Below are positions 1-64,000 of a stretch of DNA of 64,000 bases, piece after piece. Below the pieces are notes generated by a model that had not been told where the DNA came from, did no database searches, and saw only the letters and a list, made by a program, of their open reading frames with translations. Position 1 is the stretch's first letter. The number at the start of each line of letters is the position of its first letter. The DNA comes from Candidatus Heimdallarchaeota archaeon (lineage in GTDB: Archaea; Asgardarchaeota; Heimdallarchaeia; Heimdallarchaeales; Kariarchaeaceae), in assembly GCA_026702845.1 (NCBI GenBank), contig JADCLS010000006.1, positions 292,838 to 356,837 on the forward strand, given 5' to 3'. A program made the translations under genes and the position numbers.

Positions 1-1257
1 GATTTTGTTGTTACAAAGGGCAAGCTCTTCTAAATTTCTCAACTCTGAAATTTCTGCTGGTAAATTCTCAATTTGATTATTCATTGCAGAGAGAGAGATG
101 AGTTTGTACAACGTTAGAATTACTTCAGGAAAATCACTAAAATTATTATGATCCAAATTTAATTTTCTCAGTCTTCTCAACCTACCTAAAGATTTCGGGA
201 TTTTATGAATCGCATTTGTGCTAAGATTGAGTGATGTGAGTTGAGATAACTCTCCTATGCTCTCAGGTAATCTTTGAAGTTTATTCTTGTGTATCGTCAA
301 ACTTCTTATCCCATCTAATTGACCTATCATATCTGGTAATGATATCAGTTGGTTTTCATGGAGAAGTAATTCTTCTAATTCACTCAGATTACAGATATTA
401 TCTGGTAATCTAATAAGCTGGTTTGAAGAAAGAATCAATATCTTTAATCTTCTAAGTTCTCCGATACTTTCTGGGAGTACTTCTAATCCATTGCTGGATA
501 GATCTACGTACTCAAGATATTTAAGCTGACCCAAATTCTCAGGTAGTATTATACGATTCTTTGCCAGTTTCAATTCCTTTAGGTTCGTACATTGTAAAAG
601 TTGATCAATCTTAGTCAGGTGGTTATTATCTAGATGAAGAATACGTAATTGTTGCAGATTTGAGAAAGTATCGGGGAGGTTTGTGATGCCAGTGCTACTC
701 AAATACAAGGTATGTAGATTTCTTAATTGAGTAATGCTTTCTGGGATTGATTTCAAATCATTATTCTGAATGATGAGTACTTTGAGATTGGATAATTTGG
801 CAATAGTATCAGGTATGGTTTTGAGTGTATTCGAACCTAACTGCAACACTTCAAGTTTACTTAGCTCTCCGATTTCAGGGGGTAAAACTTCTACTTGAGT
901 TGAATAGAGGTTTAATTTTTGCAGACTGGATAAATCTCCTATGGCATTAGGTAATGCTGTAAGATCACCTATTATCTGCAAACCACATAGATTATTTATT
1001 TCACGTAATGTACCCATTGGCAAAATCTGCAGATTATAGAAAATAACCTCCCAGCCATTCAAGTCTTCATTGTATACGATATTGACATTTACCGTAGGAA
1101 AACTAGTTCGTTTTCTGCCAAGTAATTCTAGCTCCATTCGGAACATTTCCTCATATTCCTTCTTTTCAGCTAGATTCATATCAATTACCCATTGAACTAT
1201 CCATATTGAAATACTGTGATGTCTCTTTAGGCTATTGATCAATATGGATTGAAGCAT
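1..1257 (-). CDS. Leucine-rich repeat protein, C-terminus beyond the window
   Basis: The frame is open from an ATG at 1257 to the window edge (419 codons) and no stop is reached, so the C-terminus is missing. An in-frame stop lies shortly upstream, so 1257 is the most upstream possible ATG; a second ATG at 1179 is an alternative start. After about 70 residues of a non-repetitive head that contains a GWEV motif, the protein consists of roughly 14 leucine-rich repeats of about 23 residues with the pattern LP..I..L..L..L.L..N.L. These are of the ribosome-inhibitor/bacterial-type LRR family, which forms curved protein-binding scaffolds. No signal peptide or kinase, GTPase or membrane domain is visible in this part. 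A smaller LRR protein at 10700..11326 has a similar head. Such proteins are common in Asgard genomes and are thought to mediate protein-protein interactions; the partner here is unknown. Confidence 0.85.
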   Translation of the reverse strand, partial: MLQSILINSLKRHHSISIWIVQWVIDMNLAEKKEYEEMFRMELELLGRKRTSFPTVNVNIVYNEDLNGWEVIFYNLQILPMGTLREINNLCGLQIIGDLTALPNAIGDLSSLQKLNLYSTQVEVLPPEIGELSKLEVLQLGSNTLKTIPDTIAKLSNLKVLIIQNNDLKSIPESITQLRNLHTLYLSSTGITNLPDTFSNLQQLRILHLDNNHLTKIDQLLQCTNLKELKLAKNRIILPENLGQLKYLEYVDLSSNGLEVLPESIGELRRLKILILSSNQLIRLPDNICNLSELEELLLHENQLISLPDMIGQLDGIRSLTIHKNKLQRLPESIGELSQLTSLNLSTNAIHKIPKSLGRLRRLRKLNLDHNNFSDFPEVILTLYKLISLSAMNNQIENLPAEISELRNLEELALCNNKI

Positions 1258-1346
1258 ACGATATGGAAATAATCAATTCTAATATTCAGCATTTTGTTAG
1301 GCGAACTTAGATTATTTCAAATAAAACTATCCTCGGTCAATTGCTA

Positions 1347-1841
1347 ATGAGTGATATTAATGAATTTGAAGTTCAATTGACAGAAATAGTCAATGAGGAG
1401 GCTCAAGTGGGACCAAAACACAAAAATTGGCAATCTCGACTTAAACTTGAGATGTCATTGATTCTTCAATATCTAAATTATATCAAAGATCACTATAAAA
1501 AATTATGGTTTGATATTAGGCCGAATAATGAACCCAAGTGGAGAGGAATTTTATGGGAAGGCAATTTAAAAGTAAGAGAACTGGAAAACAATCTTCCATT
1601 TATAATATTAATTACATCAGAATACCCAAAGGTGTCTCCGAGGATCTTGGTAGATGAAATAGCCATTAAGCATTTCAGATGTTTATATCCCTCCAATGAT
1701 TTTATCTATAATGAAAAACGGTATGTCAATATTGATCATGGGCACTTCAAAGATCAATGGAGAGCAAGCTACAATCTTGTCCATGTACTTGATAGGATAT
1801 TACTGCCTTGGTTGAACTGTAGTTTTATGTTGGAAACATAG
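1347..1841 (+). CDS. E2 ubiquitin-conjugase (UBC) fold-like protein without the catalytic cysteine
   Basis: The protein has 164 residues from ATG 1347. A TTG six bases earlier is possible, but an AT-rich TATA-like stretch near 1314-1326 fits a leaderless start at 1347. The order of elements resembles a UBC domain: a helical N-terminus, a strand with WRG, a segment PFIILI, then EYPKVSP (the YPxxxP element of E2 enzymes), H at KHF, a short strand KRYVNID, then DQW followed by an amphipathic helix ending in LLPWL. In true E2 enzymes the strand after the conserved His carries the active cysteine (ICLDIL); here that position is N or V. The nearest Cys, in FRCLY, is much earlier. It could be an inactive E2 variant (UEV-like) or an RWD-type binding domain. 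No other ubiquitin-system gene is seen nearby. The family assignment rests on motif order only. Confidence 0.5.
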   Translation: MSDINEFEVQLTEIVNEEAQVGPKHKNWQSRLKLEMSLILQYLNYIKDHYKKLWFDIRPNNEPKWRGILWEGNLKVRELENNLPFIILITSEYPKVSPRILVDEIAIKHFRCLYPSNDFIYNEKRYVNIDHGHFKDQWRASYNLVHVLDRILLPWLNCSFMLET

Positions 1842-3353
1842 TTAAAACATAGTTCTGGTGGAATGCAGATAATCCTTGAGATCCATTGTTAACAAACGGT
1901 CAATAAGAGATGCGTTACGTTCAAGAAGGACCCTCCATTCCTCGAGTTTATCCTCGATGAGTTTTAATTCTGTGTCTACTCGTGCCTGATGAAATTTTAA
2001 GTTATTTTCCTTTGCTATTATTTTAGCATGATCTAGGATATTAACTGCAAGATCATAATCACCGTCTAATGCCACAAATTTGGATTCAAGTATTAAGGAT
2101 TCTATAATCCTTGGATAGGAATGGGTTGACTGGGCATAATCAACTATTTCTTTTACTAGTACTCTGGCCTTCATATAAGTATCAGAAAAATGAAATATCG
2201 TAAACTCTTCTAGATAAAGGTCACAGAGATAGAGCATTGAATTAAATTTTACTTCAAAATTTGCCGTATCCATGTTAATTATCTGCTGGAAGATCTCCAT
2301 CGCCTCAACCTTGGCCTTCATCATGGGTTTAGATTTTTGAACTAATCCAAGTGCATACTTATAATAGAGACTTGGCAATTTTGATGTGGAACGGATACTC
2401 ATCTCTTCCAGACGTTCCAGTGTTTTCTCTATGTGAATCTCATCTTCTTGCGATTGGTAGACCACAAGCAAAGTCAGCAAGCTAGTGGCAATAAAGACTT
2501 CATTCTCAGATTTTTCCCTTAATGAGAGGCTTTTTTGAAGATGATGAATTGCTTGTTTAGCATCATGTTTTGAGAAATTAATTAAGCCCAACATATTATG
2601 TGCATATGCAGCATCTAGATAATTACCTGATTTACCAAAGACTTTCAAACTACGATTAAGCATCTCTTCAGCTTTTGATATATTACCTTGATCAAAGTAT
2701 ATTGTACCGATATTATTCAAAGTGTAGGCAATATCATTGGGATTGCCAAATTTTTCTTTCAATACCAAGCTTTTACTGAAATATTCGATTGCAGTGAGGA
2801 ATTCGCCTTTCATATAATGAATATAGCCCATGTCATTTAATACAAAACCAAGATCTCGCTCATCAGTCTCACTCATATCGGAATTTTCCAATAAATCCTT
2901 TACTTTCTTAAGAAGCTTCAATCCTTTCTCTCCATTTCCCTTTGCTCCTTCAAGATTTCCACGTATAAACAAAAGGAAAAGCATCTCATGAAAAAGATAC
3001 TGTTGGTTATCCTCAGATAACTTACTCATTTTCTTCTCAGCATCATCCAGGCTAGTTTCACTTTCCAGTAAGTATCCTCGTAGATAGAATAGGTATGAAA
3101 GTTCTCCACATAATCTGAAATATAGTTGCAATTCAGAACCTCGTTGACCTTTTATGCTATCATAATTAAATTGACTGAAGGCGATTTTTGCTTCATGAAT
3201 TCCTTCTTCTAGTTGTCCTTTTTCTCGATAGTACTTTGCATAATAATAATGGAGAAGATGAGATGGAACATCAAGCTCATCTATCATACTCTTTGCTTGA
3301 TCATAGTGACCTTTATCTATTGCAGTAATGATTTCTGAGGCGATGGCCACCAT
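1842..3353 (-). CDS. Tetratricopeptide repeat (TPR) protein
   Basis: This 503-residue, soluble, all-helical protein has at least six clear TPR units between about residues 160 and 300, for example LNDMGYIHYMKGEFLTAIEY and LNNIGTIYFDQGNISKAEEM. The degenerate helical repeats before and after resemble the MalT/LGN-type TPR solenoids. No enzymatic, DNA-binding or membrane segment is visible. The gene is convergent with the E2-like gene and ends immediately next to its stop codon. It is divergent from the PadR operon, with a 219-base shared upstream region. TPR solenoids bind peptides or other proteins; the partner cannot be read from the sequence. The ATG at 3353 is used; no better upstream start exists before a stop. 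Confidence 0.85.
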   Translation of the reverse strand: MVAIASEIITAIDKGHYDQAKSMIDELDVPSHLLHYYYAKYYREKGQLEEGIHEAKIAFSQFNYDSIKGQRGSELQLYFRLCGELSYLFYLRGYLLESETSLDDAEKKMSKLSEDNQQYLFHEMLFLLFIRGNLEGAKGNGEKGLKLLKKVKDLLENSDMSETDERDLGFVLNDMGYIHYMKGEFLTAIEYFSKSLVLKEKFGNPNDIAYTLNNIGTIYFDQGNISKAEEMLNRSLKVFGKSGNYLDAAYAHNMLGLINFSKHDAKQAIHHLQKSLSLREKSENEVFIATSLLTLLVVYQSQEDEIHIEKTLERLEEMSIRSTSKLPSLYYKYALGLVQKSKPMMKAKVEAMEIFQQIINMDTANFEVKFNSMLYLCDLYLEEFTIFHFSDTYMKARVLVKEIVDYAQSTHSYPRIIESLILESKFVALDGDYDLAVNILDHAKIIAKENNLKFHQARVDTELKLIEDKLEEWRVLLERNASLIDRLLTMDLKDYLHSTRTMF

Positions 3354-3516
3354 GACCTATTTCACATTCATATTGATTATATACTTTGTGCTCAACTGGC
3401 TTATGATGTCATAATTTTGAATTACGACATCTGAATTACATTACTTATCTTTCCCATTTAGAGGTGGAAATCGACCTTAAATCATATTCTGATAAAATCA
3501 AAAATGGTTTCTGTCA

Positions 3517-3561
3517 TATACTATGCGCCATAGTATAAACCATTATATACTCGATAGTATA
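3517..3561 (+). promoter_or_regulatory. PadR operon promoter with two palindromic putative operators
   Basis: Two inverted repeats sit directly before the PadR gene. The first, 3517-3537, is a perfect 9-base arm palindrome (TATACTATG, CGC spacer, CATAGTATA). The second, 3546-3561, has arms TATACT and AGTATA around CGAT and shares the same half-site. The second overlaps a TATA-like box (TTATATAC, 3543-3550) that lies about 26 bases before the ATG at 3573, the distance expected for a leaderless archaeal transcript. A repressor bound here would block TBP, so autoregulation by the adjacent PadR protein is the simplest reading. This is an inference from position and symmetry. Confidence 0.7.
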
Positions 3562-3572
3562 ATGATATAGTA

Positions 3573-3929
3573 ATGATAGCTGAAGATCTGTTGGAACGAT
3601 GGACGATTGAGTTCAAAAGAGGGTTTGCCAAGCCTCTCATCCTTATGTTTTTGAAAAACAGGGAGAGCTACCCCAACAAGGTGTTACGAGAGATAAACGA
3701 TCGAACCAACGGTGCAATAAGCATTGCAGGTTCAAATATCTATCCTCTGCTCAAGAGTATGGAGGAGGATGGATTGATTATCACCAAGGCAGTCGATCAG
3801 GGCAAAATCAGAAAATTATACATGTTGACATCTGAGGGAGATGAGTATCTTGAATCACTGAGATCCGAGATGACTGATTTTCTTAAGATGATGCTTGATG
3901 TAATTACGGAGGAACAAAACAATGATTAA
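3573..3929 (+). CDS. PadR-family winged-helix transcriptional regulator
   Basis: The product is a 118-residue protein with a PadR winged helix: a helix pair, the recognition-helix region SIAGSNIYPLLKSMEEDGLI, the wing (KAVDQGKIRKLYMLT) and the typical TSEGDEYL leading into a C-terminal dimerisation helix. PadR proteins are usually repressors that bind palindromes in their own promoters. Two palindromes with a shared half-site lie just upstream. The gene overlaps the following HAAS/RDD membrane protein by 8 bases, a pairing known for PadR regulators. It is the first gene of a four-gene operon (to 5524). The ligand or signal is unknown. Confidence 0.9.
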   Translation: MIAEDLLERWTIEFKRGFAKPLILMFLKNRESYPNKVLREINDRTNGAISIAGSNIYPLLKSMEEDGLIITKAVDQGKIRKLYMLTSEGDEYLESLRSEMTDFLKMMLDVITEEQNND

Positions 3930-4572
3930 ACATGCAGAACTATACCGGTACCTGGAGCAGGTTAGCTCATACTTACCACTCTCTCAATCAGAAAGCAAGC
4001 GAATTCTTGATGAACTGGAAACTGAATACCTTGAAGGTGCGGAACAAGAGAAAACTCCGGAAAATTATTTTGGAGAGGCAAAATTAACTGCTCAAAATAT
4101 CATGCAAGGTATCCATCCAAACCCAATAGAGGCTAGTATATCCATACGAGCTTGGGCCTATCTATTTGATTCTGCGATCATTGGTGCATTTCTCACTGTT
4201 TTCTTTGCAGTTCCATTCTTTGTACTAGACTGGGAGACAACATTTGATGGTCCATATGATGTGTTAAGGATAATTTACATCATAATTATCATGATATATT
4301 CATTGACTATTTTTGGTCTTGCCTTCTCCCTGTATTTTATCCCTGAAAAGTGGTATGCACAATCCCTGGGTAAAAAGGTGTTTGGTTTGTATGTACTGGA
4401 TGCAACAGGTATCAAGATCAGCTGGAAACAGGCTATTATTAGAAATATCACCAAATTCACAGAAGGTGGTCTTCCACTTGATGTATTTCTAGGATGGCTA
4501 ATAAAAAAGGAGGGTCAGACCCTTACCAAGGCTAGTGATATCCTTGCTGAGACAAAGGTGGTACTTCTATAA
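3922..4572 (+). CDS. HAAS-like domain fused to RDD-family membrane protein
   Basis: The protein has 216 residues. Residues 1 to about 65 are helical and resemble the HAAS/DUF1700 domain that accompanies PadR regulators (YRYLEQVSSYL followed by a KRILDELETEYLEG-type helix). Residues from about 75 form an RDD domain: RAWAYLFDSAIIG at the start of the first span, two more membrane spans near 80-105 and 115-140, then GKKVFGLYVLDATG and an IIRNI element. RDD proteins are small integral membrane proteins of mostly unknown or ion-transport function. The start overlaps the PadR gene by 8 bases and the stop overlaps the next ATG by one base, so translation is probably coupled. A role as the membrane sensor or target of the PadR protein is an inference. 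Confidence 0.75.
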   Translation: MIKHAELYRYLEQVSSYLPLSQSESKRILDELETEYLEGAEQEKTPENYFGEAKLTAQNIMQGIHPNPIEASISIRAWAYLFDSAIIGAFLTVFFAVPFFVLDWETTFDGPYDVLRIIYIIIIMIYSLTIFGLAFSLYFIPEKWYAQSLGKKVFGLYVLDATGIKISWKQAIIRNITKFTEGGLPLDVFLGWLIKKEGQTLTKASDILAETKVVLL

Positions 4573-5051
4573 TGGCAGGACTGATACATTTAGGAATTGG
4601 TTTGGCTTTTAAAAAAGTCACTCCCCAGATACATACTGGTATATTGGTTGCTCTTTCCTATGGCATTGACCTTATATGGGGAATCTTTTACTTCACTGGC
4701 CTTGAGAGCTTGGGATCAGGCATTACTCCATTTTCCCATGGGCTCTTCATGGCTCTAATGTGGACTGCACTCGTATCCACCCTCATCTACTGGAAAACCA
4801 AGGATCGAAACCTAACAGTTCTCCTTGGCCTCCTGTTCTACAGCCACTGGATCATTGATTTCATCAGTCATCCCATGACTGCAGTATTTCCAGGTGATCT
4901 GGGTCTGACATTTTTCTTTGAAGATACTCCACTTCTTGGATTGGGTGTTTGGAGTATTCAGCTAGGAATGATCATAGGTGAATATGTGTGCACTGCACTA
5001 TGTCTTGGTATCTTCATCCATACCAAGATGCAGCTGAAAAAGGAAGTTTAG
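4572..5051 (+). CDS. Small polytopic membrane protein, YdjM/DUF457-like
   Basis: This 159-residue hydrophobic protein has about four or five membrane spans and conserved-looking His/Asp residues on loops: IHLGIG near the N-terminus, SHGLFMA near residue 56, and SHWIIDFISHP near residue 95. The His...SH...SHxxxDxxxH layout recalls the membrane-bound metal-dependent hydrolase family YdjM (DUF457), although the similarity is weak. The ATG overlaps the stop of the RDD gene (TAATG), and the next gene begins 3 bases after its stop. It is therefore the third gene of the PadR operon. Whether it is enzymatically active cannot be judged. Confidence 0.55.
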   Translation: MAGLIHLGIGLAFKKVTPQIHTGILVALSYGIDLIWGIFYFTGLESLGSGITPFSHGLFMALMWTALVSTLIYWKTKDRNLTVLLGLLFYSHWIIDFISHPMTAVFPGDLGLTFFFEDTPLLGLGVWSIQLGMIIGEYVCTALCLGIFIHTKMQLKKEV

Positions 5052-5053
5052 AA

Positions 5054-5524
5054 ATGAAAATACTTATCATCCATAATTCTGCATTTGGGAATGGAATAAC
5101 TCTTGCCAAAACCATCGCTGCAGAATTTGATACTGAAGAGGTTCTAATTCATCACAATGGAGAAATATCTCCTTTTGATGCAATTGTATGGAATCCAGAT
5201 TTATTGATCATGGGGACTGCAGTACGCGTATTTAGAATTAATCGTCAATCTAAGAAATGGATAGATACCCTCAATAAGATTCTGAAAGAGAAGGGGAAAA
5301 AAATCCCATTTGGAGCTTGTTTCATCACCCATGCATTATCAACTGAGAAACATATGAAGAAGGGACACAATTTCCTGTCCAAACTAGAGAAAGGAGAGTT
5401 TGAAGAAGTATGGCCTGAATGGATAACTGGCAAAGTTATTAGTCAAGATGGGCCTTTTGAGGAAGGAGTGCTGGACTATGTCTCTGGAAAAGCAAAAGAG
5501 ATGATTTCATGGATACAATATTGA
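5054..5524 (+). CDS. Flavodoxin-like protein
   Basis: The product is 156 residues from ATG 5054. A longer in-frame reading from 4988 lies inside the previous gene and adds residues without flavodoxin character. The N-terminus MKILIIHNSAFGNG matches the first strand and phosphate-binding loop of flavodoxins, followed by a helix (TLAKTIAAEF), a strand with DLLIMGTAVRVFR and a GACFITHA strand. This fits a flavodoxin/menaquinone-dependent-protoporphyrinogen-oxidase-type FMN-binding fold. It is the last gene of the PadR operon, 3 bases after the preceding gene. Its redox partner is not evident. Confidence 0.75.
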   Translation: MKILIIHNSAFGNGITLAKTIAAEFDTEEVLIHHNGEISPFDAIVWNPDLLIMGTAVRVFRINRQSKKWIDTLNKILKEKGKKIPFGACFITHALSTEKHMKKGHNFLSKLEKGEFEEVWPEWITGKVISQDGPFEEGVLDYVSGKAKEMISWIQY

Positions 5525-5681
5525 ACTAGTTATGCTATACACTGTTAAAATTTCAAAATTTTTGATCCTTTTGAAACAATTTCCCTAATGAATTGTTATT
5601 TCAAGAATTACACATCTATCAGAACAGGAATATCTCTGTAACTAGCTTACAGTTTTTATTCTCCATCCATAAGTTTACCCT

Positions 5682-6386
5682 ATGGTATTGTTTTCCCTAG
5701 ATCGAGTTTCAGTTCAGATTAATGATTCGCAATTATTAAAAGAAATCAAGGTAGAAATACCTGAGAATCAGATCACGATCATACTTGGACCATCAGGTGG
5801 GGGAAAGACTACGTTTCTAAAAACTTTGGTAAAACTGCTTAATTATACTGGGACTATACGGTATCGAGGAAATGAAATAACCAATTTACAAGTAAATGAG
5901 TATAGAAATGAAGTGGTGTACTTAGGACAAACCCCATACATGATTCCAGGTACGGTTAGAGAGAACATTTCATGGGCAAATAACCAAGTTAATGTTGAAT
6001 CAATGCTTTCACAGGTAGGATTAGAGGGTAAATATTTAGAGCAGGAAGCTGAAACGCTTTCTGTGGGTCAGAAGCAGCGAGTTCAACTCGCACGAGGACT
6101 TGCTTTAAACCCCAAGGTTCTTCTCCTTGATGAACCCTCATCCGCTTTAGATGCAATTTCCAAGGAAGGACTTATAGAGTTAGTAGAATCAATACGTGCT
6201 CTGGGTATCTCAATCATTATGATCACCCATGATATCTCAGATGCTAAACGGATTGCTGATTACCTCATAATTTTGAATGAGGGAAGAGTTATTCTCTCAG
6301 GTGAGGCTGCTGAAGTATTACAAAAGTTGCATTCTTTATCGGAAGCAGATACATTGAGAGAATTGATAAGGGGGACTTCACCATGA
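5682..6386 (+). CDS. fetA: ABC transporter ATP-binding protein, FetA-like
   Basis: This 234-residue ATPase has Walker A GPSGGGKTT (36-44), Q-loop GQTPY (about 82-86), signature LSVGQ (126-130), Walker B VLLLDEP (146-152) and H-loop His183. It overlaps by 4 bases a gene for a UPF0014/FetB permease. That partner makes it the FetA-type subunit; the Escherichia coli FetAB pair is implicated in iron export and resistance to oxidative stress. The substrate here is inferred from the family. The 157-base region before it has no gene. Confidence 0.8.
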   Translation: MVLFSLDRVSVQINDSQLLKEIKVEIPENQITIILGPSGGGKTTFLKTLVKLLNYTGTIRYRGNEITNLQVNEYRNEVVYLGQTPYMIPGTVRENISWANNQVNVESMLSQVGLEGKYLEQEAETLSVGQKQRVQLARGLALNPKVLLLDEPSSALDAISKEGLIELVESIRALGISIIMITHDISDAKRIADYLIILNEGRVILSGEAAEVLQKLHSLSEADTLRELIRGTSP

Positions 6387-7189
6387 GTATTTTAGATCCA
6401 ATTCTAGCTATCATTTCTGATGAAGAGGTTGTATCTTCATTAACAAGATTTTTAGGTTCACTTCTCCTTTTTTTAATCATTTTATTCTCTGTTCTGAGGA
6501 CAGAGAAGTCAATGCAGAGTAATGTTATCCTATCAACTTTTCGAGGATTATTACAGATCGTTATACTAGGATCAATATTGAATATCATTTTCACACTTAG
6601 ACACACCATTTTATTATTTGGTGTAATTACCATTATGATTGGATTCGGTGCTCAAACTGCTGCCAAACGACATGAAATAAGGGATCTTTTCAGAGTGTAT
6701 CTACTCTCTCTCGGTATATCGGTATATATTATAATGGTCACCATGTCGCTACTAGGTGTTTTACCTATTGATGAACCTGAATTTTGGATTCCTATTGGAG
6801 GGATGATTACAGGAAATTCTATGAATATCACATACTTGACCATAAGCAATATTGAAAAGGATATGAAACAAAGAAAAGGAGAAATTGAGACTGCACTGGC
6901 CCTTGGATTCACACCACAACGAATTTACTCCAAATTATCAATAGGATCAAAGGCAATTGTACTGGCTATCACCCCTACCACCAATAATCTACGTACGCTA
7001 GGACTTGTTTTCATTCCTGGATTGATGACTGGTCTTCTAATCGGGGGAATATCCCCAATTGCTGCTGCATTGCTTCAAGTTATGATATTTCTACTTATTC
7101 TCAGTGGTGGGTTATTATCCGCATTTATATCAGTAAAATTGATCTTGCCTTACTTCTTTGATATGGATAACCAGAATTTACTCCAATAA
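6383..7189 (+). CDS. fetB: ABC transporter permease, UPF0014/FetB-like
   Basis: The 268-residue integral membrane protein has about seven spans. Family hallmarks of UPF0014 are visible: PIGGMITGNSMN near residue 137, the EIETALALGFTPQ stretch, APTTNN-like ITPTTNN, and IPGLMTGLLIGGISPIAAALLQ near residue 210. The ATG overlaps the TGA of the ATPase gene, so the two are translated together. Its stop is followed by 139 gene-free bases and then a convergent gene. Metal (iron) export is expected from the family. Confidence 0.85.
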   Translation: MSILDPILAIISDEEVVSSLTRFLGSLLLFLIILFSVLRTEKSMQSNVILSTFRGLLQIVILGSILNIIFTLRHTILLFGVITIMIGFGAQTAAKRHEIRDLFRVYLLSLGISVYIIMVTMSLLGVLPIDEPEFWIPIGGMITGNSMNITYLTISNIEKDMKQRKGEIETALALGFTPQRIYSKLSIGSKAIVLAITPTTNNLRTLGLVFIPGLMTGLLIGGISPIAAALLQVMIFLLILSGGLLSAFISVKLILPYFFDMDNQNLLQ

Positions 7190-7328
7190 ACCGATATTAA
7201 TAACAATTAATCGTAGGATTCAAACACTCATTCTTATGAGATAGAAATATTAGAAAATGAGTATCAAAGAGGAGTAAAATTTCCATACCTTTGAGCTTCT
7301 TGAGTTGTAAAATTGCAATAGAATTGAA

Positions 7329-8411
7329 CTAAAATACTTTTAATGGGCTTTTCTTACGTTTCCAAGCCTTCTTCATCATCCATGACAGAATATTCTTGGG
7401 GGGTTTACTTAGTTCTTTCTTTTCTCTCAATACCAATTTCAATGCATTCTCTGGACAGGTAATCGCACATACTCCACAACCCACACACTTCACATCATCG
7501 ATCTCACAAATTTCATTAATAGTTATTGCTCCAAATTGGCAGCGATCTTCACATTCACCACAGGCAAGACAAATACCCTCTTCCACAGTCATCCGATAAT
7601 CTGACTTAACAAGTGCATTTGGCTGGTCCCACTGAACTAGTGATCGCATCACACCACAGCAACAGGTACAACAATTACAGATATATCCATGTCCTTCCTC
7701 AACATTCATTGTATTGTGAATTAATCCCTCTTCCTCAGCATCCATTAGTATCTGAATCGCTTGTTCTCTAGATATGGGTTTGGATCTTGTATGCTCATTA
7801 TAGGCATTTTCCTTGCGTTCAAATGTGAGACAAACATTTTTGGAGTAATTGCACCCCTCCCCAAGGAGTTCACGTTCCTTTTTACAGATACAATCACGTA
7901 CACCCCAACTTTTAGCGTTATTAACTATGGCTTCTGCCTGCTGGTAAGGATAAATCTCTAATTCAGGTTCGATTACACGGTTAACTGGAACAACACGGAA
8001 AATTTCAGGTTTAGTCGCAAAAAGATCTGTGTATCGTGTTTTAGCAAAGTATTCCTCGAGTAGTTTGGCAAACTCTGCATCTAATCTATCTATCTGCTCC
8101 TCATATATCCCAACCACAAATGGCATCAATCCATATTTATGGTTACCATCTTGTTTTTTGTATTGTCTAATCTCACCTCTTTCGTGCATGGTTTCAAGGA
8201 GAGGCGCAAGATAGTCGACCTCTAGTTTCAAGCGTTTGGCCATGACTTCAGCAGTCTCTCCTCTCAGTTTCATCTGAGCAGCAATTCTTGCTTCTTCCTC
8301 AGTAAAGATCCATTTGAGTACTCTGATATGAGTGTCATCATCAGTGAGATTGAAACCCTGTGGGATTTTATTTAGTACCTTTGCCAATTTGTGATAGATT
8401 TCATCTGCCAT
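7329..8411 (-). CDS. Winged-helix-like domain fused to a cysteine-rich centre and 2x[4Fe-4S] ferredoxin domain
   Basis: The product has 360 residues. Residues 20-90 look like a winged helix (RIAAQMKLRGETAEVMAKRL and a LLETMHERGEIRQY wing). A central region has CICKKERELLGEGC and then VCLTFE near 175-200, and a CNCCTCCCGV cluster near 255, which could hold an additional Fe-S cluster. The C-terminus has two ferredoxin motifs: CLACGECEDRC and CVGCGVCAITCP. This architecture occurs in anaerobic archaea and delta-proteobacteria in uncharacterised 4Fe-4S proteins. It may be an electron carrier or a redox-sensing regulator; the DNA-binding role of the N-terminus is unproven. It is convergent with the FetAB-like pair. 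Confidence 0.8.
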   Translation of the reverse strand: MADEIYHKLAKVLNKIPQGFNLTDDDTHIRVLKWIFTEEEARIAAQMKLRGETAEVMAKRLKLEVDYLAPLLETMHERGEIRQYKKQDGNHKYGLMPFVVGIYEEQIDRLDAEFAKLLEEYFAKTRYTDLFATKPEIFRVVPVNRVIEPELEIYPYQQAEAIVNNAKSWGVRDCICKKERELLGEGCNYSKNVCLTFERKENAYNEHTRSKPISREQAIQILMDAEEEGLIHNTMNVEEGHGYICNCCTCCCGVMRSLVQWDQPNALVKSDYRMTVEEGICLACGECEDRCQFGAITINEICEIDDVKCVGCGVCAITCPENALKLVLREKKELSKPPKNILSWMMKKAWKRKKSPLKVF

Positions 8412-8530
8412 ACAACACTTATGATTTCGTATATTAAAAATACCACGTGTGTATTGGAAACAGTTGGTAGATAATTGTTAAGTTTCAGTATATTTGTAAT
8501 ATTGAACTTATTTATTCTCGTAAACGTGGA

Positions 8531-8540
8531 TTTATATAAT
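8531..8540 (+). promoter_or_regulatory. TATA-like box for a leaderless GTG start
   Basis: The sequence TTTATATAAT is centred about 25 bases before the GTG at 8560. Position and sequence match archaeal TATA elements, and there is no room for a ribosome-binding site, so the transcript is probably leaderless. The same box sequence is found at 32316-32325 before another GTG start. Confidence 0.6.
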
Positions 8541-8559
8541 TTCATCCTATTCATTCCCT

Positions 8560-9195
8560 GTGGATATCCCAAATATTCTCCCATTATTTCCACTGCCAGA
8601 TCTAGTTCTATTTCCCGGAGTGATGATCAACCTGTATATATTTGAACAAAGGTACAAGGAGATGATGGCACATTTGATTCAGAAGCCTGGGCACCTACGG
8701 CTATTTGTTATCAGTACAAGCCTAGGAAGGCGAACCGAAAAATATGACAATTCTGCGTTTTTTGAAATTGGTGCTATTTGTCATTTGGTATCATTCGAGG
8801 AAACAGATGATGATCGTTATAATATTCTCATTGATGTGATTTCCCTAGCAAGATTGGAAGAGATTCCATTTCTTCAAGTATCTACCTTGTATAGGCAAGC
8901 ATTGATTGAGATTGTAACTGAATCATGGAATGATGATAGTAAAACCCTTGAAGAGCTTCAAAGTCTATTAAAATCATTTTGTGAAAAATACCAGGTAGAT
9001 TATCCTGCTGTATCCTTTGATAAGCTGGATGAGGTGGTGAATTCACTTTGTTTTGTCCTTCCCTTCTTCCCCACAGATAAGCTAGAACTATTGAAGGCAG
9101 ATCCAGAATCAAGAATTCGTCTTTTGAAAGAGTTATTAGAGGAACCATATCAATTCACACCACTTGAACCAAGAGAGAATATTCGCCATAATTAA
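8560..9195 (+). CDS. Stand-alone Lon protease N-terminal (substrate-binding) domain protein
   Basis: The 211-residue protein begins with LPLFPLPDLVLFPGVMINLYIFEQRY, the hallmark of the Lon N-terminal PUA-like domain, followed by strands (FEIGAICHLVSFEE, RYNILIDVISLARLEE) and a C-terminal helical bundle containing LPFFPTDKLELL, as in Lon N-domains. There is no AAA+ or protease domain, so it is not Lon protease. Similar single-domain proteins (YloA/PUA-like, cereblon-related fold) are widespread and their function is unclear. GTG 8560 is used because a TATA-like box sits at the right distance and no ATG precedes the domain. Confidence 0.85.
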   Translation: MDIPNILPLFPLPDLVLFPGVMINLYIFEQRYKEMMAHLIQKPGHLRLFVISTSLGRRTEKYDNSAFFEIGAICHLVSFEETDDDRYNILIDVISLARLEEIPFLQVSTLYRQALIEIVTESWNDDSKTLEELQSLLKSFCEKYQVDYPAVSFDKLDEVVNSLCFVLPFFPTDKLELLKADPESRIRLLKELLEEPYQFTPLEPRENIRHN

Positions 9196-9268
9196 GGCGT
9201 AGCATAATCTAATATTGGCTTAATAAGAGAAATCCTTTTAATCAAGAGCCAGTTAGTCTACTTAATAC

Positions 9269-9778
9269 TTGACATTGCATAAAATTACACTCTTAGGTGA
9301 GCCAAAGGTCGGGAAAACAACATTGCGACGATCCTATATGGGAGATAGTCTTAAAACTAATTATATCAAGACTATTGGAATAGATATCTCTGCTAAGCGA
9401 TTAGAGCGTATGGCATTTCAAATCTGGGATATCGCAGGAGAGGCGACAAAAACCAGCATAAAAAGCTATATCAAGGATAGTAGTGCGATAATTTTGGTTT
9501 TTGATGTGATGACCTTGGATACTTTGATTCAGTGTAATAAATGGCTAAATCATGTGAATACATTTCTTAATAAACCTGTACCTGTAGTACTTGTGGGAAA
9601 TAAAATTGATCTGCGAGATGGCACTGAGATCCCTAAGGATGTGATAAAAGAGACATTCAATACTCACATGAGCATATATTCTGAGTTTCAATTCAAGTAT
9701 ATTGAAACCTCAGCCATCAATGGGTTAAGGGTACAAGAAGTATTTGAATGGCTCCAGACAGTATTGGGGGGTAAGTAA
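9269..9778 (+). CDS. Ras/Rab-like small GTPase
   Basis: This 169-residue G-domain protein has P-loop GEPKVGKTT (10-18), switch I Thr35 in KTIGID, G3 DIAGE (54-58), G4 NKID (111-114) and G5 TSA (147-149). It is clearly of the Ras/Rab/Arf superfamily, as common in Asgard archaea. The position of the Ras catalytic glutamine (Q61 in DTAGQ) is Glu here, so intrinsic GTP hydrolysis may differ. There is no C-terminal cysteine for prenylation and no N-terminal extension. The start is TTG 9269; a second TTG at 9275 is possible. Its stop overlaps the ATG of the next gene (TAATG), suggesting that the two products function together. Confidence 0.92.
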   Translation: MTLHKITLLGEPKVGKTTLRRSYMGDSLKTNYIKTIGIDISAKRLERMAFQIWDIAGEATKTSIKSYIKDSSAIILVFDVMTLDTLIQCNKWLNHVNTFLNKPVPVVLVGNKIDLRDGTEIPKDVIKETFNTHMSIYSEFQFKYIETSAINGLRVQEVFEWLQTVLGGK

Positions 9779-10689
9779 TGGAGTATTATAATCAAACTTT
9801 CCTTATAGAGACCCGTGGATTGAGATTTACCATTACTCCCGAGTCCACTATTTACGAAAGTGATTTTCTCAGTGATCTCGAGTATGTTATTGATTACAAG
9901 TCAAATAATAAACATGGGATTGTATATTTCAGCTCTGTTGATCAATTTTATCTTATCATCACGCTCTCAGATATTTTCAAAGTATTCACACCTATTACAG
10001 TTGAGGATAGCATGGCCGTATATTTCAATTTACAAAGTTTGATTGAAGAGGCTATTCAGATTTTCAAAAATGATCCTAAGTCAAAAATATTGGTTTGGAA
10101 TCAATATGTTGAATCAGTAATTGATTTCTCAATCAATATTCATGATGATAAATTTGATGATCGAGCAGTGACTTTCCTCCATTCTAGTTTTGGTGATTAT
10201 CTTGTTGAGATTCTCATGGCATTAAACCTCGAGATTCCAATAATATTGACTAATGTATCCGAATCCCAAATGTTTCAATTTATGCAGTCATTTTTGTTAC
10301 TTCTTCCCGATGTGAGAATATCCAAGAAATTTGAGATTGAGACTCCGAGTATTCACATCTACTTACTATCTGATAAACCAGAAGTAGAGCTCTTTGATGA
10401 GTACTTGTATCTTGATATGAAAACCCAGACCGGAGAACGATTATTCAAGGTAGATACGCCATTAAAATACAAGAATATTGTTGCAGAAGCCCTTGAATTT
10501 CATAAGGATAGAATAATGCCTTTTCAGATTAGTATTATCATGAAAATTTTCTGGAGCATTCAGAAAGTCTTCGGCATACTCGCACTAAACGGTGAGTATG
10601 ATTTTGCCAATTATCTTTATGATGAGGAGTTGGACCAGGTTGAGATTTTAATGCGTGTTTTCAATAAATTAGCTTATTTCAAAATATAA
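9778..10689 (+). CDS. Uncharacterised protein translationally coupled to a small GTPase
   Basis: The protein has 303 residues and no recognised family. It is soluble, without signal peptide or membrane spans. The first 100 residues alternate strands and helices (GIVYFSSVDQFYLIIT, then a long amphipathic helix SLIEEAIQIFKND). The middle carries several hydrophobic strands (IPIILTN, IHIYLLSD) and the end is helical, with IMKIFWSIQKVFGILALNGEYD. The ATG overlaps the stop of the GTPase gene by one base, and only these two genes form the operon. A role as effector, regulator or scaffold of the GTPase is an inference from coupling alone. Confidence 0.75.
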   Translation: MEYYNQTFLIETRGLRFTITPESTIYESDFLSDLEYVIDYKSNNKHGIVYFSSVDQFYLIITLSDIFKVFTPITVEDSMAVYFNLQSLIEEAIQIFKNDPKSKILVWNQYVESVIDFSINIHDDKFDDRAVTFLHSSFGDYLVEILMALNLEIPIILTNVSESQMFQFMQSFLLLLPDVRISKKFEIETPSIHIYLLSDKPEVELFDEYLYLDMKTQTGERLFKVDTPLKYKNIVAEALEFHKDRIMPFQISIIMKIFWSIQKVFGILALNGEYDFANYLYDEELDQVEILMRVFNKLAYFKI

Positions 10690-10699
10690 TCTATTATGA

Positions 10700-11326
10700 T
10701 TATTTAACTAGATACTCATATACTTCATTTTTCTGAATATTCCCAGATATCCTTACACTGTCTAGGTTGGTTCTAAGAAGAGAATCAGGTAAACATATCT
10801 CCTTTTCTCCCTCATATTGGTAAGATAACTCAGAAAGGTTGGAGAGATTGTCAAAGGAGAGGCTTAATGTCGCTTTTCCAACAAAATCTAGAACTCTCAA
10901 ATTGGATAATCTATTTAGATCCAGATTCAAAGATTTCATATCCCCTAATGAACGAATTTTAAGCACCATCAGTTCTTTGAGCTGATGGACTTCATCAGGT
11001 AAGGAATCAATCATTACAAAATCAAGATTGAGTAAATTTAGATTGGTGAGTTCAAATAAATCCAAAGGTAATTGCCTCAGCTCATAGTTAAAATACAGTT
11101 CCAACGTTGTGATTCTCTCTTTGTGTTCTAGTAGACTGGCAAGAGGGAGATACTCTTGATTAATCCCACGTAATTGTACTTCCCAGCCTCCAAATATCGA
11201 ATCCTTGACTATTACATAATCTGATAGACCTAGTTGATATTTCTCCCTGAAATACTCAAATGCTATTTCATGCCCTAACAACTTAATCTCTGTCATTAAC
11301 ATATTTTTGAAACTGGGAATATCCAC
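10700..11326 (-). CDS. Small leucine-rich repeat protein
   Basis: The product is 208 residues. An N-terminal head of about 65 residues includes FGGWEVQL, then about five degenerate LRR units (for example LRQLPLDLFELTNLNLLNLDF and SNLRVLDFVGKATLSL). The head resembles that of the truncated LRR protein at 1..1257, where the same GWEV motif precedes the first repeat. There are no other domains, signal peptide or membrane span. It is convergent with the GTPase-partner gene, which ends 10 bases away. Confidence 0.75.
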   Translation of the reverse strand: MDIPSFKNMLMTEIKLLGHEIAFEYFREKYQLGLSDYVIVKDSIFGGWEVQLRGINQEYLPLASLLEHKERITTLELYFNYELRQLPLDLFELTNLNLLNLDFVMIDSLPDEVHQLKELMVLKIRSLGDMKSLNLDLNRLSNLRVLDFVGKATLSLSFDNLSNLSELSYQYEGEKEICLPDSLLRTNLDSVRISGNIQKNEVYEYLVK

Positions 11327-11377
11327 ATCAATTCATTTACCTAATAAGTACATCTGATTTATGGATACTTCATGGAT

Positions 11378-12097
11378 TTATTCATTATTACCCAAATCTT
11401 TGAAAATTGATCTAACCTCATCAAATGAAGCAATTGGCTTTGGAAATGTGAAATGATACTTCTCTCTCTTATGCAGGATATCACATCCTGTTGTATGGAT
11501 CCCCACAAATTCAAGTGTATCTTCTACATCTACCTTCTTGTATATTCTGAAGTATTTCCTCATAGCTTCCTGATGATCCTCGTTCATATGCTTTATCACA
11601 CCTTCCTGTTGATCCAAACTTAGAGGATGATTAGATATATACTCATCCCTGTCTAGCCAAAAAATCTTACCAAAACCACCAATAAAGCGAATTCTCTCCA
11701 GATGTAACCTGTAATACCGAAAACCATGTGCCTCGAAAAAACTAGTAGATTCAGGAAAATACCTGCTATACTGTTTAGAAATAGCTTCATATTCTTTATC
11801 TTCTATTGGAGATGCACGAGCTAAGAATGTCACTCTTCCTCTTGATTGCACGTTAACTGCAGTCTTTGATGGTTGAACGATTGTCATAGATACCCGGTTA
11901 TCATTCTTGATATTCTTGGTATGTTGTGCGATATCCGAAATTAGGATGATTAATTCCCCTGCAGTATCTACCATATAAGGAACCACAGATCCAAAGGGAA
12001 AACCTTCCATATCCACGGATAATGTAGATAATATCCCATAGCTATGTGAATGGATTATCTGTGAAGCCATTCCCAGCTTATCATATTCAACAGACAT
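11378..12097 (-). CDS. Pyridoxamine-phosphate-oxidase-fold FMN-binding protein with DUF2470, HugZ-like
   Basis: The 239-residue protein has two parts. Residues 5-145 are a split-barrel FMN-binding domain (HSHSYGILSTLSVDMEGFPFGSVVPY at the start). Residues 150-235 are a DUF2470 domain with the signature IKHMNEDHQEAMRKY and a late VGIHTTGCDI segment. The link sequence IGGFGKIFWL is the counterpart of the GGFG.A.WI element of HugZ-type haem oxygenases. HugZ proteins degrade haem, but many relatives have other or unknown roles, so haem degradation is only a possibility. The gene is monocistronic, with the upstream region shared divergently with the sensor-like gene at 12219. Confidence 0.8.
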   Translation of the reverse strand: MSVEYDKLGMASQIIHSHSYGILSTLSVDMEGFPFGSVVPYMVDTAGELIILISDIAQHTKNIKNDNRVSMTIVQPSKTAVNVQSRGRVTFLARASPIEDKEYEAISKQYSRYFPESTSFFEAHGFRYYRLHLERIRFIGGFGKIFWLDRDEYISNHPLSLDQQEGVIKHMNEDHQEAMRKYFRIYKKVDVEDTLEFVGIHTTGCDILHKREKYHFTFPKPIASFDEVRSIFKDLGNNE

Positions 12098-12218
12098 ACT
12101 GTTCTTTCTAATAGTCTCGTTAAAAAGGTTAGGGTCATTGAAAACAGTAATTTTTTAACGTCATCCATATCAAACATAATCAGATACCTTTTTGAATTAG
12201 ATCGATTTAAGTTGAACT

Positions 12219-13310
12219 ATGGTAGATGTACTCCTCATTCTGAATATGGCTTTTGTAGTGATACAAGTAATTTTACTTGCTGTATTTTTTATACAATCAA
12301 AAAAACTAGGACGAAACTCAACGTTATTGATAATCGGATTGGTTTCTGGTATAATTGCCTCAATTTTATCTATTATACCTGAAATGGATTTGTATATTGG
12401 CAGTGGACGGATTACCCTATCCTTACAACTCATGGCCTTTGGATTGGAATATATATTGCTCTACATCCACTTCAATTTTTCAGTCTCTGAGAACTTGAAT
12501 ACGGTGTATATCTCCATGCTATCATTATTTGCAGGTATATTCACCGTTTATTCAATAAAATTCATGTTAGAACAATTAGAAGATTTTGATGAGCTAATGT
12601 GGGATCTTTCTTATAATTCACTTGGATTCGTGGCATTCTTGTACATCTCCTATGTTATGTTCTCTTCCTATAGGTACTCCAAGGAAAAAGAGGCACTGAT
12701 ACAGGGAGTAGGTACAATGCTACTCGTTATTGGATTTATTGTAGGTGCACTTACAACGCCTATCATTCGTAATGGTCTAGAATTGCAAATTGAACCCTAT
12801 TATGCTGATGTGGTGAAGGCAATTGGTGCTCTGTTATTTATCTCTATTTTTGCATTTAATGCGAACTTTGTCGAGAGAATTGCAGTGGATACCTATGGTA
12901 TCTTAGTATTTGATAATGCAGGTCGTGAGTTAGGATTTTACAATGTCAAGACCAAGAAAAATATCGAGTCCGCTGCCATTCCAGTAGATCCAGCATTATT
13001 CGTACCACTTGTGTCTGCATTACTCAGCTTTGTAAAGGAAGCTCTTGGGACTCAATCATATATGCGGAGTATCAATGGTGTTGATAAAGCAGTAGTATTT
13101 GAGATGGGATCTACTATTCATACAGCCATGATTACTGAGAAGAGCACTCGATTGCTCAATCAATCCATGAAATCATTTCAACATCGATGTGAACAAATTG
13201 TAAATGCACAGATGGAATCAGAATTTAATGTTGGAATTGTTGATGAAGAGGCCATAAAATCTTCTGTTCGTTCGAATTTTCCATATATTGAGGTAATCGA
13301 TACAAATTAA
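12219..13310 (+). CDS. Seven-to-eight-span membrane protein with cytoplasmic longin/roadblock-like domain
   Basis: The protein has 363 residues. Residues 1-220 contain seven to eight hydrophobic spans. Residues 222-363 are soluble and follow a strand-strand-helix-three strands-helix order: YGILVFDNAGRELGFY, then a helix FVPLVSALLSFVKEAL, then MRSINGVDKAVVFEMG and IHTAMITEK, then a long helix. The same order and the closing pattern ITEK..., long helix, are found at the C-terminus of the membrane protein at 50707..51996 and of the giant protein at 37982..46987. The layout fits the roadblock/longin family, whose members often act with small GTPases. The domain name is an inference; no enzymatic motif is visible. 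Confidence 0.75.
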   Translation: MVDVLLILNMAFVVIQVILLAVFFIQSKKLGRNSTLLIIGLVSGIIASILSIIPEMDLYIGSGRITLSLQLMAFGLEYILLYIHFNFSVSENLNTVYISMLSLFAGIFTVYSIKFMLEQLEDFDELMWDLSYNSLGFVAFLYISYVMFSSYRYSKEKEALIQGVGTMLLVIGFIVGALTTPIIRNGLELQIEPYYADVVKAIGALLFISIFAFNANFVERIAVDTYGILVFDNAGRELGFYNVKTKKNIESAAIPVDPALFVPLVSALLSFVKEALGTQSYMRSINGVDKAVVFEMGSTIHTAMITEKSTRLLNQSMKSFQHRCEQIVNAQMESEFNVGIVDEEAIKSSVRSNFPYIEVIDTN

Positions 13311-13358
13311 ACAATAATCTTCAAGGATTGACAAATCTACAAATAGCAAATTAGATTG

Positions 13359-13601
13359 ATGTCAGTTATGAAACCACCAGAATGCATTATTTGTGATAAG
13401 CAATTCAGTCCCACAAAAGGTGGTGATCTGTTATACTTTACACCCACACCTGATGAAAAGAAGGAAATGGAACGATGGGATAGAGATGGATTAGTGGGCC
13501 ATCCCCTCAACGCAGAGTGGTTCTGTAAGAAGCACTTAAAAAAGGCAAAACAATATCTTCATTTATCAATTTCAGAAGCTCTCAATACTCTTCGGAAATA
13601 A
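13359..13601 (+). CDS. Small cysteine/histidine-rich protein, putative zinc binding
   Basis: The product is about 80 residues. Residues near the N-terminus contain CIICDK, and later WFCKKHLKKA provides a Cys and a His, together making a CxxC...CxxxH zinc site. No known family is recognised. The most upstream reading begins with a TTG at 13356, directly before ATG 13359; ATG 13368 is another possible start. The C-terminus overlaps by 20 bases the end of the convergent amidase gene. Confidence 0.6.
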   Translation: MSVMKPPECIICDKQFSPTKGGDLLYFTPTPDEKKEMERWDRDGLVGHPLNAEWFCKKHLKKAKQYLHLSISEALNTLRK

Positions 13602-14853
13602 TCGATGGTATTGGTATTCTCCTACCAAGTATCGTATCTATTGTATACGCAACATCAAATAGATCTTCTTCCATGCCTGGTTTTCCGATAAGTTGTATCC
13701 CTACAGGTAATGATTCTATCATGCATAAAGGGATTGTAATGGTGGGAAAGCCAGAGACAGAAACAGGACGACAGTAGTATCCATTGGCCACCCAGTAGTT
13801 TAATTTGTCACCGACAACATCTAGCCCAATTTTACCAGTTCTATCAATAAAGAAATCCTTATGCTCTGGATTATGTTCATATGGGAGAACTGAACATACA
13901 GGGAGTATCCATATATCAGAATCTCTGAGTAGCTTTTCCTGATACTCTCTAACGGTTTTCTGAAGGTTGAGATATTCTTCAAGATGTGTTTTTTCATTTT
14001 TGATCATATGATTAAACAGACCCATATAACATCTATTAGTCTCCTCAAGGGGATATTCAGTGTATGGGGTGATAGAATGCCCCTTTTCTTCTAGTCTAAT
14101 TTCCAGTATATCCATCTGCTGTTTGATTCTACTATCTATCGGAATATCATATAAGTGGTTACTGAAGATAATTTGAACTTTTTCCTTACTCTTCAATTGT
14201 AAATCAATGTTTTTGATACTTGACCATAATAGAGCTAGCCCTTTCATATCTGTAGCCATGGGACCAGCGATTGCCATGTAATTATTATCTCCTGGAGGAA
14301 GATGCCCTGAATCTTCAAAGGAACCAAATGTGGGTCTGAAGGAATAAATTCCGCAAAATGAGGCAGGTAATCGTAGAGATCCTCCTAAATCAGTTCCTAT
14401 GGCAAAAGCCACATAACGCATAGCCAATGCCGCAGCAGATCCACCACTTGATCCTCCAGAGGTTTTTGTTAGATCATAGGGATTATTCGTCGTTCCAAAA
14501 ATCGAGTTAAAGCACTGGTAATCCATGGTATTTTCAGGAGTATTTGTCTTGCCAACAATGATTGCCCCCTCATCCAGTACACGTTGTACAATTGAAGCAT
14601 TTCTATCAGGGATGAAATCCTGGAATTGTTTACTACCACAAGTTGTTCGTATACCAAATGTCAGCAGTGAATCCTTGATGAGTATTGGTAATCCTGAAAG
14701 CCGACCAGCTGTTTGTATCGAGTAGTCTGCACAGGTACAAATCGCATTAACCCTTTTTTCATATTGTTGCGTTAGAGTGTCGAATACTTCCTTTGGTTCC
14801 AATTCCAGATACTCTTCAGTAGAATTCCACATATATTTTTGTATTTCGAACAT
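13582..14853 (-). CDS. Amidase (amidase-signature family)
   Basis: The 423-residue enzyme has the Ser-cisSer-Lys triad of the amidase-signature family: Lys60 in LIKDS, the GGSSGGS loop at 133-139 and the nucleophile Ser159 in TDLGGSLRLPA. It is shorter than GatA, is not accompanied by GatB or GatC, and lacks the typical C-terminus, so it is more likely a general amide hydrolase than the tRNA amidotransferase subunit. The substrate is unknown. It is monocistronic and convergent with the small zinc protein gene. Confidence 0.88.
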   Translation of the reverse strand: MFEIQKYMWNSTEEYLELEPKEVFDTLTQQYEKRVNAICTCADYSIQTAGRLSGLPILIKDSLLTFGIRTTCGSKQFQDFIPDRNASIVQRVLDEGAIIVGKTNTPENTMDYQCFNSIFGTTNNPYDLTKTSGGSSGGSAAALAMRYVAFAIGTDLGGSLRLPASFCGIYSFRPTFGSFEDSGHLPPGDNNYMAIAGPMATDMKGLALLWSSIKNIDLQLKSKEKVQIIFSNHLYDIPIDSRIKQQMDILEIRLEEKGHSITPYTEYPLEETNRCYMGLFNHMIKNEKTHLEEYLNLQKTVREYQEKLLRDSDIWILPVCSVLPYEHNPEHKDFFIDRTGKIGLDVVGDKLNYWVANGYYCRPVSVSGFPTITIPLCMIESLPVGIQLIGKPGMEEDLFDVAYTIDTILGRRIPIPSIISEEY

Positions 14854-14953
14854 CTTATTGTACTTTCGTACAAACTAATAGTTAGTTTCTTTTAATCATA
14901 AAAAATCGTTCTTTGACCACTGAATTATTAAATATTCCAACAATACTTGATTC

Positions 14954-15409
14954 ATGAAGAAATACCTGCCAATTATATTATTTCTCCTCTTTTTGATACC
15001 AAGTTCAGCAGCATATACGGATATATCAGTTGCTGATGCCAAAGCAATGATCGAAGAAGGAGACGTGTTTATTCTTGATGTACGATCACAATCAGAATAT
15101 GATGAAGGTCATATTGATGGTGCAACCCTAATCCCTGTAGATGAACTTGAGGATAGACTTGATGAATTACCCGCCAAGGATGCTAAAATCCTAGTTTACT
15201 GCAGATCTGGTTCAAGAAGTGCCACTGCATCAGGTATTCTTGATGATTTTGATTTTACCAATGTCTATAATATGCTTGGTGGATATATTGAATGGCTTGA
15301 ATTTAGTGAAGAATCTGATTCAGTTACTAAAGATACCACTTTTCAATCAATCAGTTTATTTCTTGTATTTAGTAGTATGATCCTAATTCAGAATAAACGA
15401 GTTAAGTAA
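14954..15409 (+). CDS. Exported rhodanese-domain protein
   Basis: The protein has 151 residues. Residues 1-20 form a signal peptide (MKKYLPIILFLLFLIPSSAA). Residues 22-110 are a rhodanese domain with LDVRSQSEYDEGHIDGA and the active loop VYCRSGSRSA with Cys83. Residues 128-146 are hydrophobic (ISLFLVFSSMILI), followed by basic NKRVK, a C-terminal membrane anchor that would hold the domain outside the cell. Rhodaneses transfer sulfane sulfur; the acceptor is unknown. A TATA-like box near 14925-14934 is about 25 bases before the ATG. Confidence 0.88.
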   Translation: MKKYLPIILFLLFLIPSSAAYTDISVADAKAMIEEGDVFILDVRSQSEYDEGHIDGATLIPVDELEDRLDELPAKDAKILVYCRSGSRSATASGILDDFDFTNVYNMLGGYIEWLEFSEESDSVTKDTTFQSISLFLVFSSMILIQNKRVK

Positions 15410-15430
15410 TGCTATAGCAATAAATCTTAA

Positions 15431-15868
15431 CTAATCTTTCTTTAGTGCATCTGCAAGTTCCCATAAAGGAGGTATATGGCCAGTTTGAACAAATATATCA
15501 AATAGACAATAACTACGCCATGAATCGATGATAAGTCCGCTTTCTAAAGTAAAAATCGCAGCTCCGTCGAATTCGATTTTCTTATCTGTGGGTTCAAATC
15601 CCCATCCATTCCCTTTCTGTGTACCATTGCCTTGATAGCGAACACAGATTTTATCACCATCCTCCACCATCTCAATAATGCGATAATGTAGATCTGGAAA
15701 AATTGAACGGAAATAGCCAATTTCCTTTTTCAATAAAGCAGGGCCTTTCTCAGGCATACCTACATCACGGGGGTGGTACTCTGGATGAATAATTTGATCC
15801 GTAATTATCAAGTCTCCTTCAGACCACATCTTCTCATAAAATAGTTTGATTATCTCCTTATTTGACAT
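15431..15868 (-). CDS. SnoaL-like (NTF2-fold) ester-cyclase family protein
   Basis: The product has 145 residues with the pattern of SnoaL-type proteins: KLFYEKMWSEGDLIITDQIIHPEYHPRDVG, the central strand FPDLHYRIIEMVEDGDKICVRYQGNGTQ and a C-terminal strand and helix. SnoaL-like polyketide cyclases and many unassigned relatives share this fold. It is the second gene of a pair with the bactofilin-like gene upstream (6-base gap), so the two may be cotranscribed. No substrate can be assigned. Confidence 0.75.
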   Translation of the reverse strand: MSNKEIIKLFYEKMWSEGDLIITDQIIHPEYHPRDVGMPEKGPALLKKEIGYFRSIFPDLHYRIIEMVEDGDKICVRYQGNGTQKGNGWGFEPTDKKIEFDGAAIFTLESGLIIDSWRSYCLFDIFVQTGHIPPLWELADALKKD

Positions 15869-15874
15869 AGAAAA

Positions 15875-16810
15875 CTAGTCTTGCTTCACTTCTTCAATTT
15901 TCTCTTTGAGGGATTTACGTTCTGTATCATCAGAAGAAATACCTTTGATCTCCTCCAAATATACAATGTTACTACAATCCACAGTACCCTTGATTGTTAC
16001 ATTCTGACCTATAATTAGCTCCTGCGCAACCAAATTTCCATGAATAATGGTATTATGCAAGGTTGCTTTATTGCAAGTCACATTACCCAAAACTTCAAGG
16101 TTTTTGGGTTGGTTCTCCAAACTTCTGATAAGGGTACGTTTGAGGGTTGATCCAATATATGTGACTAGATTGAGCAAATTACTCAAATTTCCGTGAGTAC
16201 TCACCATTAGGCTCTGAGGATTGATTTTTAGCTCTTCAGTCTCAAGATCCCCATTTATTGTACCTCCTCCTCTTTCAATAAGTAAACGTTTTGTCTTAAC
16301 AAATTCACTGGTCAATCTACCTTTTATGATCAATTCCTTTACAATAAGAGTTCCAGCTGATACTGATCCTTCTATGACAACAACTTCACTGGCATAGAAT
16401 TCCTTTGCAAATAGTTTCCCTGCTGTCTTAACATTACCTGTAAGTAAAACACGACTGTCAAAATGTGCATTACCAGCTACTTTCAAGCTTCCAAAAATAA
16501 CCGTGTCCTCAAAGAAATTACTAGTACCTGCTATTTTGGCATCACCCTTGGCAATCACCACATCTTTGAATGTGGTTTTACCAGCTACATTCAATTCGTT
16601 ACACATTAATCCAGAGCTGATACTGGCCATCCCCGCAATTTTTGCAGATTCTTTGTAGATCCCTCCACTATCAAATATAATTCCACCAACGTTCATCGAT
16701 TTCCTTTCTTTTACATCATCGAATACATGACTATAGTAGGATAGAATTAGATCTTGAATGTTTTCTCGATGTAAGGTGAGGAAATGGTTACCCTGGATTT
16801 CTTCATCCAT
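15875..16810 (-). CDS. Bactofilin-like polymer-forming beta-helix protein
   Basis: The 311-residue protein has a short helical N-terminus (about 1-45). It then has a long series of short alternating hydrophobic/Gly strands in which the repeated element is about 17-20 residues, for example AKIAGMASISSGLMCNELNVAGK and GNVKTAGKLFAKEF. The recurring AG and VAG turns and the strand spacing fit a right-handed beta-helix of the bactofilin family (polymer-forming cytoskeletal proteins). It lacks the standard single compact domain of about 110 residues and appears to be two helices in tandem joined by a helix near residue 215. Assignment is by repeat pattern only. Confidence 0.65.
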   Translation of the reverse strand: MDEEIQGNHFLTLHRENIQDLILSYYSHVFDDVKERKSMNVGGIIFDSGGIYKESAKIAGMASISSGLMCNELNVAGKTTFKDVVIAKGDAKIAGTSNFFEDTVIFGSLKVAGNAHFDSRVLLTGNVKTAGKLFAKEFYASEVVVIEGSVSAGTLIVKELIIKGRLTSEFVKTKRLLIERGGGTINGDLETEELKINPQSLMVSTHGNLSNLLNLVTYIGSTLKRTLIRSLENQPKNLEVLGNVTCNKATLHNTIIHGNLVAQELIIGQNVTIKGTVDCSNIVYLEEIKGISSDDTERKSLKEKIEEVKQD

Positions 16811-16886
16811 GTTGATTAGATGATGTGAATATTAATAATACCTCATATACAAGTCAATATTTATTCAGCAATTTTTCATTTTATTT

Positions 16887-17456
16887 TCACGATCTCAACC
16901 ATTTCAGGTACTCTGCAGATTCATAGGTTTCTGTGTTCAGTGAGAATGGATATACATCTTTGGATACTTTATTATCAAAATAAGTCTCAATTTTCCATTC
17001 CGATTTTACATCCAAGGGTAAAACTTTGTCTTCATGGGCTGCTACTGCAAGTAGAATTACTGTAGTGCTCTCTTCTGGATAGACATCAATAGGGTAGGTG
17101 GGCATCTGTAATTTGTATCCATTGTTACTATAGGCTTCCATATCCATTGATTGTAAATCATCAGAACTCATGGAATTTAGAGTTACCTTACCTAAGACCT
17201 CAAAATACTTAGTTTGACCTTTTGATTTCAAACCAATTTTAATATCCACAATTGTACCTTTGAATGCCCCCTCATTAGTATAGACAAGTGGTATAGTGAG
17301 AAGATCTTCCTCAGCATAACTTGAGCTGACCAAACCATATTGGACAATAGGATTGGCATGAATATTAGCTGGTTTTCTTGTTTGTAACCAGTTGTAGAGT
17401 GAAAGAACAGAACCGAAAACTGCAGGTACGAAGGAAAATAAATCAATATCAACCAT
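16887..17456 (-). CDS. Membrane-anchored protein of unknown function
   Basis: The protein has 189 residues. Residues 5-25 form a hydrophobic segment (LFSFVPAVFGSVLSLYNWL) that could be an N-terminal anchor, and the rest is a single beta-rich domain (LTIPLVYTNEGAFKGTIVDIKIGLK, then STTVILLAVAAHE). The strands and the NEGAFKG turn look like an Ig-like beta sandwich. No family was recognised. The gene stands alone, with about 100 bases before the zinc-ribbon gene downstream and 76 bases to the bactofilin-like gene after it. Confidence 0.6.
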   Translation of the reverse strand: MVDIDLFSFVPAVFGSVLSLYNWLQTRKPANIHANPIVQYGLVSSSYAEEDLLTIPLVYTNEGAFKGTIVDIKIGLKSKGQTKYFEVLGKVTLNSMSSDDLQSMDMEAYSNNGYKLQMPTYPIDVYPEESTTVILLAVAAHEDKVLPLDVKSEWKIETYFDNKVSKDVYPFSLNTETYESAEYLKWLRS

Positions 17457-17552
17457 TTGTATCAGGTGCTATGCCAACTATCAATATATTAGCTTATTGA
17501 GATCAAATTAGGCTTTGGAAGGAGGAATAGTAAATTTCTATCTTTTTTATAT

Positions 17553-17966
17553 TTATAATAACTTTTCTCCACATTTGATACAGAAATTAGAATCCAAGTC
17601 ATTTTGTGTACCACAAGATTCACAGAATTTTATTTCCATCACAAATTCCTGTGCTGCAGGTTGGTGATAGTTTGATGAGTACAACGGATCCTGATTAGGT
17701 TGTTGTGTGTACTGTTGTTGTGCAAACTGTTGTTGTTGCATCATTTGTTTTTGTTGTTGGGCATATGATGGGCCATATATCTTGTTAACGATAAGACCGC
17801 GAGTAAACATTAACACCACACCAATGAAAAAGGTTGGAATTCCCAGTACATAGGAAAATCCAAATAGATCTCCAAGAAGAAAGATAAAGGTGGCTATCCG
17901 TAATATTCCATACAATTGTTTCCTTTTCTTCTCTCTTTCAAGAACTTCTTGAGATATATTCATCAT
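17553..17966 (-). CDS. Small membrane protein with C-terminal zinc ribbon
   Basis: This is about 137 residues from ATG 17966 (or the next ATG, 17963). A longer reading from 18029 is hydrophobic but has no promoter. An AT-rich box near 17990-17999 lies about 27 bases before 17966. There are two hydrophobic spans near residues 15-55, then a Gln/Met-rich linker (QQQKQMMQQQQFAQQQYTQQ), and finally a zinc ribbon with CESCG...CIKCG (zinc-ribbon-like double CxxC). Domains of this kind appear at the ends of many archaeal membrane proteins; its function is unknown. Confidence 0.75.
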   Translation of the reverse strand: MMNISQEVLEREKKRKQLYGILRIATFIFLLGDLFGFSYVLGIPTFFIGVVLMFTRGLIVNKIYGPSYAQQQKQMMQQQQFAQQQYTQQPNQDPLYSSNYHQPAAQEFVMEIKFCESCGTQNDLDSNFCIKCGEKLL

Positions 17967-18078
17967 TAAAATAACAAAGAACAAACTAAATTTAAAATGT
18001 TTAGATAATATAACTATACTTACCAACAAGACAAAGTTAATTGAAAACTAACTTAGATAGAATCAAAATTGGTGATAT

Positions 18079-18513
18079 ATGGGCTTTCAAAGCAATCCTA
18101 ATGCAATTAGATGGAAAATTCACTTGAATTCTTCTGTGGAGACAGTATACCATTTTTTAACCACAGATACAGGTAGATCAAAATATTGGGCAAAAACAAG
18201 AGAATCTGAGAATGAAATTGAATTCACCTTCCCCAATGGACTTGTATGGAAGGCAGAGAAAATAAATTGTGTAGAGAACTCCTTATTCTCAATAAAATAC
18301 CTTGGAGGGAGTATAGTAACCTTTACACTCGAGAAAGATGATGGAACAGACTTAAGCCTAATTGATATTGGTGTAAAACCAGAAGATCGTTGTGAGGTGA
18401 TTGCAGGATGGGTATCTGTTCTATTATCCTTGAAGGCAGCTGTGGATTTTGATGTTGATCTACGTAATCATCATCCTGATCGAAACTGGGATCTCGGATA
18501 TGTGGATAATTAA
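18079..18513 (+). CDS. SRPBCC/AHSA1-like protein (START-fold)
   Basis: The 144-residue protein begins with strand IRWKIHLNSSVETVYHFLTTDTGRSKYWA, the start of the SRPBCC fold (Bet v1/AHSA1-type), and contains FPNGLVWKAEKINCVENSLFSIKYLGGSIVTFTLEK and a late helix (GWVSVLLSLKAAVDF). These match the AHSA1-like family (activator of Hsp90 ATPase homologues), small hydrophobic-ligand-binding proteins of mostly unknown role. A SRPBCC assignment is firm; the specific subfamily is tentative. It stands alone. Confidence 0.8.
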   Translation: MGFQSNPNAIRWKIHLNSSVETVYHFLTTDTGRSKYWAKTRESENEIEFTFPNGLVWKAEKINCVENSLFSIKYLGGSIVTFTLEKDDGTDLSLIDIGVKPEDRCEVIAGWVSVLLSLKAAVDFDVDLRNHHPDRNWDLGYVDN

Positions 18514-18575
18514 TAGAGCTAAAGTTAGTTCCAAATCAAAAATAGTTTAAAAGATAGAACTATTGCGACTTTTAG

Positions 18576-20840
18576 ATGATTGAGGAAACCATTGCACTTC
18601 TTGAAAATGATCAGGTTGATTTTGAGCAAATTCAGGCATATGTAAAAAAACTGGAGATCATTCAGACCAGTACAGCTAAATTACATACACTACACAGTCT
18701 CTATCAAGTGACCCGGCAAAAGTTGGGGGCTCCTTCTATAAATAAAAAGATTTTACTTAAACTTCAAAACAACTTCAATCTTCCTCCATCGCATCTAGTT
18801 CCCTTACTCATGGTAATTCTCAATCCTGCATTTGAAGAATATCGAGAACTCTTTAAAGTGGAGGAAATTCTAGATACAAATGAGTTGATAGAACTGAACA
18901 CAGCATTGAATACTTTGGATGCAAGTATTCCGCAACAATCATATCCCTATGATTTGGTATCTCAAATGCAGTATATCATTGATCACTGGAATGTAGCTCC
19001 CAGTAAGTTGTTATTAAGTATTGATTTACTCAAGGAAGAACATAAACCACATTTCACTGGTCCTGGTGAGGCCTACATTTACCAGAGCGATGAAGAAGGA
19101 GAAGAAAGATTTACTCCAGATATGACTTGGATGCCTAAAACTATCCTACTTGCAAAAAATGTCTATGTCTGGATGGATCAATTGTCTCGAAAACACAAAA
19201 TGGAGATTCGAACCATTGCTGATATTCCTGATGTAGAGTTGGAGGAGATTAAACAGCAAGGATTCAATGCTCTATGGCTCATCGGAATTTGGCAACGAAG
19301 CTATGCTTCTAGAAGGATAAAACAAATACGTGGTAATATAGATGCTGTATCTTCAGCATATGCCATTCATGATTATCAGATAAGTGACAGAATAGGTGGA
19401 GAAGACCTGTTAAAACAATTCCAAGAACGTCTGATGCGATATGGTATCCGGCTTGGGGCAGATATGGTCCCAAATCATATGGCTTGTGATAGTAAGTGGG
19501 TCATTGAGAATCCAGAATGGTTTATTCAATCAGATACATCACCCTATTCCTATAATTTCGAGAATGAGGATCTTTGTCAAAATCCTGATGTATCGATTCA
19601 TATTGATAATGGTTATTACAATGAAACTGATGCTGCTGTTGTATTCAAACGCTATGATCATCATACTCAGAAGGCCTGCTACATCTACCATGGCAACGAT
19701 GGAACGGCAATTCCATGGAATGATACCGCACAATTAAATTTCCTCCTTCCTGAAGTAAGAGAACGGGTGATACAGCAGATTATCGATGTAGCCAAAGTAT
19801 TTCCAATAATTAGGTTTGATGCCGCGATGACACTGGTCAAGAAGCATATACGAAGACTGTGGTATCCTAAACCAGGAGAGGGAGGTGCCATTCCCTCACG
19901 TTCATTATCTTCAATGGGTGATGAAGAATTTGAGCGGTATATTCCAGTTGAATTCTGGAGAGAAGTAGTGGATCGTATCAATCAAGAGGTTCCCAATACT
20001 CTGTTACTAGCAGAGGCTTTCTGGATGCTTGAAGGTTATTTTGTGCGTTCACTCGGTATGCATAGGGTATACAATTCTGCCTTTATGCATATGTTACGGG
20101 ATGAGGAAAATGCAAAGTATAGACAATCAATCAAGAATATACTAGATAATAACCCACAGATCTTAAAACGCTTTGTTAATTATCTCACAACTCCTGATGA
20201 GGATCCTGCTATTTCTCAATTTGGTGATGGAGATAAGTATTTTGGAATCTGTGTGCTCATGGTCACACTCCCAGGTACTCCGATGTTTGGTCATGGTCAA
20301 TGGTATGGATTTAAGGAACGATATGGAATGGAGTATCAAAGAGCATATTTACATGAACCAGTGAATGAAGGGATACGGGATCGGCATCTTTGGGAATTAT
20401 CTCCTCTCATGCGTAATCGTGATCTTTTTGCAGAGGTAGATCACTATCGTATCTTTGATCTGATGCTTGATGGGGCAGTGAATGAGGATGTATTTATTTA
20501 TTACAATCAAACTGAGTTCAATCAAGTATTGGTGGTTGTGAATAATAGATTTGAACGATCAAGCGGATGGATTAGTTTTGCATATCAACCCTTTGGCTCT
20601 GATACGGTCATACATATCAAAGATTTACTGCTCCGTGAGGATTTACCATTCATTGTCTTTACAGATTCTATTTCCCGTATGCAATATATTAGATCAAGAG
20701 ATGAGCTGGAAAATGGCTTATTTTTAAGCCTTGATGGTTATAAATACCATGTTTTCAGTAATTTCAGTATGGTTGGTGTAGAGTATGCAGAGATCCATAG
20801 ACAATTGAATGGATCAGGTACAGTAAACCTTACAAGCTAA
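18576..20840 (+). CDS. GH13 family alpha-amylase-type glycoside hydrolase
   Basis: The protein has 754 residues. Residues 1-190 are an all-helical N-terminal extension. From about 200 the (beta/alpha)8 barrel begins with a GFNALWLIGIW strand, a nearby DYQISDRIGG and GADMVPNHM. The nucleophile is Asp415 in IRFDAAMTL, the acid/base is Glu480 in LLAEAFW, and the third Asp is Asp541 in TTPDEDP (the usual NHD is replaced by PDED). LPGTPMFGHGQWYGF follows, and a C-terminal beta domain ends the protein. It has no signal peptide and is probably cytoplasmic, acting on stored or imported alpha-glucans. A TATA-like box at 18545-18553 fits the ATG. The stop overlaps the convergent GH57 gene by 11 bases. 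Confidence 0.85.
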   Translation: MIEETIALLENDQVDFEQIQAYVKKLEIIQTSTAKLHTLHSLYQVTRQKLGAPSINKKILLKLQNNFNLPPSHLVPLLMVILNPAFEEYRELFKVEEILDTNELIELNTALNTLDASIPQQSYPYDLVSQMQYIIDHWNVAPSKLLLSIDLLKEEHKPHFTGPGEAYIYQSDEEGEERFTPDMTWMPKTILLAKNVYVWMDQLSRKHKMEIRTIADIPDVELEEIKQQGFNALWLIGIWQRSYASRRIKQIRGNIDAVSSAYAIHDYQISDRIGGEDLLKQFQERLMRYGIRLGADMVPNHMACDSKWVIENPEWFIQSDTSPYSYNFENEDLCQNPDVSIHIDNGYYNETDAAVVFKRYDHHTQKACYIYHGNDGTAIPWNDTAQLNFLLPEVRERVIQQIIDVAKVFPIIRFDAAMTLVKKHIRRLWYPKPGEGGAIPSRSLSSMGDEEFERYIPVEFWREVVDRINQEVPNTLLLAEAFWMLEGYFVRSLGMHRVYNSAFMHMLRDEENAKYRQSIKNILDNNPQILKRFVNYLTTPDEDPAISQFGDGDKYFGICVLMVTLPGTPMFGHGQWYGFKERYGMEYQRAYLHEPVNEGIRDRHLWELSPLMRNRDLFAEVDHYRIFDLMLDGAVNEDVFIYYNQTEFNQVLVVVNNRFERSSGWISFAYQPFGSDTVIHIKDLLLREDLPFIVFTDSISRMQYIRSRDELENGLFLSLDGYKYHVFSNFSMVGVEYAEIHRQLNGSGTVNLTS

Positions 20841-21978
20841 TATTCTTCAAGGTAAACTCTAATCTTCTAAATAAATCGTCTGATAATTCCAAATACAGAG
20901 GATCAGTAGTCATGAGCTGCAATGCTTTCATCTGTGCTTTGAATCCCTTTTTAATCATCGATGGGCTCCATCTACCATTACCCGAGGCCCACCAGAATTG
21001 ACAGGAATGATATGCAGCCATAATGGTTGATTGATCTTTTCTCGAATAGTAATTTATGTCTGTAGTATCAAATAATTTTCTAACAAGGGTAAAATGTAAT
21101 TGTTGGGTCACATGTACTGGATTTCTTGGATGATCCCAAAGAGGGAAGGGAATGCTTTGATTTACCTCTGAATCATCGGTACTCCAAGAACTCGAAGATA
21201 TTCGTTTCATTTTTACCCTCTCCTTATGTTTGAAGTATGTTTCTGAGAGTACTGGCTCTATCTGGGTATGAGAAAGGAAAGAGAAGAAAAATTTCCAGTA
21301 ATCCTTGTGATGATGGCCAAAGGTTTCAATATCTGCTGCAAATACTGTTGGTTTATTTCTGTTTTTTGCCTTTTCAGTGAATCTTTTGATCAATCCTTCC
21401 AGATTATTCTTGTCCTGTGCAAATGAAATATGATTAGAAAGGGACTTATCTCGTTGGATAAGATATAATTTTTTCCCTTGAAACTCGATGTAAGGAATTC
21501 CTTTTTGATGATTTACTGCTACTGAATTTTCTGGTATCATCACAAATTTGTAATCATGTTGAGCAAGATATTCCATAAGTTGTTGATTAACTGCTAATTC
21601 CGGTGGAAAGAAGCCTCTAGGTTTGAATGAATTTCCGATTAAGCGTTCATTGATCTCTATATTCTTTTGTAGTTGTATATCTTTCTCATGATCATCTAAT
21701 AGGGGTAGAATAGGATGATATGCTCCAGTGTTTAAAAACTCAATTTGTCCACGCTGTGCTGCCTCGTTGAATAATCTCAGTACATCCTTGGCATCCTCCT
21801 CCAACATTTCAGATAATGAAGCATTGATGTTGAGCAGAAATTTGACACGGGGATAGGATTTTAGGGCTTTTGCAATGGGTCGATAACATTCCTCTACTAT
21901 TTTATCCAGTACAAATTTCTCCTGTATCGGATATGGAGGTTGATATGCGTGAAGTATGACTAAAATCTGATTATTCAT
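20830..21978 (-). CDS. GH57 family glycoside hydrolase
   Basis: The product is about 382 residues from ATG 21978 (a GTG directly upstream is alternative). The family regions are visible: HAYQPP at the N-terminus (region of H.HQPP), PRGFFPPELAVN with the catalytic Glu near 127, and FAADIETFGHHH with the acid/base Asp near 216. A late segment WSTDDSEVNQSIPFPLWDH corresponds to the region before the final helical domain. GH57 enzymes cleave or transfer alpha-1,4/1,6-glucans. Together with the neighbouring GH13 enzyme it suggests alpha-glucan metabolism. It is shorter than many GH57 proteins (over 500 residues) but has no signal peptide. The end overlaps the GH13 gene by 11 bases. Confidence 0.85.
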   Translation of the reverse strand: MNNQILVILHAYQPPYPIQEKFVLDKIVEECYRPIAKALKSYPRVKFLLNINASLSEMLEEDAKDVLRLFNEAAQRGQIEFLNTGAYHPILPLLDDHEKDIQLQKNIEINERLIGNSFKPRGFFPPELAVNQQLMEYLAQHDYKFVMIPENSVAVNHQKGIPYIEFQGKKLYLIQRDKSLSNHISFAQDKNNLEGLIKRFTEKAKNRNKPTVFAADIETFGHHHKDYWKFFFSFLSHTQIEPVLSETYFKHKERVKMKRISSSSWSTDDSEVNQSIPFPLWDHPRNPVHVTQQLHFTLVRKLFDTTDINYYSRKDQSTIMAAYHSCQFWWASGNGRWSPSMIKKGFKAQMKALQLMTTDPLYLELSDDLFRRLEFTLKNISL

Positions 21979-22059
21979 CACTATCCATTCTATTTATGAT
22001 GTTTAAATTATGCATATCAATGAGAAAATCCATGAGTAAAATTTAAGGTGAACAGAGAT

Positions 22060-23460
22060 TTATTCCAACACTAATCTCTCCTCACCACGCAGAAACGATA
22101 ACACTGCTCCAATGAAAACAATTGCACCGAAGATGAGGAATATATAACCTAATCCCTCATGATACGCATCTGAGTAATTTGGATCTCCTTCTTGAACATT
22201 GAGGAGTAATCCGAAAAATATCGCTGATGACAGCGCTGTACCCAAGGTGAACCCCACATTTCTTGAAAGATTGAGTGCTCCTGATACTGTGCTGAGCATT
22301 CGTTTCGGGGTTCCATTCATCACACTTGTACCATTGCTATTGGTAAATAATGAGAGAAAACCAGCAGTAATGCCGATAAATAGGATTATGAGGTATAATG
22401 GAGTTTGTGTACCCATTATGAGCAATAGTGTGCCTAGACTAACCAATCCAAATGTCTGGCAGATTGCACCTATTGTGGCCAATGTACGAGCCTTAATTTT
22501 CTCAGCTAGAAAACCAGCGGGAGGGCCAACCAAACTCAATGCTACTGGAGTAACAATCATAAAGATCCCAGTTTTTGATTGACTGAAATTGAGTACATCC
22601 TGGAGATAAAAAGGAAGTAAAAATCCTACACCATTGATACCCATATACGCGAAAATTGCACTAATCACCCCCATCATAATTTGACGAGATTTGAGAACAT
22701 CAACACTGAGCATCGGATTGGGGTAGTGTGCCTCCTGTCTGTAAAATAGAATCCATGATATCATTGAGGTAATGATAAGTGCAATACCAAGAATTGATCC
22801 ATCAAAAGCCTGCATGATACCATACACCAAGCTAACTACAGCTAGCCCAAAAAGAGTAATACCCAAATAGTCTGGTTTAAATGACCGTTTCTCAGTTTCT
22901 GGGATCTTAAATTGAGTAACAATCAATCCAAATATTCCAACTGGTACATTGATAACGAAAATATAAGGCCAGCCAAAATACTCTGTGATAATCCCGCCAA
23001 GTATAGGTCCTGCCGAGATAGAAGCAGCAACTACCAGTGAGTTGATACCAATAGCCCTTCCTCTGACACGTGGATCAATGAAACTTATGACTATAGCGAG
23101 TCCATTGCTCATGATCATACTCGCACCTATGGCCTGGATAATCCTTGAGATAACCAACATGATGAGGGTACCTGATAAACTGCAAAATAACGACCCTATG
23201 GAAAAAATGAACATACCAATTTGAAAAATTCGTTTTCTTCCATAAACATCGCCTAATGCTCCCCCAAGCCCCATAAGTGAGGTTATTGTCAGTAAGTAAG
23301 CTATAACAACCCATGAGACTTGAGCTTCAGAAGCTTGTAAATTATTTGCTATAGTACGAAGGCTGACATTGACAATAGAACCATCTAAAGCTCCTAATAC
23401 TATTCCAATAGATGTGATTGGAAGAACCACCCGTAAAGGTAAGTAATTTTGGTTCTGCAC
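22060..23460 (-). CDS. MFS drug/proton antiporter, EmrB/QacA (DHA2) type
   Basis: The 466-residue membrane protein has about 14 hydrophobic segments. The DHA2 hallmarks are ALDGSIVNVSLRTI in the first span (motif LDxTxVNVALP), GDVYGRKRIF between spans 2 and 3 (motif A), and SWVVIAYLL. These define the DHA2 family of drug and solute exporters. The substrate is unknown. The start is GTG 23460, as no ATG is present near the first span. It is monocistronic and divergent from the M28-like gene at 23577. Confidence 0.88.
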   Translation of the reverse strand: MQNQNYLPLRVVLPITSIGIVLGALDGSIVNVSLRTIANNLQASEAQVSWVVIAYLLTITSLMGLGGALGDVYGRKRIFQIGMFIFSIGSLFCSLSGTLIMLVISRIIQAIGASMIMSNGLAIVISFIDPRVRGRAIGINSLVVAASISAGPILGGIITEYFGWPYIFVINVPVGIFGLIVTQFKIPETEKRSFKPDYLGITLFGLAVVSLVYGIMQAFDGSILGIALIITSMISWILFYRQEAHYPNPMLSVDVLKSRQIMMGVISAIFAYMGINGVGFLLPFYLQDVLNFSQSKTGIFMIVTPVALSLVGPPAGFLAEKIKARTLATIGAICQTFGLVSLGTLLLIMGTQTPLYLIILFIGITAGFLSLFTNSNGTSVMNGTPKRMLSTVSGALNLSRNVGFTLGTALSSAIFFGLLLNVQEGDPNYSDAYHEGLGYIFLIFGAIVFIGAVLSFLRGEERLVLE

Positions 23461-23576
23461 AATTGGTTAATCAGCAAGGTAAATATCAAGCTAGTGGTTA
23501 TATCCTTTCAAATTGAGAGTAAACTAGAAATATTGGCAGAATATCTATATGCCTGTCATATAGCCTTTTTAATGCC

Positions 23577-25469
23577 ATGAAGTTTTATTCGCTCATGGAA
23601 ATCAAACCACTAATAGATGTATTATTGAAGGAATTGAGCGGAAAACGAGCAAAAGATTGGGTTGCAAAGATTAGCTCTTTTCATAGGATTCAAGGTTCAC
23701 CAATGTATAAACAGATCTCCGCCGTACTTGCTGATGATCTGATGCAATCTGGGATGGATGTGAAGCGGTATTCTTACCCAGCAGATGGTAAAACAAAATT
23801 CTGGTGCTGGGAGACACCGTATTCCTGGAGCATATCTTCAGGCAGTTTGAGGATGATTGAGCCTAAAAATGAAATAGTAATGGATTTTGATGAGATACCC
23901 ACGGCTGTAATTACTCATAGTAGATCCTGTGATATTGTTGCAGAATTAGTAGATATAGATAGGGGAAGGAAAGAGGATTTTGAGAATAAGGATCTTGATG
24001 GCAAGATTGTACTCATGACTGGATCAGTTAGGGGGGATTTTTCTCTTTGGATGAAGGAAAGCGGAGCAATCGCCTGTATCATCTACCCAGGAGTGGAACG
24101 TGCTGGAAAACATCCCGAGATGGTACGTTATGATGGTTTCTGGCCCTCCAGTAAAACATTTGATGCAGTGCAATCAGGTATCAGCATTAGCTATACCAAG
24201 GCTATAGAGCTGAAAGCATTACTCTGTCAAGGTGCAGTTAGATTGCATATGAAGATAGAGGCTGAACTCTATGAAGGAGAGTTAGAAGTGTTGACTACTG
24301 TCATCAAGGGTGATACAGTACCACATGAGGAAATTCTCTTGATGGCACATCTATGTCATCCTGCACCATCTGCAAATGATAATGCCTCAGGAGCTGCAGG
24401 ATTATTCGAATTAGCAAAGACATTACATCGTCTCGTAAAATCAAAAACTATTACACTTGATAGAAGTATCCGCTTTCTATGGATGCCTGAATTTCATGGG
24501 ACCGTACCATTTGCACATCAATTTGAATCACAATGGAAAAATACAATCGCTGCTATTAACCTAGATATGATTGGAGAATCTCCTGTTACTATTGGTTACC
24601 CATTTAATGTCAATTGTAGTTCATATTCCACTCCTTCGTTTTTAAATGATCTAATTAAGTATATCACCATATATGTTGCAGATCATAAGGATGGTCTAGC
24701 AGTCAATGGATCAACAAAACCCATGAATTATCGATTTCTGCCATTTGATGGTGGATCTGATCATATCATCTCTAATGATCATGTTTTTTCCATTCCCAGT
24801 GTGATGTTTGGGCATAATGATGATTTTCATCATACTAACCTAGATATCACCGATAATGTGGATAGCACTGAGTTACAGCGTATAATGGGGATTACTGCAT
24901 CCACTGCAGTTAGTATGGCTATTACATCCTTTTCAAGTGAAATGGCTGGAATCATCTCAGCTGGTATTATGAATAGAAGAGCAAAGACAATGTTTCTCCT
25001 ACACTCCCCAAAAGATCAAATACCTGCTCATCTGATCCATTCAATGTATAATTATGAGATGAAGCTACTAGATTCTCTCCCTCGACAGTTCTCGGAAAAT
25101 AATCAACTAGTAAAATTTATTACTATAGCAACCCGTGAGATGGAATCTTGGAAGGACTTTTACCTTGAAATCTATGGGAGTTTTAATGATAATGGAAAGA
25201 CATACCGACGTAACTTTGAAGGGCCTATGTCCTTTTCTCTTGAGGGTTTAGAGAATATATTCAGCCATGAATCATATCGCAATATTTCGTTTATAACAGG
25301 GCAATATGGAGGTTTTATATTTGAGTTAATGAACTTAATAGGAAAGGAGAAAACTCCTCGGGAAATGACTTCTATTCTCTCCATAGAGTATGGAAAACCA
25401 ATAAATCATGAGGATATATGTTCCATTCTAAATCTTCTAGAAGAGAATAAGATCATTACAGTTAGCTGA
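23577..25469 (+). CDS. M28-like zinc aminopeptidase with PA-type domain (DUF4910-like)
   Basis: The product is 630 residues with no signal peptide. The N-terminal 230 residues look like a PA domain (DIDRGRKEDFENKDLDGKIVLM), followed by a metallopeptidase domain with MAHLCHP near 257 (metal His), NDNASGA near 266 (bridging Asp), PEFHG near 304, INLDMIG near 330 and DDFHHTNLD near 416 (second metal His). The last 150 residues include a wing-like helical domain. Aminopeptidases of this arrangement release N-terminal amino acids from peptides; the precise substrate is unknown. The stop overlaps the convergent small membrane protein gene by 8 bases. Confidence 0.8.
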   Translation: MKFYSLMEIKPLIDVLLKELSGKRAKDWVAKISSFHRIQGSPMYKQISAVLADDLMQSGMDVKRYSYPADGKTKFWCWETPYSWSISSGSLRMIEPKNEIVMDFDEIPTAVITHSRSCDIVAELVDIDRGRKEDFENKDLDGKIVLMTGSVRGDFSLWMKESGAIACIIYPGVERAGKHPEMVRYDGFWPSSKTFDAVQSGISISYTKAIELKALLCQGAVRLHMKIEAELYEGELEVLTTVIKGDTVPHEEILLMAHLCHPAPSANDNASGAAGLFELAKTLHRLVKSKTITLDRSIRFLWMPEFHGTVPFAHQFESQWKNTIAAINLDMIGESPVTIGYPFNVNCSSYSTPSFLNDLIKYITIYVADHKDGLAVNGSTKPMNYRFLPFDGGSDHIISNDHVFSIPSVMFGHNDDFHHTNLDITDNVDSTELQRIMGITASTAVSMAITSFSSEMAGIISAGIMNRRAKTMFLLHSPKDQIPAHLIHSMYNYEMKLLDSLPRQFSENNQLVKFITIATREMESWKDFYLEIYGSFNDNGKTYRRNFEGPMSFSLEGLENIFSHESYRNISFITGQYGGFIFELMNLIGKEKTPREMTSILSIEYGKPINHEDICSILNLLEENKIITVS

Positions 25470-25659
25470 AATCCTTTTTAAGATGTTCCTTTAGCTTCTT
25501 TTTCTTCTCAGCATCTTCCTTCTCCTTTTGAAGATGCTTGGCAAGATTCTTATCTGTTGTCTTCTCCTCCCTCTCCTCAGCTTTGGGTTTCATCATTATC
25601 GCTATGACGATAACAATGATTACTACCAATGCAAGAATAACTATTTGCACTAATTCCAT
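25462..25659 (-). CDS. Small single-span membrane protein with charged C-terminus
   Basis: The product is 65 residues from ATG 25659: an N-terminal span (IVILALVVIIVIVIAIMM), then a Lys/Glu-rich tail (REEKTTDKNLAKHLQKEKEDAEKK), likely a cytoplasmic coiled coil. A TATA-like box (TTTATATC on the minus strand, near 25683-25690) lies about 27 bases before this ATG, so it is preferred over the upstream TTG at 25734. It is expressed from its own promoter and is convergent with the M28-like peptidase gene. Function unknown. Confidence 0.65.
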   Translation of the reverse strand: MELVQIVILALVVIIVIVIAIMMKPKAEEREEKTTDKNLAKHLQKEKEDAEKKKKLKEHLKKDFS

Positions 25660-25886
25660 ATCGGATGGAATGTTACTCAAAGATATAAAGATTCTAGATT
25701 TCATGATACCAATTTGACAAGAATCTTCATTCAAAAGGAGGAAGAGAGATAATTTGTATAATCAATACTAATTACCAACAATTTCTTGATTTGATTTCTC
25801 TAGCAAAAGAATTCTTTTTATATTTCAGTGAATATATCGAGTATTAACAACAATTTGCGTTGTAGATCTAAAGGCTGGGGTCTTAA

Positions 25887-26903
25887 ATGCCAAAAATTGA
25901 TCAGATAGACGAGATGTTCAAAAAATCCACCAAGCCAACCTTAAAAGTTGAGGATATTGATAAAATAACATCAATTGGCTGCATTTATGATAGTACACCT
26001 CAGGGTGTCAACAGTTTGAAATTAGCAAGTGAAATGGCTAAAACCTTGCATTTACCTCTTCACTCCTACTCAATGGATGATTATTATTTAACTCTAAAAA
26101 TTGCAACTGATGAGATAAAGAACAAAGAAGAGGATATGCTTACATATTTGAAAAACTTTGCCACAGAAAATGAGATGGAGATAGAGACTGAAATTCTTAT
26201 TGGAGGTAAGATCCAAAAAGTTCTATCCCTCATGGATGCTGAATTTGAGGAAAATGAGAAATTAAGTACTCTAATAAAGGAGAAATTGATTGAACATAAC
26301 TTTTCACTATTAGTTGCAGGAACTCCATTAATGAGAAATTCCGAGGATACAGGAACATTAGGATATTACCTGAGTATTTTACTTGAGGAATCAAAAATTC
26401 ATACTAATTTTCTCCTGGTTCCAAATGTTTTAGCAGAACGTGGAGACACAATGTTAGGTATGATTACCTTCAATCAAATGTCTGGCACCCTTGCTGCAAT
26501 TATCCGCAGAGGCTTATCTATTCGAGGAAAGGAGAAGGAAATCAAGGTAATTGGGTTGGTGGAAAAATCAACTCTGGAAACTATTGCAAAATCAGAGATG
26601 ATTGAGGGAGATGAAGAAGATCTTGAGCTGAAAATTGAAGAAGTTAGAGATCGTATACATGCAAAATTTGCTGAGGAGATGAGTTCAGTTGAGATTTCAG
26701 ATGATCTTATGTCTGGAATCGAAATGGGTATTGAGAGTGGTAATTTGACATCCATGGTTAAACTCATTTTGGAACAAACTAAACCATCGTTGGTAATGGT
26801 GCGTAGTGTTTCCAAGCTTGATGATCATTTTTCTAAAGAAACTGAGACACTAACCCGCATAGTGTTATCCGAAGGATATCCCGTACTTGTACTTTTTGAC
26901 TAG
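25887..26903 (+). CDS. Tandem universal-stress-type (USP) domain protein A
   Basis: The 338-residue protein has two USP-like halves. The first (about 27-180) starts with the strand ITSIGCIYDST and a helix, and ends with LLVAGTPLMRN...GYYLSILLEES...FLLVP, similar to the ATP-binding G-x2-G-x9-G element of USP proteins. The second (about 190-338) starts TMLGMITFNQMSGTL and ends LVMVRSVSKLDDHFS. It is soluble. It is a paralogue of the next gene, with about the same length and the same order of motifs. The pair precedes an ArsB/NhaD-type permease, so they may be its nucleotide-binding regulators, as USP domains are in other transporters. It is preceded by an AAGGCTG motif shared with the second gene. 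Confidence 0.7.
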   Translation: MPKIDQIDEMFKKSTKPTLKVEDIDKITSIGCIYDSTPQGVNSLKLASEMAKTLHLPLHSYSMDDYYLTLKIATDEIKNKEEDMLTYLKNFATENEMEIETEILIGGKIQKVLSLMDAEFEENEKLSTLIKEKLIEHNFSLLVAGTPLMRNSEDTGTLGYYLSILLEESKIHTNFLLVPNVLAERGDTMLGMITFNQMSGTLAAIIRRGLSIRGKEKEIKVIGLVEKSTLETIAKSEMIEGDEEDLELKIEEVRDRIHAKFAEEMSSVEISDDLMSGIEMGIESGNLTSMVKLILEQTKPSLVMVRSVSKLDDHFSKETETLTRIVLSEGYPVLVLFD

Positions 26904-26927
26904 TCCAATCACATAAAAATTTGGACT
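26902..26927 (+). terminator. Possible hairpin at the end of the first USP gene
   Basis: Arms AGTCCAA (26902-26908) and TTGGACT (26921-26927) pair perfectly around a 12-base loop, starting inside the stop codon. It may be a processing or attenuation site between the two USP genes. There is no U-run directly after, so it is not a classical terminator. Confidence 0.3.
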
Positions 26928-27037
26928 GCGTCATTTGATACATACAATTTTTGAGTATTATCCATTTGAGTTATACTAATTCTTATATCCATCACCCAAT
27001 CCCTCAGAATAATTATTTACTCTAGAAGGCTGACATT

Positions 27038-28051
27038 ATGGACAAACTAGATAAGATGGAACAGATGTTTCTTCAGACTCAAAAATCTAAAACTATAGTA
27101 GAGCGAGGAAAAGAACGAATAAAGAAGATAGGTTCCATTTACGATAGTACCAATCAGAGCAAACATGCTATTACGATGGCCACCGCACTGGCCAAAGCAA
27201 TGAAGGCAAAGCTGAAGGTATTTGCAGCCGATGATTTCTACAAGAAAATTGAGGATTCAGTTTCCACAATTAGAAAGAAAGAGACTGAGATGCAGGATTT
27301 CATATCTAATTTTTCACAAGAAGAACAAATTGCTAGTGAATCCGAGCCACTCATGAGCCGAAGGGTTGATCATATATTGAAGTATATGGATGAAGACCTA
27401 CTTGAGGAGGAAAAACTCTCCAGGCTGATTATTAACAAATTGATTAAAGAAGAATTTGATCTTTTCATTGCAGGCTCTCCCCTGTTGCGTACAAGGGAGC
27501 AGGCTGGATATTTTGGATATTACTTACGCAAACTTCTAGGAGATTTCAATATAAAATCAGATTTTCTCCTTGTACCCAATGAAATAGCAGATAAATCGAA
27601 TCGTATGCTAGTTCTTGTCAATTATAAACAAAAACAAGGTTCAATAGAAGCTGTATTGAGAAAGGGAATGGTTTTGAAGGAATGGAGTAAGCATTTGTAT
27701 CTGGTTGGTATTCTAGAAGATAATACTATTGAGACCATAGCCAGATCAGAATTACCTGAGGATGAGACAGATACCAGTCAGAATGTCTCAGAGGTAAGAG
27801 AACGAATAACACATAAGTATAAGGATTTACTCGAATCCTTCAAGTTAGAAGATGAAGAGATGGATCTTGACACCGATATAGTTGTGGGATTAACAACAGC
27901 CAGTGTGAAGAACATCATCGAGGAAATCAAGCCTAAACTAGTGCTCGTGAGAAATGTGAGTAAAGTGGATGAGAATTTGGATCCAGAAGCAGAAAATCTG
28001 GCCAGAATTGCATTGGCAGAAGGCTACCCAGTCTTATTAACCTGGGATTAG
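27038..28051 (+). CDS. Tandem universal-stress-type (USP) domain protein B
   Basis: The product has 337 residues and is a paralogue of the previous gene: IYDSTNQSKHAITMATALAKAM, then FIAGSPLLRT...GYYLRKLLGDF...FLLVPNEIADKSNRM, and a second half with LVLVNYKQKQGS and LVLVRNVSKVDENLD. The shared motifs occur at the same positions, which fits a tandem duplication. The C-terminus ends with GYPVLLTWD, close to the sister's GYPVLVLFD. The permease gene begins 45 bases downstream. The function as regulator of transport is inferred from context. Confidence 0.7.
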   Translation: MDKLDKMEQMFLQTQKSKTIVERGKERIKKIGSIYDSTNQSKHAITMATALAKAMKAKLKVFAADDFYKKIEDSVSTIRKKETEMQDFISNFSQEEQIASESEPLMSRRVDHILKYMDEDLLEEEKLSRLIINKLIKEEFDLFIAGSPLLRTREQAGYFGYYLRKLLGDFNIKSDFLLVPNEIADKSNRMLVLVNYKQKQGSIEAVLRKGMVLKEWSKHLYLVGILEDNTIETIARSELPEDETDTSQNVSEVRERITHKYKDLLESFKLEDEEMDLDTDIVVGLTTASVKNIIEEIKPKLVLVRNVSKVDENLDPEAENLARIALAEGYPVLLTWD

Positions 28052-28096
28052 GTGATACCATGTGTAAGACAAGAAATTGTGCGGAATTGATGGTCT

Positions 28097-29449
28097 ATGG
28101 AACTGGAAATTAATATATTAAACGTTAGCCTCATACTGATTGTATTTGTATTAACCTACATCGGCATTATTCATTCCAAAATAGATAAAACCACTTCTGC
28201 GGTATTTGGTGGTTTAATTGCTGCAATTCTTGTGCTGATGCTCAAGATGGAGGATCCAACACATCCTGGTGTTGAAATTGATAAGGAACATATCATCCAT
28301 TTCAGGGATCTTGAAGTCATCGGTCTAATTTTGGGTTTTCTCATGTTAGTTGATGTGGCCTCAGAGAGTGGTATTTTCCATTATCTTGCCATCAAAATCC
28401 TCAAACTATCTAAAGGAGATCCCATACGATTGGAACGATATTTTGGACTGCTTTCAGTCGTGCTTTCAGTACTCGTGGGTAACATTTCTGCCATGATGAT
28501 CGTTGGCTCACTCACACTGATTGCATGCGAACGGTTAGAACTACCCCCAAAGCCATATATTGTAGTCGAACTATCCATGACCACTGTTGGTGGGATTATT
28601 ACTCTTGTGGCTAGTATCCCTAATATCATCATTTCACAGATTTTTGGTATTGGTTTCATCTCTTTCTTCATAATTGGTGCTCCATGGGGTATCATCACCA
28701 TGTTTGTTAATTTCCTAATCTTTGAGAGGTTGTATCGTAATGAGTTCAAGCTAAAGATCAGCCCTAAGGAGCTAGAACGAAGAGTCAATGAATTCGATGA
28801 GTGGGTGGCTGTAAAGGATAAAAAGCACTTTTATCTCTCCGCAGTTGTACTCATTATATCCATTATTGGTTTCATTATATCTGATCAATTGGGCTTGCCC
28901 CTAGCCCTGATTGCCATTACAGCGGGAATGACCATTTCAATTGCCAATTCCAAGAAAATCGAGGATGTATTGAGTAATGTGGATTGGAGTCTCATTTCTT
29001 TTTTCATGGGTCTGTTTGTATTGATCTCTACTCTTGATTTATTGGGAGTTATGGAGGTTACTGCCAATTGGATGGCAAGTATACTTCCAGATAATCCACT
29101 TGCAGCCGCTACCATAATCTTATGGTTTGTATCCATTATTTCTGCCATAGTTGATAATATTGTGGTTGCCGCAGCTTTTGGTCCTATTCTCTATTCAGTT
29201 GCCAAGGTAAACCCATCATTCCATCCCACAGTAATTGCATGGGCAACAATATTTGGTGCTTCGTTTGGAGGCGGGTTAACTCCAATAGGTGCACCTTCAG
29301 CAGTTATTGGTCTTACCATGCTTAAACGTAAAACTGGAGAGAAGATGGGATGGGGTGAATTTATTAAAACTCAAGGCTTGGCTACTTTGATTAGGATTAT
29401 TATAACTACTGGATATCTAGCAATATTGATTGCATTGAACCCTGTTTAA
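28097..29449 (+). CDS. ArsB/NhaD-type (SLC13-like) ion transporter
   Basis: The 450-residue integral membrane protein has about 11-12 spans. Segments typical of the ion-transporter superfamily are GNISAMMIVGSLTLIACE (first re-entrant region, about residue 130), TLVASIPNIIISQIFGIGF, and in the second half DNIVVAAAFGPILYS and GASFGGGLTPIGAPSAVIGL. The two-fold pseudo-symmetry and the GG.LTPIGAP motif match the CitMHS/ArsB/NhaD group. It may transport arsenite, sodium or dicarboxylates; none can be decided. It is the third gene of an operon with two USP-like proteins. Its stop overlaps by 4 bases the convergent gene at 29446. Confidence 0.8.
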   Translation: MELEINILNVSLILIVFVLTYIGIIHSKIDKTTSAVFGGLIAAILVLMLKMEDPTHPGVEIDKEHIIHFRDLEVIGLILGFLMLVDVASESGIFHYLAIKILKLSKGDPIRLERYFGLLSVVLSVLVGNISAMMIVGSLTLIACERLELPPKPYIVVELSMTTVGGIITLVASIPNIIISQIFGIGFISFFIIGAPWGIITMFVNFLIFERLYRNEFKLKISPKELERRVNEFDEWVAVKDKKHFYLSAVVLIISIIGFIISDQLGLPLALIAITAGMTISIANSKKIEDVLSNVDWSLISFFMGLFVLISTLDLLGVMEVTANWMASILPDNPLAAATIILWFVSIISAIVDNIVVAAAFGPILYSVAKVNPSFHPTVIAWATIFGASFGGGLTPIGAPSAVIGLTMLKRKTGEKMGWGEFIKTQGLATLIRIIITTGYLAILIALNPV

Positions 29450-30741
29450 GGTAAGGCAGCATTGATTATATCTTTGGTTTTCTTATCAAGCTTTGAACTC
29501 TTCTTTTTCGTATATGAATTGTACAATAATACACGATAGGCAAGTATTACTGGTTTAAACATGGAATTCAAGGGTGTTGATCCGAGAATCAGAAATAGTA
29601 TTGCAGTAATAATTGCCAAGAATATATCTCCGTACACAGAATAACCATAGAATCCACCTGCTGCAAGGAGGAGAATACTCGATGTCCACACACGCAGAGA
29701 ATCTAGTATGTTGAAGCCCATGGATCCGGCAATATTTGCTGCAAAGGTTTTGAACATGGATTTTGCTGACTCCTGGTACGCTTGGGTAACAGACCCCATT
29801 TTCTTCAATACAATGACTACCAATGTATAGTTACCAAAGTAAACTACAGTATCTGCGACTTTGGATGACACACTACCTTGAAGGAGTAATTTTGGCCAGT
29901 TTTTAATATTCATGTATTTGAACAATGAGAATGGAGTGAAACCTTGCTGTTTATTTGATCTGAATCGCTCGATAAATGCCATGATAAAGGAGAATTTGAT
30001 AATAGGTGCTTTGAGCATACTTACCGTCTTCTTGGCCTTCTCATTACTCGCAGTTCCTCCATACCAATCACCCAAATATGCAATATTCATAGCATCAGCG
30101 GTAAATTTTATTGTGGTGATGACAAATAGGAACATCGTATCATAAAGGGCAACAAGAATTATGGCTACTAACCCATGAATTTTTGCTCCAAAGGCGAAAG
30201 TAACAAAAGTACCCGGAATTACAAGGATGCTAAGCAGAGAAGTGAGTAAAAAGGCATACAATTGTGGTTTGAATAGAGCACTATTTTGTAGGGTGATCTC
30301 AGCACCAACCTCGATTAATCTAGCAGATAAACGAACTGAATGTTTGAAATAGATCACTAAACCAAGAAATATCAGGCCTACAATCGCTCCACCTAGCAGG
30401 TTATAATCATTGGAATCATAATAGAGATATAGTGAAGTTGCAATCACTAAGAATGGTGTAACCCATATAACAATCAAGATCAATTCTTCTCCAATTTTAG
30501 ATGTTAAAGCAACCTGAATCCATCCCACTATTAGAGCTGCAAGAGTTAATGGAATAAGTATGGTGAAGATATCAACGAGATTATCCACCATATCCTCTAA
30601 GAATCCGTAATCAAGATCAAAATCCAAAGAAAGGATAAATATTAACATACCTAGTAGCCCAATGACAAATACTAGAATTAATGAAATAGAATACAATTTC
30701 TCATAATTTCTATCATTCTCTTTGTTATAAGTTCGTGACAT
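29446..30741 (-). CDS. Polytopic membrane protein of unknown function
   Basis: The product is 431 residues from ATG 30741, with a TATA-like stretch near 30760-30770. A TTG at 30774 is in frame but lacks a promoter. It has about eight to ten hydrophobic segments. Soluble loops include YGGTASNEKAKKTVSMLKAP and FIERFRSNKQQGFTPFSLFKYM. A late sequence WPKLLLQGSVSSKVADTVVYFGNY has a weak resemblance to choline-transporter-like (CTL) proteins, but this was not strong enough to assign. No ATPase or other partner is adjacent. Confidence 0.55.
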   Translation of the reverse strand: MSRTYNKENDRNYEKLYSISLILVFVIGLLGMLIFILSLDFDLDYGFLEDMVDNLVDIFTILIPLTLAALIVGWIQVALTSKIGEELILIVIWVTPFLVIATSLYLYYDSNDYNLLGGAIVGLIFLGLVIYFKHSVRLSARLIEVGAEITLQNSALFKPQLYAFLLTSLLSILVIPGTFVTFAFGAKIHGLVAIILVALYDTMFLFVITTIKFTADAMNIAYLGDWYGGTASNEKAKKTVSMLKAPIIKFSFIMAFIERFRSNKQQGFTPFSLFKYMNIKNWPKLLLQGSVSSKVADTVVYFGNYTLVVIVLKKMGSVTQAYQESAKSMFKTFAANIAGSMGFNILDSLRVWTSSILLLAAGGFYGYSVYGDIFLAIITAILFLILGSTPLNSMFKPVILAYRVLLYNSYTKKKSSKLDKKTKDIINAALP

Positions 30742-30876
30742 AAGAGATTGCTTTCTGTTCTCTTTATTAATCAATCGAGGATTATTCGATTTGAGTAATC
30801 AGTTTATCTGAAACATTGCAAAAAAACACCATTCTATAACTGATACACTTATTCGGAATTAATCGCTATTATAATT

Positions 30877-32244
30877 GTGAGAGAAGCAACCATCCATTTA
30901 CTCTCTGAACTAATTGCTCATGAGACGAGTATTAATCCTGAGAATAAAATATTTCCTGAATCTTCCTGCTCAGATTATGTGAAACAATTTGGGCTCAAGC
31001 ATAAATTCGAGATCCTAGATGTACTAAATGGTAGATATGGAGATTATGAGATTTTCTCAACAGTTCTTATCAAAAGAGGAAAAAAACCAGGAAAAACTTT
31101 ACTCTTATTAGGGCATCTCGATGTTGTTCCTGTAACTCTTGCAGAGATGGATTACTGGAAATCGGAACCATTTCAAGCAAAATTAATTGGTGATAAGGTC
31201 TTCGGGCGAGGTTCTGGAGATATGAAAGGAGGAGTCGTTGCTTTCCTCATGGCATTCAAAGATTATGACGTCAAATCTGGCAATGTTATCATTGCATTAT
31301 CTGGTGATGAGGAGATTGGTGGAGGTCAATCAGTACCTCATGTAATTGATGCTTTACGTAATATCAATTTACTACCTGATTACGTATTGAATGCAGAGGG
31401 AGCAGCATCACCCATCCTTGTAACCAAAAGAAGAGGGGGTACACAAATCGCATGCTCATTTTCACTAACCAAGACTGAGATCAAAGGTAAGATTGTAGAA
31501 AATTTATTTTCCAGTCAACAGGGAGATAATTCCGATACACTCCATTCCATGGCATTTACTCTAGGGGTAGATACACATGCCATGATTTTGGCTGGTAAGA
31601 AGTTGATGGATCAACCCATACAATACGTACACTCATCTTCCAATAAAATAAATTCAGTACCCAAAGCAGTAAAAGTATTCAGTATTGATACAAACTCATC
31701 TGGAGTAACCTATTACTACCCTGAATTATCAAATATCATTCATGCTATGGCATCAGTTGGCTCAATTTCACTACCAATAAATCCAAGCAAATATGGCCCC
31801 TCTATTTGTCCAAATCTGATTGATGTGAATGAGGAGAAACTAAAGGGAATCATTCAATTTGATATCCGTTCCATGTTAAAGACAAATAGTCATGAAGGGA
31901 TTGCTGAAGCATTGAGAAGACATTTCAGCTATTTCGGTGTGAACGTTACTACGGAGATAATATTGGCAATGGATCCTGTCAATATTGACCCTGAGACAGC
32001 TTATCCTCAACTAGTCAAAACTATTGCTGATGCCCATGATTTTACGATTGTACAATCAGGTGAGAAACTTGGTGGAGCTTCTGATACAAGATACTTCACC
32101 AGTCTTGATATTCCTGGGATAGAATTGGGTCCAATTTCTTACAATATACACGGCCCAAATGAAGCAGTTAGCATAGATTCAATTATCTCTTTGACTAAAA
32201 TCTATCCTGAGATATTTGAGGCATTACAAAACTTAGATAAATGA
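30877..32244 (+). CDS. M20 family metallopeptidase (ArgE/DapE-like)
   Basis: The product is 455 residues. Motifs are GHLDVVP with metal ligands His80 and Asp82, GRGSGDMKGG with Asp115, GDEEIGGG with catalytic Glu145 and metal ligand Glu146, and a late NIHGPNEA near 432 (His ligand). It has a long central segment of about 90 residues with LHSMAFTLGVDTHAMILAGKK, larger than usual for the dimerisation insert. Enzymes of the family remove amino-terminal or acyl groups from peptides and amino-acid derivatives. It has no signal peptide and starts at GTG 30877. It is followed by two further peptidase genes on the same strand. Confidence 0.85.
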   Translation: MREATIHLLSELIAHETSINPENKIFPESSCSDYVKQFGLKHKFEILDVLNGRYGDYEIFSTVLIKRGKKPGKTLLLLGHLDVVPVTLAEMDYWKSEPFQAKLIGDKVFGRGSGDMKGGVVAFLMAFKDYDVKSGNVIIALSGDEEIGGGQSVPHVIDALRNINLLPDYVLNAEGAASPILVTKRRGGTQIACSFSLTKTEIKGKIVENLFSSQQGDNSDTLHSMAFTLGVDTHAMILAGKKLMDQPIQYVHSSSNKINSVPKAVKVFSIDTNSSGVTYYYPELSNIIHAMASVGSISLPINPSKYGPSICPNLIDVNEEKLKGIIQFDIRSMLKTNSHEGIAEALRRHFSYFGVNVTTEIILAMDPVNIDPETAYPQLVKTIADAHDFTIVQSGEKLGGASDTRYFTSLDIPGIELGPISYNIHGPNEAVSIDSIISLTKIYPEIFEALQNLDK

Positions 32245-32344
32245 TCAACAGAATTTTTTTATCTCATCATAATTGAATTTCTAACCTTAGAAATGAACAA
32301 AAATCTCTGTGAGTATTTATATAATCGGTTGTCTGAGCTCTTTT

Positions 32345-33985
32345 GTGCGAGTATTAATTCTTTTATTACTAATTCCTTTTGGATTGTCAACATCAAATGT
32401 TCATTGTGCCGGACCTTTGGGTCAAGGTGGAGCAATTGATTTTAATGAGGATAAATTACCTTGGAATCTTGAAATGATTAACATAGCTGATGCTTGGAAA
32501 ATCACTAATGGGTCTGAAGAAATTGTGGTTGCAATAATAGACTCTGGAATTAATTGGAATTCAGAGCTACCTGAGAGTTTACGCTGGGTCAATGAAGCAG
32601 AGGCAAATGGTACTGCTGGGGTTGATGATGATGATAATGGGTATATAGATGATATATATGGGTATGATTTTGATGATCGTGATACTACACCAGATTCAGA
32701 AGCTTCCGGTGGATCAATTCACTGGCATGGTACTTTCATAGCAGGATTGATTGCTGGGTTGCATAACAATGTTGGCGTTGAGGGAATCGCACCAAATGTT
32801 AAAATCATGGACTTAAGAGTTCTTGATCAAGATAATTATTTTTGGAATTTTGATTCCATTGATGATGCTTTTAATTATGCCATTGATAAAAATGCCTCTG
32901 TAATCAATTTCAGCATCTACTTTGCAGCAGAAACTCCCTCGTATTTGCGATCAACATTTCAAAAAACAGTTAGTTCAGGCATTCCTATAGCAGGGATCAC
33001 TGGTAATGATTATAACAATGAGGTGAGTTATCCTGGTAAGGAAGCAACTATTATCGCAACTGGTGCGCTCAATAAACAAGGCCAAGTTGCAGCTTTCTCC
33101 AATACAGGTAAAGAAATTGAATTGGTAGCTCCTGGAGAATCGGTGGGTAGTATCAGTACTGGAGGATCATCATTGACAGGTTCGGGGACTTCATTTGCCG
33201 CGCCTCATGTTGCAGGATTACTTGCTCTGATGAGATCAATCAGGTATGATTTATCTGTGACCTATCTGCGAGAAATATTACGATCTACTGCCACTGACTT
33301 AATGAATAAAGGATTTGACCGAAGTACCGGATATGGATTGATCAATGCTGCTCAGGCAATTAATGGAACCTATAATTTTGAGAGTTTTGATTTTGATGAG
33401 GATGGACTGAATACAAGCTATGAACTTAGTCTGGGATTAAACCCCTTTCATAAAGATTCTGATTCTGATAAATTACCTGATGATGTAGAGCTACAACTAG
33501 GCATGGACCCAAGTGATCCTACAGATGGTGAAGCAGATAATGATGATGATGGATTAACCAATGGGGAAGAATATGTTTTAGGAACCAATATGGACAACAA
33601 TGATTCAGATGCTGGTGGTGCACCTGATAAATTCGAACTTGATTGGGGATTTGATCCATTAAATATTACTGATGATTCACTTGATGGAGATAATGATAGT
33701 CTCAGTAATGCCATGGAATGGAAATATGGTACTGACCCATGGAATTCAGATACAGATAATGATAAGCTACCCGATGGTTTTGAGATTGTAATTGGGTCTG
33801 ATCCATTAGTTGCAGATGCTGATTTAGATGCTGATGGTGATGGTTTTTCAAATCTAGATGAATATCTTGGCAATACCACAACTGCAATAATAGAAGAGAC
33901 ACCTTTCCCATACCTCTATCCTATTATTGCAATCATAATAGTATCTCATCAAAGAAGAATTTTCCACAAGCAAATTCCAAAATAA
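32345..33985 (+). CDS. Secreted subtilisin-like serine protease with thrombospondin type 3 repeats
   Basis: The protein has about 546 residues from GTG 32345. An upstream GTG at 32309 is alternative. A TATA-like box at 32316-32325 is about 25 bases before 32345, which also gives a proper signal peptide (MRVLILLLLIPFGLSTS). The S8 domain has Asp66 (IIDSGIN), His128 (HWHGTFIAGL) and Ser283 (GTSFAAPHVAG), with the ITGND oxyanion Asn between. From about 355 there are six DxDxDGL-type calcium-binding TSP3 repeats and a short hydrophobic C-terminus (YPIIAIIIV) with basic residues after it. It is probably an extracellular, cell-surface-held protease. It is expressed from its own promoter. Confidence 0.88.
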   Translation: MRVLILLLLIPFGLSTSNVHCAGPLGQGGAIDFNEDKLPWNLEMINIADAWKITNGSEEIVVAIIDSGINWNSELPESLRWVNEAEANGTAGVDDDDNGYIDDIYGYDFDDRDTTPDSEASGGSIHWHGTFIAGLIAGLHNNVGVEGIAPNVKIMDLRVLDQDNYFWNFDSIDDAFNYAIDKNASVINFSIYFAAETPSYLRSTFQKTVSSGIPIAGITGNDYNNEVSYPGKEATIIATGALNKQGQVAAFSNTGKEIELVAPGESVGSISTGGSSLTGSGTSFAAPHVAGLLALMRSIRYDLSVTYLREILRSTATDLMNKGFDRSTGYGLINAAQAINGTYNFESFDFDEDGLNTSYELSLGLNPFHKDSDSDKLPDDVELQLGMDPSDPTDGEADNDDDGLTNGEEYVLGTNMDNNDSDAGGAPDKFELDWGFDPLNITDDSLDGDNDSLSNAMEWKYGTDPWNSDTDNDKLPDGFEIVIGSDPLVADADLDADGDGFSNLDEYLGNTTTAIIEETPFPYLYPIIAIIIVSHQRRIFHKQIPK

Positions 33986-34062
33986 TGAATTAAAAACAAA
34001 ATTCATGCAATTTTGAACTCTGTACCTTCAATTATTATAAAGTGATAAGAGTATCCGAGATT

Positions 34063-35244
34063 ATGATATCAGAGAATGAAATTGATAGTGCATATGAACT
34101 AACACGGAAATTGACAGAAGATTGTTATCCACGATTGACAGGAATGGATGGATGTATCAAAGCAGCAGATATTATCGAAGATGAGCTCTCTTTTTGTGAT
34201 AATGTATATCGGGATGAGTTCACTCATCGACCCAGAGGATTTTTGAAATTCTTACCTATTGCAGCATCTATTCACCTATTAGGTATCTTATTTCTCTATC
34301 TAGACTTCCTTCTTGTAGGCTCCTTGCTTTTCACCTTGAATGCCTTTATGTTCTTCTCACAGTTGCTTTTTTACTGGGGATTTTTTGATTTCCCGTTCAA
34401 AAAAGAAACTGGACACAATATCATCGGTACAATCGAACCATCTGGTGAAGTAAAGCAACAATTGATCTTCTCAGGTCATTATGATGCACCTTATGTGTTT
34501 ACACTCATAGACAAAATTCCAAAATACTATGTTCTCGTCTTTTCAATAGGACTTGGGACTGTATTGATGAGTTTTGTTGTTTCTTGGCTGTTTGTTATTT
34601 TTGCTTGGAATATACAGATATATACTATTGTTGTAAGTGCACTATCTGTGTTTGTTTTACCGTTCTTCATCTTCACAACCTCAAAAATATCGCCTGGTGC
34701 TGGAGATAATGCAATTGCAGTGGGATTGATTGTGGAGATTGGAAAAGTATTATCAAGAGAAAAATTAAAGCACAGTCGTATAATTATTTTAGCACTCGAT
34801 GCAGAAGAAGCTGGTTTAAATGGTGCTCGAGCATATGTCAACAAGTACAAAGATGATCTGCACAGCATCCCAAGCTACAATTTTAATATTGATTCTATTT
34901 ATGAGAAGCAGTATCTACGTGTATTTACACGTGATTTGAATTCAATCAGAAAATTATCAGAAATGGATGCAAAATTAATACAAGAACTATCTGAGGAACT
35001 TGGTCATCCTATTCCAGCATCTGCGATGCCTCTAGGAGGAGGTTCAACAGATTCAGCTGAATTTTCAAGAATAGGTATTGATTCAATTGCATATGTAGGC
35101 CTCAATCTTGATGGAATGGATCAAACTACAGCTTATCATAGTACTCGTGATGATATGTCTGCTATTCATAAGGATAGTATCGAATTCAGTCTCAATTTGA
35201 TGATTGCCTATGCAAGGAAAAAAGATGAACTATCTACGGGATGA
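34063..35244 (+). CDS. Membrane-embedded M28 family metallopeptidase
   Basis: The product is about 393 residues from ATG 34063 (a GTG at 34042 is upstream; the TATA-like ATTATTATAAAG at 34031 favours 34063). The M28 ligands are present: SGHYDAPY with His139, GAGDNA with Asp215, DAEEAG with Glu248 and Glu249, NIDS with Asp277, and YHSTRDD near 360. Two hydrophobic spans precede the first motif, and two more lie between the His motif and the Asp motif, so the active site is near the membrane on one side. It follows the subtilase gene and may process peptides released by it. No signal peptide besides the spans. Confidence 0.85.
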   Translation: MISENEIDSAYELTRKLTEDCYPRLTGMDGCIKAADIIEDELSFCDNVYRDEFTHRPRGFLKFLPIAASIHLLGILFLYLDFLLVGSLLFTLNAFMFFSQLLFYWGFFDFPFKKETGHNIIGTIEPSGEVKQQLIFSGHYDAPYVFTLIDKIPKYYVLVFSIGLGTVLMSFVVSWLFVIFAWNIQIYTIVVSALSVFVLPFFIFTTSKISPGAGDNAIAVGLIVEIGKVLSREKLKHSRIIILALDAEEAGLNGARAYVNKYKDDLHSIPSYNFNIDSIYEKQYLRVFTRDLNSIRKLSEMDAKLIQELSEELGHPIPASAMPLGGGSTDSAEFSRIGIDSIAYVGLNLDGMDQTTAYHSTRDDMSAIHKDSIEFSLNLMIAYARKKDELSTG

Positions 35245-35334
35245 TTATGAGTAGTAGTTCCTAATTTTCTTCATAAAAACTTGGATATCTCAATATTTAT
35301 TTATATCGGGATATGTTTTGAACATTGATAATCC

Positions 35335-36192
35335 ATGGTTCCAGAACCATTAATTTCCTGTTCAGATCTGACTAAAGAGTATTTTAGTACCAAAGCAGTG
35401 GACGATATTAGCATTTCTGTTGAATCAAATGCTATAGGATTGCTAGGACCAAACGGTTCAGGAAAAACAACATTTATTAAATTATTACTAGGTTTAATTC
35501 GACCTTCCTCAGGAACGATAACAATGGGTGTAGATATACAAAATTCAAGAATAGTTCCTGATTATCCTCAATTACCAAGAGAATTAACTGTGGATCAGTG
35601 GATAGAGACTGTTGAAGATTTTCATGGTAAGAATTATCTAGGAGTTGATGTGCAATCTGTATTCAATCTCCAAGGTGATTGGAAAATAAAAAATCTGTCT
35701 GCAGGACAAACACGGAAGGTTGCCCTATTACCGATATTTTATGGTAAGCCAGAATTATTTATTCTAGATGAACCTACCAATTTCCTAGATGTAGTCTCAA
35801 GACAGAAAGTTCTGGGTTTGTTAAACGATTACCGAATTGAAAGCAATGCAAAATTGATTTTAGCCACTCATCAGATTGATGAGATGAGAGCATTTTGTGA
35901 TGAAGTAATCATCTTGAATTCTGGAAAAGTAATGCAAAATGTGAAAATTAAACAAGAGAAAGCATTAACATTCAGTATACATGTTTCTGACCATGAGAAG
36001 TACTCAAAACTGCTCAATGATAGAGAAATTGAACACAAGCAATTTACTCAGTATGGAAAGGAAATCTTTCAAATTCCTTCAGGAGTGGAATTTTGGAATA
36101 ATTTGGCAGAGTATGAACAATCTGGAGGTATAGTGTATTCCATTACTTCTAATGATGCATTGACCAGTGCTATTGAGGAGATGATGACATGA
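35335..36192 (+). CDS. ABC transporter ATP-binding protein
   Basis: This 285-residue ATPase has Walker A GPNGSGKTT (38-46), signature LSAGQ near 120, Walker B LFILDEP and H-loop near 180 (LATHQ). The C-terminal 80 residues form a small extra domain typical of multidrug and lantibiotic exporters (DrrA/NatA-like). Its stop overlaps by 4 bases the next gene, a permease, so this is the ATPase of a two-component exporter. Substrate unknown. Confidence 0.9.
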   Translation: MVPEPLISCSDLTKEYFSTKAVDDISISVESNAIGLLGPNGSGKTTFIKLLLGLIRPSSGTITMGVDIQNSRIVPDYPQLPRELTVDQWIETVEDFHGKNYLGVDVQSVFNLQGDWKIKNLSAGQTRKVALLPIFYGKPELFILDEPTNFLDVVSRQKVLGLLNDYRIESNAKLILATHQIDEMRAFCDEVIILNSGKVMQNVKIKQEKALTFSIHVSDHEKYSKLLNDREIEHKQFTQYGKEIFQIPSGVEFWNNLAEYEQSGGIVYSITSNDALTSAIEEMMT

Positions 36193-36896
36193 TTAAGGAA
36201 CGTTTAGCTCTTAGTTATCAATTTTTAAGATTCCCGGCCAATTATGCCCTTGTCCTAGTTCCTGCAATTATCAGTCTTTTAACCTTCTTCAACACCAATA
36301 AGGTGAAAAAAATCGATAGTAATCTCTTTGCAGAAGTATCCAAATCACAGCAGGTATATATCGATAATTATCTAATCATGAGCATTACCAGCTTCATGGT
36401 GTTATGCTCTTTCTTTATTGTCTATCGTTGGTCCTCTATGCAATCAAACAGGGTATATGGATACTGGCTAACTCAGGGAGTAGATCGCAAACTCTTCTTG
36501 ATACTTTCTATCAGCGTTCTTATTGTATTAGGTTACTTTGGAATTTGGCTTGGTTTGTTACTATTGATTACTATTGGTGGAGTATCACTCGGATTTGGAT
36601 CATTTAGTGTAATCAGTATTTTATTATTTATTAAAATCGCTCAAGTCGTAATAATTGGTGTTATTATTGCAGATCTAATACCAAATTCAGAAATCGCCCT
36701 TCTCAGTTACATGACCGGCTACGGTATTCTGTATCTATTTGTTAGCCCCTCAACAAACGTATTCGCAAAATTTGTGTTTGGTGAATTACATTATCAACAG
36801 GAGGTATTTCTATCAATTTTACTCAGCTTCAGCTTTATGTCTATTGCGTTTGCCTGGGTTTACTATTATCATATGCGAAAGGATGTGGAATTATGA
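36189..36896 (+). CDS. ABC transporter permease
   Basis: The 235-residue protein has about six spans and no soluble domain other than a short segment (residues 38-60, KVKKIDSNLFAEVSKSQQVYIDNY). It overlaps the ATPase gene and the next gene by 4 bases each, which is the arrangement of a coupled operon. It is an ABC-2-like permease; its substrate is unknown. Confidence 0.75.
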   Translation: MIKERLALSYQFLRFPANYALVLVPAIISLLTFFNTNKVKKIDSNLFAEVSKSQQVYIDNYLIMSITSFMVLCSFFIVYRWSSMQSNRVYGYWLTQGVDRKLFLILSISVLIVLGYFGIWLGLLLLITIGGVSLGFGSFSVISILLFIKIAQVVIIGVIIADLIPNSEIALLSYMTGYGILYLFVSPSTNVFAKFVFGELHYQQEVFLSILLSFSFMSIAFAWVYYYHMRKDVEL

Positions 36897-37324
36897 ATCT
36901 TACAACTCTACTTCGGATATTATTCATTTTCAGCTTATTTCTATTATTCCCAATGTTCACACCCAGTGAATCAATTGAATTGTTACCCAATAGGATTACT
37001 GAATTTGAATTGACGATCAGCAATCCAACAGTGACTCTTACCTCTAGCGGTCCAGGTATCATTCAAATTAATTGTAGTCTGCTTGATCTAAATGTTGATC
37101 CAAATACTATGGAAATTATCTACTCTGATCATTTTTCAAATACTCTAACGCTAACTTTAGACAAACCAGGTGTTTATATATTCCGTTTCTTTGTGGACAG
37201 GATTAATGATATCGAAATTTCACAAAAAGGACTACCAACAACTAGTATAGTGGTTATTGGTTCAATGGCTATTTTAGTTATCATCATTACGATTTATGAA
37301 CAGAAGATTAAACAAGTTGTATAG
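36893..37324 (+). CDS. Membrane-anchored accessory protein of the ABC exporter
   Basis: The product is 143 residues. An N-terminal hydrophobic segment (residues 4-23) precedes a beta-rich extracellular domain (EFELTISNPTVTLTSSGPGIIQI...), and a C-terminal span (IVVIGSMAILVIIITIY) followed by basic residues ends the protein. The start overlaps the permease gene by 4 bases, so it is the third gene of the operon. The beta domain suggests an external sandwich that could bind the exported substrate or a surface partner; this is inference. The stop lies 2 bases from the end of the convergent small GTPase gene. Confidence 0.7.
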   Translation: MNLTTLLRILFIFSLFLLFPMFTPSESIELLPNRITEFELTISNPTVTLTSSGPGIIQINCSLLDLNVDPNTMEIIYSDHFSNTLTLTLDKPGVYIFRFFVDRINDIEISQKGLPTTSIVVIGSMAILVIIITIYEQKIKQVV

Positions 37325-37326
37325 AT

Positions 37327-37935
37327 TTATTTCAAGATCTCTAAAATCAGTTGCTCAAATATATTATCTACATTTTGACCAGACTTTGCAGAAGTTTCAA
37401 TGTATGGAAAACTGAACCCATAAGTTTTTTGTAACGATTGTTGATACTCAAGTACTTCTTCAACACTAACTTCACGTTTTTTCTCATCTAGTAAGTCGAT
37501 TTTATTTCCTGTCAAGATTAAAGGAATCATTTTTCCATTATTATTTGAAATTAACTCACGTACCCATAATTGAAGATTGGTGAATGATACTCTTCTAGTA
37601 ACTTCAAAAACTAGCATTGCACCATGAGAGCCTAGATAATAATTTTTCCTGATATTCGAATAGCCTTGATTTCCAGCTAAATCCCAAATTTGCAAGACAT
37701 TATTATCAATTCTTTTAATGCCGAAATCCGCACCCATTGTAACAAGATAACTGGTTTTGAAACCTTTTCCAAAATATCTATTTCTTAAAGATGTTTTTCC
37801 AACTAGTGGATCACCTAATAACAATATTTTGAAAAATTTCTTCTTTTTTGAGGCGTCGTTTGCTTCCTTTTCCTCATTAGTTTTTCCAGTCAAGGTTATT
37901 TTGTAATTATGATGGTTTGATAAAAAGTTTTTCAA
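37327..37935 (-). CDS. Rab/Ras-like small GTPase with N-terminal extension
   Basis: The product is 202 residues. Residues 1-33 are an extension ending in basic KKKKFFK. The G-domain has P-loop GDPLVGKTS (41-49), switch I Thr66 in YLVTMGADF, G3 DLAGN (85-89), G4 NKID (144-147) and G5 TSAKS (181-185). The position of Ras Gln61 is Asn. No prenylation cysteine is present at the C-terminus. The start is TTG 37935, with an AAGGAG Shine-Dalgarno-like sequence just before it. The gene follows the giant receptor gene on the same strand after 46 bases, so cotranscription is likely. It is the probable signalling partner of that protein's cytoplasmic domain, by context. Confidence 0.9.
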   Translation of the reverse strand: MKNFLSNHHNYKITLTGKTNEEKEANDASKKKKFFKILLLGDPLVGKTSLRNRYFGKGFKTSYLVTMGADFGIKRIDNNVLQIWDLAGNQGYSNIRKNYYLGSHGAMLVFEVTRRVSFTNLQLWVRELISNNNGKMIPLILTGNKIDLLDEKKREVSVEEVLEYQQSLQKTYGFSFPYIETSAKSGQNVDNIFEQLILEILK

Positions 37936-37981
37936 CTCAGCTCCTTATTTGACCATGTTTATCAGTAAAATTTGTTTAAAT

Positions 37982-40900
37982 TTATTCAGTTGAAATACCA
38001 TCAAAGTGATACATAACTAGGATGAGCATAGCGATCATATCGGCTTTTAATCCCAATTCTCTCAAATATGTTTCAACACTTTGTAAATTGGTTGTTTCAG
38101 GATATAAATGAGGGTAATTTCTGAAAAGATCCAAGTTCTGTCTAAGCATTCTTGATAATGACTTGATATTTTGGATCCGTCTAATATTTTGAGGTTTCAC
38201 TGTCAAATCCTTTAGTAAATCAACTTTGAATCTCGACTTATTGAATATTGGATAAATCTGATTTTCACTAAGTTCATCAAAACCATGATCTCCATCGGTG
38301 AATACATTACCATATTCATCAATTAGTCTCGAATGGGATTCTGCAATCTGGTTAAGAACTGTATTTGAAAGTTTTCGTTCTGATATTACAATGATTTTGG
38401 ACAAATCACTTGAATGTGAAGTTAAAGAGATAGTCTCACGTTCAAGGAATTCAAATCCCTCAACCACATTATTATCAAATTCTGAAAGAAAAGCGGTTAA
38501 TGCTGATGACATTCCTGATATGAGTAAAGAGTCTAAAGTAACGCTATTTTTCAGCCTTTTCTCAAACAATGGAAGGCCACTGGTTGTTTGAATTATAATC
38601 ATTGAAATTGCTTTAATGGAATCAATCTCTGCTTTTGCATCTGTTAATTCCTTGAGTATCTTTGCATTTTTCTTTCTCATCTCTGCTTTTAAGTACAGGT
38701 TAGCAATGATTATGCTTGTAATTATAATAATACCTATGATAATAAAATAGGCATTGTTTTGAATAAAATTGTTGAATATCTGTGTGAAGTTAAGATCTGG
38801 AGGAACAACATCTGGGAAGTCCTTCTCATCTAACCTACTGGTTATTACATTAAAGTTAGAATCATCAACTGATGCTGATATTCCAGTTATCTTATCAATA
38901 TTAGCTGTTATCTCAGGGCCTAGTGTTATTGATGCAAACCCATCAATCGCAGTTGCAGAATACGCTGATGTTCCATTTTCTCCATTGATACGGATGAAAT
39001 TAATTTCAAATTTAACAACTATATTGCTCACAAACCCAGTTCTTGAGACTATCTCATCAAGGCTGAGTGAGGTTGTACCAGGGTTATCATATGTGACTCT
39101 TGCAGTAATGGTAAATGCTTCACCCTGTACCAAATCACCTGAGATTTCAATGGTTAATTTTATGTTATGTGGGTTGATTCTTATTGGTATGAGATCTTCT
39201 TGTCCGTAATAATTCTCTTTAGTAAATATAAAATGCCACTGATAGTCACCGGGCTCGTAATCTGTATAATTGAGGATGAGAATGAATTCACCTTGTAGAT
39301 TTGTATTTAGAGGCCAACTTTCAAGAATAAGATTTCCTTGTTTGAACTCTACCAAAATCGAACCATTTGCAACTCCTGTACCATTGACATCAGACCAAAT
39401 TCCCGTGAAGTATTCCACATCTCCTTCGTATACTACTTCAACAATATTGATAGAAGGAGCGAGTGTTTCTACTTTTATAGGATGTCGAATTTTTATCAAA
39501 ACACTACTTATCAGTGAATTAGCAGAATCATCCAAAATACGTATGGTAATATTGTACTTTTCAGGTCTAGCAGTTAAACTATCAAGGATGAATGTTATAG
39601 GTATATCATTGCTCCAAGCTCCCTTACTTCTCTCTATTCCATCAACAGTTATAAAGTAATTATTTGGGTGGTTGTCATAAAATAGCCAAGAAATCTCATT
39701 TGAAGTGCCTGTTAATACAAATTCGGTTACTTCTGGAGCTGATTTAAGTTCAGGTAGAATATCATCTAGGACGTTCAAAATAAACCAATGATGAATTGCA
39801 TTATTGGAAGCATCAAGAATACTGATACTAATATTATACTCACCTTGTAATAGAGATCCTATAATTAAGCTAATACTTGAATTACTCTGCCATCCATCTT
39901 GAATTATTTCATTATTAAAACTGATCTCGTATTGACCCGGGTAATTATCAGTCGCTGTCCAATTAATGCTTAGTAAGTTTTTACTTTCTAAGTAATCTTG
40001 ATTTTGTGGAGCTAAAACTAATATTGGTACCGTAGTATCGATAACAGTGATATGGACTTCATCACTTATTGAATTCATAGAATCATCGTAGAACACAATG
40101 CTCAAATTATATACACCTTTGAGAAGAGAATCAATATTCATTTGAATGATCTCTCCACTCATCCATTCTCCACTGCTAATATTCTCATCATTGAGTATAA
40201 TTTGGTAATATGAGGGGTAATTTTCAAATAATATCCATTCCAAATCAATCCCTATGTCTCCTTCTGAAAATTCGATGTTTTCCAGGGGTTGAAAACTCAG
40301 ATTAGGTTTGGTTGTATCAATAATTATTACAGTCACATCAATATGATTCTCATTACCAGAATCATCATAGATATACAAGGTATAGATTATAATACCTTTG
40401 AGTAATATTTCAGTAATGGTATATGAAACTATGTAATTTGGATTGCTATTATTACCTTGTTCAATGATACTTTGATTCTTATATAGGATCCAATGTTGGT
40501 TATGCAGGTCATCTATCCCCCAGGCTAAAACAATTCCCACAGTACCCTCTGAAATTACTCTATCTTGTGCTGTCTGGGTGAAAACTGGCGATTGATTGTC
40601 AATAATTTCCAATTCAATACTGTGCATATTCCAATTGTTGGACCCATCCCTAATAAGGACACTAATGTTATAGATACCTCTAACTAAAACTGATGGATCA
40701 AAGGATATATAGCCCAGATTCTGCCACTCCCCTTGTTCATTGAGGACATCATTGATACGAATTTCAAAAGATGCTGCATGTGCATCTTGTACCTGCCATT
40801 GAAGTATTTCAGTCTCTCCTTCAATTTGATTGCCACTTAGAGGACTACTAATAAAGCCAGGAATTATGTCATCAAATACATATATAAAGACTGAATGCCT

Positions 40901-43900
40901 CAACACATTAAATGATTCATCATTAAACAGAATAGTGATATTCCAAGTACCTAAACCAAGACCAGAAATCGTATAATTCACAAATACATCACTATTCCAT
41001 AGATCTTCAACCATTAATGAATCATTAACAAACAGTTGATATATGCCAGGATATAATTCTGAAGCCTTCCATTGTAGAATATAGGGATCAAAAAATTCAG
41101 CTATTTGTATATTATCTGGACTATAACCAAGTACTGGAGCTGTTATCTCCCTGACATCAATCATATACTCCAATTTGATCTGATTATTGGATTGATCTAA
41201 CACAATAATAGTAAAATTATAATTTCCATAAATGAGTAGGGTAATGTTGTACTGTATACTATCAGACCAAATATTCTGAGCTACAATACTTCCATTCTGA
41301 TACAGAGTATATTCATCAGGATGTAGATCACTAAATCTCCAATTAAGTAACCTCTCTCCAGTGTTTTCCACAAAGGTGATTATATCATCAGGAACATCAA
41401 CAATGCTGGGTGCGGTAGTATCAATATACTCAATGATAACCACATGTTTTGCACGATTCTTTGATACATCCTCCACAACCAAGGTGAAGTTATATACTCC
41501 CATTAGATAACCATCTATACTCTGGGAGATATTTACTTTAGTCTCCCAATCTCCAAATTGTAGTACTTGTATAGTCCCGTTCAGGTAATTGAGATAAATC
41601 GTAAAATTGGAAGCATAGGTATCTGTTACATTCCATTGTAAACTATGTCCGGTGGTGCCCTCAATAAGCACTTGTGATGATGTTGGACCTACTATAATCG
41701 GTTGGGTGGTATCATATACATCTAAATAAAATTGATCCATAATTGCATTGAATGCCGTATCCATGATGACGATGCAGATATTGTACGTTCCCTTTAGAAA
41801 AGTATCCAATACTAGTTTGATGGATTCTGCATTTGTCCATACATCTGTCTGCCAAACCTCACTGTTAACAAATATTGTATAATTGAATGCATACGTATCT
41901 GTACTATTCCAATATAAAGTGAGACTTTGTCCCTCTATGAATTCTCTCTCAGAGGGAGTGAAAATCCAGATAGGAATGTCTGTAATTGTCACCCAAATGG
42001 TATTATTAACCCAATTGAGGGACGTATCAAAAATCACAATAGTGAAATTATATCTCCCCTCTTGTAATTCAGAGATATTATATTGTATCAATTGTGAATC
42101 CTCCCAGTAATTTGAAATTACTTGGGAAGAATTTTGGTAAATGATATAGTAATCGTAATGAATATCTGAAGCAGTCCAATTCAGTAGAAGAATGCCTGTG
42201 TTTTCAACAAAATGTATCTCCTCATCAGGTGAGTCTATAATTACTGGATCTGTTACATCAATTACATCAACAAAAACGGTATGATTATTGCGATTTCCTG
42301 ATTCATCTAAAATGATTAAGGTAAAATTGTACAATCCTTTGGGAAAATTATCAATGTTCACACTGATATTATCAGCATTATTCCATTTATCAAAATCAAA
42401 TTCAATTATAGAACCATTAAGAAAATCAAGGTATATTGTGTAGTTCGACGGATAAAGATCAGTTGTGTTCCATGTAAGATAATTATTAGATGAACCCTCA
42501 AAAATTGTGATATTATTTGGTCCAGAGTCAAAGTTTGGTAAGGTTAGGTCAATTACAGTTAACCAGAACCAATCTCCGATGGAATTGCTTGAGTTATCCT
42601 GAAGAACAATACTGATATTATAGATTCCCTTTGCAAACGAATCAAGAACCAAGTCGATATACTCTGCAGAATTCCAGTCACCAGAAATATAAAATGCTGC
42701 ATCTACATAAATGGTATAATTATCAGGGAAGGAATCACTTGCATTCCAATAAAGTGTCTCGCTGTTTCCTTCAGTAAATATATAATCATCTAGTTCTATA
42801 TCCCATACTGGAATATCGGTGACAATTAATCTAACTTGATGTACCAATTGATTATTTGATTGATCACAGATGATGATAGTATAGTTGTACCAGCCCTCCA
42901 CTCGGCCATTTAGTCCTATGGTGATATTCGTTGCATTAGACCAGCTAGCACTAGAATTTAATTCGCCATTGATATAGAGATAATATAAGCCAGGATACAG
43001 ATCTGTACTATTCCATGTAAATACATATCCCTTACTACCTTCAGGAAAACTGATATTCACTGGTTGTTCTACCATAACTGGTTTAGTATTGTCCAAGACA
43101 TCAATAAATACTGTGATAGATTGTGAGTTATTGGAGGCATCAAATAAATAAATGGTGTAATTATAGATGCCTTTGATAAGATTATCAATATCTATGGTTT
43201 CTTTAACACCACTTATCCAAACAGGATCACTACCTAGGGAAGATTGAGCAGTATTATTGATAAATATCCTATAATAATTGGCATAGTTATCTGTTCCCGT
43301 AAATTCAATAGTGTTCCCTTCAGTACCTTCATAATAGCTAGAATCAGTAGGTGAAAGAGTAAATTCTGGATCTGTCTCATCTAAAACGATTACTTCAACA
43401 AAATCAGTATTGTAATTATCATACTTATCAACAATTTTTAATGTAAAATTGTAAGTTCCCTTCAATAAGCCATCTATGTTGATGGTGATATAATCGGAAT
43501 TATTCCAATTTCCAATCTTAAATTCCTCTCCGTCTAAATAGAGGATATAGTAATCCGGAAATTGATCAGTTGCATTCCATGATAGTGTATAACCTGTATT
43601 ACCTTCAATATAGTCTGTGATATCATTTGGAATATCATCCCAAGATGGAATATCAGTTACTATCACAAACATTGTACTATAGATTGTATTACCATTGGTA
43701 TCATTGACAAGGATGGTGAAATTGTAAATTCCAAGATCTAGTCCGTTGACATCAATTGCAATATTCAACCCATTAGACCATGAACCACTTTGAACCTGAG
43801 TTTCTATCTCATCACCTGTTTCATTCGTTCTGAAAATTATATATTTATCCGGATTTGAATCAGAAGCAACCCAGATGATATCATCAATTGATGTATCAAT

Positions 43901-46900
43901 GAGGTATGTTGCATTTCCAGGAGATGTAGTAAACACAGGATAATCACCAACAATAACAGTAACTTGATCTTCAAAGACATTTCCAGATGTATCTGATACT
44001 TGAATTGTGAAATTATATTCACCAACTGATAACCCATCTATTGAAATGGTAATGATTTGGATTAAACCATTCCAATCACCACTGACGATAGTTACATCAT
44101 TTCTTTTTATTAAATAACTCGATGGGTTTGTATCATTTGCTTGCCATGACAAAGTATGGCCATTAGTACCCACTGAATAGGAAATATCAGCTGGTTGACT
44201 TATGAAATTTGGAACAGTAGTATCAACAATCTCTATGATAATAACTGATTTGTTAGAATTTTGTGATGTGTCTGAAAATACTATAGTGTAATTGTAAGAA
44301 CCTAATTTTAATGTTGCTAGGGATATTTCAATTGTACTAGAAGAAGTCCAAAAATTAGATGATAAAAATGCCCCATTTTTATAAATAACATATGTAAATG
44401 GATTCCTGTCATAAGCCTTCCATGTAAGAGATGTGCTGCTTCCTTGCTCAACATCAGTATTATTAACTGAGGTAGGTTGCAGTGTTAGAGTTGGGATAAT
44501 TGAATCTTCAACTGAGAATTGAATATAGCTAATTTGGTAATTTAGTGATTGATCCCAGACTATAATGGTATAATTGAATATACCAATATCCAAACCGTCT
44601 ATTGAAATCTGAATATTCCCACCAGAAGACCATATCTGTGTTGTAATAGACACATTATTTCTATAGATTGAATAAAGGTAGGGTAAGAGATCTGTTGATA
44701 CCCATACCAGTGTGTGTCCTGTGGATCCTTCCTCAAGAATTGTATTATTATATGCTATGGGTTCAGTAGTGAATACTGGGATTAGTGAATCAACAATTGA
44801 AAAAAGGATTGTACTTGTAACGTAATTATTTGATTTATCCTTGATCAGTAATGTATAATTATAGGATCCTGTTGACAATCCGTCTATGGAAATTTGAATG
44901 GGTCCATTGGAGATCCAAATCTGGGAGCTGATAACCACATTATTTTTGTATATATAGTAGATATTGGGATTGTTATCTGTAGCATTCCAAATTAGCATAT
45001 TGCCAGTATCTCCAAACTCTATACTGGTTTCATTATAGCTCAAGGGTTGTGTGATCAATATAGGCGCGATAGTATCTTTAATTTGAAAGGTTACATAATT
45101 TATCACATAATTGAAGGAATCATCCCAAATGATTATCGTATAATTATATACACCGATATCTAAATCACTAATGGAAATTATGATGTTTCCGCCCGAGGTC
45201 CATAGCTGAGTTGATACCTCCACCTCATTTTTGTATATTGTGTAAAGATAGGGGTTAAGATCAGTAGCCACCCAAACAAGAGTACCAGATGTTCCCTCCT
45301 CAATAATAGTTCCATTGATCAAGGTGGGAGATGATGTTATTACAGGTTGGGTTGTATCTTCAACTGTGATAATTGAGGTTACTTTTAATATATTACCTGA
45401 CTCATCAATAAATAAAATCGTGTAATTATAGATACCAACTCTCTCATCAGCATTATACTGGATTCTCGATCCTGAAACCCAGATACTATCAACCTTTAAT
45501 GATCCATTTCGATAAATTTGGTAATTTACAGGATGTTTATCCGATGCATTCCAAGTTAGAGTATTTCCAGTTTGACCATCTTCATAGGTTAAATTTCCTG
45601 ATCCTGAATTTAATACGGGTATTTTAGTATCAAGAACTATCAGATAGATAGTAGTAGAATTAAAATTACCTACTGTATCATATAGAACTAGGGTATAATT
45701 GTATTCTCCAGGTAGTAAACCATCCACATTGATTGTGATATTCTCTAAGCTAATCCAAGCACTGGTATTTACTAAAACACTATCTAGATAAAGCTTATAA
45801 TAATCAGGATTGCTATCATTCCCCATAAATGTGAGATAATTGCCAGTAGAATCTTCCTCGTAGGTTTGGTTGGAAAAATAATTTACGCTTGGGGGGATAG
45901 GTTCTGTTATCGTTATCCAGACATCATGACTTACTGTATTTAATGATGTATCAAATGCAATGATGGTAAATTTGTATACTCCCAGCGTTAAACTCGAATT
46001 GACAGTTTCTGTAACATTCTCATAATTTATCCACGTTCCTGAATTTATCAAGACATCATCTTGATAGATTTCATAAGTATTAGCAAGGAGGTCACTTACA
46101 TTCCATGCTAGTATAATATCAATTGAATCAGCATAACAAGTAATATCTGAAGGTGATGAGACAAGTGTTGGTGCTGTAGTATCCTGTACGGTGACCTGGA
46201 CGGTATCACTTTCTAATTCGCCATCAGTTCCATTCACATCTACCCGATATGTGTGTTGTCCCAGCGTTAAACTACCTGTAGTAATCGTGATATTATTTGC
46301 AGTAGTCCAAACCCCGCTTTGAATGGAGACAGAATCAAGGAATATCTCATACTTATCTGGTAGAATGTAACTGGTATTCCAATCAATGGCTGTTGTTGAT
46401 CCGTATTCTAGAATGATATCTGCAGGTCTGTAAACAAATTCAATCCCCTCATAAAAGGTAATATAAACGGTGTCTACTGCAAATTCAAGGTCATTGTCCC
46501 ACACAAATAGCGTAAAATTGTACACTCCTGTAGAATATCCAGATAGAACCAAATCCACAGGTTGATTGTTCAAAGGAGATAGATTCTCATAGATCATTGA
46601 TCCATTTACATACACTGTAATATTTTTAGGATTATTATCTGTGATAAACCATGAAATTGTAGGATCAGCATTATAAATACTGAACTGCTGGTCACCTGGA
46701 GATGTTGCAACTACCGGGGGCTTAATATCCAATAAAATAGCGTTTTTTAATGGAGGATTCGATTGAACGACCCTTATTTCATCATTTATTGGCTGGTTGA
46801 TCTGTGTATTCGTTGAATATCTTATTTTTGCAGTCTCAACCTTTATCTCTTGTATTTCTAATGGTTTCTCATCTTGTTTGTTATCTAATAAAGGTAAATA

Positions 46901-46987
46901 TGGATTAGAGAGAAAAATCAAGATAAGTAATAATACGTATATTTTACACCCCTTATTTCCTCCATCGGGTATACAATTTATACGCAT
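37982..46987 (-). CDS. Giant single-pass membrane protein with 26 Ig/cadherin-like repeats and cytoplasmic longin-like domain
   Basis: The product is about 3001 residues from ATG 46987. A GTG six codons upstream is in frame, but a TATA-like TTTAAATA near 47009-47017 fits the ATG. An N-terminal hydrophobic segment (IYVLLLILIFL) acts as signal peptide. It is followed by 26 repeats of about 93 residues, two further beta domains, one membrane span near residue 2750 (AYFIIIGIIIITSIIIANLYL) and a cytoplasmic part of about 230 residues. The repeat motif is YxIYxNxxxxxxxxW...G.YN.T...D.S.N.....V.V.D...P, with many N-glycosylation sequons. The cytoplasmic part, with a strand SMIIIQTTSGLPLF, a helix LISGMSSALTAFLSEF and strands ending in IIVISERK, resembles a longin/roadblock domain. 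The next gene encodes a small GTPase. It is probably an adhesin or surface receptor. Confidence 0.9.
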   Translation of the reverse strand: MRINCIPDGGNKGCKIYVLLLILIFLSNPYLPLLDNKQDEKPLEIQEIKVETAKIRYSTNTQINQPINDEIRVVQSNPPLKNAILLDIKPPVVATSPGDQQFSIYNADPTISWFITDNNPKNITVYVNGSMIYENLSPLNNQPVDLVLSGYSTGVYNFTLFVWDNDLEFAVDTVYITFYEGIEFVYRPADIILEYGSTTAIDWNTSYILPDKYEIFLDSVSIQSGVWTTANNITITTGSLTLGQHTYRVDVNGTDGELESDTVQVTVQDTTAPTLVSSPSDITCYADSIDIILAWNVSDLLANTYEIYQDDVLINSGTWINYENVTETVNSSLTLGVYKFTIIAFDTSLNTVSHDVWITITEPIPPSVNYFSNQTYEEDSTGNYLTFMGNDSNPDYYKLYLDSVLVNTSAWISLENITINVDGLLPGEYNYTLVLYDTVGNFNSTTIYLIVLDTKIPVLNSGSGNLTYEDGQTGNTLTWNASDKHPVNYQIYRNGSLKVDSIWVSGSRIQYNADERVGIYNYTILFIDESGNILKVTSIITVEDTTQPVITSSPTLINGTIIEEGTSGTLVWVATDLNPYLYTIYKNEVEVSTQLWTSGGNIIISISDLDIGVYNYTIIIWDDSFNYVINYVTFQIKDTIAPILITQPLSYNETSIEFGDTGNMLIWNATDNNPNIYYIYKNNVVISSQIWISNGPIQISIDGLSTGSYNYTLLIKDKSNNYVTSTILFSIVDSLIPVFTTEPIAYNNTILEEGSTGHTLVWVSTDLLPYLYSIYRNNVSITTQIWSSGGNIQISIDGLDIGIFNYTIIVWDQSLNYQISYIQFSVEDSIIPTLTLQPTSVNNTDVEQGSSTSLTWKAYDRNPFTYVIYKNGAFLSSNFWTSSSTIEISLATLKLGSYNYTIVFSDTSQNSNKSVIIIEIVDTTVPNFISQPADISYSVGTNGHTLSWQANDTNPSSYLIKRNDVTIVSGDWNGLIQIITISIDGLSVGEYNFTIQVSDTSGNVFEDQVTVIVGDYPVFTTSPGNATYLIDTSIDDIIWVASDSNPDKYIIFRTNETGDEIETQVQSGSWSNGLNIAIDVNGLDLGIYNFTILVNDTNGNTIYSTMFVIVTDIPSWDDIPNDITDYIEGNTGYTLSWNATDQFPDYYILYLDGEEFKIGNWNNSDYITINIDGLLKGTYNFTLKIVDKYDNYNTDFVEVIVLDETDPEFTLSPTDSSYYEGTEGNTIEFTGTDNYANYYRIFINNTAQSSLGSDPVWISGVKETIDIDNLIKGIYNYTIYLFDASNNSQSITVFIDVLDNTKPVMVEQPVNISFPEGSKGYVFTWNSTDLYPGLYYLYINGELNSSASWSNATNITIGLNGRVEGWYNYTIIICDQSNNQLVHQVRLIVTDIPVWDIELDDYIFTEGNSETLYWNASDSFPDNYTIYVDAAFYISGDWNSAEYIDLVLDSFAKGIYNISIVLQDNSSNSIGDWFWLTVIDLTLPNFDSGPNNITIFEGSSNNYLTWNTTDLYPSNYTIYLDFLNGSIIEFDFDKWNNADNISVNIDNFPKGLYNFTLIILDESGNRNNHTVFVDVIDVTDPVIIDSPDEEIHFVENTGILLLNWTASDIHYDYYIIYQNSSQVISNYWEDSQLIQYNISELQEGRYNFTIVIFDTSLNWVNNTIWVTITDIPIWIFTPSEREFIEGQSLTLYWNSTDTYAFNYTIFVNSEVWQTDVWTNAESIKLVLDTFLKGTYNICIVIMDTAFNAIMDQFYLDVYDTTQPIIVGPTSSQVLIEGTTGHSLQWNVTDTYASNFTIYLNYLNGTIQVLQFGDWETKVNISQSIDGYLMGVYNFTLVVEDVSKNRAKHVVIIEYIDTTAPSIVDVPDDIITFVENTGERLLNWRFSDLHPDEYTLYQNGSIVAQNIWSDSIQYNITLLIYGNYNFTIIVLDQSNNQIKLEYMIDVREITAPVLGYSPDNIQIAEFFDPYILQWKASELYPGIYQLFVNDSLMVEDLWNSDVFVNYTISGLGLGTWNITILFNDESFNVLRHSVFIYVFDDIIPGFISSPLSGNQIEGETEILQWQVQDAHAASFEIRINDVLNEQGEWQNLGYISFDPSVLVRGIYNISVLIRDGSNNWNMHSIELEIIDNQSPVFTQTAQDRVISEGTVGIVLAWGIDDLHNQHWILYKNQSIIEQGNNSNPNYIVSYTITEILLKGIIIYTLYIYDDSGNENHIDVTVIIIDTTKPNLSFQPLENIEFSEGDIGIDLEWILFENYPSYYQIILNDENISSGEWMSGEIIQMNIDSLLKGVYNLSIVFYDDSMNSISDEVHITVIDTTVPILVLAPQNQDYLESKNLLSINWTATDNYPGQYEISFNNEIIQDGWQSNSSISLIIGSLLQGEYNISISILDASNNAIHHWFILNVLDDILPELKSAPEVTEFVLTGTSNEISWLFYDNHPNNYFITVDGIERSKGAWSNDIPITFILDSLTARPEKYNITIRILDDSANSLISSVLIKIRHPIKVETLAPSINIVEVVYEGDVEYFTGIWSDVNGTGVANGSILVEFKQGNLILESWPLNTNLQGEFILILNYTDYEPGDYQWHFIFTKENYYGQEDLIPIRINPHNIKLTIEISGDLVQGEAFTITARVTYDNPGTTSLSLDEIVSRTGFVSNIVVKFEINFIRINGENGTSAYSATAIDGFASITLGPEITANIDKITGISASVDDSNFNVITSRLDEKDFPDVVPPDLNFTQIFNNFIQNNAYFIIIGIIIITSIIIANLYLKAEMRKKNAKILKELTDAKAEIDSIKAISMIIIQTTSGLPLFEKRLKNSVTLDSLLISGMSSALTAFLSEFDNNVVEGFEFLERETISLTSHSSDLSKIIVISERKLSNTVLNQIAESHSRLIDEYGNVFTDGDHGFDELSENQIYPIFNKSRFKVDLLKDLTVKPQNIRRIQNIKSLSRMLRQNLDLFRNYPHLYPETTNLQSVETYLRELGLKADMIAMLILVMYHFDGISTE
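39480..46730 (-). repeat. Protein-level tandem array of 26 Ig/cadherin-like domains
   Basis: The array covers about 2417 residues within the giant protein. Counting the G-x-Y-N-x-T strand, followed by the D-x-S-x-N turn and the closing V-x-D-x-x-x-P, gives 26 units of roughly 93 residues. The DNA of the units has diverged, so they are not recent copies. The final two domains before the membrane span do not fit the motif. The units are most like Ig-like or cadherin-like extracellular beta-sandwich domains. Confidence 0.8.
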
Positions 46988-47175
46988 CAATACAAAAATG
47001 CACACTATTATTTAAAAGATTTTGAATTGGGATTTTTAGAATGAATAGTATTTGAAAATTAAATTATAGCTAGTTTAGTTCAGATAATATAATATTTAAT
47101 TAGTGAATATTTAATAACATTTTTTTAAATCATTTAAATTTTATTCGATATTCATTTTTAATACAAAATTAAGAA
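46988..47175 (-). promoter_or_regulatory. AT-rich promoter region of the giant receptor gene
   Basis: These 188 bases separate the giant protein gene from the end of the histidine kinase gene on the same strand. They are extremely AT-rich, with poly-T and poly-A runs between 47095 and 47165. TTTAAATA on the minus strand near 47009-47017 is about 26 bases before the ATG at 46987 and is the likely TATA box. No reading frame or obvious operator was found. Runs of T on the minus strand after the kinase stop may serve as terminator. Confidence 0.5.
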
Positions 47176-48441
47176 TTATGCCATCGGAAGAAAAACAGTA
47201 AATACCGTTCCTTTATTTGTCTCTGTCGAGAATTCAATCTTCCCTCCTATCTTTTTCAAAGAGTTAAATATAGTATATAAGCCAATTCCATGCCCTCCAT
47301 TTTTTGATGTGATATAGGGTTTGAAGATATGTTCACGAATGCTTCTTGGTATGCCTGAGCCAAAGTCCTTAACAGAGAGTGTCACATACCCATCTAACAT
47401 TGAAGTTTGAAGTAAGATCTTCGTTTCTTTTTCACTGGCCTCGACAGCATTAACTAACAGGTTCACACATATTTGATCTAGCAAAAATGGAGACACATTT
47501 GCTTTAGCTAGGGATGGTTCTAAATTTAGAATTAATTCTCTATCAACTACTAAAGAATGGTATGAAGCTAGATTCTCATTAATTATGTCATTTATACAGA
47601 TGGAGATTGGAATATCTGATTCTGGTTTGCCAAAATCAAGTAATTGTTGTATAAGCAATTTCGCCTTATCTGTAACAATTGATATTTGTTTTGCATCCTG
47701 TTCAATCTCAGGCTGATCCGAAATATTATGCATAACAAGATCATTATACAAAGAAATTACTGATAATAAATTGTTAAAGTCATGAGCAATATTGATTGCT
47801 CGTTTACCCAAGTTTTCCATTTTAGTATTTTCATCCATTTTCCTAAGAACATTGTTGATTTGAAGAGATAATGCTTCCTCTTCTGCTTGTTTATTACTAA
47901 GATAGTTGATATACAGAAAGTAGATAATAAGTGAAAGAACAACAAATTTCACCATCATCGATTGTAGTGGGTTGGGATGAAAGCCGATTATGTATCCCTT
48001 ACTTTCAACTATATATATTATAAACACGCTAATCAAGGCTAAAAACCCATTAATAATCAACATTCTAAAATCGAAAAATAATTGAGTTAGAATTAAATAG
48101 AGAAATAATAGGTTGAGGTATTCAGATTGCACACCTCCTGAAACAGTCGAACCAACTAATGCAATCAAATAGAAACCATAAATTAGCATCGCATATGCTA
48201 AATCATGTTTCCTTCGATTATTTAATATTTTTGCCAAAATTAAGAAAGTATTCAGAACAATAAATGAGGGAATTGCAATATAATCTTGAGCAATAGCAAT
48301 CCTTAGTGTCACACCAATTGATGTGACAATCATAGCAAAAGTAGTGATTTTACTAAGAAGTATAGATTTTCTTGTTAGGCCTACATCTTCATAAATTGCA
48401 TGCTTAAAGTTTAATCTAGCTGTATCAATAATAGTCTGCAA
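47176..48441 (-). CDS. Membrane sensor histidine kinase
   Basis: The product has 421 residues. Residues 25-180 contain about six spans (MASE-like sensor region). A short coiled coil leads to the H-box NIAHDFNNLLSVIS with His220, then N-box NLLVNAVEA (328-336), G1 DFGSG (359-363), F-box IFKPYITSK and G2 GHGIGL (383-388). The H-box type (AHDFNN) fits HPK4-like kinases, which are rare in archaea and probably bacterially derived. No response regulator gene is in the window. The start is TTG 48441, with a TATA-like TTAATATAA about 26 bases before it. Confidence 0.9.
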   Translation of the reverse strand: MQTIIDTARLNFKHAIYEDVGLTRKSILLSKITTFAMIVTSIGVTLRIAIAQDYIAIPSFIVLNTFLILAKILNNRRKHDLAYAMLIYGFYLIALVGSTVSGGVQSEYLNLLFLYLILTQLFFDFRMLIINGFLALISVFIIYIVESKGYIIGFHPNPLQSMMVKFVVLSLIIYFLYINYLSNKQAEEEALSLQINNVLRKMDENTKMENLGKRAINIAHDFNNLLSVISLYNDLVMHNISDQPEIEQDAKQISIVTDKAKLLIQQLLDFGKPESDIPISICINDIINENLASYHSLVVDRELILNLEPSLAKANVSPFLLDQICVNLLVNAVEASEKETKILLQTSMLDGYVTLSVKDFGSGIPRSIREHIFKPYITSKNGGHGIGLYTIFNSLKKIGGKIEFSTETNKGTVFTVFLPMA

Positions 48442-48528
48442 TCAATAAATATTGAATAATCGTTATATTAATATGTAATTCAAGTTCTAAAGTTAAATCG
48501 TAAGTTTTTCTCTACTTATTAAACAAAG

Positions 48529-49335
48529 TTAATTAGAAACCCATTTTTCTCTATCCAATATTGATATACCCATTTTAATAAGGAAGAAGTCTATCAAGGA
48601 TAATACAAGAATTACCAAGATGATACCCACCCAATCAGTTAATATGATTTGTAATCCAATAACTCCAACCATCAATCCCATTAATGGTAATGTAATGATA
48701 GATCCTAGTTGTTGTGCATCACGAGTTGAAGTGGTTCTTGTACTCACCCATATCATGAAATTCACAACTGCTAGGCTTGATAGAGGAGCAATGAAGATTA
48801 ATAATCCCAGAAAAGTCACATTTGGTAGGTAATTGTATCCAATAATTGGCTTTGTAAGAATATTAACCAATATAATATAGATTATTCCAACAATCCACAA
48901 CATTAGGACAGAGGGAGCAAGACTACTCAGAGTTTTACCTAAATAGATTTCAGTATCCGTTACCGGAGCTGCGACAAGAGCTTCAGCTGTTTTTCTGTCT
49001 TTTTCTCCAGAAAATGTATCTGACGCTACTACTGTTGGAAGTATCATTGGAATGAGCAAAAATATGATATTACTCATTTCTATCATGAAGATAATGAATT
49101 GAACTTGAGGTTCTAGTTGATCCCAATTATCTGTAAGTTTGAACCAAGGTATTGCCAATTCCTCTGGATCATCAGATTCCAATATTGATGGATCAGTAAA
49201 AGGTGCTAATTGGGCCAATGGCATTACTAACCCCAGTAAAACAGGCATCCCAATAACTGAGAAAAGAACATACTTGGATTTTACAGCTTCCTCGATCTCC
49301 TTTAACATGATCGTGATTACTTTATTTACTCTCAT
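48529..49335 (-). CDS. ABC-2 type permease, NatB-like
   Basis: The 268-residue membrane protein has six spans. An extracellular loop after the first span holds PFTDPSILESDDPEELAIPWFKLTDNWDQ; FSGEKDRKTAEALVAAPVTDTEIYLGKTL is the amphipathic element typical of NatB/ABC-2 permeases. It follows the ATPase gene with a 4-base overlap. Na+ or drug export are the known activities of such pairs; the substrate is not determined. Confidence 0.85.
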   Translation of the reverse strand: MRVNKVITIMLKEIEEAVKSKYVLFSVIGMPVLLGLVMPLAQLAPFTDPSILESDDPEELAIPWFKLTDNWDQLEPQVQFIIFMIEMSNIIFLLIPMILPTVVASDTFSGEKDRKTAEALVAAPVTDTEIYLGKTLSSLAPSVLMLWIVGIIYIILVNILTKPIIGYNYLPNVTFLGLLIFIAPLSSLAVVNFMIWVSTRTTSTRDAQQLGSIITLPLMGLMVGVIGLQIILTDWVGIILVILVLSLIDFFLIKMGISILDREKWVSN

Positions 49336-50270
49336 GCGGCTCCCTCCTCAATCAATTTCAAATATATATCCTCAAGACTAGGGATCACTTCCTTTACCGA
49401 ATGAATTCTTTGCTTGTTATTCACAAGGTGAGTTATAAGGTCGGGAGTACGTTCAAACGAATTGATATGAATGTAGATTAGATTATCTTCAATCTCAACA
49501 TCATCAAGTACAAAATCTAAGGGTGATAATATATCCATGATATTTGAATAATCATCCAATTTCAGCTGTACAATCGGTTTTACAGAATATCTATCTCGTA
49601 ATTTCTCTGGGGTGGAGTCCACAATAAGCTTGCCTCCAGCAATCACAACTAATTGATCAACTATCATCTCAGCTTGCACCAAGTTATGTGTTGAAATCAT
49701 TATAGTACGCTCCTTATCTTCTGCTAATTGTGTAATGAAATGACGCAAGTCACGAGTTGCCTCTGGGGAAAGGCCACTCCATGGTTCATCCAGAAAGAGC
49801 ACTTTTGGATCATGCAAAATTGCTTTGATAAGAGACATTTTTTGCTTCATTCCCTTAGAAAATGTTTCTATTCGCTGATGCATGACATCTTTCAGGCCAA
49901 ATTTTGTTAATAAATCCACAATTAACTCATCACGGCTCGATTTATTGACATCATAAAGGTCCGCAAAATATCTTAAATTTCTCTCAGCTGTTAATCTTGG
50001 ATAGAGTGTTGGTGTTTCAGTTGCGATTCCAATTGATTTACGGACATTCAAAGGATCGGATATGATGTCATAGTCTGCAACTATTGCACCACCTGTTGTT
50101 GGTCTATATACGGTTGAAAGAAGGCGTATAGTTGTTGTTTTGCCTGCACCATTCGGTCCCAAGAGACCCACTACTGCCCCTGGAGCAATATTGAGATTTA
50201 AATTTTGTACTGCATCAACACTACGGCTATCGGAAACAAACTGTTTACTTAGTTCCCTTGTAATAATCAT
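49332..50270 (-). CDS. ABC transporter ATP-binding protein, NatA-like
   Basis: The 312-residue ATPase has Walker A GPNGAGKTT (38-46), Q-loop region IGIATETPTLYPRL, signature FSKGMKQ near 145, Walker B VLFLDEPWSGL near 165 and H-loop ISTHN. The C-terminal 90 residues form the extra domain typical of NatA/DrrA-type exporters. The 4-base overlap with the permease gene downstream indicates an operon. A 173-base region with its promoter separates it from the divergent ferredoxin gene. Confidence 0.9.
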   Translation of the reverse strand: MIITRELSKQFVSDSRSVDAVQNLNLNIAPGAVVGLLGPNGAGKTTTIRLLSTVYRPTTGGAIVADYDIISDPLNVRKSIGIATETPTLYPRLTAERNLRYFADLYDVNKSSRDELIVDLLTKFGLKDVMHQRIETFSKGMKQKMSLIKAILHDPKVLFLDEPWSGLSPEATRDLRHFITQLAEDKERTIMISTHNLVQAEMIVDQLVVIAGGKLIVDSTPEKLRDRYSVKPIVQLKLDDYSNIMDILSPLDFVLDDVEIEDNLIYIHINSFERTPDLITHLVNNKQRIHSVKEVIPSLEDIYLKLIEEGAA

Positions 50271-50443
50271 TAATCATCAAGAATTTGTGTAAATTATAAA
50301 TTTAGAGTATGAATTTTGTAATTCTACAATAATTTTAGCTTTCAAACCATCTCTTTAACTTAATTTTTAAAACTTTTATTCTTATAGTTTGCCTTGCCTT
50401 GATCACATATCTTATATCATAGGAATTTTCAAAGGGAATATAC

Positions 50444-50710
50444 ATGCTTCACCTACGACCGAGGATTGATTATTCAAAGTGTGTCGGTCATGGCAACTGT
50501 ATCAATGTATGCAAGCATAATGTATTACAAAGATACCTTCCTAGTAAGCAGGAATTAGAAAATTTACCATCCAATGTACGTAAGTATTTGGAATTGAATG
50601 GTGGATACAGAACATACGTAAAACATAAGTATGACTGTCGTAATTGTTGGAGTTGTGTATCCGAATGCCCTGAGAAGGCCATTACTCTTATTGAAGATGA
50701 TTTCAATTAA
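50444..50710 (+). CDS. Small ferredoxin with one standard and one His-substituted iron-sulfur motif
   Basis: The product has 88 residues. The second motif is standard: Cys65, Cys68, Cys71 and Cys75 in CRNCWSCVSECP. The first motif has CVGHGNCINVCK with Cys13, His16, Cys19 and Cys23, so the second ligand is His where most ferredoxins have Cys. It therefore probably holds a [3Fe-4S] cluster and a [4Fe-4S] cluster (7Fe type) or a His-ligated cluster. An insert of about 35 residues separates the two motifs. The TATA-like box near 50409-50420 is 30 bases before the ATG. Its stop overlaps by 4 bases the convergent membrane protein gene. Confidence 0.85.
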   Translation: MLHLRPRIDYSKCVGHGNCINVCKHNVLQRYLPSKQELENLPSNVRKYLELNGGYRTYVKHKYDCRNCWSCVSECPEKAITLIEDDFN

Positions 50711-51996
50711 CTATGTCTTAAAAATGGTAATTGTGTTCTAACTAGTTTTGTGGCTGATTCAAAAACAGTTACATTGCCCATGAAATTCTTGATATTATCT
50801 TCAAAATTCTCATAGAATTTCTTGGTGAATGATTCTAGTCCTTGTTCTAGGAAATAGCTATTTTTCTCAGTAATTAGGACAGATACTATCTCATGAACTT
50901 GTGAGAATATTATCTGCCGGTTACGATCAAATTTTATCAACACCACATGACCATCTGCAGAGGCTACTTCTTTCACTAATTGACCGACTGCAAGAATTGC
51001 AGGTGATTGAAGAGCTGCATGCTTTAGATCTGATTCCTGTCGTATCTCATTAATAAAACTAAATAATGTGATCCCTTGATGTGCATGAATGACCAGGAGC
51101 TGATACACATCGAAATTTACGGAGAAGGCAAATTCAGGATGAAGCATATAGGCCAATATCATCACCAGTAATGCCACAGTGAGTAACCAAGTATTATAGA
51201 TCACAATATCAGAACCCTGGAATAAAAGTGGTTTATCCCTAATAGAAGAGGAATATTGTGCTCCAAGTAACCCTAGATTAGTGATTAGAGATGAAAAACC
51301 AACCAAAACAAACATTGAGGCTCTAGCGATATCGGGACTATCTGCATGTTTCAGAGTGCCATACATGATTCTAAACCCAAATAAACTGATCCAAATGATT
51401 ATGATGGAAAAAATACCTAGATAAACCAGAACAACTTTTTCAATTTCAGAAACCAAGGTTTCTATCTGCTTGACTGGAACAGGCTTGAGCACAAGTACTA
51501 AAATTTCCCCAATGACCATTGGTAATGCTGTTCCCAAAATTGCTACCGCATGAACAAGATCCGGGCGTCTCTTCTCAATTAATTCAATATGGAAATATAG
51601 CAGTATTATGGCAACAGGAAACATCAGATCTCCAATAGCAGCTAATGTATTATCTCCTCTGTTGAAAACAGTTCCTTCGGGTTTTGCTATCATGGCGAAT
51701 AATTCAGATACGCCATAAATGAATACAGCACCTGCTAAAAATGCTAAACCCTTAATATCTCTTAAAATTGCTTTATACACAAGTATCCCAAAAAATATCA
51801 CTGATATAATAAATGGAATAAAATGATAGAGAAAAGTTTCATTGATATACTTCATTACTGTTCCTAGAGGTACTGCAAGAAACCAAGTTAGGATAATGGT
51901 TCCAATAGATCCAATAAGAAAAGCAACCAATGTTTTAACCTTTACATCCACTTTGTGGACAAATTCTGTAAATTTTTCTTCTTCTGTCTCACTCAC
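50707..51996 (-). CDS. Polytopic membrane protein with C-terminal longin/roadblock-like domain
   Basis: The product has 429 residues. Residues 20-290 contain seven to eight spans, with EKRRPDLVHAVAILGTALPMVIGE in a loop. Residues 293-429 are soluble and have the same order of strand, helix, strand, strand, helix as the domain at the C-terminus of 12219..13310: VYQLLVIHAHQGITLFSF, then a helix, then HVVLIKFDRNRQIIFS, then VSVLITEKNSYF and a long helix. This is a second polytopic protein with this layout in the window. It starts at GTG 51996, with an AT-rich TATA-like box about 26 bases upstream. No catalytic motif was seen. A role as GTPase-linked sensor is inferred. Confidence 0.75.
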   Translation of the reverse strand: MSETEEEKFTEFVHKVDVKVKTLVAFLIGSIGTIILTWFLAVPLGTVMKYINETFLYHFIPFIISVIFFGILVYKAILRDIKGLAFLAGAVFIYGVSELFAMIAKPEGTVFNRGDNTLAAIGDLMFPVAIILLYFHIELIEKRRPDLVHAVAILGTALPMVIGEILVLVLKPVPVKQIETLVSEIEKVVLVYLGIFSIIIIWISLFGFRIMYGTLKHADSPDIARASMFVLVGFSSLITNLGLLGAQYSSSIRDKPLLFQGSDIVIYNTWLLTVALLVMILAYMLHPEFAFSVNFDVYQLLVIHAHQGITLFSFINEIRQESDLKHAALQSPAILAVGQLVKEVASADGHVVLIKFDRNRQIIFSQVHEIVSVLITEKNSYFLEQGLESFTKKFYENFEDNIKNFMGNVTVFESATKLVRTQLPFLRHS

Positions 51997-52085
51997 AATG
52001 CTATCAGAACCAAACTTGTTTTATTATTTGTGTGCTGAAGGTGAATATCTACTCAAATTTTGAGTTTTTTGATCAATTTCTATAG

Positions 52086-52490
52086 TTATTTGGTATCAAA
52101 ATATACATCCAAGGTGTTTCCCATTGGATCCTTGACAGTATAGGAATAATATGTTCCTTTCAACTGTGGTTCGATTTGTTTAGCCTGATACCCGTGTTTC
52201 TGCAAATTAGCCACTACACGATCAAATTCTTCTTGATTTTCTGTTCTAATGGTCCATGACGTGAAGCTATGATCTCCTTTGGCTGTGGGTACAGTTGACC
52301 AACCATCGATCATCTTGGATTGCACATCTCTGAAAATCACTAGGAATTGATCACCTAACTTGTATGTGAGATATCCAAATTGTTCCTCATCAGCAAAACT
52401 TTCCTCCGTGAAACCGATACAATTGGAGTAGAATTCTCGCATTGCAGTGACATCCTGACAGGGTAAGAAAATATCAGCAATTCTTGCCAT
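52086..52490 (-). CDS. VOC (glyoxalase/dioxygenase) superfamily protein
   Basis: This 134-residue single-domain protein has the VOC beta-alpha-beta-beta-beta pattern: FLPCQDVTAMREFYSNCIGF, LVIFRDVQS, and a second half with VVANLQKHGYQAKQIEPQ and the end SYTVKDPMGNTLDVYF. The closing DPMGNTLDVYF with an acidic final residue is typical. Metal ligands are not fully conserved (the first His/Glu is not obvious), so the enzymatic activity is uncertain. It stands alone. Confidence 0.8.
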   Translation of the reverse strand: MARIADIFLPCQDVTAMREFYSNCIGFTEESFADEEQFGYLTYKLGDQFLVIFRDVQSKMIDGWSTVPTAKGDHSFTSWTIRTENQEEFDRVVANLQKHGYQAKQIEPQLKGTYYSYTVKDPMGNTLDVYFDTK

Positions 52491-52557
52491 AGACCAGTAA
52501 TAGGGAAAATTAAAATAAATCCTATGTTATGTGAGAAATAAAAGGGAATAATCTAGC

Positions 52558-54123
52558 TTATGGAGTAACTTTGCCTAGATATCCATATTTTAGCAAGAGA
52601 TTCGAGAAGATAATACGTTCTTCTTTATTCAATCGGCTCATAGATAATTCATAGGGTGAATAAGTGAACCCCACTTTCTGAAAGACTATATAGTTATCAT
52701 TACCATCTACAGGGAAAAAAACCAGACTGGGTAAATTATGATAGCTTCTTACATAATCTTCAGGTTCAGTTCGAATCTCTATATATTGATCGTTGATTCT
52801 AAATAAGAGTGACTCTTTGTTTTTGAATAGTTGAATACATAGCATAATGAGGCCAAATATCAATGAGAGCACTAGGGAGTAGTACCAGGATAACTGAATA
52901 ATGACAAGTAACAGAAATGAGATAATAATTGTCTGTATTACCTGTTTTTGTGATTTTACCACCATTGAATTGATATTGTGATGAGGAAAGCTCATTGTGG
53001 TTTCATCTGTTACTCCATCATCATACAAGGTCTCAAACTGTTCTTCAGCAATCTTTAGCTTCAGATATGATAATTGATCGAGTGGGGGTAATGGATAGAT
53101 ACTATTATACGAGGTACCTGTAGGAGGATCTAAATCAATGTACTCACCACATTTACTACAACTAGCAAAGTAAACACTCTGACCTGAATCCTGTTCTAAT
53201 CCTAGTACTATCTTATTAGGTTTACATTTGACGAATTCAAAAAAGTAATTCATACATCGAGGACATTTCTTGATCGCTCCTTTTCCAGACCAATTGGTAA
53301 TGACATAGCTATCTAGCTCTTCCTTGGTCATGGATTTGAAATGGTGTTGAGGTTCTACTGATTGCTGGTAATGCTCGATTTCTTTCAGCTCTTCTATAGT
53401 CAATTGTATTTTATGAAGACAAGAAGGATTTAAACAGATTTTTACCACACGTTCAACTGGCGACATAGCTATTCCTATTGTCTCGCGCAAAGTACTTATA
53501 CTCGCCAACTCGAAATTATACTTTCCACATAGGTTGCATTCAATCATCTCCACTTTGTTGAAATGTGCAGTAATGATAGGTTTATCCAATTCCTCCTCTG
53601 TATAGCTAATATGATTAGGTTTATTGATAAGAAACCTAATAGAGTTGACCCGTTCCTTCAATTCAAGTGTATCTACAGGAAATTTCACCTGGCATTTCAT
53701 ATTGACACACATGAGCCTGATCTCCTGTTTAACAATTAATTTACTCAATCTGGATCGTAGATTGTACTTAACAAAACATAAATTATACTGACCACAGGCT
53801 GCACATTTGTGATGCAATAACTCCGCAGAAAAGGAATGTAACTCTTCCTTGATTAGTACTTCATTAGGAATTTCTTGAGTTTCTATGGGAGCATTACTAT
53901 AGTGTAGACTGAAGGCAAAAGGAAATAATTCTTGAGGTAGTTTGTATAATATCTGACAGTGTTCACAACGTAGTTGATAATCTCCCAATCTAATAAAATG
54001 ATCTTTAATCTCAGCTGTAATTATCTCTAATTTAGGATTATTACATGCTTCACAGGAAATTGGGGCCAAGTATCCTGAGTATCCATTAATTTTCACCCTA
54101 TCACTCATGATACGCTCTGGCAT
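52558..54123 (-). CDS. Membrane protein with four zinc-ribbon modules
   Basis: The product is about 521 residues from ATG 54123. A TTG at 54177 is in frame, but a TATA-like TTTTTATGG near 54146-54152 favours 54123; ATG 54108 is also possible. Four CxxC...CxxC zinc-ribbon-like modules lie in the first 350 residues: CEACN...CEHC, CAACG...CQ, CNLCG...CLH and CPRCM...CSKCG. Two adjacent membrane spans follow (TIIISFLLLVIIQLSWYYSLVLSLIFGLIMLCI), then a beta-rich C-terminal domain (RINDQYIEIRTEPEDYV...). No family assigned. The zinc ribbons may bind protein or nucleic acid at the cytoplasmic face. Confidence 0.7.
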   Translation of the reverse strand: MPERIMSDRVKINGYSGYLAPISCEACNNPKLEIITAEIKDHFIRLGDYQLRCEHCQILYKLPQELFPFAFSLHYSNAPIETQEIPNEVLIKEELHSFSAELLHHKCAACGQYNLCFVKYNLRSRLSKLIVKQEIRLMCVNMKCQVKFPVDTLELKERVNSIRFLINKPNHISYTEEELDKPIITAHFNKVEMIECNLCGKYNFELASISTLRETIGIAMSPVERVVKICLNPSCLHKIQLTIEELKEIEHYQQSVEPQHHFKSMTKEELDSYVITNWSGKGAIKKCPRCMNYFFEFVKCKPNKIVLGLEQDSGQSVYFASCSKCGEYIDLDPPTGTSYNSIYPLPPLDQLSYLKLKIAEEQFETLYDDGVTDETTMSFPHHNINSMVVKSQKQVIQTIIISFLLLVIIQLSWYYSLVLSLIFGLIMLCIQLFKNKESLLFRINDQYIEIRTEPEDYVRSYHNLPSLVFFPVDGNDNYIVFQKVGFTYSPYELSMSRLNKEERIIFSNLLLKYGYLGKVTP

Positions 54124-54247
54124 AATCTCATCATACGTTTGAACCCATAAAAATCTGATTAAACATACTAATTTCAAGTCTCATTTGTATAGATGATTAT
54201 TACAGGTTGATTGTATCTTGATTGTAGTATTATTTTTTAAATTGGAG

Positions 54248-57200
54248 TTATGCTGTGTTTAATTCCTGAACCATACCTGGATATCCAATGACACCGGTCT
54301 CCTCGAGGCCAGCTACAAGGTTCATCACACTGGTGATAAATTTGTACCCTATGACAATTCCTTGAACTATTCTGTAGGCTATTCGCCAAGGACCTTCTGG
54401 AATGGCCCATCCTGCATTTGCAAAATAATTTGCAATATCATAGATAAGATACACCCATTTATCCACCACTTCAAAGTAGTAGGCTCGATCTCCACTATCT
54501 AAATCACGTGCATTAAGCACACTTTCATGGATAGCTGCTGTCCATATCGCATCAGCCAAATCAAGGAACCAACCAAATCCCATAAAGAAATACTCTACAG
54601 GTGCAGCATCACCATCTTCCTTGACATAAAACCAGGCAAGAAGATTCTGAGCAACAAGAGCCACTCCTTTGGTGATCTGGATCACTAATGCTTTGGTGTA
54701 ACTAGTTGACACAGCATCTAGTTTTTCCATTCGTATCTCTATTGGTCCCATTATCGCCCAGAAAATGAGGTCTACAGCAGCTCCTTGACGTAATCCTTTT
54801 TTGTCAGGATCTCCTCCTCCTCCCTCACGTTCTTTACCATCAATAGCATTGGTAATCTCATTATAGGCAAGTTCAACCACCTCAAAAACAAAGAGAGTAA
54901 TAGCTAAATTGGATGGTTCATCATAGGCATCTACTGTATGCTCATCCAGCTGCATACCCAGCTTCTTGGCATCGGAAAAACTATCTAGGGTTAATTCTGG
55001 CATGAAGATACTATCCACAAATTGGAATATATCCGCAATTATGTATCCAATTCTTACTGCTGGTTTGAACATGGCAACCATTAGATCATTCAACGAGGTT
55101 GCCCTACTAGGATCATCCCTCATGAATGCATCAGCAATTCTTAACATATTACTGGTTGAGATGCCACTGAGGAGGGTATTCATTTCACTGGGGAACTCTC
55201 GTACCCCATTGTATATATCAAACACCATATTCAACCAACTGTCATCATCGTCAGTAATCTCTCCTGCAACCTCCAGTGGATCATTCCAATCGAGATTATC
55301 TGTTTCATCAGGTCCTGAACCGATAAGATCTTGTATCTGATCAACAACAGAATTCAAATATCCATTAAATATTGAATCCACAAGGTTCATCATGAAATCA
55401 GTGACTACCTGTTGCAATATCTCCATAGCTTTCTCCGCAAGATATTCCACAGCAAGTTCTAATATTGATCCCTGAAACACCGCAAGGATAATATCTGCTG
55501 TTCCACCATGCCCATAGAATATATCGTCCTTGGTAAGTGGAGGCATCCACTCATCCATGATATCCTCGAATTGACTCATGGTATCCTGCAGATCTGAAAC
55601 GAAACCATTATTATTGAAATCGTCTATACCATCAGAAATATCAGATCGAACGGATTCATAGCCATTGAACACAGCAGCCATGGCATCAACTGCTGTTTGA
55701 TCGTAATTTCGCTGAAAAGCGTTGATGAAATCACGTATAAATCCCTCCCAAATCTTGTTGAATTGCTCGAGAATCCAGTCCTTGATGCGATTATAGATAT
55801 CTACAACGAAATCTTTCACAGCATCCACTGCTTCTTTGGCTTTCTCTCCAATGTATTCAGCAGCATCCACCGTCCATTCCCAGACCTGTGTGGCAATTTT
55901 CACAATCTCATCCGCTAACTCCTTGATCTCAGTAACAAAGCTATTTAAAAGACCAGAACCCCATTCTGCTAGACCAACTGTACGTTCAAAGATACGGGTG
56001 TTGCCATTTTGATCCTCCACCTCGAAGTGGAAGGTTGAGGATTCCAAACGATTTCCATCCTTACCCAACTCGAAGTATTCATCCATGATATAGGTTCTTG
56101 AATTGATGTTATTAACCGTCTTGAGGTATTTACCATCCTTGTATATTGAGATTCTCTTAATCATGGCATCATCTTCGATTTTCACCTTGATATTGGCCTG
56201 TGGGTTCAGGATTCCGGTCATCTCGGATAACACCTTTCTCACATCCATCTTGATTGAACCACGGATCTTCAATCCATAGGGGATACCATGTGATTTTTTC
56301 AGCTCTATACCAAAGTTATCAAAGCGGATAGTATTCTTGAATAGCTCATTCCATTCATTTAGGTTATCAAACACATCATCGAGATGTTTCTTGGCCCAAT
56401 CCTTGATGGCATCCTTAACAATATTCTTGATAGTTCCCCATGATTTGAGCCTAGGTGTCCAAACACAGAATTTCCACCAACAGGATTTCTTCCAGTACCA
56501 CATCTTCCTGAAAACATTTACCGCAGCCTTAACTGCATCCCAGATACCAGTTAATGCCGTGGATAATGAACGATAGATGACATTGTCAGTGATATCTGGT
56601 TCAACATGATAGGATACTTCAATCTCATCTAGTAAAGTAGGTGGTTCAAAATCACTGATAAGTTTTTGTGGATCAAATAGATCCATGATTCCGTCTCCAT
56701 CAGAGTCAGCCGAGGTAGGGTCACTCATATTGGCTGCATCCCCGCTTATTTCCTCGTAATCTGTCAAACCATCCCCATCTGTGTCCTGACGTAGCGGATC
56801 TGTGGTTACGGTGATATTGTACTGTTCCACCGTAGGTTCTTTGATAGTGGTTCCATCCTCATCATACACTCCTCCTGACATTTTCGTCACCGGAAGTGTG
56901 AAACCTGCCACTTCTATACCATCGGCAAGCCCATCCCAATCTGTATCTGCTCTCATGACATCAGTTCCATATTCATGGATCTCCAACCAGTCATTTAATC
57001 CATCTCGATCTGAATCTGCATTCGTTGGGATACTATGATAGACATATACTTCATCATAATCTGAGACGTTATCATTATCACTGTCAAAACTCATGGGATT
57101 GAGATAATACACCTGCTCATGCTCAGTTCCATTGGTCTCAGTCCAAACAGCCTTGAATTCTAGATTGAGTTCATCCCAATCAGGGATATCATCAAAATCA

Positions 57201-60200
57201 CTATCACGATTCAACATAGAAGTTCCTAGATTCTGTTCTTCAACATCAGGAATGCCATCTAGATCAGTATCTGCTAATCGTGGATTGATTCTAAACTGGA
57301 ATTCATAATAATCTGATACGCCATCATTATCCGTATCTGCACGTGTTGGATCTGAGGTTACTTCAAGTACTTGTAATCCAACTGGTGTAATCAACTCAAT
57401 CTGCCAGCCTATCACTTCCTCGTAGTCCGTTAATCCATCATCATCTGTGTCAGGATCTGTTCCATCAGAGCCATAATGCAATTCTCCTAGTAATCCGTAG
57501 CCATCGGTTAATCCATCCCCATCAGTGTCTACATTCTCATCAGACGTGCCATAGATATTCTCGTAGAATGATGGTAATCCATCTCCATCAGCATCATCAC
57601 CCAGAACGTATCGAACCACATCTGCAATGTTTTCTGTATCTGAGTTTGCTTTGGTGATATCAAAGGTGAGATAATCTAGTGTATTGGAATACAATACTTC
57701 CTGCTCATCTATGATGAAATCACCATCCATATCAAGAGACACATCAATATTTCGATTCACACTGTTTATCGTCGTACTTCCATCCATGAGTGTTAATTCC
57801 AATCGGTAAATTCCAGATACTGAATTCTCATCAGTAATGTCATCTTCTGATTGAATATCATTATACAAGGCAGCAATCGTTGCCTCTGTAACTATATCTG
57901 AGGTATTGACCGCAAAGTAAAATCCATAATTGCTTGTATACGTTGCAATACCACTGTCAAGTACATTATTGTCTTTGTTGTACAGGATGTATTGCAGATC
58001 TAAATCTTGATAGCTATCATAATCAAAGGTACTTGGGCTAAGTGATCCCGTAATATCAAACATGAGATGTGGATTACCATATAGGTAGTGTGTTGTATAG
58101 GTATTGATCCCAATAGGTGCCTGAGTTACATTATATACAAATTCTTTGGTGAAATTGTTTCCTGAATTATCATATACTATCAATTGACCGGGGTTATACG
58201 CAGTTTCACGTTTGATATTGATGGAACGAGTATAATACTCCTCTATTATGCTGTAATTATAGCTCAAGGTTAGTATATCTGATGGACTATCCCAAATTAG
58301 TGGTTTGATAATAATATTATTTCCTTCTACTACAGATTTCTCCGATGTCATCATCTCCTTGACATAGGGTGCCACATCAAGTATAGTGATCTCAAATTGA
58401 GTGTAATCACGTCGATTATATTTGTTATTAGTTATCAAAGTTACATTGTAATCTCCAGCCTCGGTGTACGCATGTTTGAATGTATTACCAAAACCCATGG
58501 TTCCATCTCCAAAATCCCATAGGAATAATAATTCATCCAAGTTACCCTCGGTAGTAGAAATCTGAAAATCGAGATTATTACCTTCTATTCGATCACCATT
58601 AATATATGGTACATAATCCGGCCATGCATACGTAGCATTGAACCATTTGTGAGTAACATAGCTGTAGTAGCCATCAGAAATGATCACCCAGATAACATAC
58701 ATCCCCTCATAATCATAGGTGTAGGTGGGATTACGTTCAGTTGATGTATCTCCATTACCGAAATGCCAAGTATACGTCAGAGTTTCTGGATTCTTAGTGG
58801 ATGGCACTACTTTATAGGTGTAGGCTTGTTCTGTATTCACCTCACCAACCATATTCCAGGTGGTAAAGGGTGCGAAATGACCAATAGTATTTCCTGCATA
58901 TTCCCATGTAGAACAATTGATGAACCATTCTGGCTTTTGTAACAGGTTATGATCGATGAAGGGAATGAGATAATTATCCGATTGTGCACCATCCTCATCC
59001 ACTATATAGTATTTGCTATGAGCCAAATCTCCAACGAGTGTGGCATTGATGTAAAGACTGCCACTTGTTGGACCATAAGCAGGTGCCAGTTTGGTACCAC
59101 TATATACCTGATCTCCCAGCTGGAAATATACGGTTACATCGTCATTTCCGCTATCATAAACCGAGAATTCATAGGTTGCAGGGAATTTTCTGTCTAGAGG
59201 AGATACCGGAAATCTTGAAGTATTGGCTACACAGGAACTACAGATGGATGCGAGATGCCTGGTATCACTCAGCGATTCTCCATTGGGGAAGCTGAATATC
59301 GTTTCCACATACACATCATAGGCTTGTTCATCCTCCCTACTAGTATTGATCAAGATCTCAAAGTATCGATTGAGATATTGTGAGATATCATTAATTCCAT
59401 TGAATAAGCGTGTGGCATTACGAGTAGAATCTAGCACATCCAGGCTAATATTATGGGTATATACATTCTCCTCTATGATTGATACATTCCTTATCTCATA
59501 GGTTTGAGTACCATTTATTATCACACTCATATTACGTTCCTGCAATACTGGTGTCTTGTCTTTTATGAGAGAGATGATGATATCAGTACCCACATCTCCC
59601 CAAGTCCGGAAACTGATGGAATAATTCGAATATGCAGATAGTAAAGAAACATACGGTCTGATATTGACTACCTCAAATTCAGTTGTATTCTTTGATGCTG
59701 ATGCACCATCATCATCTTGAATGCTGAGGCCAATATTGTAGGTTCCATCATCGAAAAAGGGATAGGCTGTTTCTCTACCATCTCCTTCCACAGTCCACTG
59801 ATAATTCAATGCAGCTAGATCACTATACGCATCGGATATATCGGCATAGGATGCAATCGTTTCACCTTCAATATAATAATCTCGTTCATTCCAAATAGTA
59901 TTGATTACTGGGATCTGATTAGTAACCGTCACATCAATACTAGTGGTACCCACATCTCCATCATCGTCCATTACAGTTAATCGTACTGTGTACACTCCAT
60001 CATCCATGTAAGTATGTGTGACCTCCTTGCCTTCAGCAAGCAAGCTATCATTGAAATTCCAGACATACACCATAGTTTCCTGATCAGATTCAGAATCATC
60101 AACCGATGCTTTAAAAGAGATCATTTCATCCTCTCCCACACTAGTATCCACAGTTATGGTTGGTACTGGTACTTTGTTGGTGATGCTGATTTCTTCAAAT

Positions 60201-60817
60201 GCTACATATTCGAGACTATCATTGGTTAATCCACGGAGTCTCACAGTATATTCGCCAGAACTGGGATAGGTATATTCCACAGTTTGTCCAAATTTTGTAA
60301 CAGAATCACCAAATTCCCACAGAAAATTGTTCAATGCAAAGGGAGAGGGATCAGTTACTGCTTTGAAGGTGATCATTTCATCCTCCTCTGCAGTTGTCTT
60401 AGATGCAACTATACGCATATTCTGATCTTGAGGCATCACAGTAATGGGTACTGTGAATACACGGGAATTATTGAAATTAGCCAGAGCTAGAAAACTGACC
60501 AGAAATTCACCTGGTTGATAGAATGTATGTCTAATAAATGATTCTGATCTGTTCATCACCCAGATATTATCTCCATCATGAAAATCAACCATCAGGAATT
60601 GCACACTAAATCTCTCCACCCACATGCTCTGATGCACCTTAAATACAACTTCCTCTCCTATAGCCACCACATTATTATCCACATACACGAGATTATCTCC
60701 CATATCTGTTAGTGGATCAGTATATACTGGTGCATTCATATACACGAGAGTGGTGAGAAGCAATCCCACTACAGCGAAAGCTCCAGCGGTTCCTTGTTGT
60801 TGTGTTTTACTTACCAT
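54248..60817 (-). CDS. Large surface protein with PKD domains, thrombospondin type 3 repeats and helical C-terminus
   Basis: The product has 2189 residues. An N-terminal span (residues 10-30) is a signal peptide or anchor. Residues about 40-400 hold four PKD-like beta domains (for example LWEFGDSVT, YVWNFNDSLL); further PKD domains occur near 680 (WHFGNGDTS) and 770 (WDFGDGT). Residues about 1028-1380 form TSP3 calcium-binding repeats (DADGDGLPS, DTDGDGLTD and others). The last 800 residues are mainly long amphipathic helices with hydrophobic stretches and a WYWKKSCWWKFCVW segment near 1430. It lies one base downstream of the gene at 60819..63806, so the two are cotranscribed. It is a surface or secreted protein of unknown function. 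Confidence 0.85.
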   Translation of the reverse strand: MVSKTQQQGTAGAFAVVGLLLTTLVYMNAPVYTDPLTDMGDNLVYVDNNVVAIGEEVVFKVHQSMWVERFSVQFLMVDFHDGDNIWVMNRSESFIRHTFYQPGEFLVSFLALANFNNSRVFTVPITVMPQDQNMRIVASKTTAEEDEMITFKAVTDPSPFALNNFLWEFGDSVTKFGQTVEYTYPSSGEYTVRLRGLTNDSLEYVAFEEISITNKVPVPTITVDTSVGEDEMISFKASVDDSESDQETMVYVWNFNDSLLAEGKEVTHTYMDDGVYTVRLTVMDDDGDVGTTSIDVTVTNQIPVINTIWNERDYYIEGETIASYADISDAYSDLAALNYQWTVEGDGRETAYPFFDDGTYNIGLSIQDDDGASASKNTTEFEVVNIRPYVSLLSAYSNYSISFRTWGDVGTDIIISLIKDKTPVLQERNMSVIINGTQTYEIRNVSIIEENVYTHNISLDVLDSTRNATRLFNGINDISQYLNRYFEILINTSREDEQAYDVYVETIFSFPNGESLSDTRHLASICSSCVANTSRFPVSPLDRKFPATYEFSVYDSGNDDVTVYFQLGDQVYSGTKLAPAYGPTSGSLYINATLVGDLAHSKYYIVDEDGAQSDNYLIPFIDHNLLQKPEWFINCSTWEYAGNTIGHFAPFTTWNMVGEVNTEQAYTYKVVPSTKNPETLTYTWHFGNGDTSTERNPTYTYDYEGMYVIWVIISDGYYSYVTHKWFNATYAWPDYVPYINGDRIEGNNLDFQISTTEGNLDELLFLWDFGDGTMGFGNTFKHAYTEAGDYNVTLITNNKYNRRDYTQFEITILDVAPYVKEMMTSEKSVVEGNNIIIKPLIWDSPSDILTLSYNYSIIEEYYTRSINIKRETAYNPGQLIVYDNSGNNFTKEFVYNVTQAPIGINTYTTHYLYGNPHLMFDITGSLSPSTFDYDSYQDLDLQYILYNKDNNVLDSGIATYTSNYGFYFAVNTSDIVTEATIAALYNDIQSEDDITDENSVSGIYRLELTLMDGSTTINSVNRNIDVSLDMDGDFIIDEQEVLYSNTLDYLTFDITKANSDTENIADVVRYVLGDDADGDGLPSFYENIYGTSDENVDTDGDGLTDGYGLLGELHYGSDGTDPDTDDDGLTDYEEVIGWQIELITPVGLQVLEVTSDPTRADTDNDGVSDYYEFQFRINPRLADTDLDGIPDVEEQNLGTSMLNRDSDFDDIPDWDELNLEFKAVWTETNGTEHEQVYYLNPMSFDSDNDNVSDYDEVYVYHSIPTNADSDRDGLNDWLEIHEYGTDVMRADTDWDGLADGIEVAGFTLPVTKMSGGVYDEDGTTIKEPTVEQYNITVTTDPLRQDTDGDGLTDYEEISGDAANMSDPTSADSDGDGIMDLFDPQKLISDFEPPTLLDEIEVSYHVEPDITDNVIYRSLSTALTGIWDAVKAAVNVFRKMWYWKKSCWWKFCVWTPRLKSWGTIKNIVKDAIKDWAKKHLDDVFDNLNEWNELFKNTIRFDNFGIELKKSHGIPYGLKIRGSIKMDVRKVLSEMTGILNPQANIKVKIEDDAMIKRISIYKDGKYLKTVNNINSRTYIMDEYFELGKDGNRLESSTFHFEVEDQNGNTRIFERTVGLAEWGSGLLNSFVTEIKELADEIVKIATQVWEWTVDAAEYIGEKAKEAVDAVKDFVVDIYNRIKDWILEQFNKIWEGFIRDFINAFQRNYDQTAVDAMAAVFNGYESVRSDISDGIDDFNNNGFVSDLQDTMSQFEDIMDEWMPPLTKDDIFYGHGGTADIILAVFQGSILELAVEYLAEKAMEILQQVVTDFMMNLVDSIFNGYLNSVVDQIQDLIGSGPDETDNLDWNDPLEVAGEITDDDDSWLNMVFDIYNGVREFPSEMNTLLSGISTSNMLRIADAFMRDDPSRATSLNDLMVAMFKPAVRIGYIIADIFQFVDSIFMPELTLDSFSDAKKLGMQLDEHTVDAYDEPSNLAITLFVFEVVELAYNEITNAIDGKEREGGGGDPDKKGLRQGAAVDLIFWAIMGPIEIRMEKLDAVSTSYTKALVIQITKGVALVAQNLLAWFYVKEDGDAAPVEYFFMGFGWFLDLADAIWTAAIHESVLNARDLDSGDRAYYFEVVDKWVYLIYDIANYFANAGWAIPEGPWRIAYRIVQGIVIGYKFITSVMNLVAGLEETGVIGYPGMVQELNTA

Positions 60818-60818
60818 C

Positions 60819-63806
60819 TTATACTTTACCTCCTCTGAAAGATAGGATTAGCATAAGTATGGCCCCTATCAAAGCCACTCCAGCAAATGTTGTCATCAAT
60901 GGATTACTGGTTATCCCATCAAGCATCTGTTGGCCTCCTCCCACTTGTTCTCCTGTCTGGTTGTTAAACACCAGTGGATCGTAACCCTCATTATCTATCT
61001 CAAATTTATCTTCAAAACTATCCTGATCAGTGTCATTATTGAAGGGGTCTGTTCCATAACGATATTCCTCGAGATTGGATAGACCATCACCATCTTCATC
61101 TCCTGCAGCATCATCCACCAGCGGATCCAGACCTACAATCACTTCGTACCAGTCAGGCATCAGATCTGAATCTGTGTCATTATTATTGGGATTCGTGAGT
61201 AGGGTTAGATACTCCAGACCATCAGAGAGATAATCATTATCAGTATCATTGAGCAGGGGTGAGGTGAGTGATTCATAGACTTCTACTCCATCTTTGAGTT
61301 CATCATTGTCTGTATCGGGATTAAGAGGATTAGTTCCCTCATCTACCTCATTACCATCCAACAATTCATCATTATCACAATCGGGATTGAGAGGATCTGT
61401 GTTCATAATTTTGATCTCTTTACCATCTAATGCTCTATCTGCATCAGAATCTGAATTATTGGGATGAGTTCCATAAATCTGGATCTCAGCAAAATCAGAT
61501 AATCCATCTGAATCAGTATCATTGCTGTCATAATCGGTGCCCAGTTCCACTTCGTCTCCATCTCCTACAGAATCTCCATCACTGTCCCAGTTATTGGGAT
61601 CTGTTCCATATACAAAAATCTCCAAAGGGTCTGAGAGAGAATCCCAGTCAGTATCCGAATTGTTGAAATCAGTACCATAGCTATAAAATTCTTCTCCATC
61701 CAGCAGGGTATCATCATCCATATCGGGATCGGCTATGGACGCATTCAACTGCAGTTCCATTAGGTCTAGCAGGCCATCGGAATCGGTGTCATTGGATCTA
61801 GGGTCAGAACCGGCCAGGTACTCCTCGTAGTTGGTCAAACTATCGGTATCATAATCTTCGTAGGTATCGTTTGTAGTTGCCAAGGTGTCCCAGTCCACCT
61901 CCCATTTATCAGGAAGCAGATCATTATCCGTGTCATTATTAATGGAACTTGTTCCAGCAATAACCTCTTCGAAATCATTAAGCCCATCATTATCCTCATC
62001 AGCTTTCAGAGGATGAGTATTCGTTCCAAATATCTCCATACTGTCTGAGAGTTCATCCCCATCAGTATCCATATTCCATGGATCGGTGAAATAGGTGATT
62101 ACTTCCTGATAATCACTTAAACCATCAGAATCACTATCTGCGTCTGAGACATTGGTGAACACAAAGAACAGCTCGTATGAATCGTTTAAACCATCAGAAT
62201 CCGAATCGAGTTCGTATCCTAGACTATGGTAATAACGATACTCCTCAAGATCAGAAACCGTATCATTATCACTATCCACAGTCCAGGGTGCAGTGAAGGC
62301 AAGGGATACTTCCTCACCATCTGAGAGCCCATCACCATCTGTATCCCAGATTAAGGGATCCGAGGATCCATAGATGCTGATTCCATTGGCTGTCAGATTG
62401 TACACCGTATTGTATTCTACCGAATCTATTAGTTTATCACCATCCGTGTCATTGTTGGTGGCCTTGGTATACGAGGTGAAGAGCTCAAATGCATCAGATA
62501 GCCCATCATTATCAGAATCTGCCATAGTTGGATCAGTCTGGTACAACATTACTTCATCATAATCCCCAATAGTATCCTGATCCGTATCCGGCATTCCTGG
62601 ATTACTCCCAGCCTGTATCTCTTGAAAATTGGTTAATCCATCCGAATCGGTATCCTCAGACCCATCAGGAAAGTTGACATCAAAACCATTTTCAACTTCC
62701 CAGTAGTCATCCATGCAATCATTATCTGTATCACTGGTATATGGCTTGGAATGGTATACATGTACTTCAATTGCATCATAGAGGCCATCACTATCGGTGT
62801 CGTTGGAATACGGTGATGAACTATAGATGTAGATCTCGTTCCAGTCTGCCAGCTTGTCCTCATCTTCATCTACAATTCCAAAAGTAATGAGTTGTAGATT
62901 AGGTGTATTGTATATTGCATATTTTAGTTGAGATTCAGAATTCACATAGATTGGACTCGCAAATGTGGATGAGCTCAACGAGCGGTAAACCGCATCAGAT
63001 GTCGTATTAAGGGTGACTACCATCATCGATGACGTACCAGTAGGAGTCATACTGGCAAATCCCCCAAGTTTGTTAAACCCACCATCTCCTGTACTGTTTT
63101 TATAGTAACCATTACCATAGATGTAGTTATTGCTGGTTAATATCTGTAATATGGCTGATCCATCAGCAAAATTATCATTAGATCCAAAATGCTCGATCTT
63201 GAATATATCAAATTCTCCATCCATCTTGGCAATGAACCCAGAACCATTGTTACTTCTCATATAACCATTGATCTCTAGAGTATGGGTTACCTGCATCTCG
63301 AATAAACTGGTATTGGTGGTTCCTCCGACATACATATATGTTCCTTTGAAGAGGATGTCATTAATTGAAGTGTATAATGCATCTCCAGTATTACTACCCA
63401 TGCTGGTAGAGGTCATCAGCGTACCTGAACTATCAAAATGCATCAAAAATCCAGTTCCTGTTTCATGATAGCTATAGGCACTAAATTGTGTAGTTGAACC
63501 ACTATCAGTGAAGTTATTTTTGACACTTCCTCCAATATATATTTCCAATCCATCTACCGCAACAGCATTCACACGTAAATAATCTTCAGCTTTATCAAAG
63601 GTTGGAACATGGGTGGCCCACAAATAATTCAGCTGATCATCCAGTTTTATTACAAATGCTGATTCATAAACAGGTTGCTTAACAGGAATGGATATATCAT
63701 ATTCAATATAATTAATACCGTAATTTAGATCTGTTTCTGTGAATTCGATGTATTTTACATACTCCTCATAGCCATACATACTCTCGGTTAATGGTATTTC
63801 ACCCAT
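60819..63806 (-). CDS. Surface protein with beta-propeller-like N-terminus, 27 TSP3 repeats and C-terminal anchor (5' end broken)
   Basis: The product is at least 995 residues from ATG 63806. Residues 1-290 have repeated strands with VYESAFVIKLDDQLNYLW, AVAVDGLEIYIGGSV and GTGFLMHFDSSG, as in SBBP-type beta-propeller repeats. From about 312 to 940 there are 27 TSP3 repeats of about 23 residues (DTDSDGLSD...E...GTDP), which bind calcium. Residues 961-995 carry a C-terminal membrane span (FAGVALIGAILMLILSF) with basic end. The frame remains open and coding-like up to 63971 without a start codon, so the true protein begins further upstream; no signal peptide is present. The next gene begins one base after the stop. 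Confidence 0.8.
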   Translation of the reverse strand: MGEIPLTESMYGYEEYVKYIEFTETDLNYGINYIEYDISIPVKQPVYESAFVIKLDDQLNYLWATHVPTFDKAEDYLRVNAVAVDGLEIYIGGSVKNNFTDSGSTTQFSAYSYHETGTGFLMHFDSSGTLMTSTSMGSNTGDALYTSINDILFKGTYMYVGGTTNTSLFEMQVTHTLEINGYMRSNNGSGFIAKMDGEFDIFKIEHFGSNDNFADGSAILQILTSNNYIYGNGYYKNSTGDGGFNKLGGFASMTPTGTSSMMVVTLNTTSDAVYRSLSSSTFASPIYVNSESQLKYAIYNTPNLQLITFGIVDEDEDKLADWNEIYIYSSSPYSNDTDSDGLYDAIEVHVYHSKPYTSDTDNDCMDDYWEVENGFDVNFPDGSEDTDSDGLTNFQEIQAGSNPGMPDTDQDTIGDYDEVMLYQTDPTMADSDNDGLSDAFELFTSYTKATNNDTDGDKLIDSVEYNTVYNLTANGISIYGSSDPLIWDTDGDGLSDGEEVSLAFTAPWTVDSDNDTVSDLEEYRYYHSLGYELDSDSDGLNDSYELFFVFTNVSDADSDSDGLSDYQEVITYFTDPWNMDTDGDELSDSMEIFGTNTHPLKADEDNDGLNDFEEVIAGTSSINNDTDNDLLPDKWEVDWDTLATTNDTYEDYDTDSLTNYEEYLAGSDPRSNDTDSDGLLDLMELQLNASIADPDMDDDTLLDGEEFYSYGTDFNNSDTDWDSLSDPLEIFVYGTDPNNWDSDGDSVGDGDEVELGTDYDSNDTDSDGLSDFAEIQIYGTHPNNSDSDADRALDGKEIKIMNTDPLNPDCDNDELLDGNEVDEGTNPLNPDTDNDELKDGVEVYESLTSPLLNDTDNDYLSDGLEYLTLLTNPNNNDTDSDLMPDWYEVIVGLDPLVDDAAGDEDGDGLSNLEEYRYGTDPFNNDTDQDSFEDKFEIDNEGYDPLVFNNQTGEQVGGGQQMLDGITSNPLMTTFAGVALIGAILMLILSFRGGKV

Positions 63807-63971
63807 AGTAGCGATATAATCCCCAGGATCTAATGGATTATCGATTAAGTGATATCCATAATTTCCTCCTCCTTCATTATACCAATATAATCTGGTTTGT
63901 TTGAAAGATGGTGGTAATCCAGTTAGGGTGGGATCTATTAGGCTCAGTCCAATTTCATGTTGATATTTGAA
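63807..63971 (-). other. In-frame coding extension without start codon
   Basis: From the ATG at 63806 the frame continues upstream for 55 codons to a TAA at 63972-63974. The translation (for example GLPPSFKQTRLYWYNEGGG and DNPLDPGDYIATMG) looks like protein and matches the style of the downstream repeats, but it contains no ATG, GTG or TTG. The true start must therefore be in another frame or beyond a disruption. A frameshift (sequencing error or mutation) near 63972, or a pseudogene, would explain this. Confidence 0.6.
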
Positions 63972-64000
63972 TTAGTAAATTTTAGAAATACACAGTAGTA

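What the first reader, a model, noticed from the sequence alone, without database searches (positions are those of the whole stretch)
37327..46987. Giant Ig-repeat receptor in an operon with a Rab/Ras-like GTPase
A protein of about 3001 residues (signal peptide, 26 Ig/cadherin-like domains, one membrane span, cytoplasmic longin/roadblock-like domain) is followed by a small GTPase gene on the same strand after 46 bases. Longin/roadblock-family domains often bind or regulate small GTPases in other systems. The layout suggests an archaeal single-pass receptor that couples surface adhesion or recognition to a small GTPase, a design otherwise thought of as eukaryotic. The gene order, spans and repeats are seen; the signalling role is inferred.
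Basis: partly seen in the sequence, partly recalled or inferred. Interest (0 to 1): 0.88.

Follow-up and report, generated by a model that had tools for sequence, protein, structure and literature searches.

The report
Giant archaeal surface protein beside GTPase
A probable Asgard archaeon carries a very long, probably sugar-coated surface protein with 26 similar domains and one membrane anchor, next to a gene for a Rab-like molecular switch; whether the two work together as a receptor pathway is plausible but unproven.

Summary
The layout is real. On the minus strand a 3001-codon gene (ATG 46987, stop 37982) has an N-terminal hydrophobic segment, 26 tandem Ig-like domains (91-2508), one membrane span (2748-2766) and a 235-residue charged tail. 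After 46 bases comes a Rab/Ras-like GTPase (37327-37935; Pfam Ras 3.6e-39) with a Shine-Dalgarno-like motif before its TTG. The ectodomain is rich in N-x-S/T sequons (94; shuffles 44.3 +/- 5.8), and 22 of 26 repeats carry one at the same position, so it is very probably a glycosylated surface stalk.

The key claim, a longin/roadblock tail that regulates this GTPase, is not established. The tail matched no such family, found only itself in a word-seeded search of 5.8 billion proteins, and both AlphaFold2 jobs gave unusable models (pLDDT 34 and 40). The only support is a strand-helix order read by eye and a weak, boundary-dependent similarity to the C-terminal domains of two multi-span membrane proteins in the window; neither adjoins a GTPase. 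A second GTPase in the window shows that such genes are not rare here. Conservation of the pair could not be tested: no genome is held and no cellular relative locus was found. I give functional coupling about 0.4.

The parts
37982..46987 (-). Gene for the 3001-residue giant surface protein (ATG 46987; stop 37982-37984)
   Evidence: the word-seeded protein search found only this copy, on a 356,837-base contig
46886..46942 (-). N-terminal hydrophobic segment (residues 16-34), probable signal peptide
   Evidence: hydropathy peak (22-40 in 3007-residue numbering); no signal-peptide program was run
39464..46717 (-). 26 tandem Ig-like (PKD/FN3-type) repeats of about 94 residues, residues 91-2508
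   Evidence: profile hits, unit list and alignment (mean pairwise identity 29%), Pfam K319L-like_PKD
38753..39463 (-). Membrane-proximal stretch outside the repeat family (residues 2509-2745), probably beta domains
   Evidence: read from the sequence; the best stretches of the Pfam matches lie elsewhere; inference
38690..38746 (-). Single membrane span (residues 2748-2766)
   Evidence: hydropathy 2.66, the highest 19-residue mean printed; followed by KAEMRKKNAK, positive inside
37985..38689 (-). Cytoplasmic tail, residues 2767-3001
   Evidence: 1 sequon in 235 residues against 94 in 2705 of the ectodomain; 29 K+R and 32 D+E
38300..38626 (-). Candidate alpha/beta domain of the tail (residues 2788-2896), longin/roadblock-like by pattern only
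   Evidence: weak similarity to two other window domains; AlphaFold2 pLDDT 40, so fold undetermined
37327..37935 (-). Rab/Ras-like small GTPase, 202 residues from TTG; Asn in place of the catalytic Gln; no C-terminal Cys
   Evidence: Pfam Ras 3.6e-39; best PDB match Thorarchaeota Rab 7ezb 5.5e-31; residues
37941..37946 (-). AAGGAG, Shine-Dalgarno-like motif 5 bases before the GTPase TTG
   Evidence: an SD-like motif stands before 11 of 45 hand-picked genes of the window
50707..51996 (-). Multi-span membrane protein with a C-terminal soluble domain possibly of the tail type (compared stretch 50803-51108)
   Evidence: no Pfam match
12219..13310 (+). Second membrane protein homologous to 50707-51996, same C-terminal domain (compared stretch 12891-13202)
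   Evidence: local score 100 against 45.6 +/- 7.0 shuffled, 0 of 500

Best explanation
A Heimdall-type Asgard archaeon makes a very long, N-glycosylated, single-pass surface protein. Twenty-six Ig-like domains form a stalk of roughly 100 nm (26 x about 4 nm, recalled size) for adhesion or recognition. A cytoplasmic tail of 235 residues, probably a longin/roadblock-type alpha/beta domain followed by helices, binds the Rab-like GTPase made from the next gene, anchoring it under the adhesion site and setting its nucleotide state. The GTPase has no lipid-accepting Cys, so a membrane protein partner would supply its membrane address; its Asn in place of the catalytic Gln suggests slow hydrolysis that depends on a partner. 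Shown: layout, repeats, membrane span, sequons, GTPase identity, Asn and absence of Cys. Inferred: glycosylation, co-transcription, tail fold, binding, direction of signalling.
For: Gene layout and 46-base gap; SD-like AAGGAG before the GTPase, a kind of motif present before 11 of 45 hand-picked genes; 26 repeats; 94 sequons in the ectodomain against 44.3 +/- 5.8 (0 of 1000 shuffles reach it), 22 of 26 repeats with one at the same column, 1 sequon in the tail; GTPase family and nearest named relatives from Heimdallarchaeota; among 63 compared GTPases 0 have a Cys in the last five residues, and the Gln61 position is Asn only in this one; weak similarity of the tail domain to the C-terminal domains of 50707-51996 (1 of 2000 shuffles and 1 of 1423 segments of other window ORFs score as high) and 12219-13310 (19 of 2000; 3 of 1423). 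Roadblock and longin proteins act with small GTPases in other systems (PMC10933270, sections 11 and 13 read; PMC13343842, passages).
Against: No longin or roadblock match in Pfam or NCBIfam at E up to 10 and no PDB support; both structure predictions unusable. The similarity to the two window domains weakens or disappears with other boundaries or methods: 260 of 1000 shuffles (with hhalign probability 0.1), 89 and 29 of 1000 and 66 of 1940; the trimmed segments were chosen after seeing these. Those two proteins have no GTPase neighbour, so 1 of 3 at best. The gap is not in the tightest class, and by eye a TATA-like TTTAAA lies at 37975-37980, 40-45 bases before the GTPase start, so a separate promoter is possible. 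In strain MK-D1 GTPase genes do not generally lie in operons with such regulators (PMC10933270). The pair was not seen in any other genome.
Confidence: 0.4

Rival explanations
1. The giant protein is a surface adhesin or cell-coat stalk whose tail has a structural or scaffolding role, and the GTPase is a neighbour by chance with its own function.
For: GTPases are not rare: at least two among 45 hand-picked genes of this window (seven of the 45 were not scanned with Pfam). With 29 of 44 adjacent pairs on one strand, my arithmetic (29/44 x 2/45) gives about 3% for a GTPase as same-strand neighbour on a given side of a given gene, which is not remarkable for a feature picked out of a whole window. 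Another giant repeat protein (54248-60817, PKD domains) and a TSP3-repeat protein (60819-63806) have no GTPase next to them as far as the window shows.
Against: Same strand, short gap and an SD-like motif fit an internal cistron; the tail is 235 residues long rather than a short anchor.
Confidence: 0.4
2. The tail is a longin/roadblock-type platform, but for other partners (other GTPases of the cell, or dimerisation with other membrane proteins bearing the same domain), not specifically for the neighbouring GTPase.
For: Two further membrane proteins in the window may share the domain without a GTPase neighbour; PMC10933270 says that matching GTPases to regulators from genome layout is difficult in MK-D1.
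Against: The domain assignment itself is unproven; the adjacent GTPase is the simplest partner.
Confidence: 0.15
3. The tail is an unrelated orphan domain (no longin/roadblock fold) and nothing links it to GTPases (overlaps with the first rival).
For: Only itself, or nothing, in two word-seeded searches of 5.8 billion proteins (1652 and 458 candidates scored); best library matches are below their cut-offs: FtsQ_DivIB_C 0.0067, RNase_H_2 0.04.
Against: Strand-helix order by eye and the trimmed-segment similarity.
Confidence: 0.2

Closest known systems
Asgard Rab-like GTPases (for example Thorarchaeota Rab, PDB 7ezb)
   Same: Ras-superfamily core, Pfam Ras 3.6e-39, best PDB match 5.5e-31; no C-terminal Cys (PMC10933270, Discussion)
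   Different: Asn instead of Gln at the catalytic position (1 of 63 compared) and an N-terminal extension of about 33 residues if the first TTG is the start
Conservons (actinobacterial G protein systems CvnA-D)
   Same: A membrane sensor gene, a roadblock protein and a Ras-like GTPase in one operon (PMC13343842, abstract start and passages)
   Different: There the sensor is histidine-kinase-like and the roadblock is a separate protein; here the tail is part of a 26-domain surface protein and its roadblock nature is unproven. The histidine kinase gene 47176-48441 lies upstream of the giant gene but 188 bases away and nothing ties it in
MglA/MglB of Myxococcus
   Same: Ras-like GTPase controlled by MglB in a prokaryote (PMC11016934, listing only)
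   Different: No transmembrane ectodomain in MglB (recalled)
Giant Ig-like repeat adhesins of bacteria (BAP type)
   Same: Tandem 80-110-residue Ig-like modules (PMC4647330, listing only)
   Different: Here one membrane span with a 235-residue cytoplasmic tail, and a sequon at the same place in 22 of 26 repeats

Membership tests
Ras-superfamily (Rab-like) small GTPase | Ras domain with P-loop GxxxxGK[ST], DxxG, NKxD and SAK motifs | tested here: met
   Pfam Ras 134 bits, cut-off 21.6; motifs GDPLVGKT, DLAG, NKID, SAK in alignment A1
Ras-superfamily (Rab-like) small GTPase | Catalytic Gln after DxxG (usual, not universal) | tested here: not met
   Asn in this protein; among 63 compared Gln in 59, His in 2, Glu in 1
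Eukaryotic-type prenylated Rab | C-terminal Cys for geranylgeranylation | tested here: not met
   ends ...LILEILK; 0 of 63 compared have a Cys in the last five residues
Longin / roadblock domain (tail) | Match to a curated longin or roadblock model | tested here: not met
   no such model listed at E up to 10 in Pfam or NCBIfam; HMMER filters drop most weak matches, so remote kinship is not excluded
Longin / roadblock domain (tail) | Five-stranded sheet with flanking helices (core fold as described in PMC10933270, section 11) | tested here: inconclusive
   AlphaFold2 pLDDT 34.4 for 231 residues and 40.4 for 109 residues; fold search not run on such models
Receptor-roadblock-GTPase operon (conservon-like) | Conserved co-location of receptor and GTPase across genomes | tested here: inconclusive
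   no relative of tail or GTPase located in genome contigs with exact-pattern scans; one virus record only for GTPase alignment A1; no genome handle of a relative available
Ig-like surface repeat protein | Tandem beta-sandwich domains outside, membrane anchor, signal peptide | tested here: met
   26 units, Pfam PKD-like match above cut-off, two hydrophobic segments; cleavage of the signal not tested, fold of the repeat not predicted here

The most novel reading that the evidence does not exclude
An archaeal adhesion receptor that passes a contact signal through one membrane span to a longin/roadblock tail, which directly recruits and switches a dedicated, lipid-free Rab-like GTPase made from the same transcript: a pre-eukaryotic outside-in GTPase pathway, with further membrane proteins of the same genome (50707-51996, 12219-13310) using the same kind of cytoplasmic domain.
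Probability: 0.25. Interest if true: 0.87.

Novelty: new variant of a known kind. Interest (0 to 1): 0.48.

Why it matters
Asgard archaea have many small GTPases and roadblock/longin proteins, but PMC10933270 says that the role of their Rab and Rag proteins is unknown and that matching GTPases to regulators from the genome layout is difficult (Discussion). A receptor fused to such a regulator and sitting beside its GTPase would name a testable pair and an input signal, and would place adhesion-to-GTPase coupling before eukaryotes. As it stands the locus is a good candidate pair for an experiment, not evidence of a pathway.

Tried and rejected
Homologues of the tail: protein database with the tail as region of the giant protein (only itself) and alone (none at E 0.01), genome contigs (none), the window's other ORFs, Pfam, NCBIfam, PHROGs, PDB, phage records: chance-level matches only. 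Homologous loci of the GTPase: genome contigs and viral contigs with the single sequence (none), phage records (none at 1e-5); viral contigs with alignment A1 gave one virus record, L002, where the GTPase lies between genes of 204 and 280 residues and no giant gene is in the 19.6 kb held; a roadblock search of that record found 0 of 1. Relatives of 50707-51996 in viral contigs: none. Structure of the tail: two AlphaFold2 jobs, both low confidence, so no fold search was made; the repeat was not folded. Tail against the two other window domains: tests with differing outcome are all given; the match of the tail to 12219-13310 (22 of 500) aligned to its membrane part and was discarded. MAFFT alignments A2 to A7 of these domains disagree with one another in the second half, so no residue-level homology is claimed. 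Sigma-70-type promoter scan: 73 found against 71.4 expected, of no use for an archaeon. Dropped: histidine kinase 47176-48441 as a third member (188-base gap, no link). Eight literature searches: the rows listed (titles and abstract starts, lists capped at 12 to 25) showed no paper on such a receptor-GTPase pair in Asgard archaea; the library holds open-licence papers only, and only PMC10933270 and PMC13343842 were opened.

Full report
What is there. ORF listing and translation confirm a 3001-codon gene on the minus strand (ATG 46987 to stop 37982; GTG 47005 would give 3007) and, 46 bases downstream, a 202-codon gene with a TTG start (37935 to 37327). The database copy of the GTPase starts at a later TTG (188 residues, P0002); the AAGGAG motif 5 bases before the first TTG favours the longer form. 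A profile from six central repeats finds 26 units, residues 108-2502 as matched and 91-2508 when padded. Mean pairwise identity of the aligned units is 29%, range 14 to 61%. Pfam places them with K319L-like_PKD (75.5 bits, cut-off 27) and ChitinaseA_N (46.3 bits, cut-off 21.2), with MtxA_IG-like below its cut-off, that is, Ig-like beta sandwiches; no cadherin model was listed at E up to 0.01. The repeat fold itself was not predicted.

Membrane topology and surface exposure. The two hydrophobic segments are at residues 16-34 and 2748-2766 (converted from 3007-numbering). The ectodomain (2705 residues) holds 94 N-x-S/T sequons against 44.3 +/- 5.8 in 1000 shuffles, none reaching 94; 22 of 26 repeats have one at the same alignment column. 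The tail (235 residues) has 1, with 896 of 1000 shuffles having at least as many. That asymmetry supports an N-glycosylated outside and a cytoplasmic tail; glycosylation itself is inferred.

Host. The nearest GTPases with names are from Candidatus Heimdallarchaeota (P0003, 51% over 84%; P0004 from LC_2, 48% over 93%; P0005) among 593 proteins at E <= 1e-10, of which the best 120 were listed. No genome is held for the window. A Heimdall-type Asgard host is therefore inferred.

The GTPase. It is a Ras-superfamily member (Pfam Ras 3.6e-39), closest among solved structures to Thorarchaeota Rab (7ezb, 5.5e-31; 672 distinct sequences at E <= 1e-10, 60 shown). In a set of 63 (the 60 best-scoring relatives P0003-P0062, the two window GTPases and the viral one), the catalytic Gln position is Gln in 59, His in 2, Asn in this one and Glu in the other window GTPase; 0 of 63 have a Cys in the last five residues. 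The tree places it without close kin (end branch 0.67, nearest row P0003; bootstrap not settled). The meaning of the Gln and of prenylation is general knowledge.

The tail. By eye residues 2788-2896 read strand-strand-helix-strand-strand-strand-helix, the order expected of the roadblock/longin group; this is my reading of the sequence. Tests: no longin or roadblock model in Pfam or NCBIfam; PDB matches at chance level (profile of three domains, none); the protein database gives only itself or nothing. AlphaFold2 gave pLDDT 34.4 (231 residues, single sequence) and 40.4 (109 residues, three rows). The second model is all-helical and the first mixed, so neither can be read. No fold search was made on them.

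A possible wider family. Two multi-span membrane proteins of the window, 50707-51996 (-) and 12219-13310 (+), share a soluble C-terminal domain (local score 73 against 33.9 +/- 5.1 and full-length 100 against 45.6 +/- 7.0, each 0 of 500 shuffles). The tail resembles this domain only weakly: with first boundaries 260 of 1000 shuffles score as high, with others 89 and 29 of 1000, and 66 of the 1940 shuffles that got a score by profile; with trimmed boundaries and a lower gap cost 1 and 19 of 2000 shuffles, and 1 and 3 of 1423 segments of other long ORFs of the window (these ORFs are stop to stop and need not all be genes). Boundaries of the last test were chosen after the earlier ones. I take this as a lead, not as homology shown.

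Does adjacency mean coupling? Of 45 genes that I picked by hand from the 55 listed ORFs, 29 of 44 neighbouring pairs lie on one strand; 9 of 29 gaps are 6 bases or less and 46 belongs to the next class; starts were taken as listed, except that of the giant gene, so gaps and SD counts are approximate. The window has a second Rab-like GTPase at 9269-9778 (Pfam Ras 5.7e-31). Neither of the two membrane proteins above adjoins a GTPase (positions; neighbours). [quoted passage not shown] By eye a TATA-like TTTAAA at 37975-37980 leaves room for a separate promoter. Adjacency here is thus suggestive and no more. The decisive comparison, the same pair in sister genomes, could not be made: genome contigs gave no relative of tail or GTPase in exact-pattern scans and no genome handle of a relative could be had.

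Verdict. It works, if at all, like a conservon (membrane sensor, roadblock, GTPase; PMC13343842, passages) with sensor and regulator fused, but membership in the longin/roadblock group was tested without success and is not claimed.

Noticed in passing
window 1341-1841 (+): Protein matching Pfam UFC1 (ubiquitin-fold modifier-conjugating enzyme 1), 1.1e-9, 38.6 bits over the cut-off of 25; PDB 3kpa at 0.0003 over residues 20-113. From recall of the eukaryotic enzyme, the catalytic Cys seems to be missing.
   Followed up: partly
window 9269-10689 (+): Second Rab-like GTPase (Glu at the catalytic Gln position) overlapping by one base a 303-residue protein with no Pfam match listed at E up to 1 and no PDB match at E up to 10. 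From recall its middle part resembles a DENN domain, a class of Rab activators; no search supports this.
   Followed up: partly
L002:9998-10558 (IMGVR_UViG_3300018428_000205): A virus contig with a prohead protease (Pfam Peptidase_S78, 4.4e-17) carries a Rab-like GTPase (Pfam Ras 9.8e-50), 47% identical to the window GTPase: a possible Asgard virus with a captured GTPase.
   Followed up: partly
window 54248-63806 (-): Two more large surface-type genes end to end, 1 base apart: 2189 residues with PKD domains and 995 residues with TSP3 repeats and, by eye, a C-terminal hydrophobic segment.
   Followed up: no
window 25887-26903 and 27038-28051 (+): Two neighbouring proteins of 338 and 337 residues, similar by eye, without a Pfam match at E 0.001, upstream of a CitMHS-type transporter; they look like a tandem duplication.
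   Followed up: no
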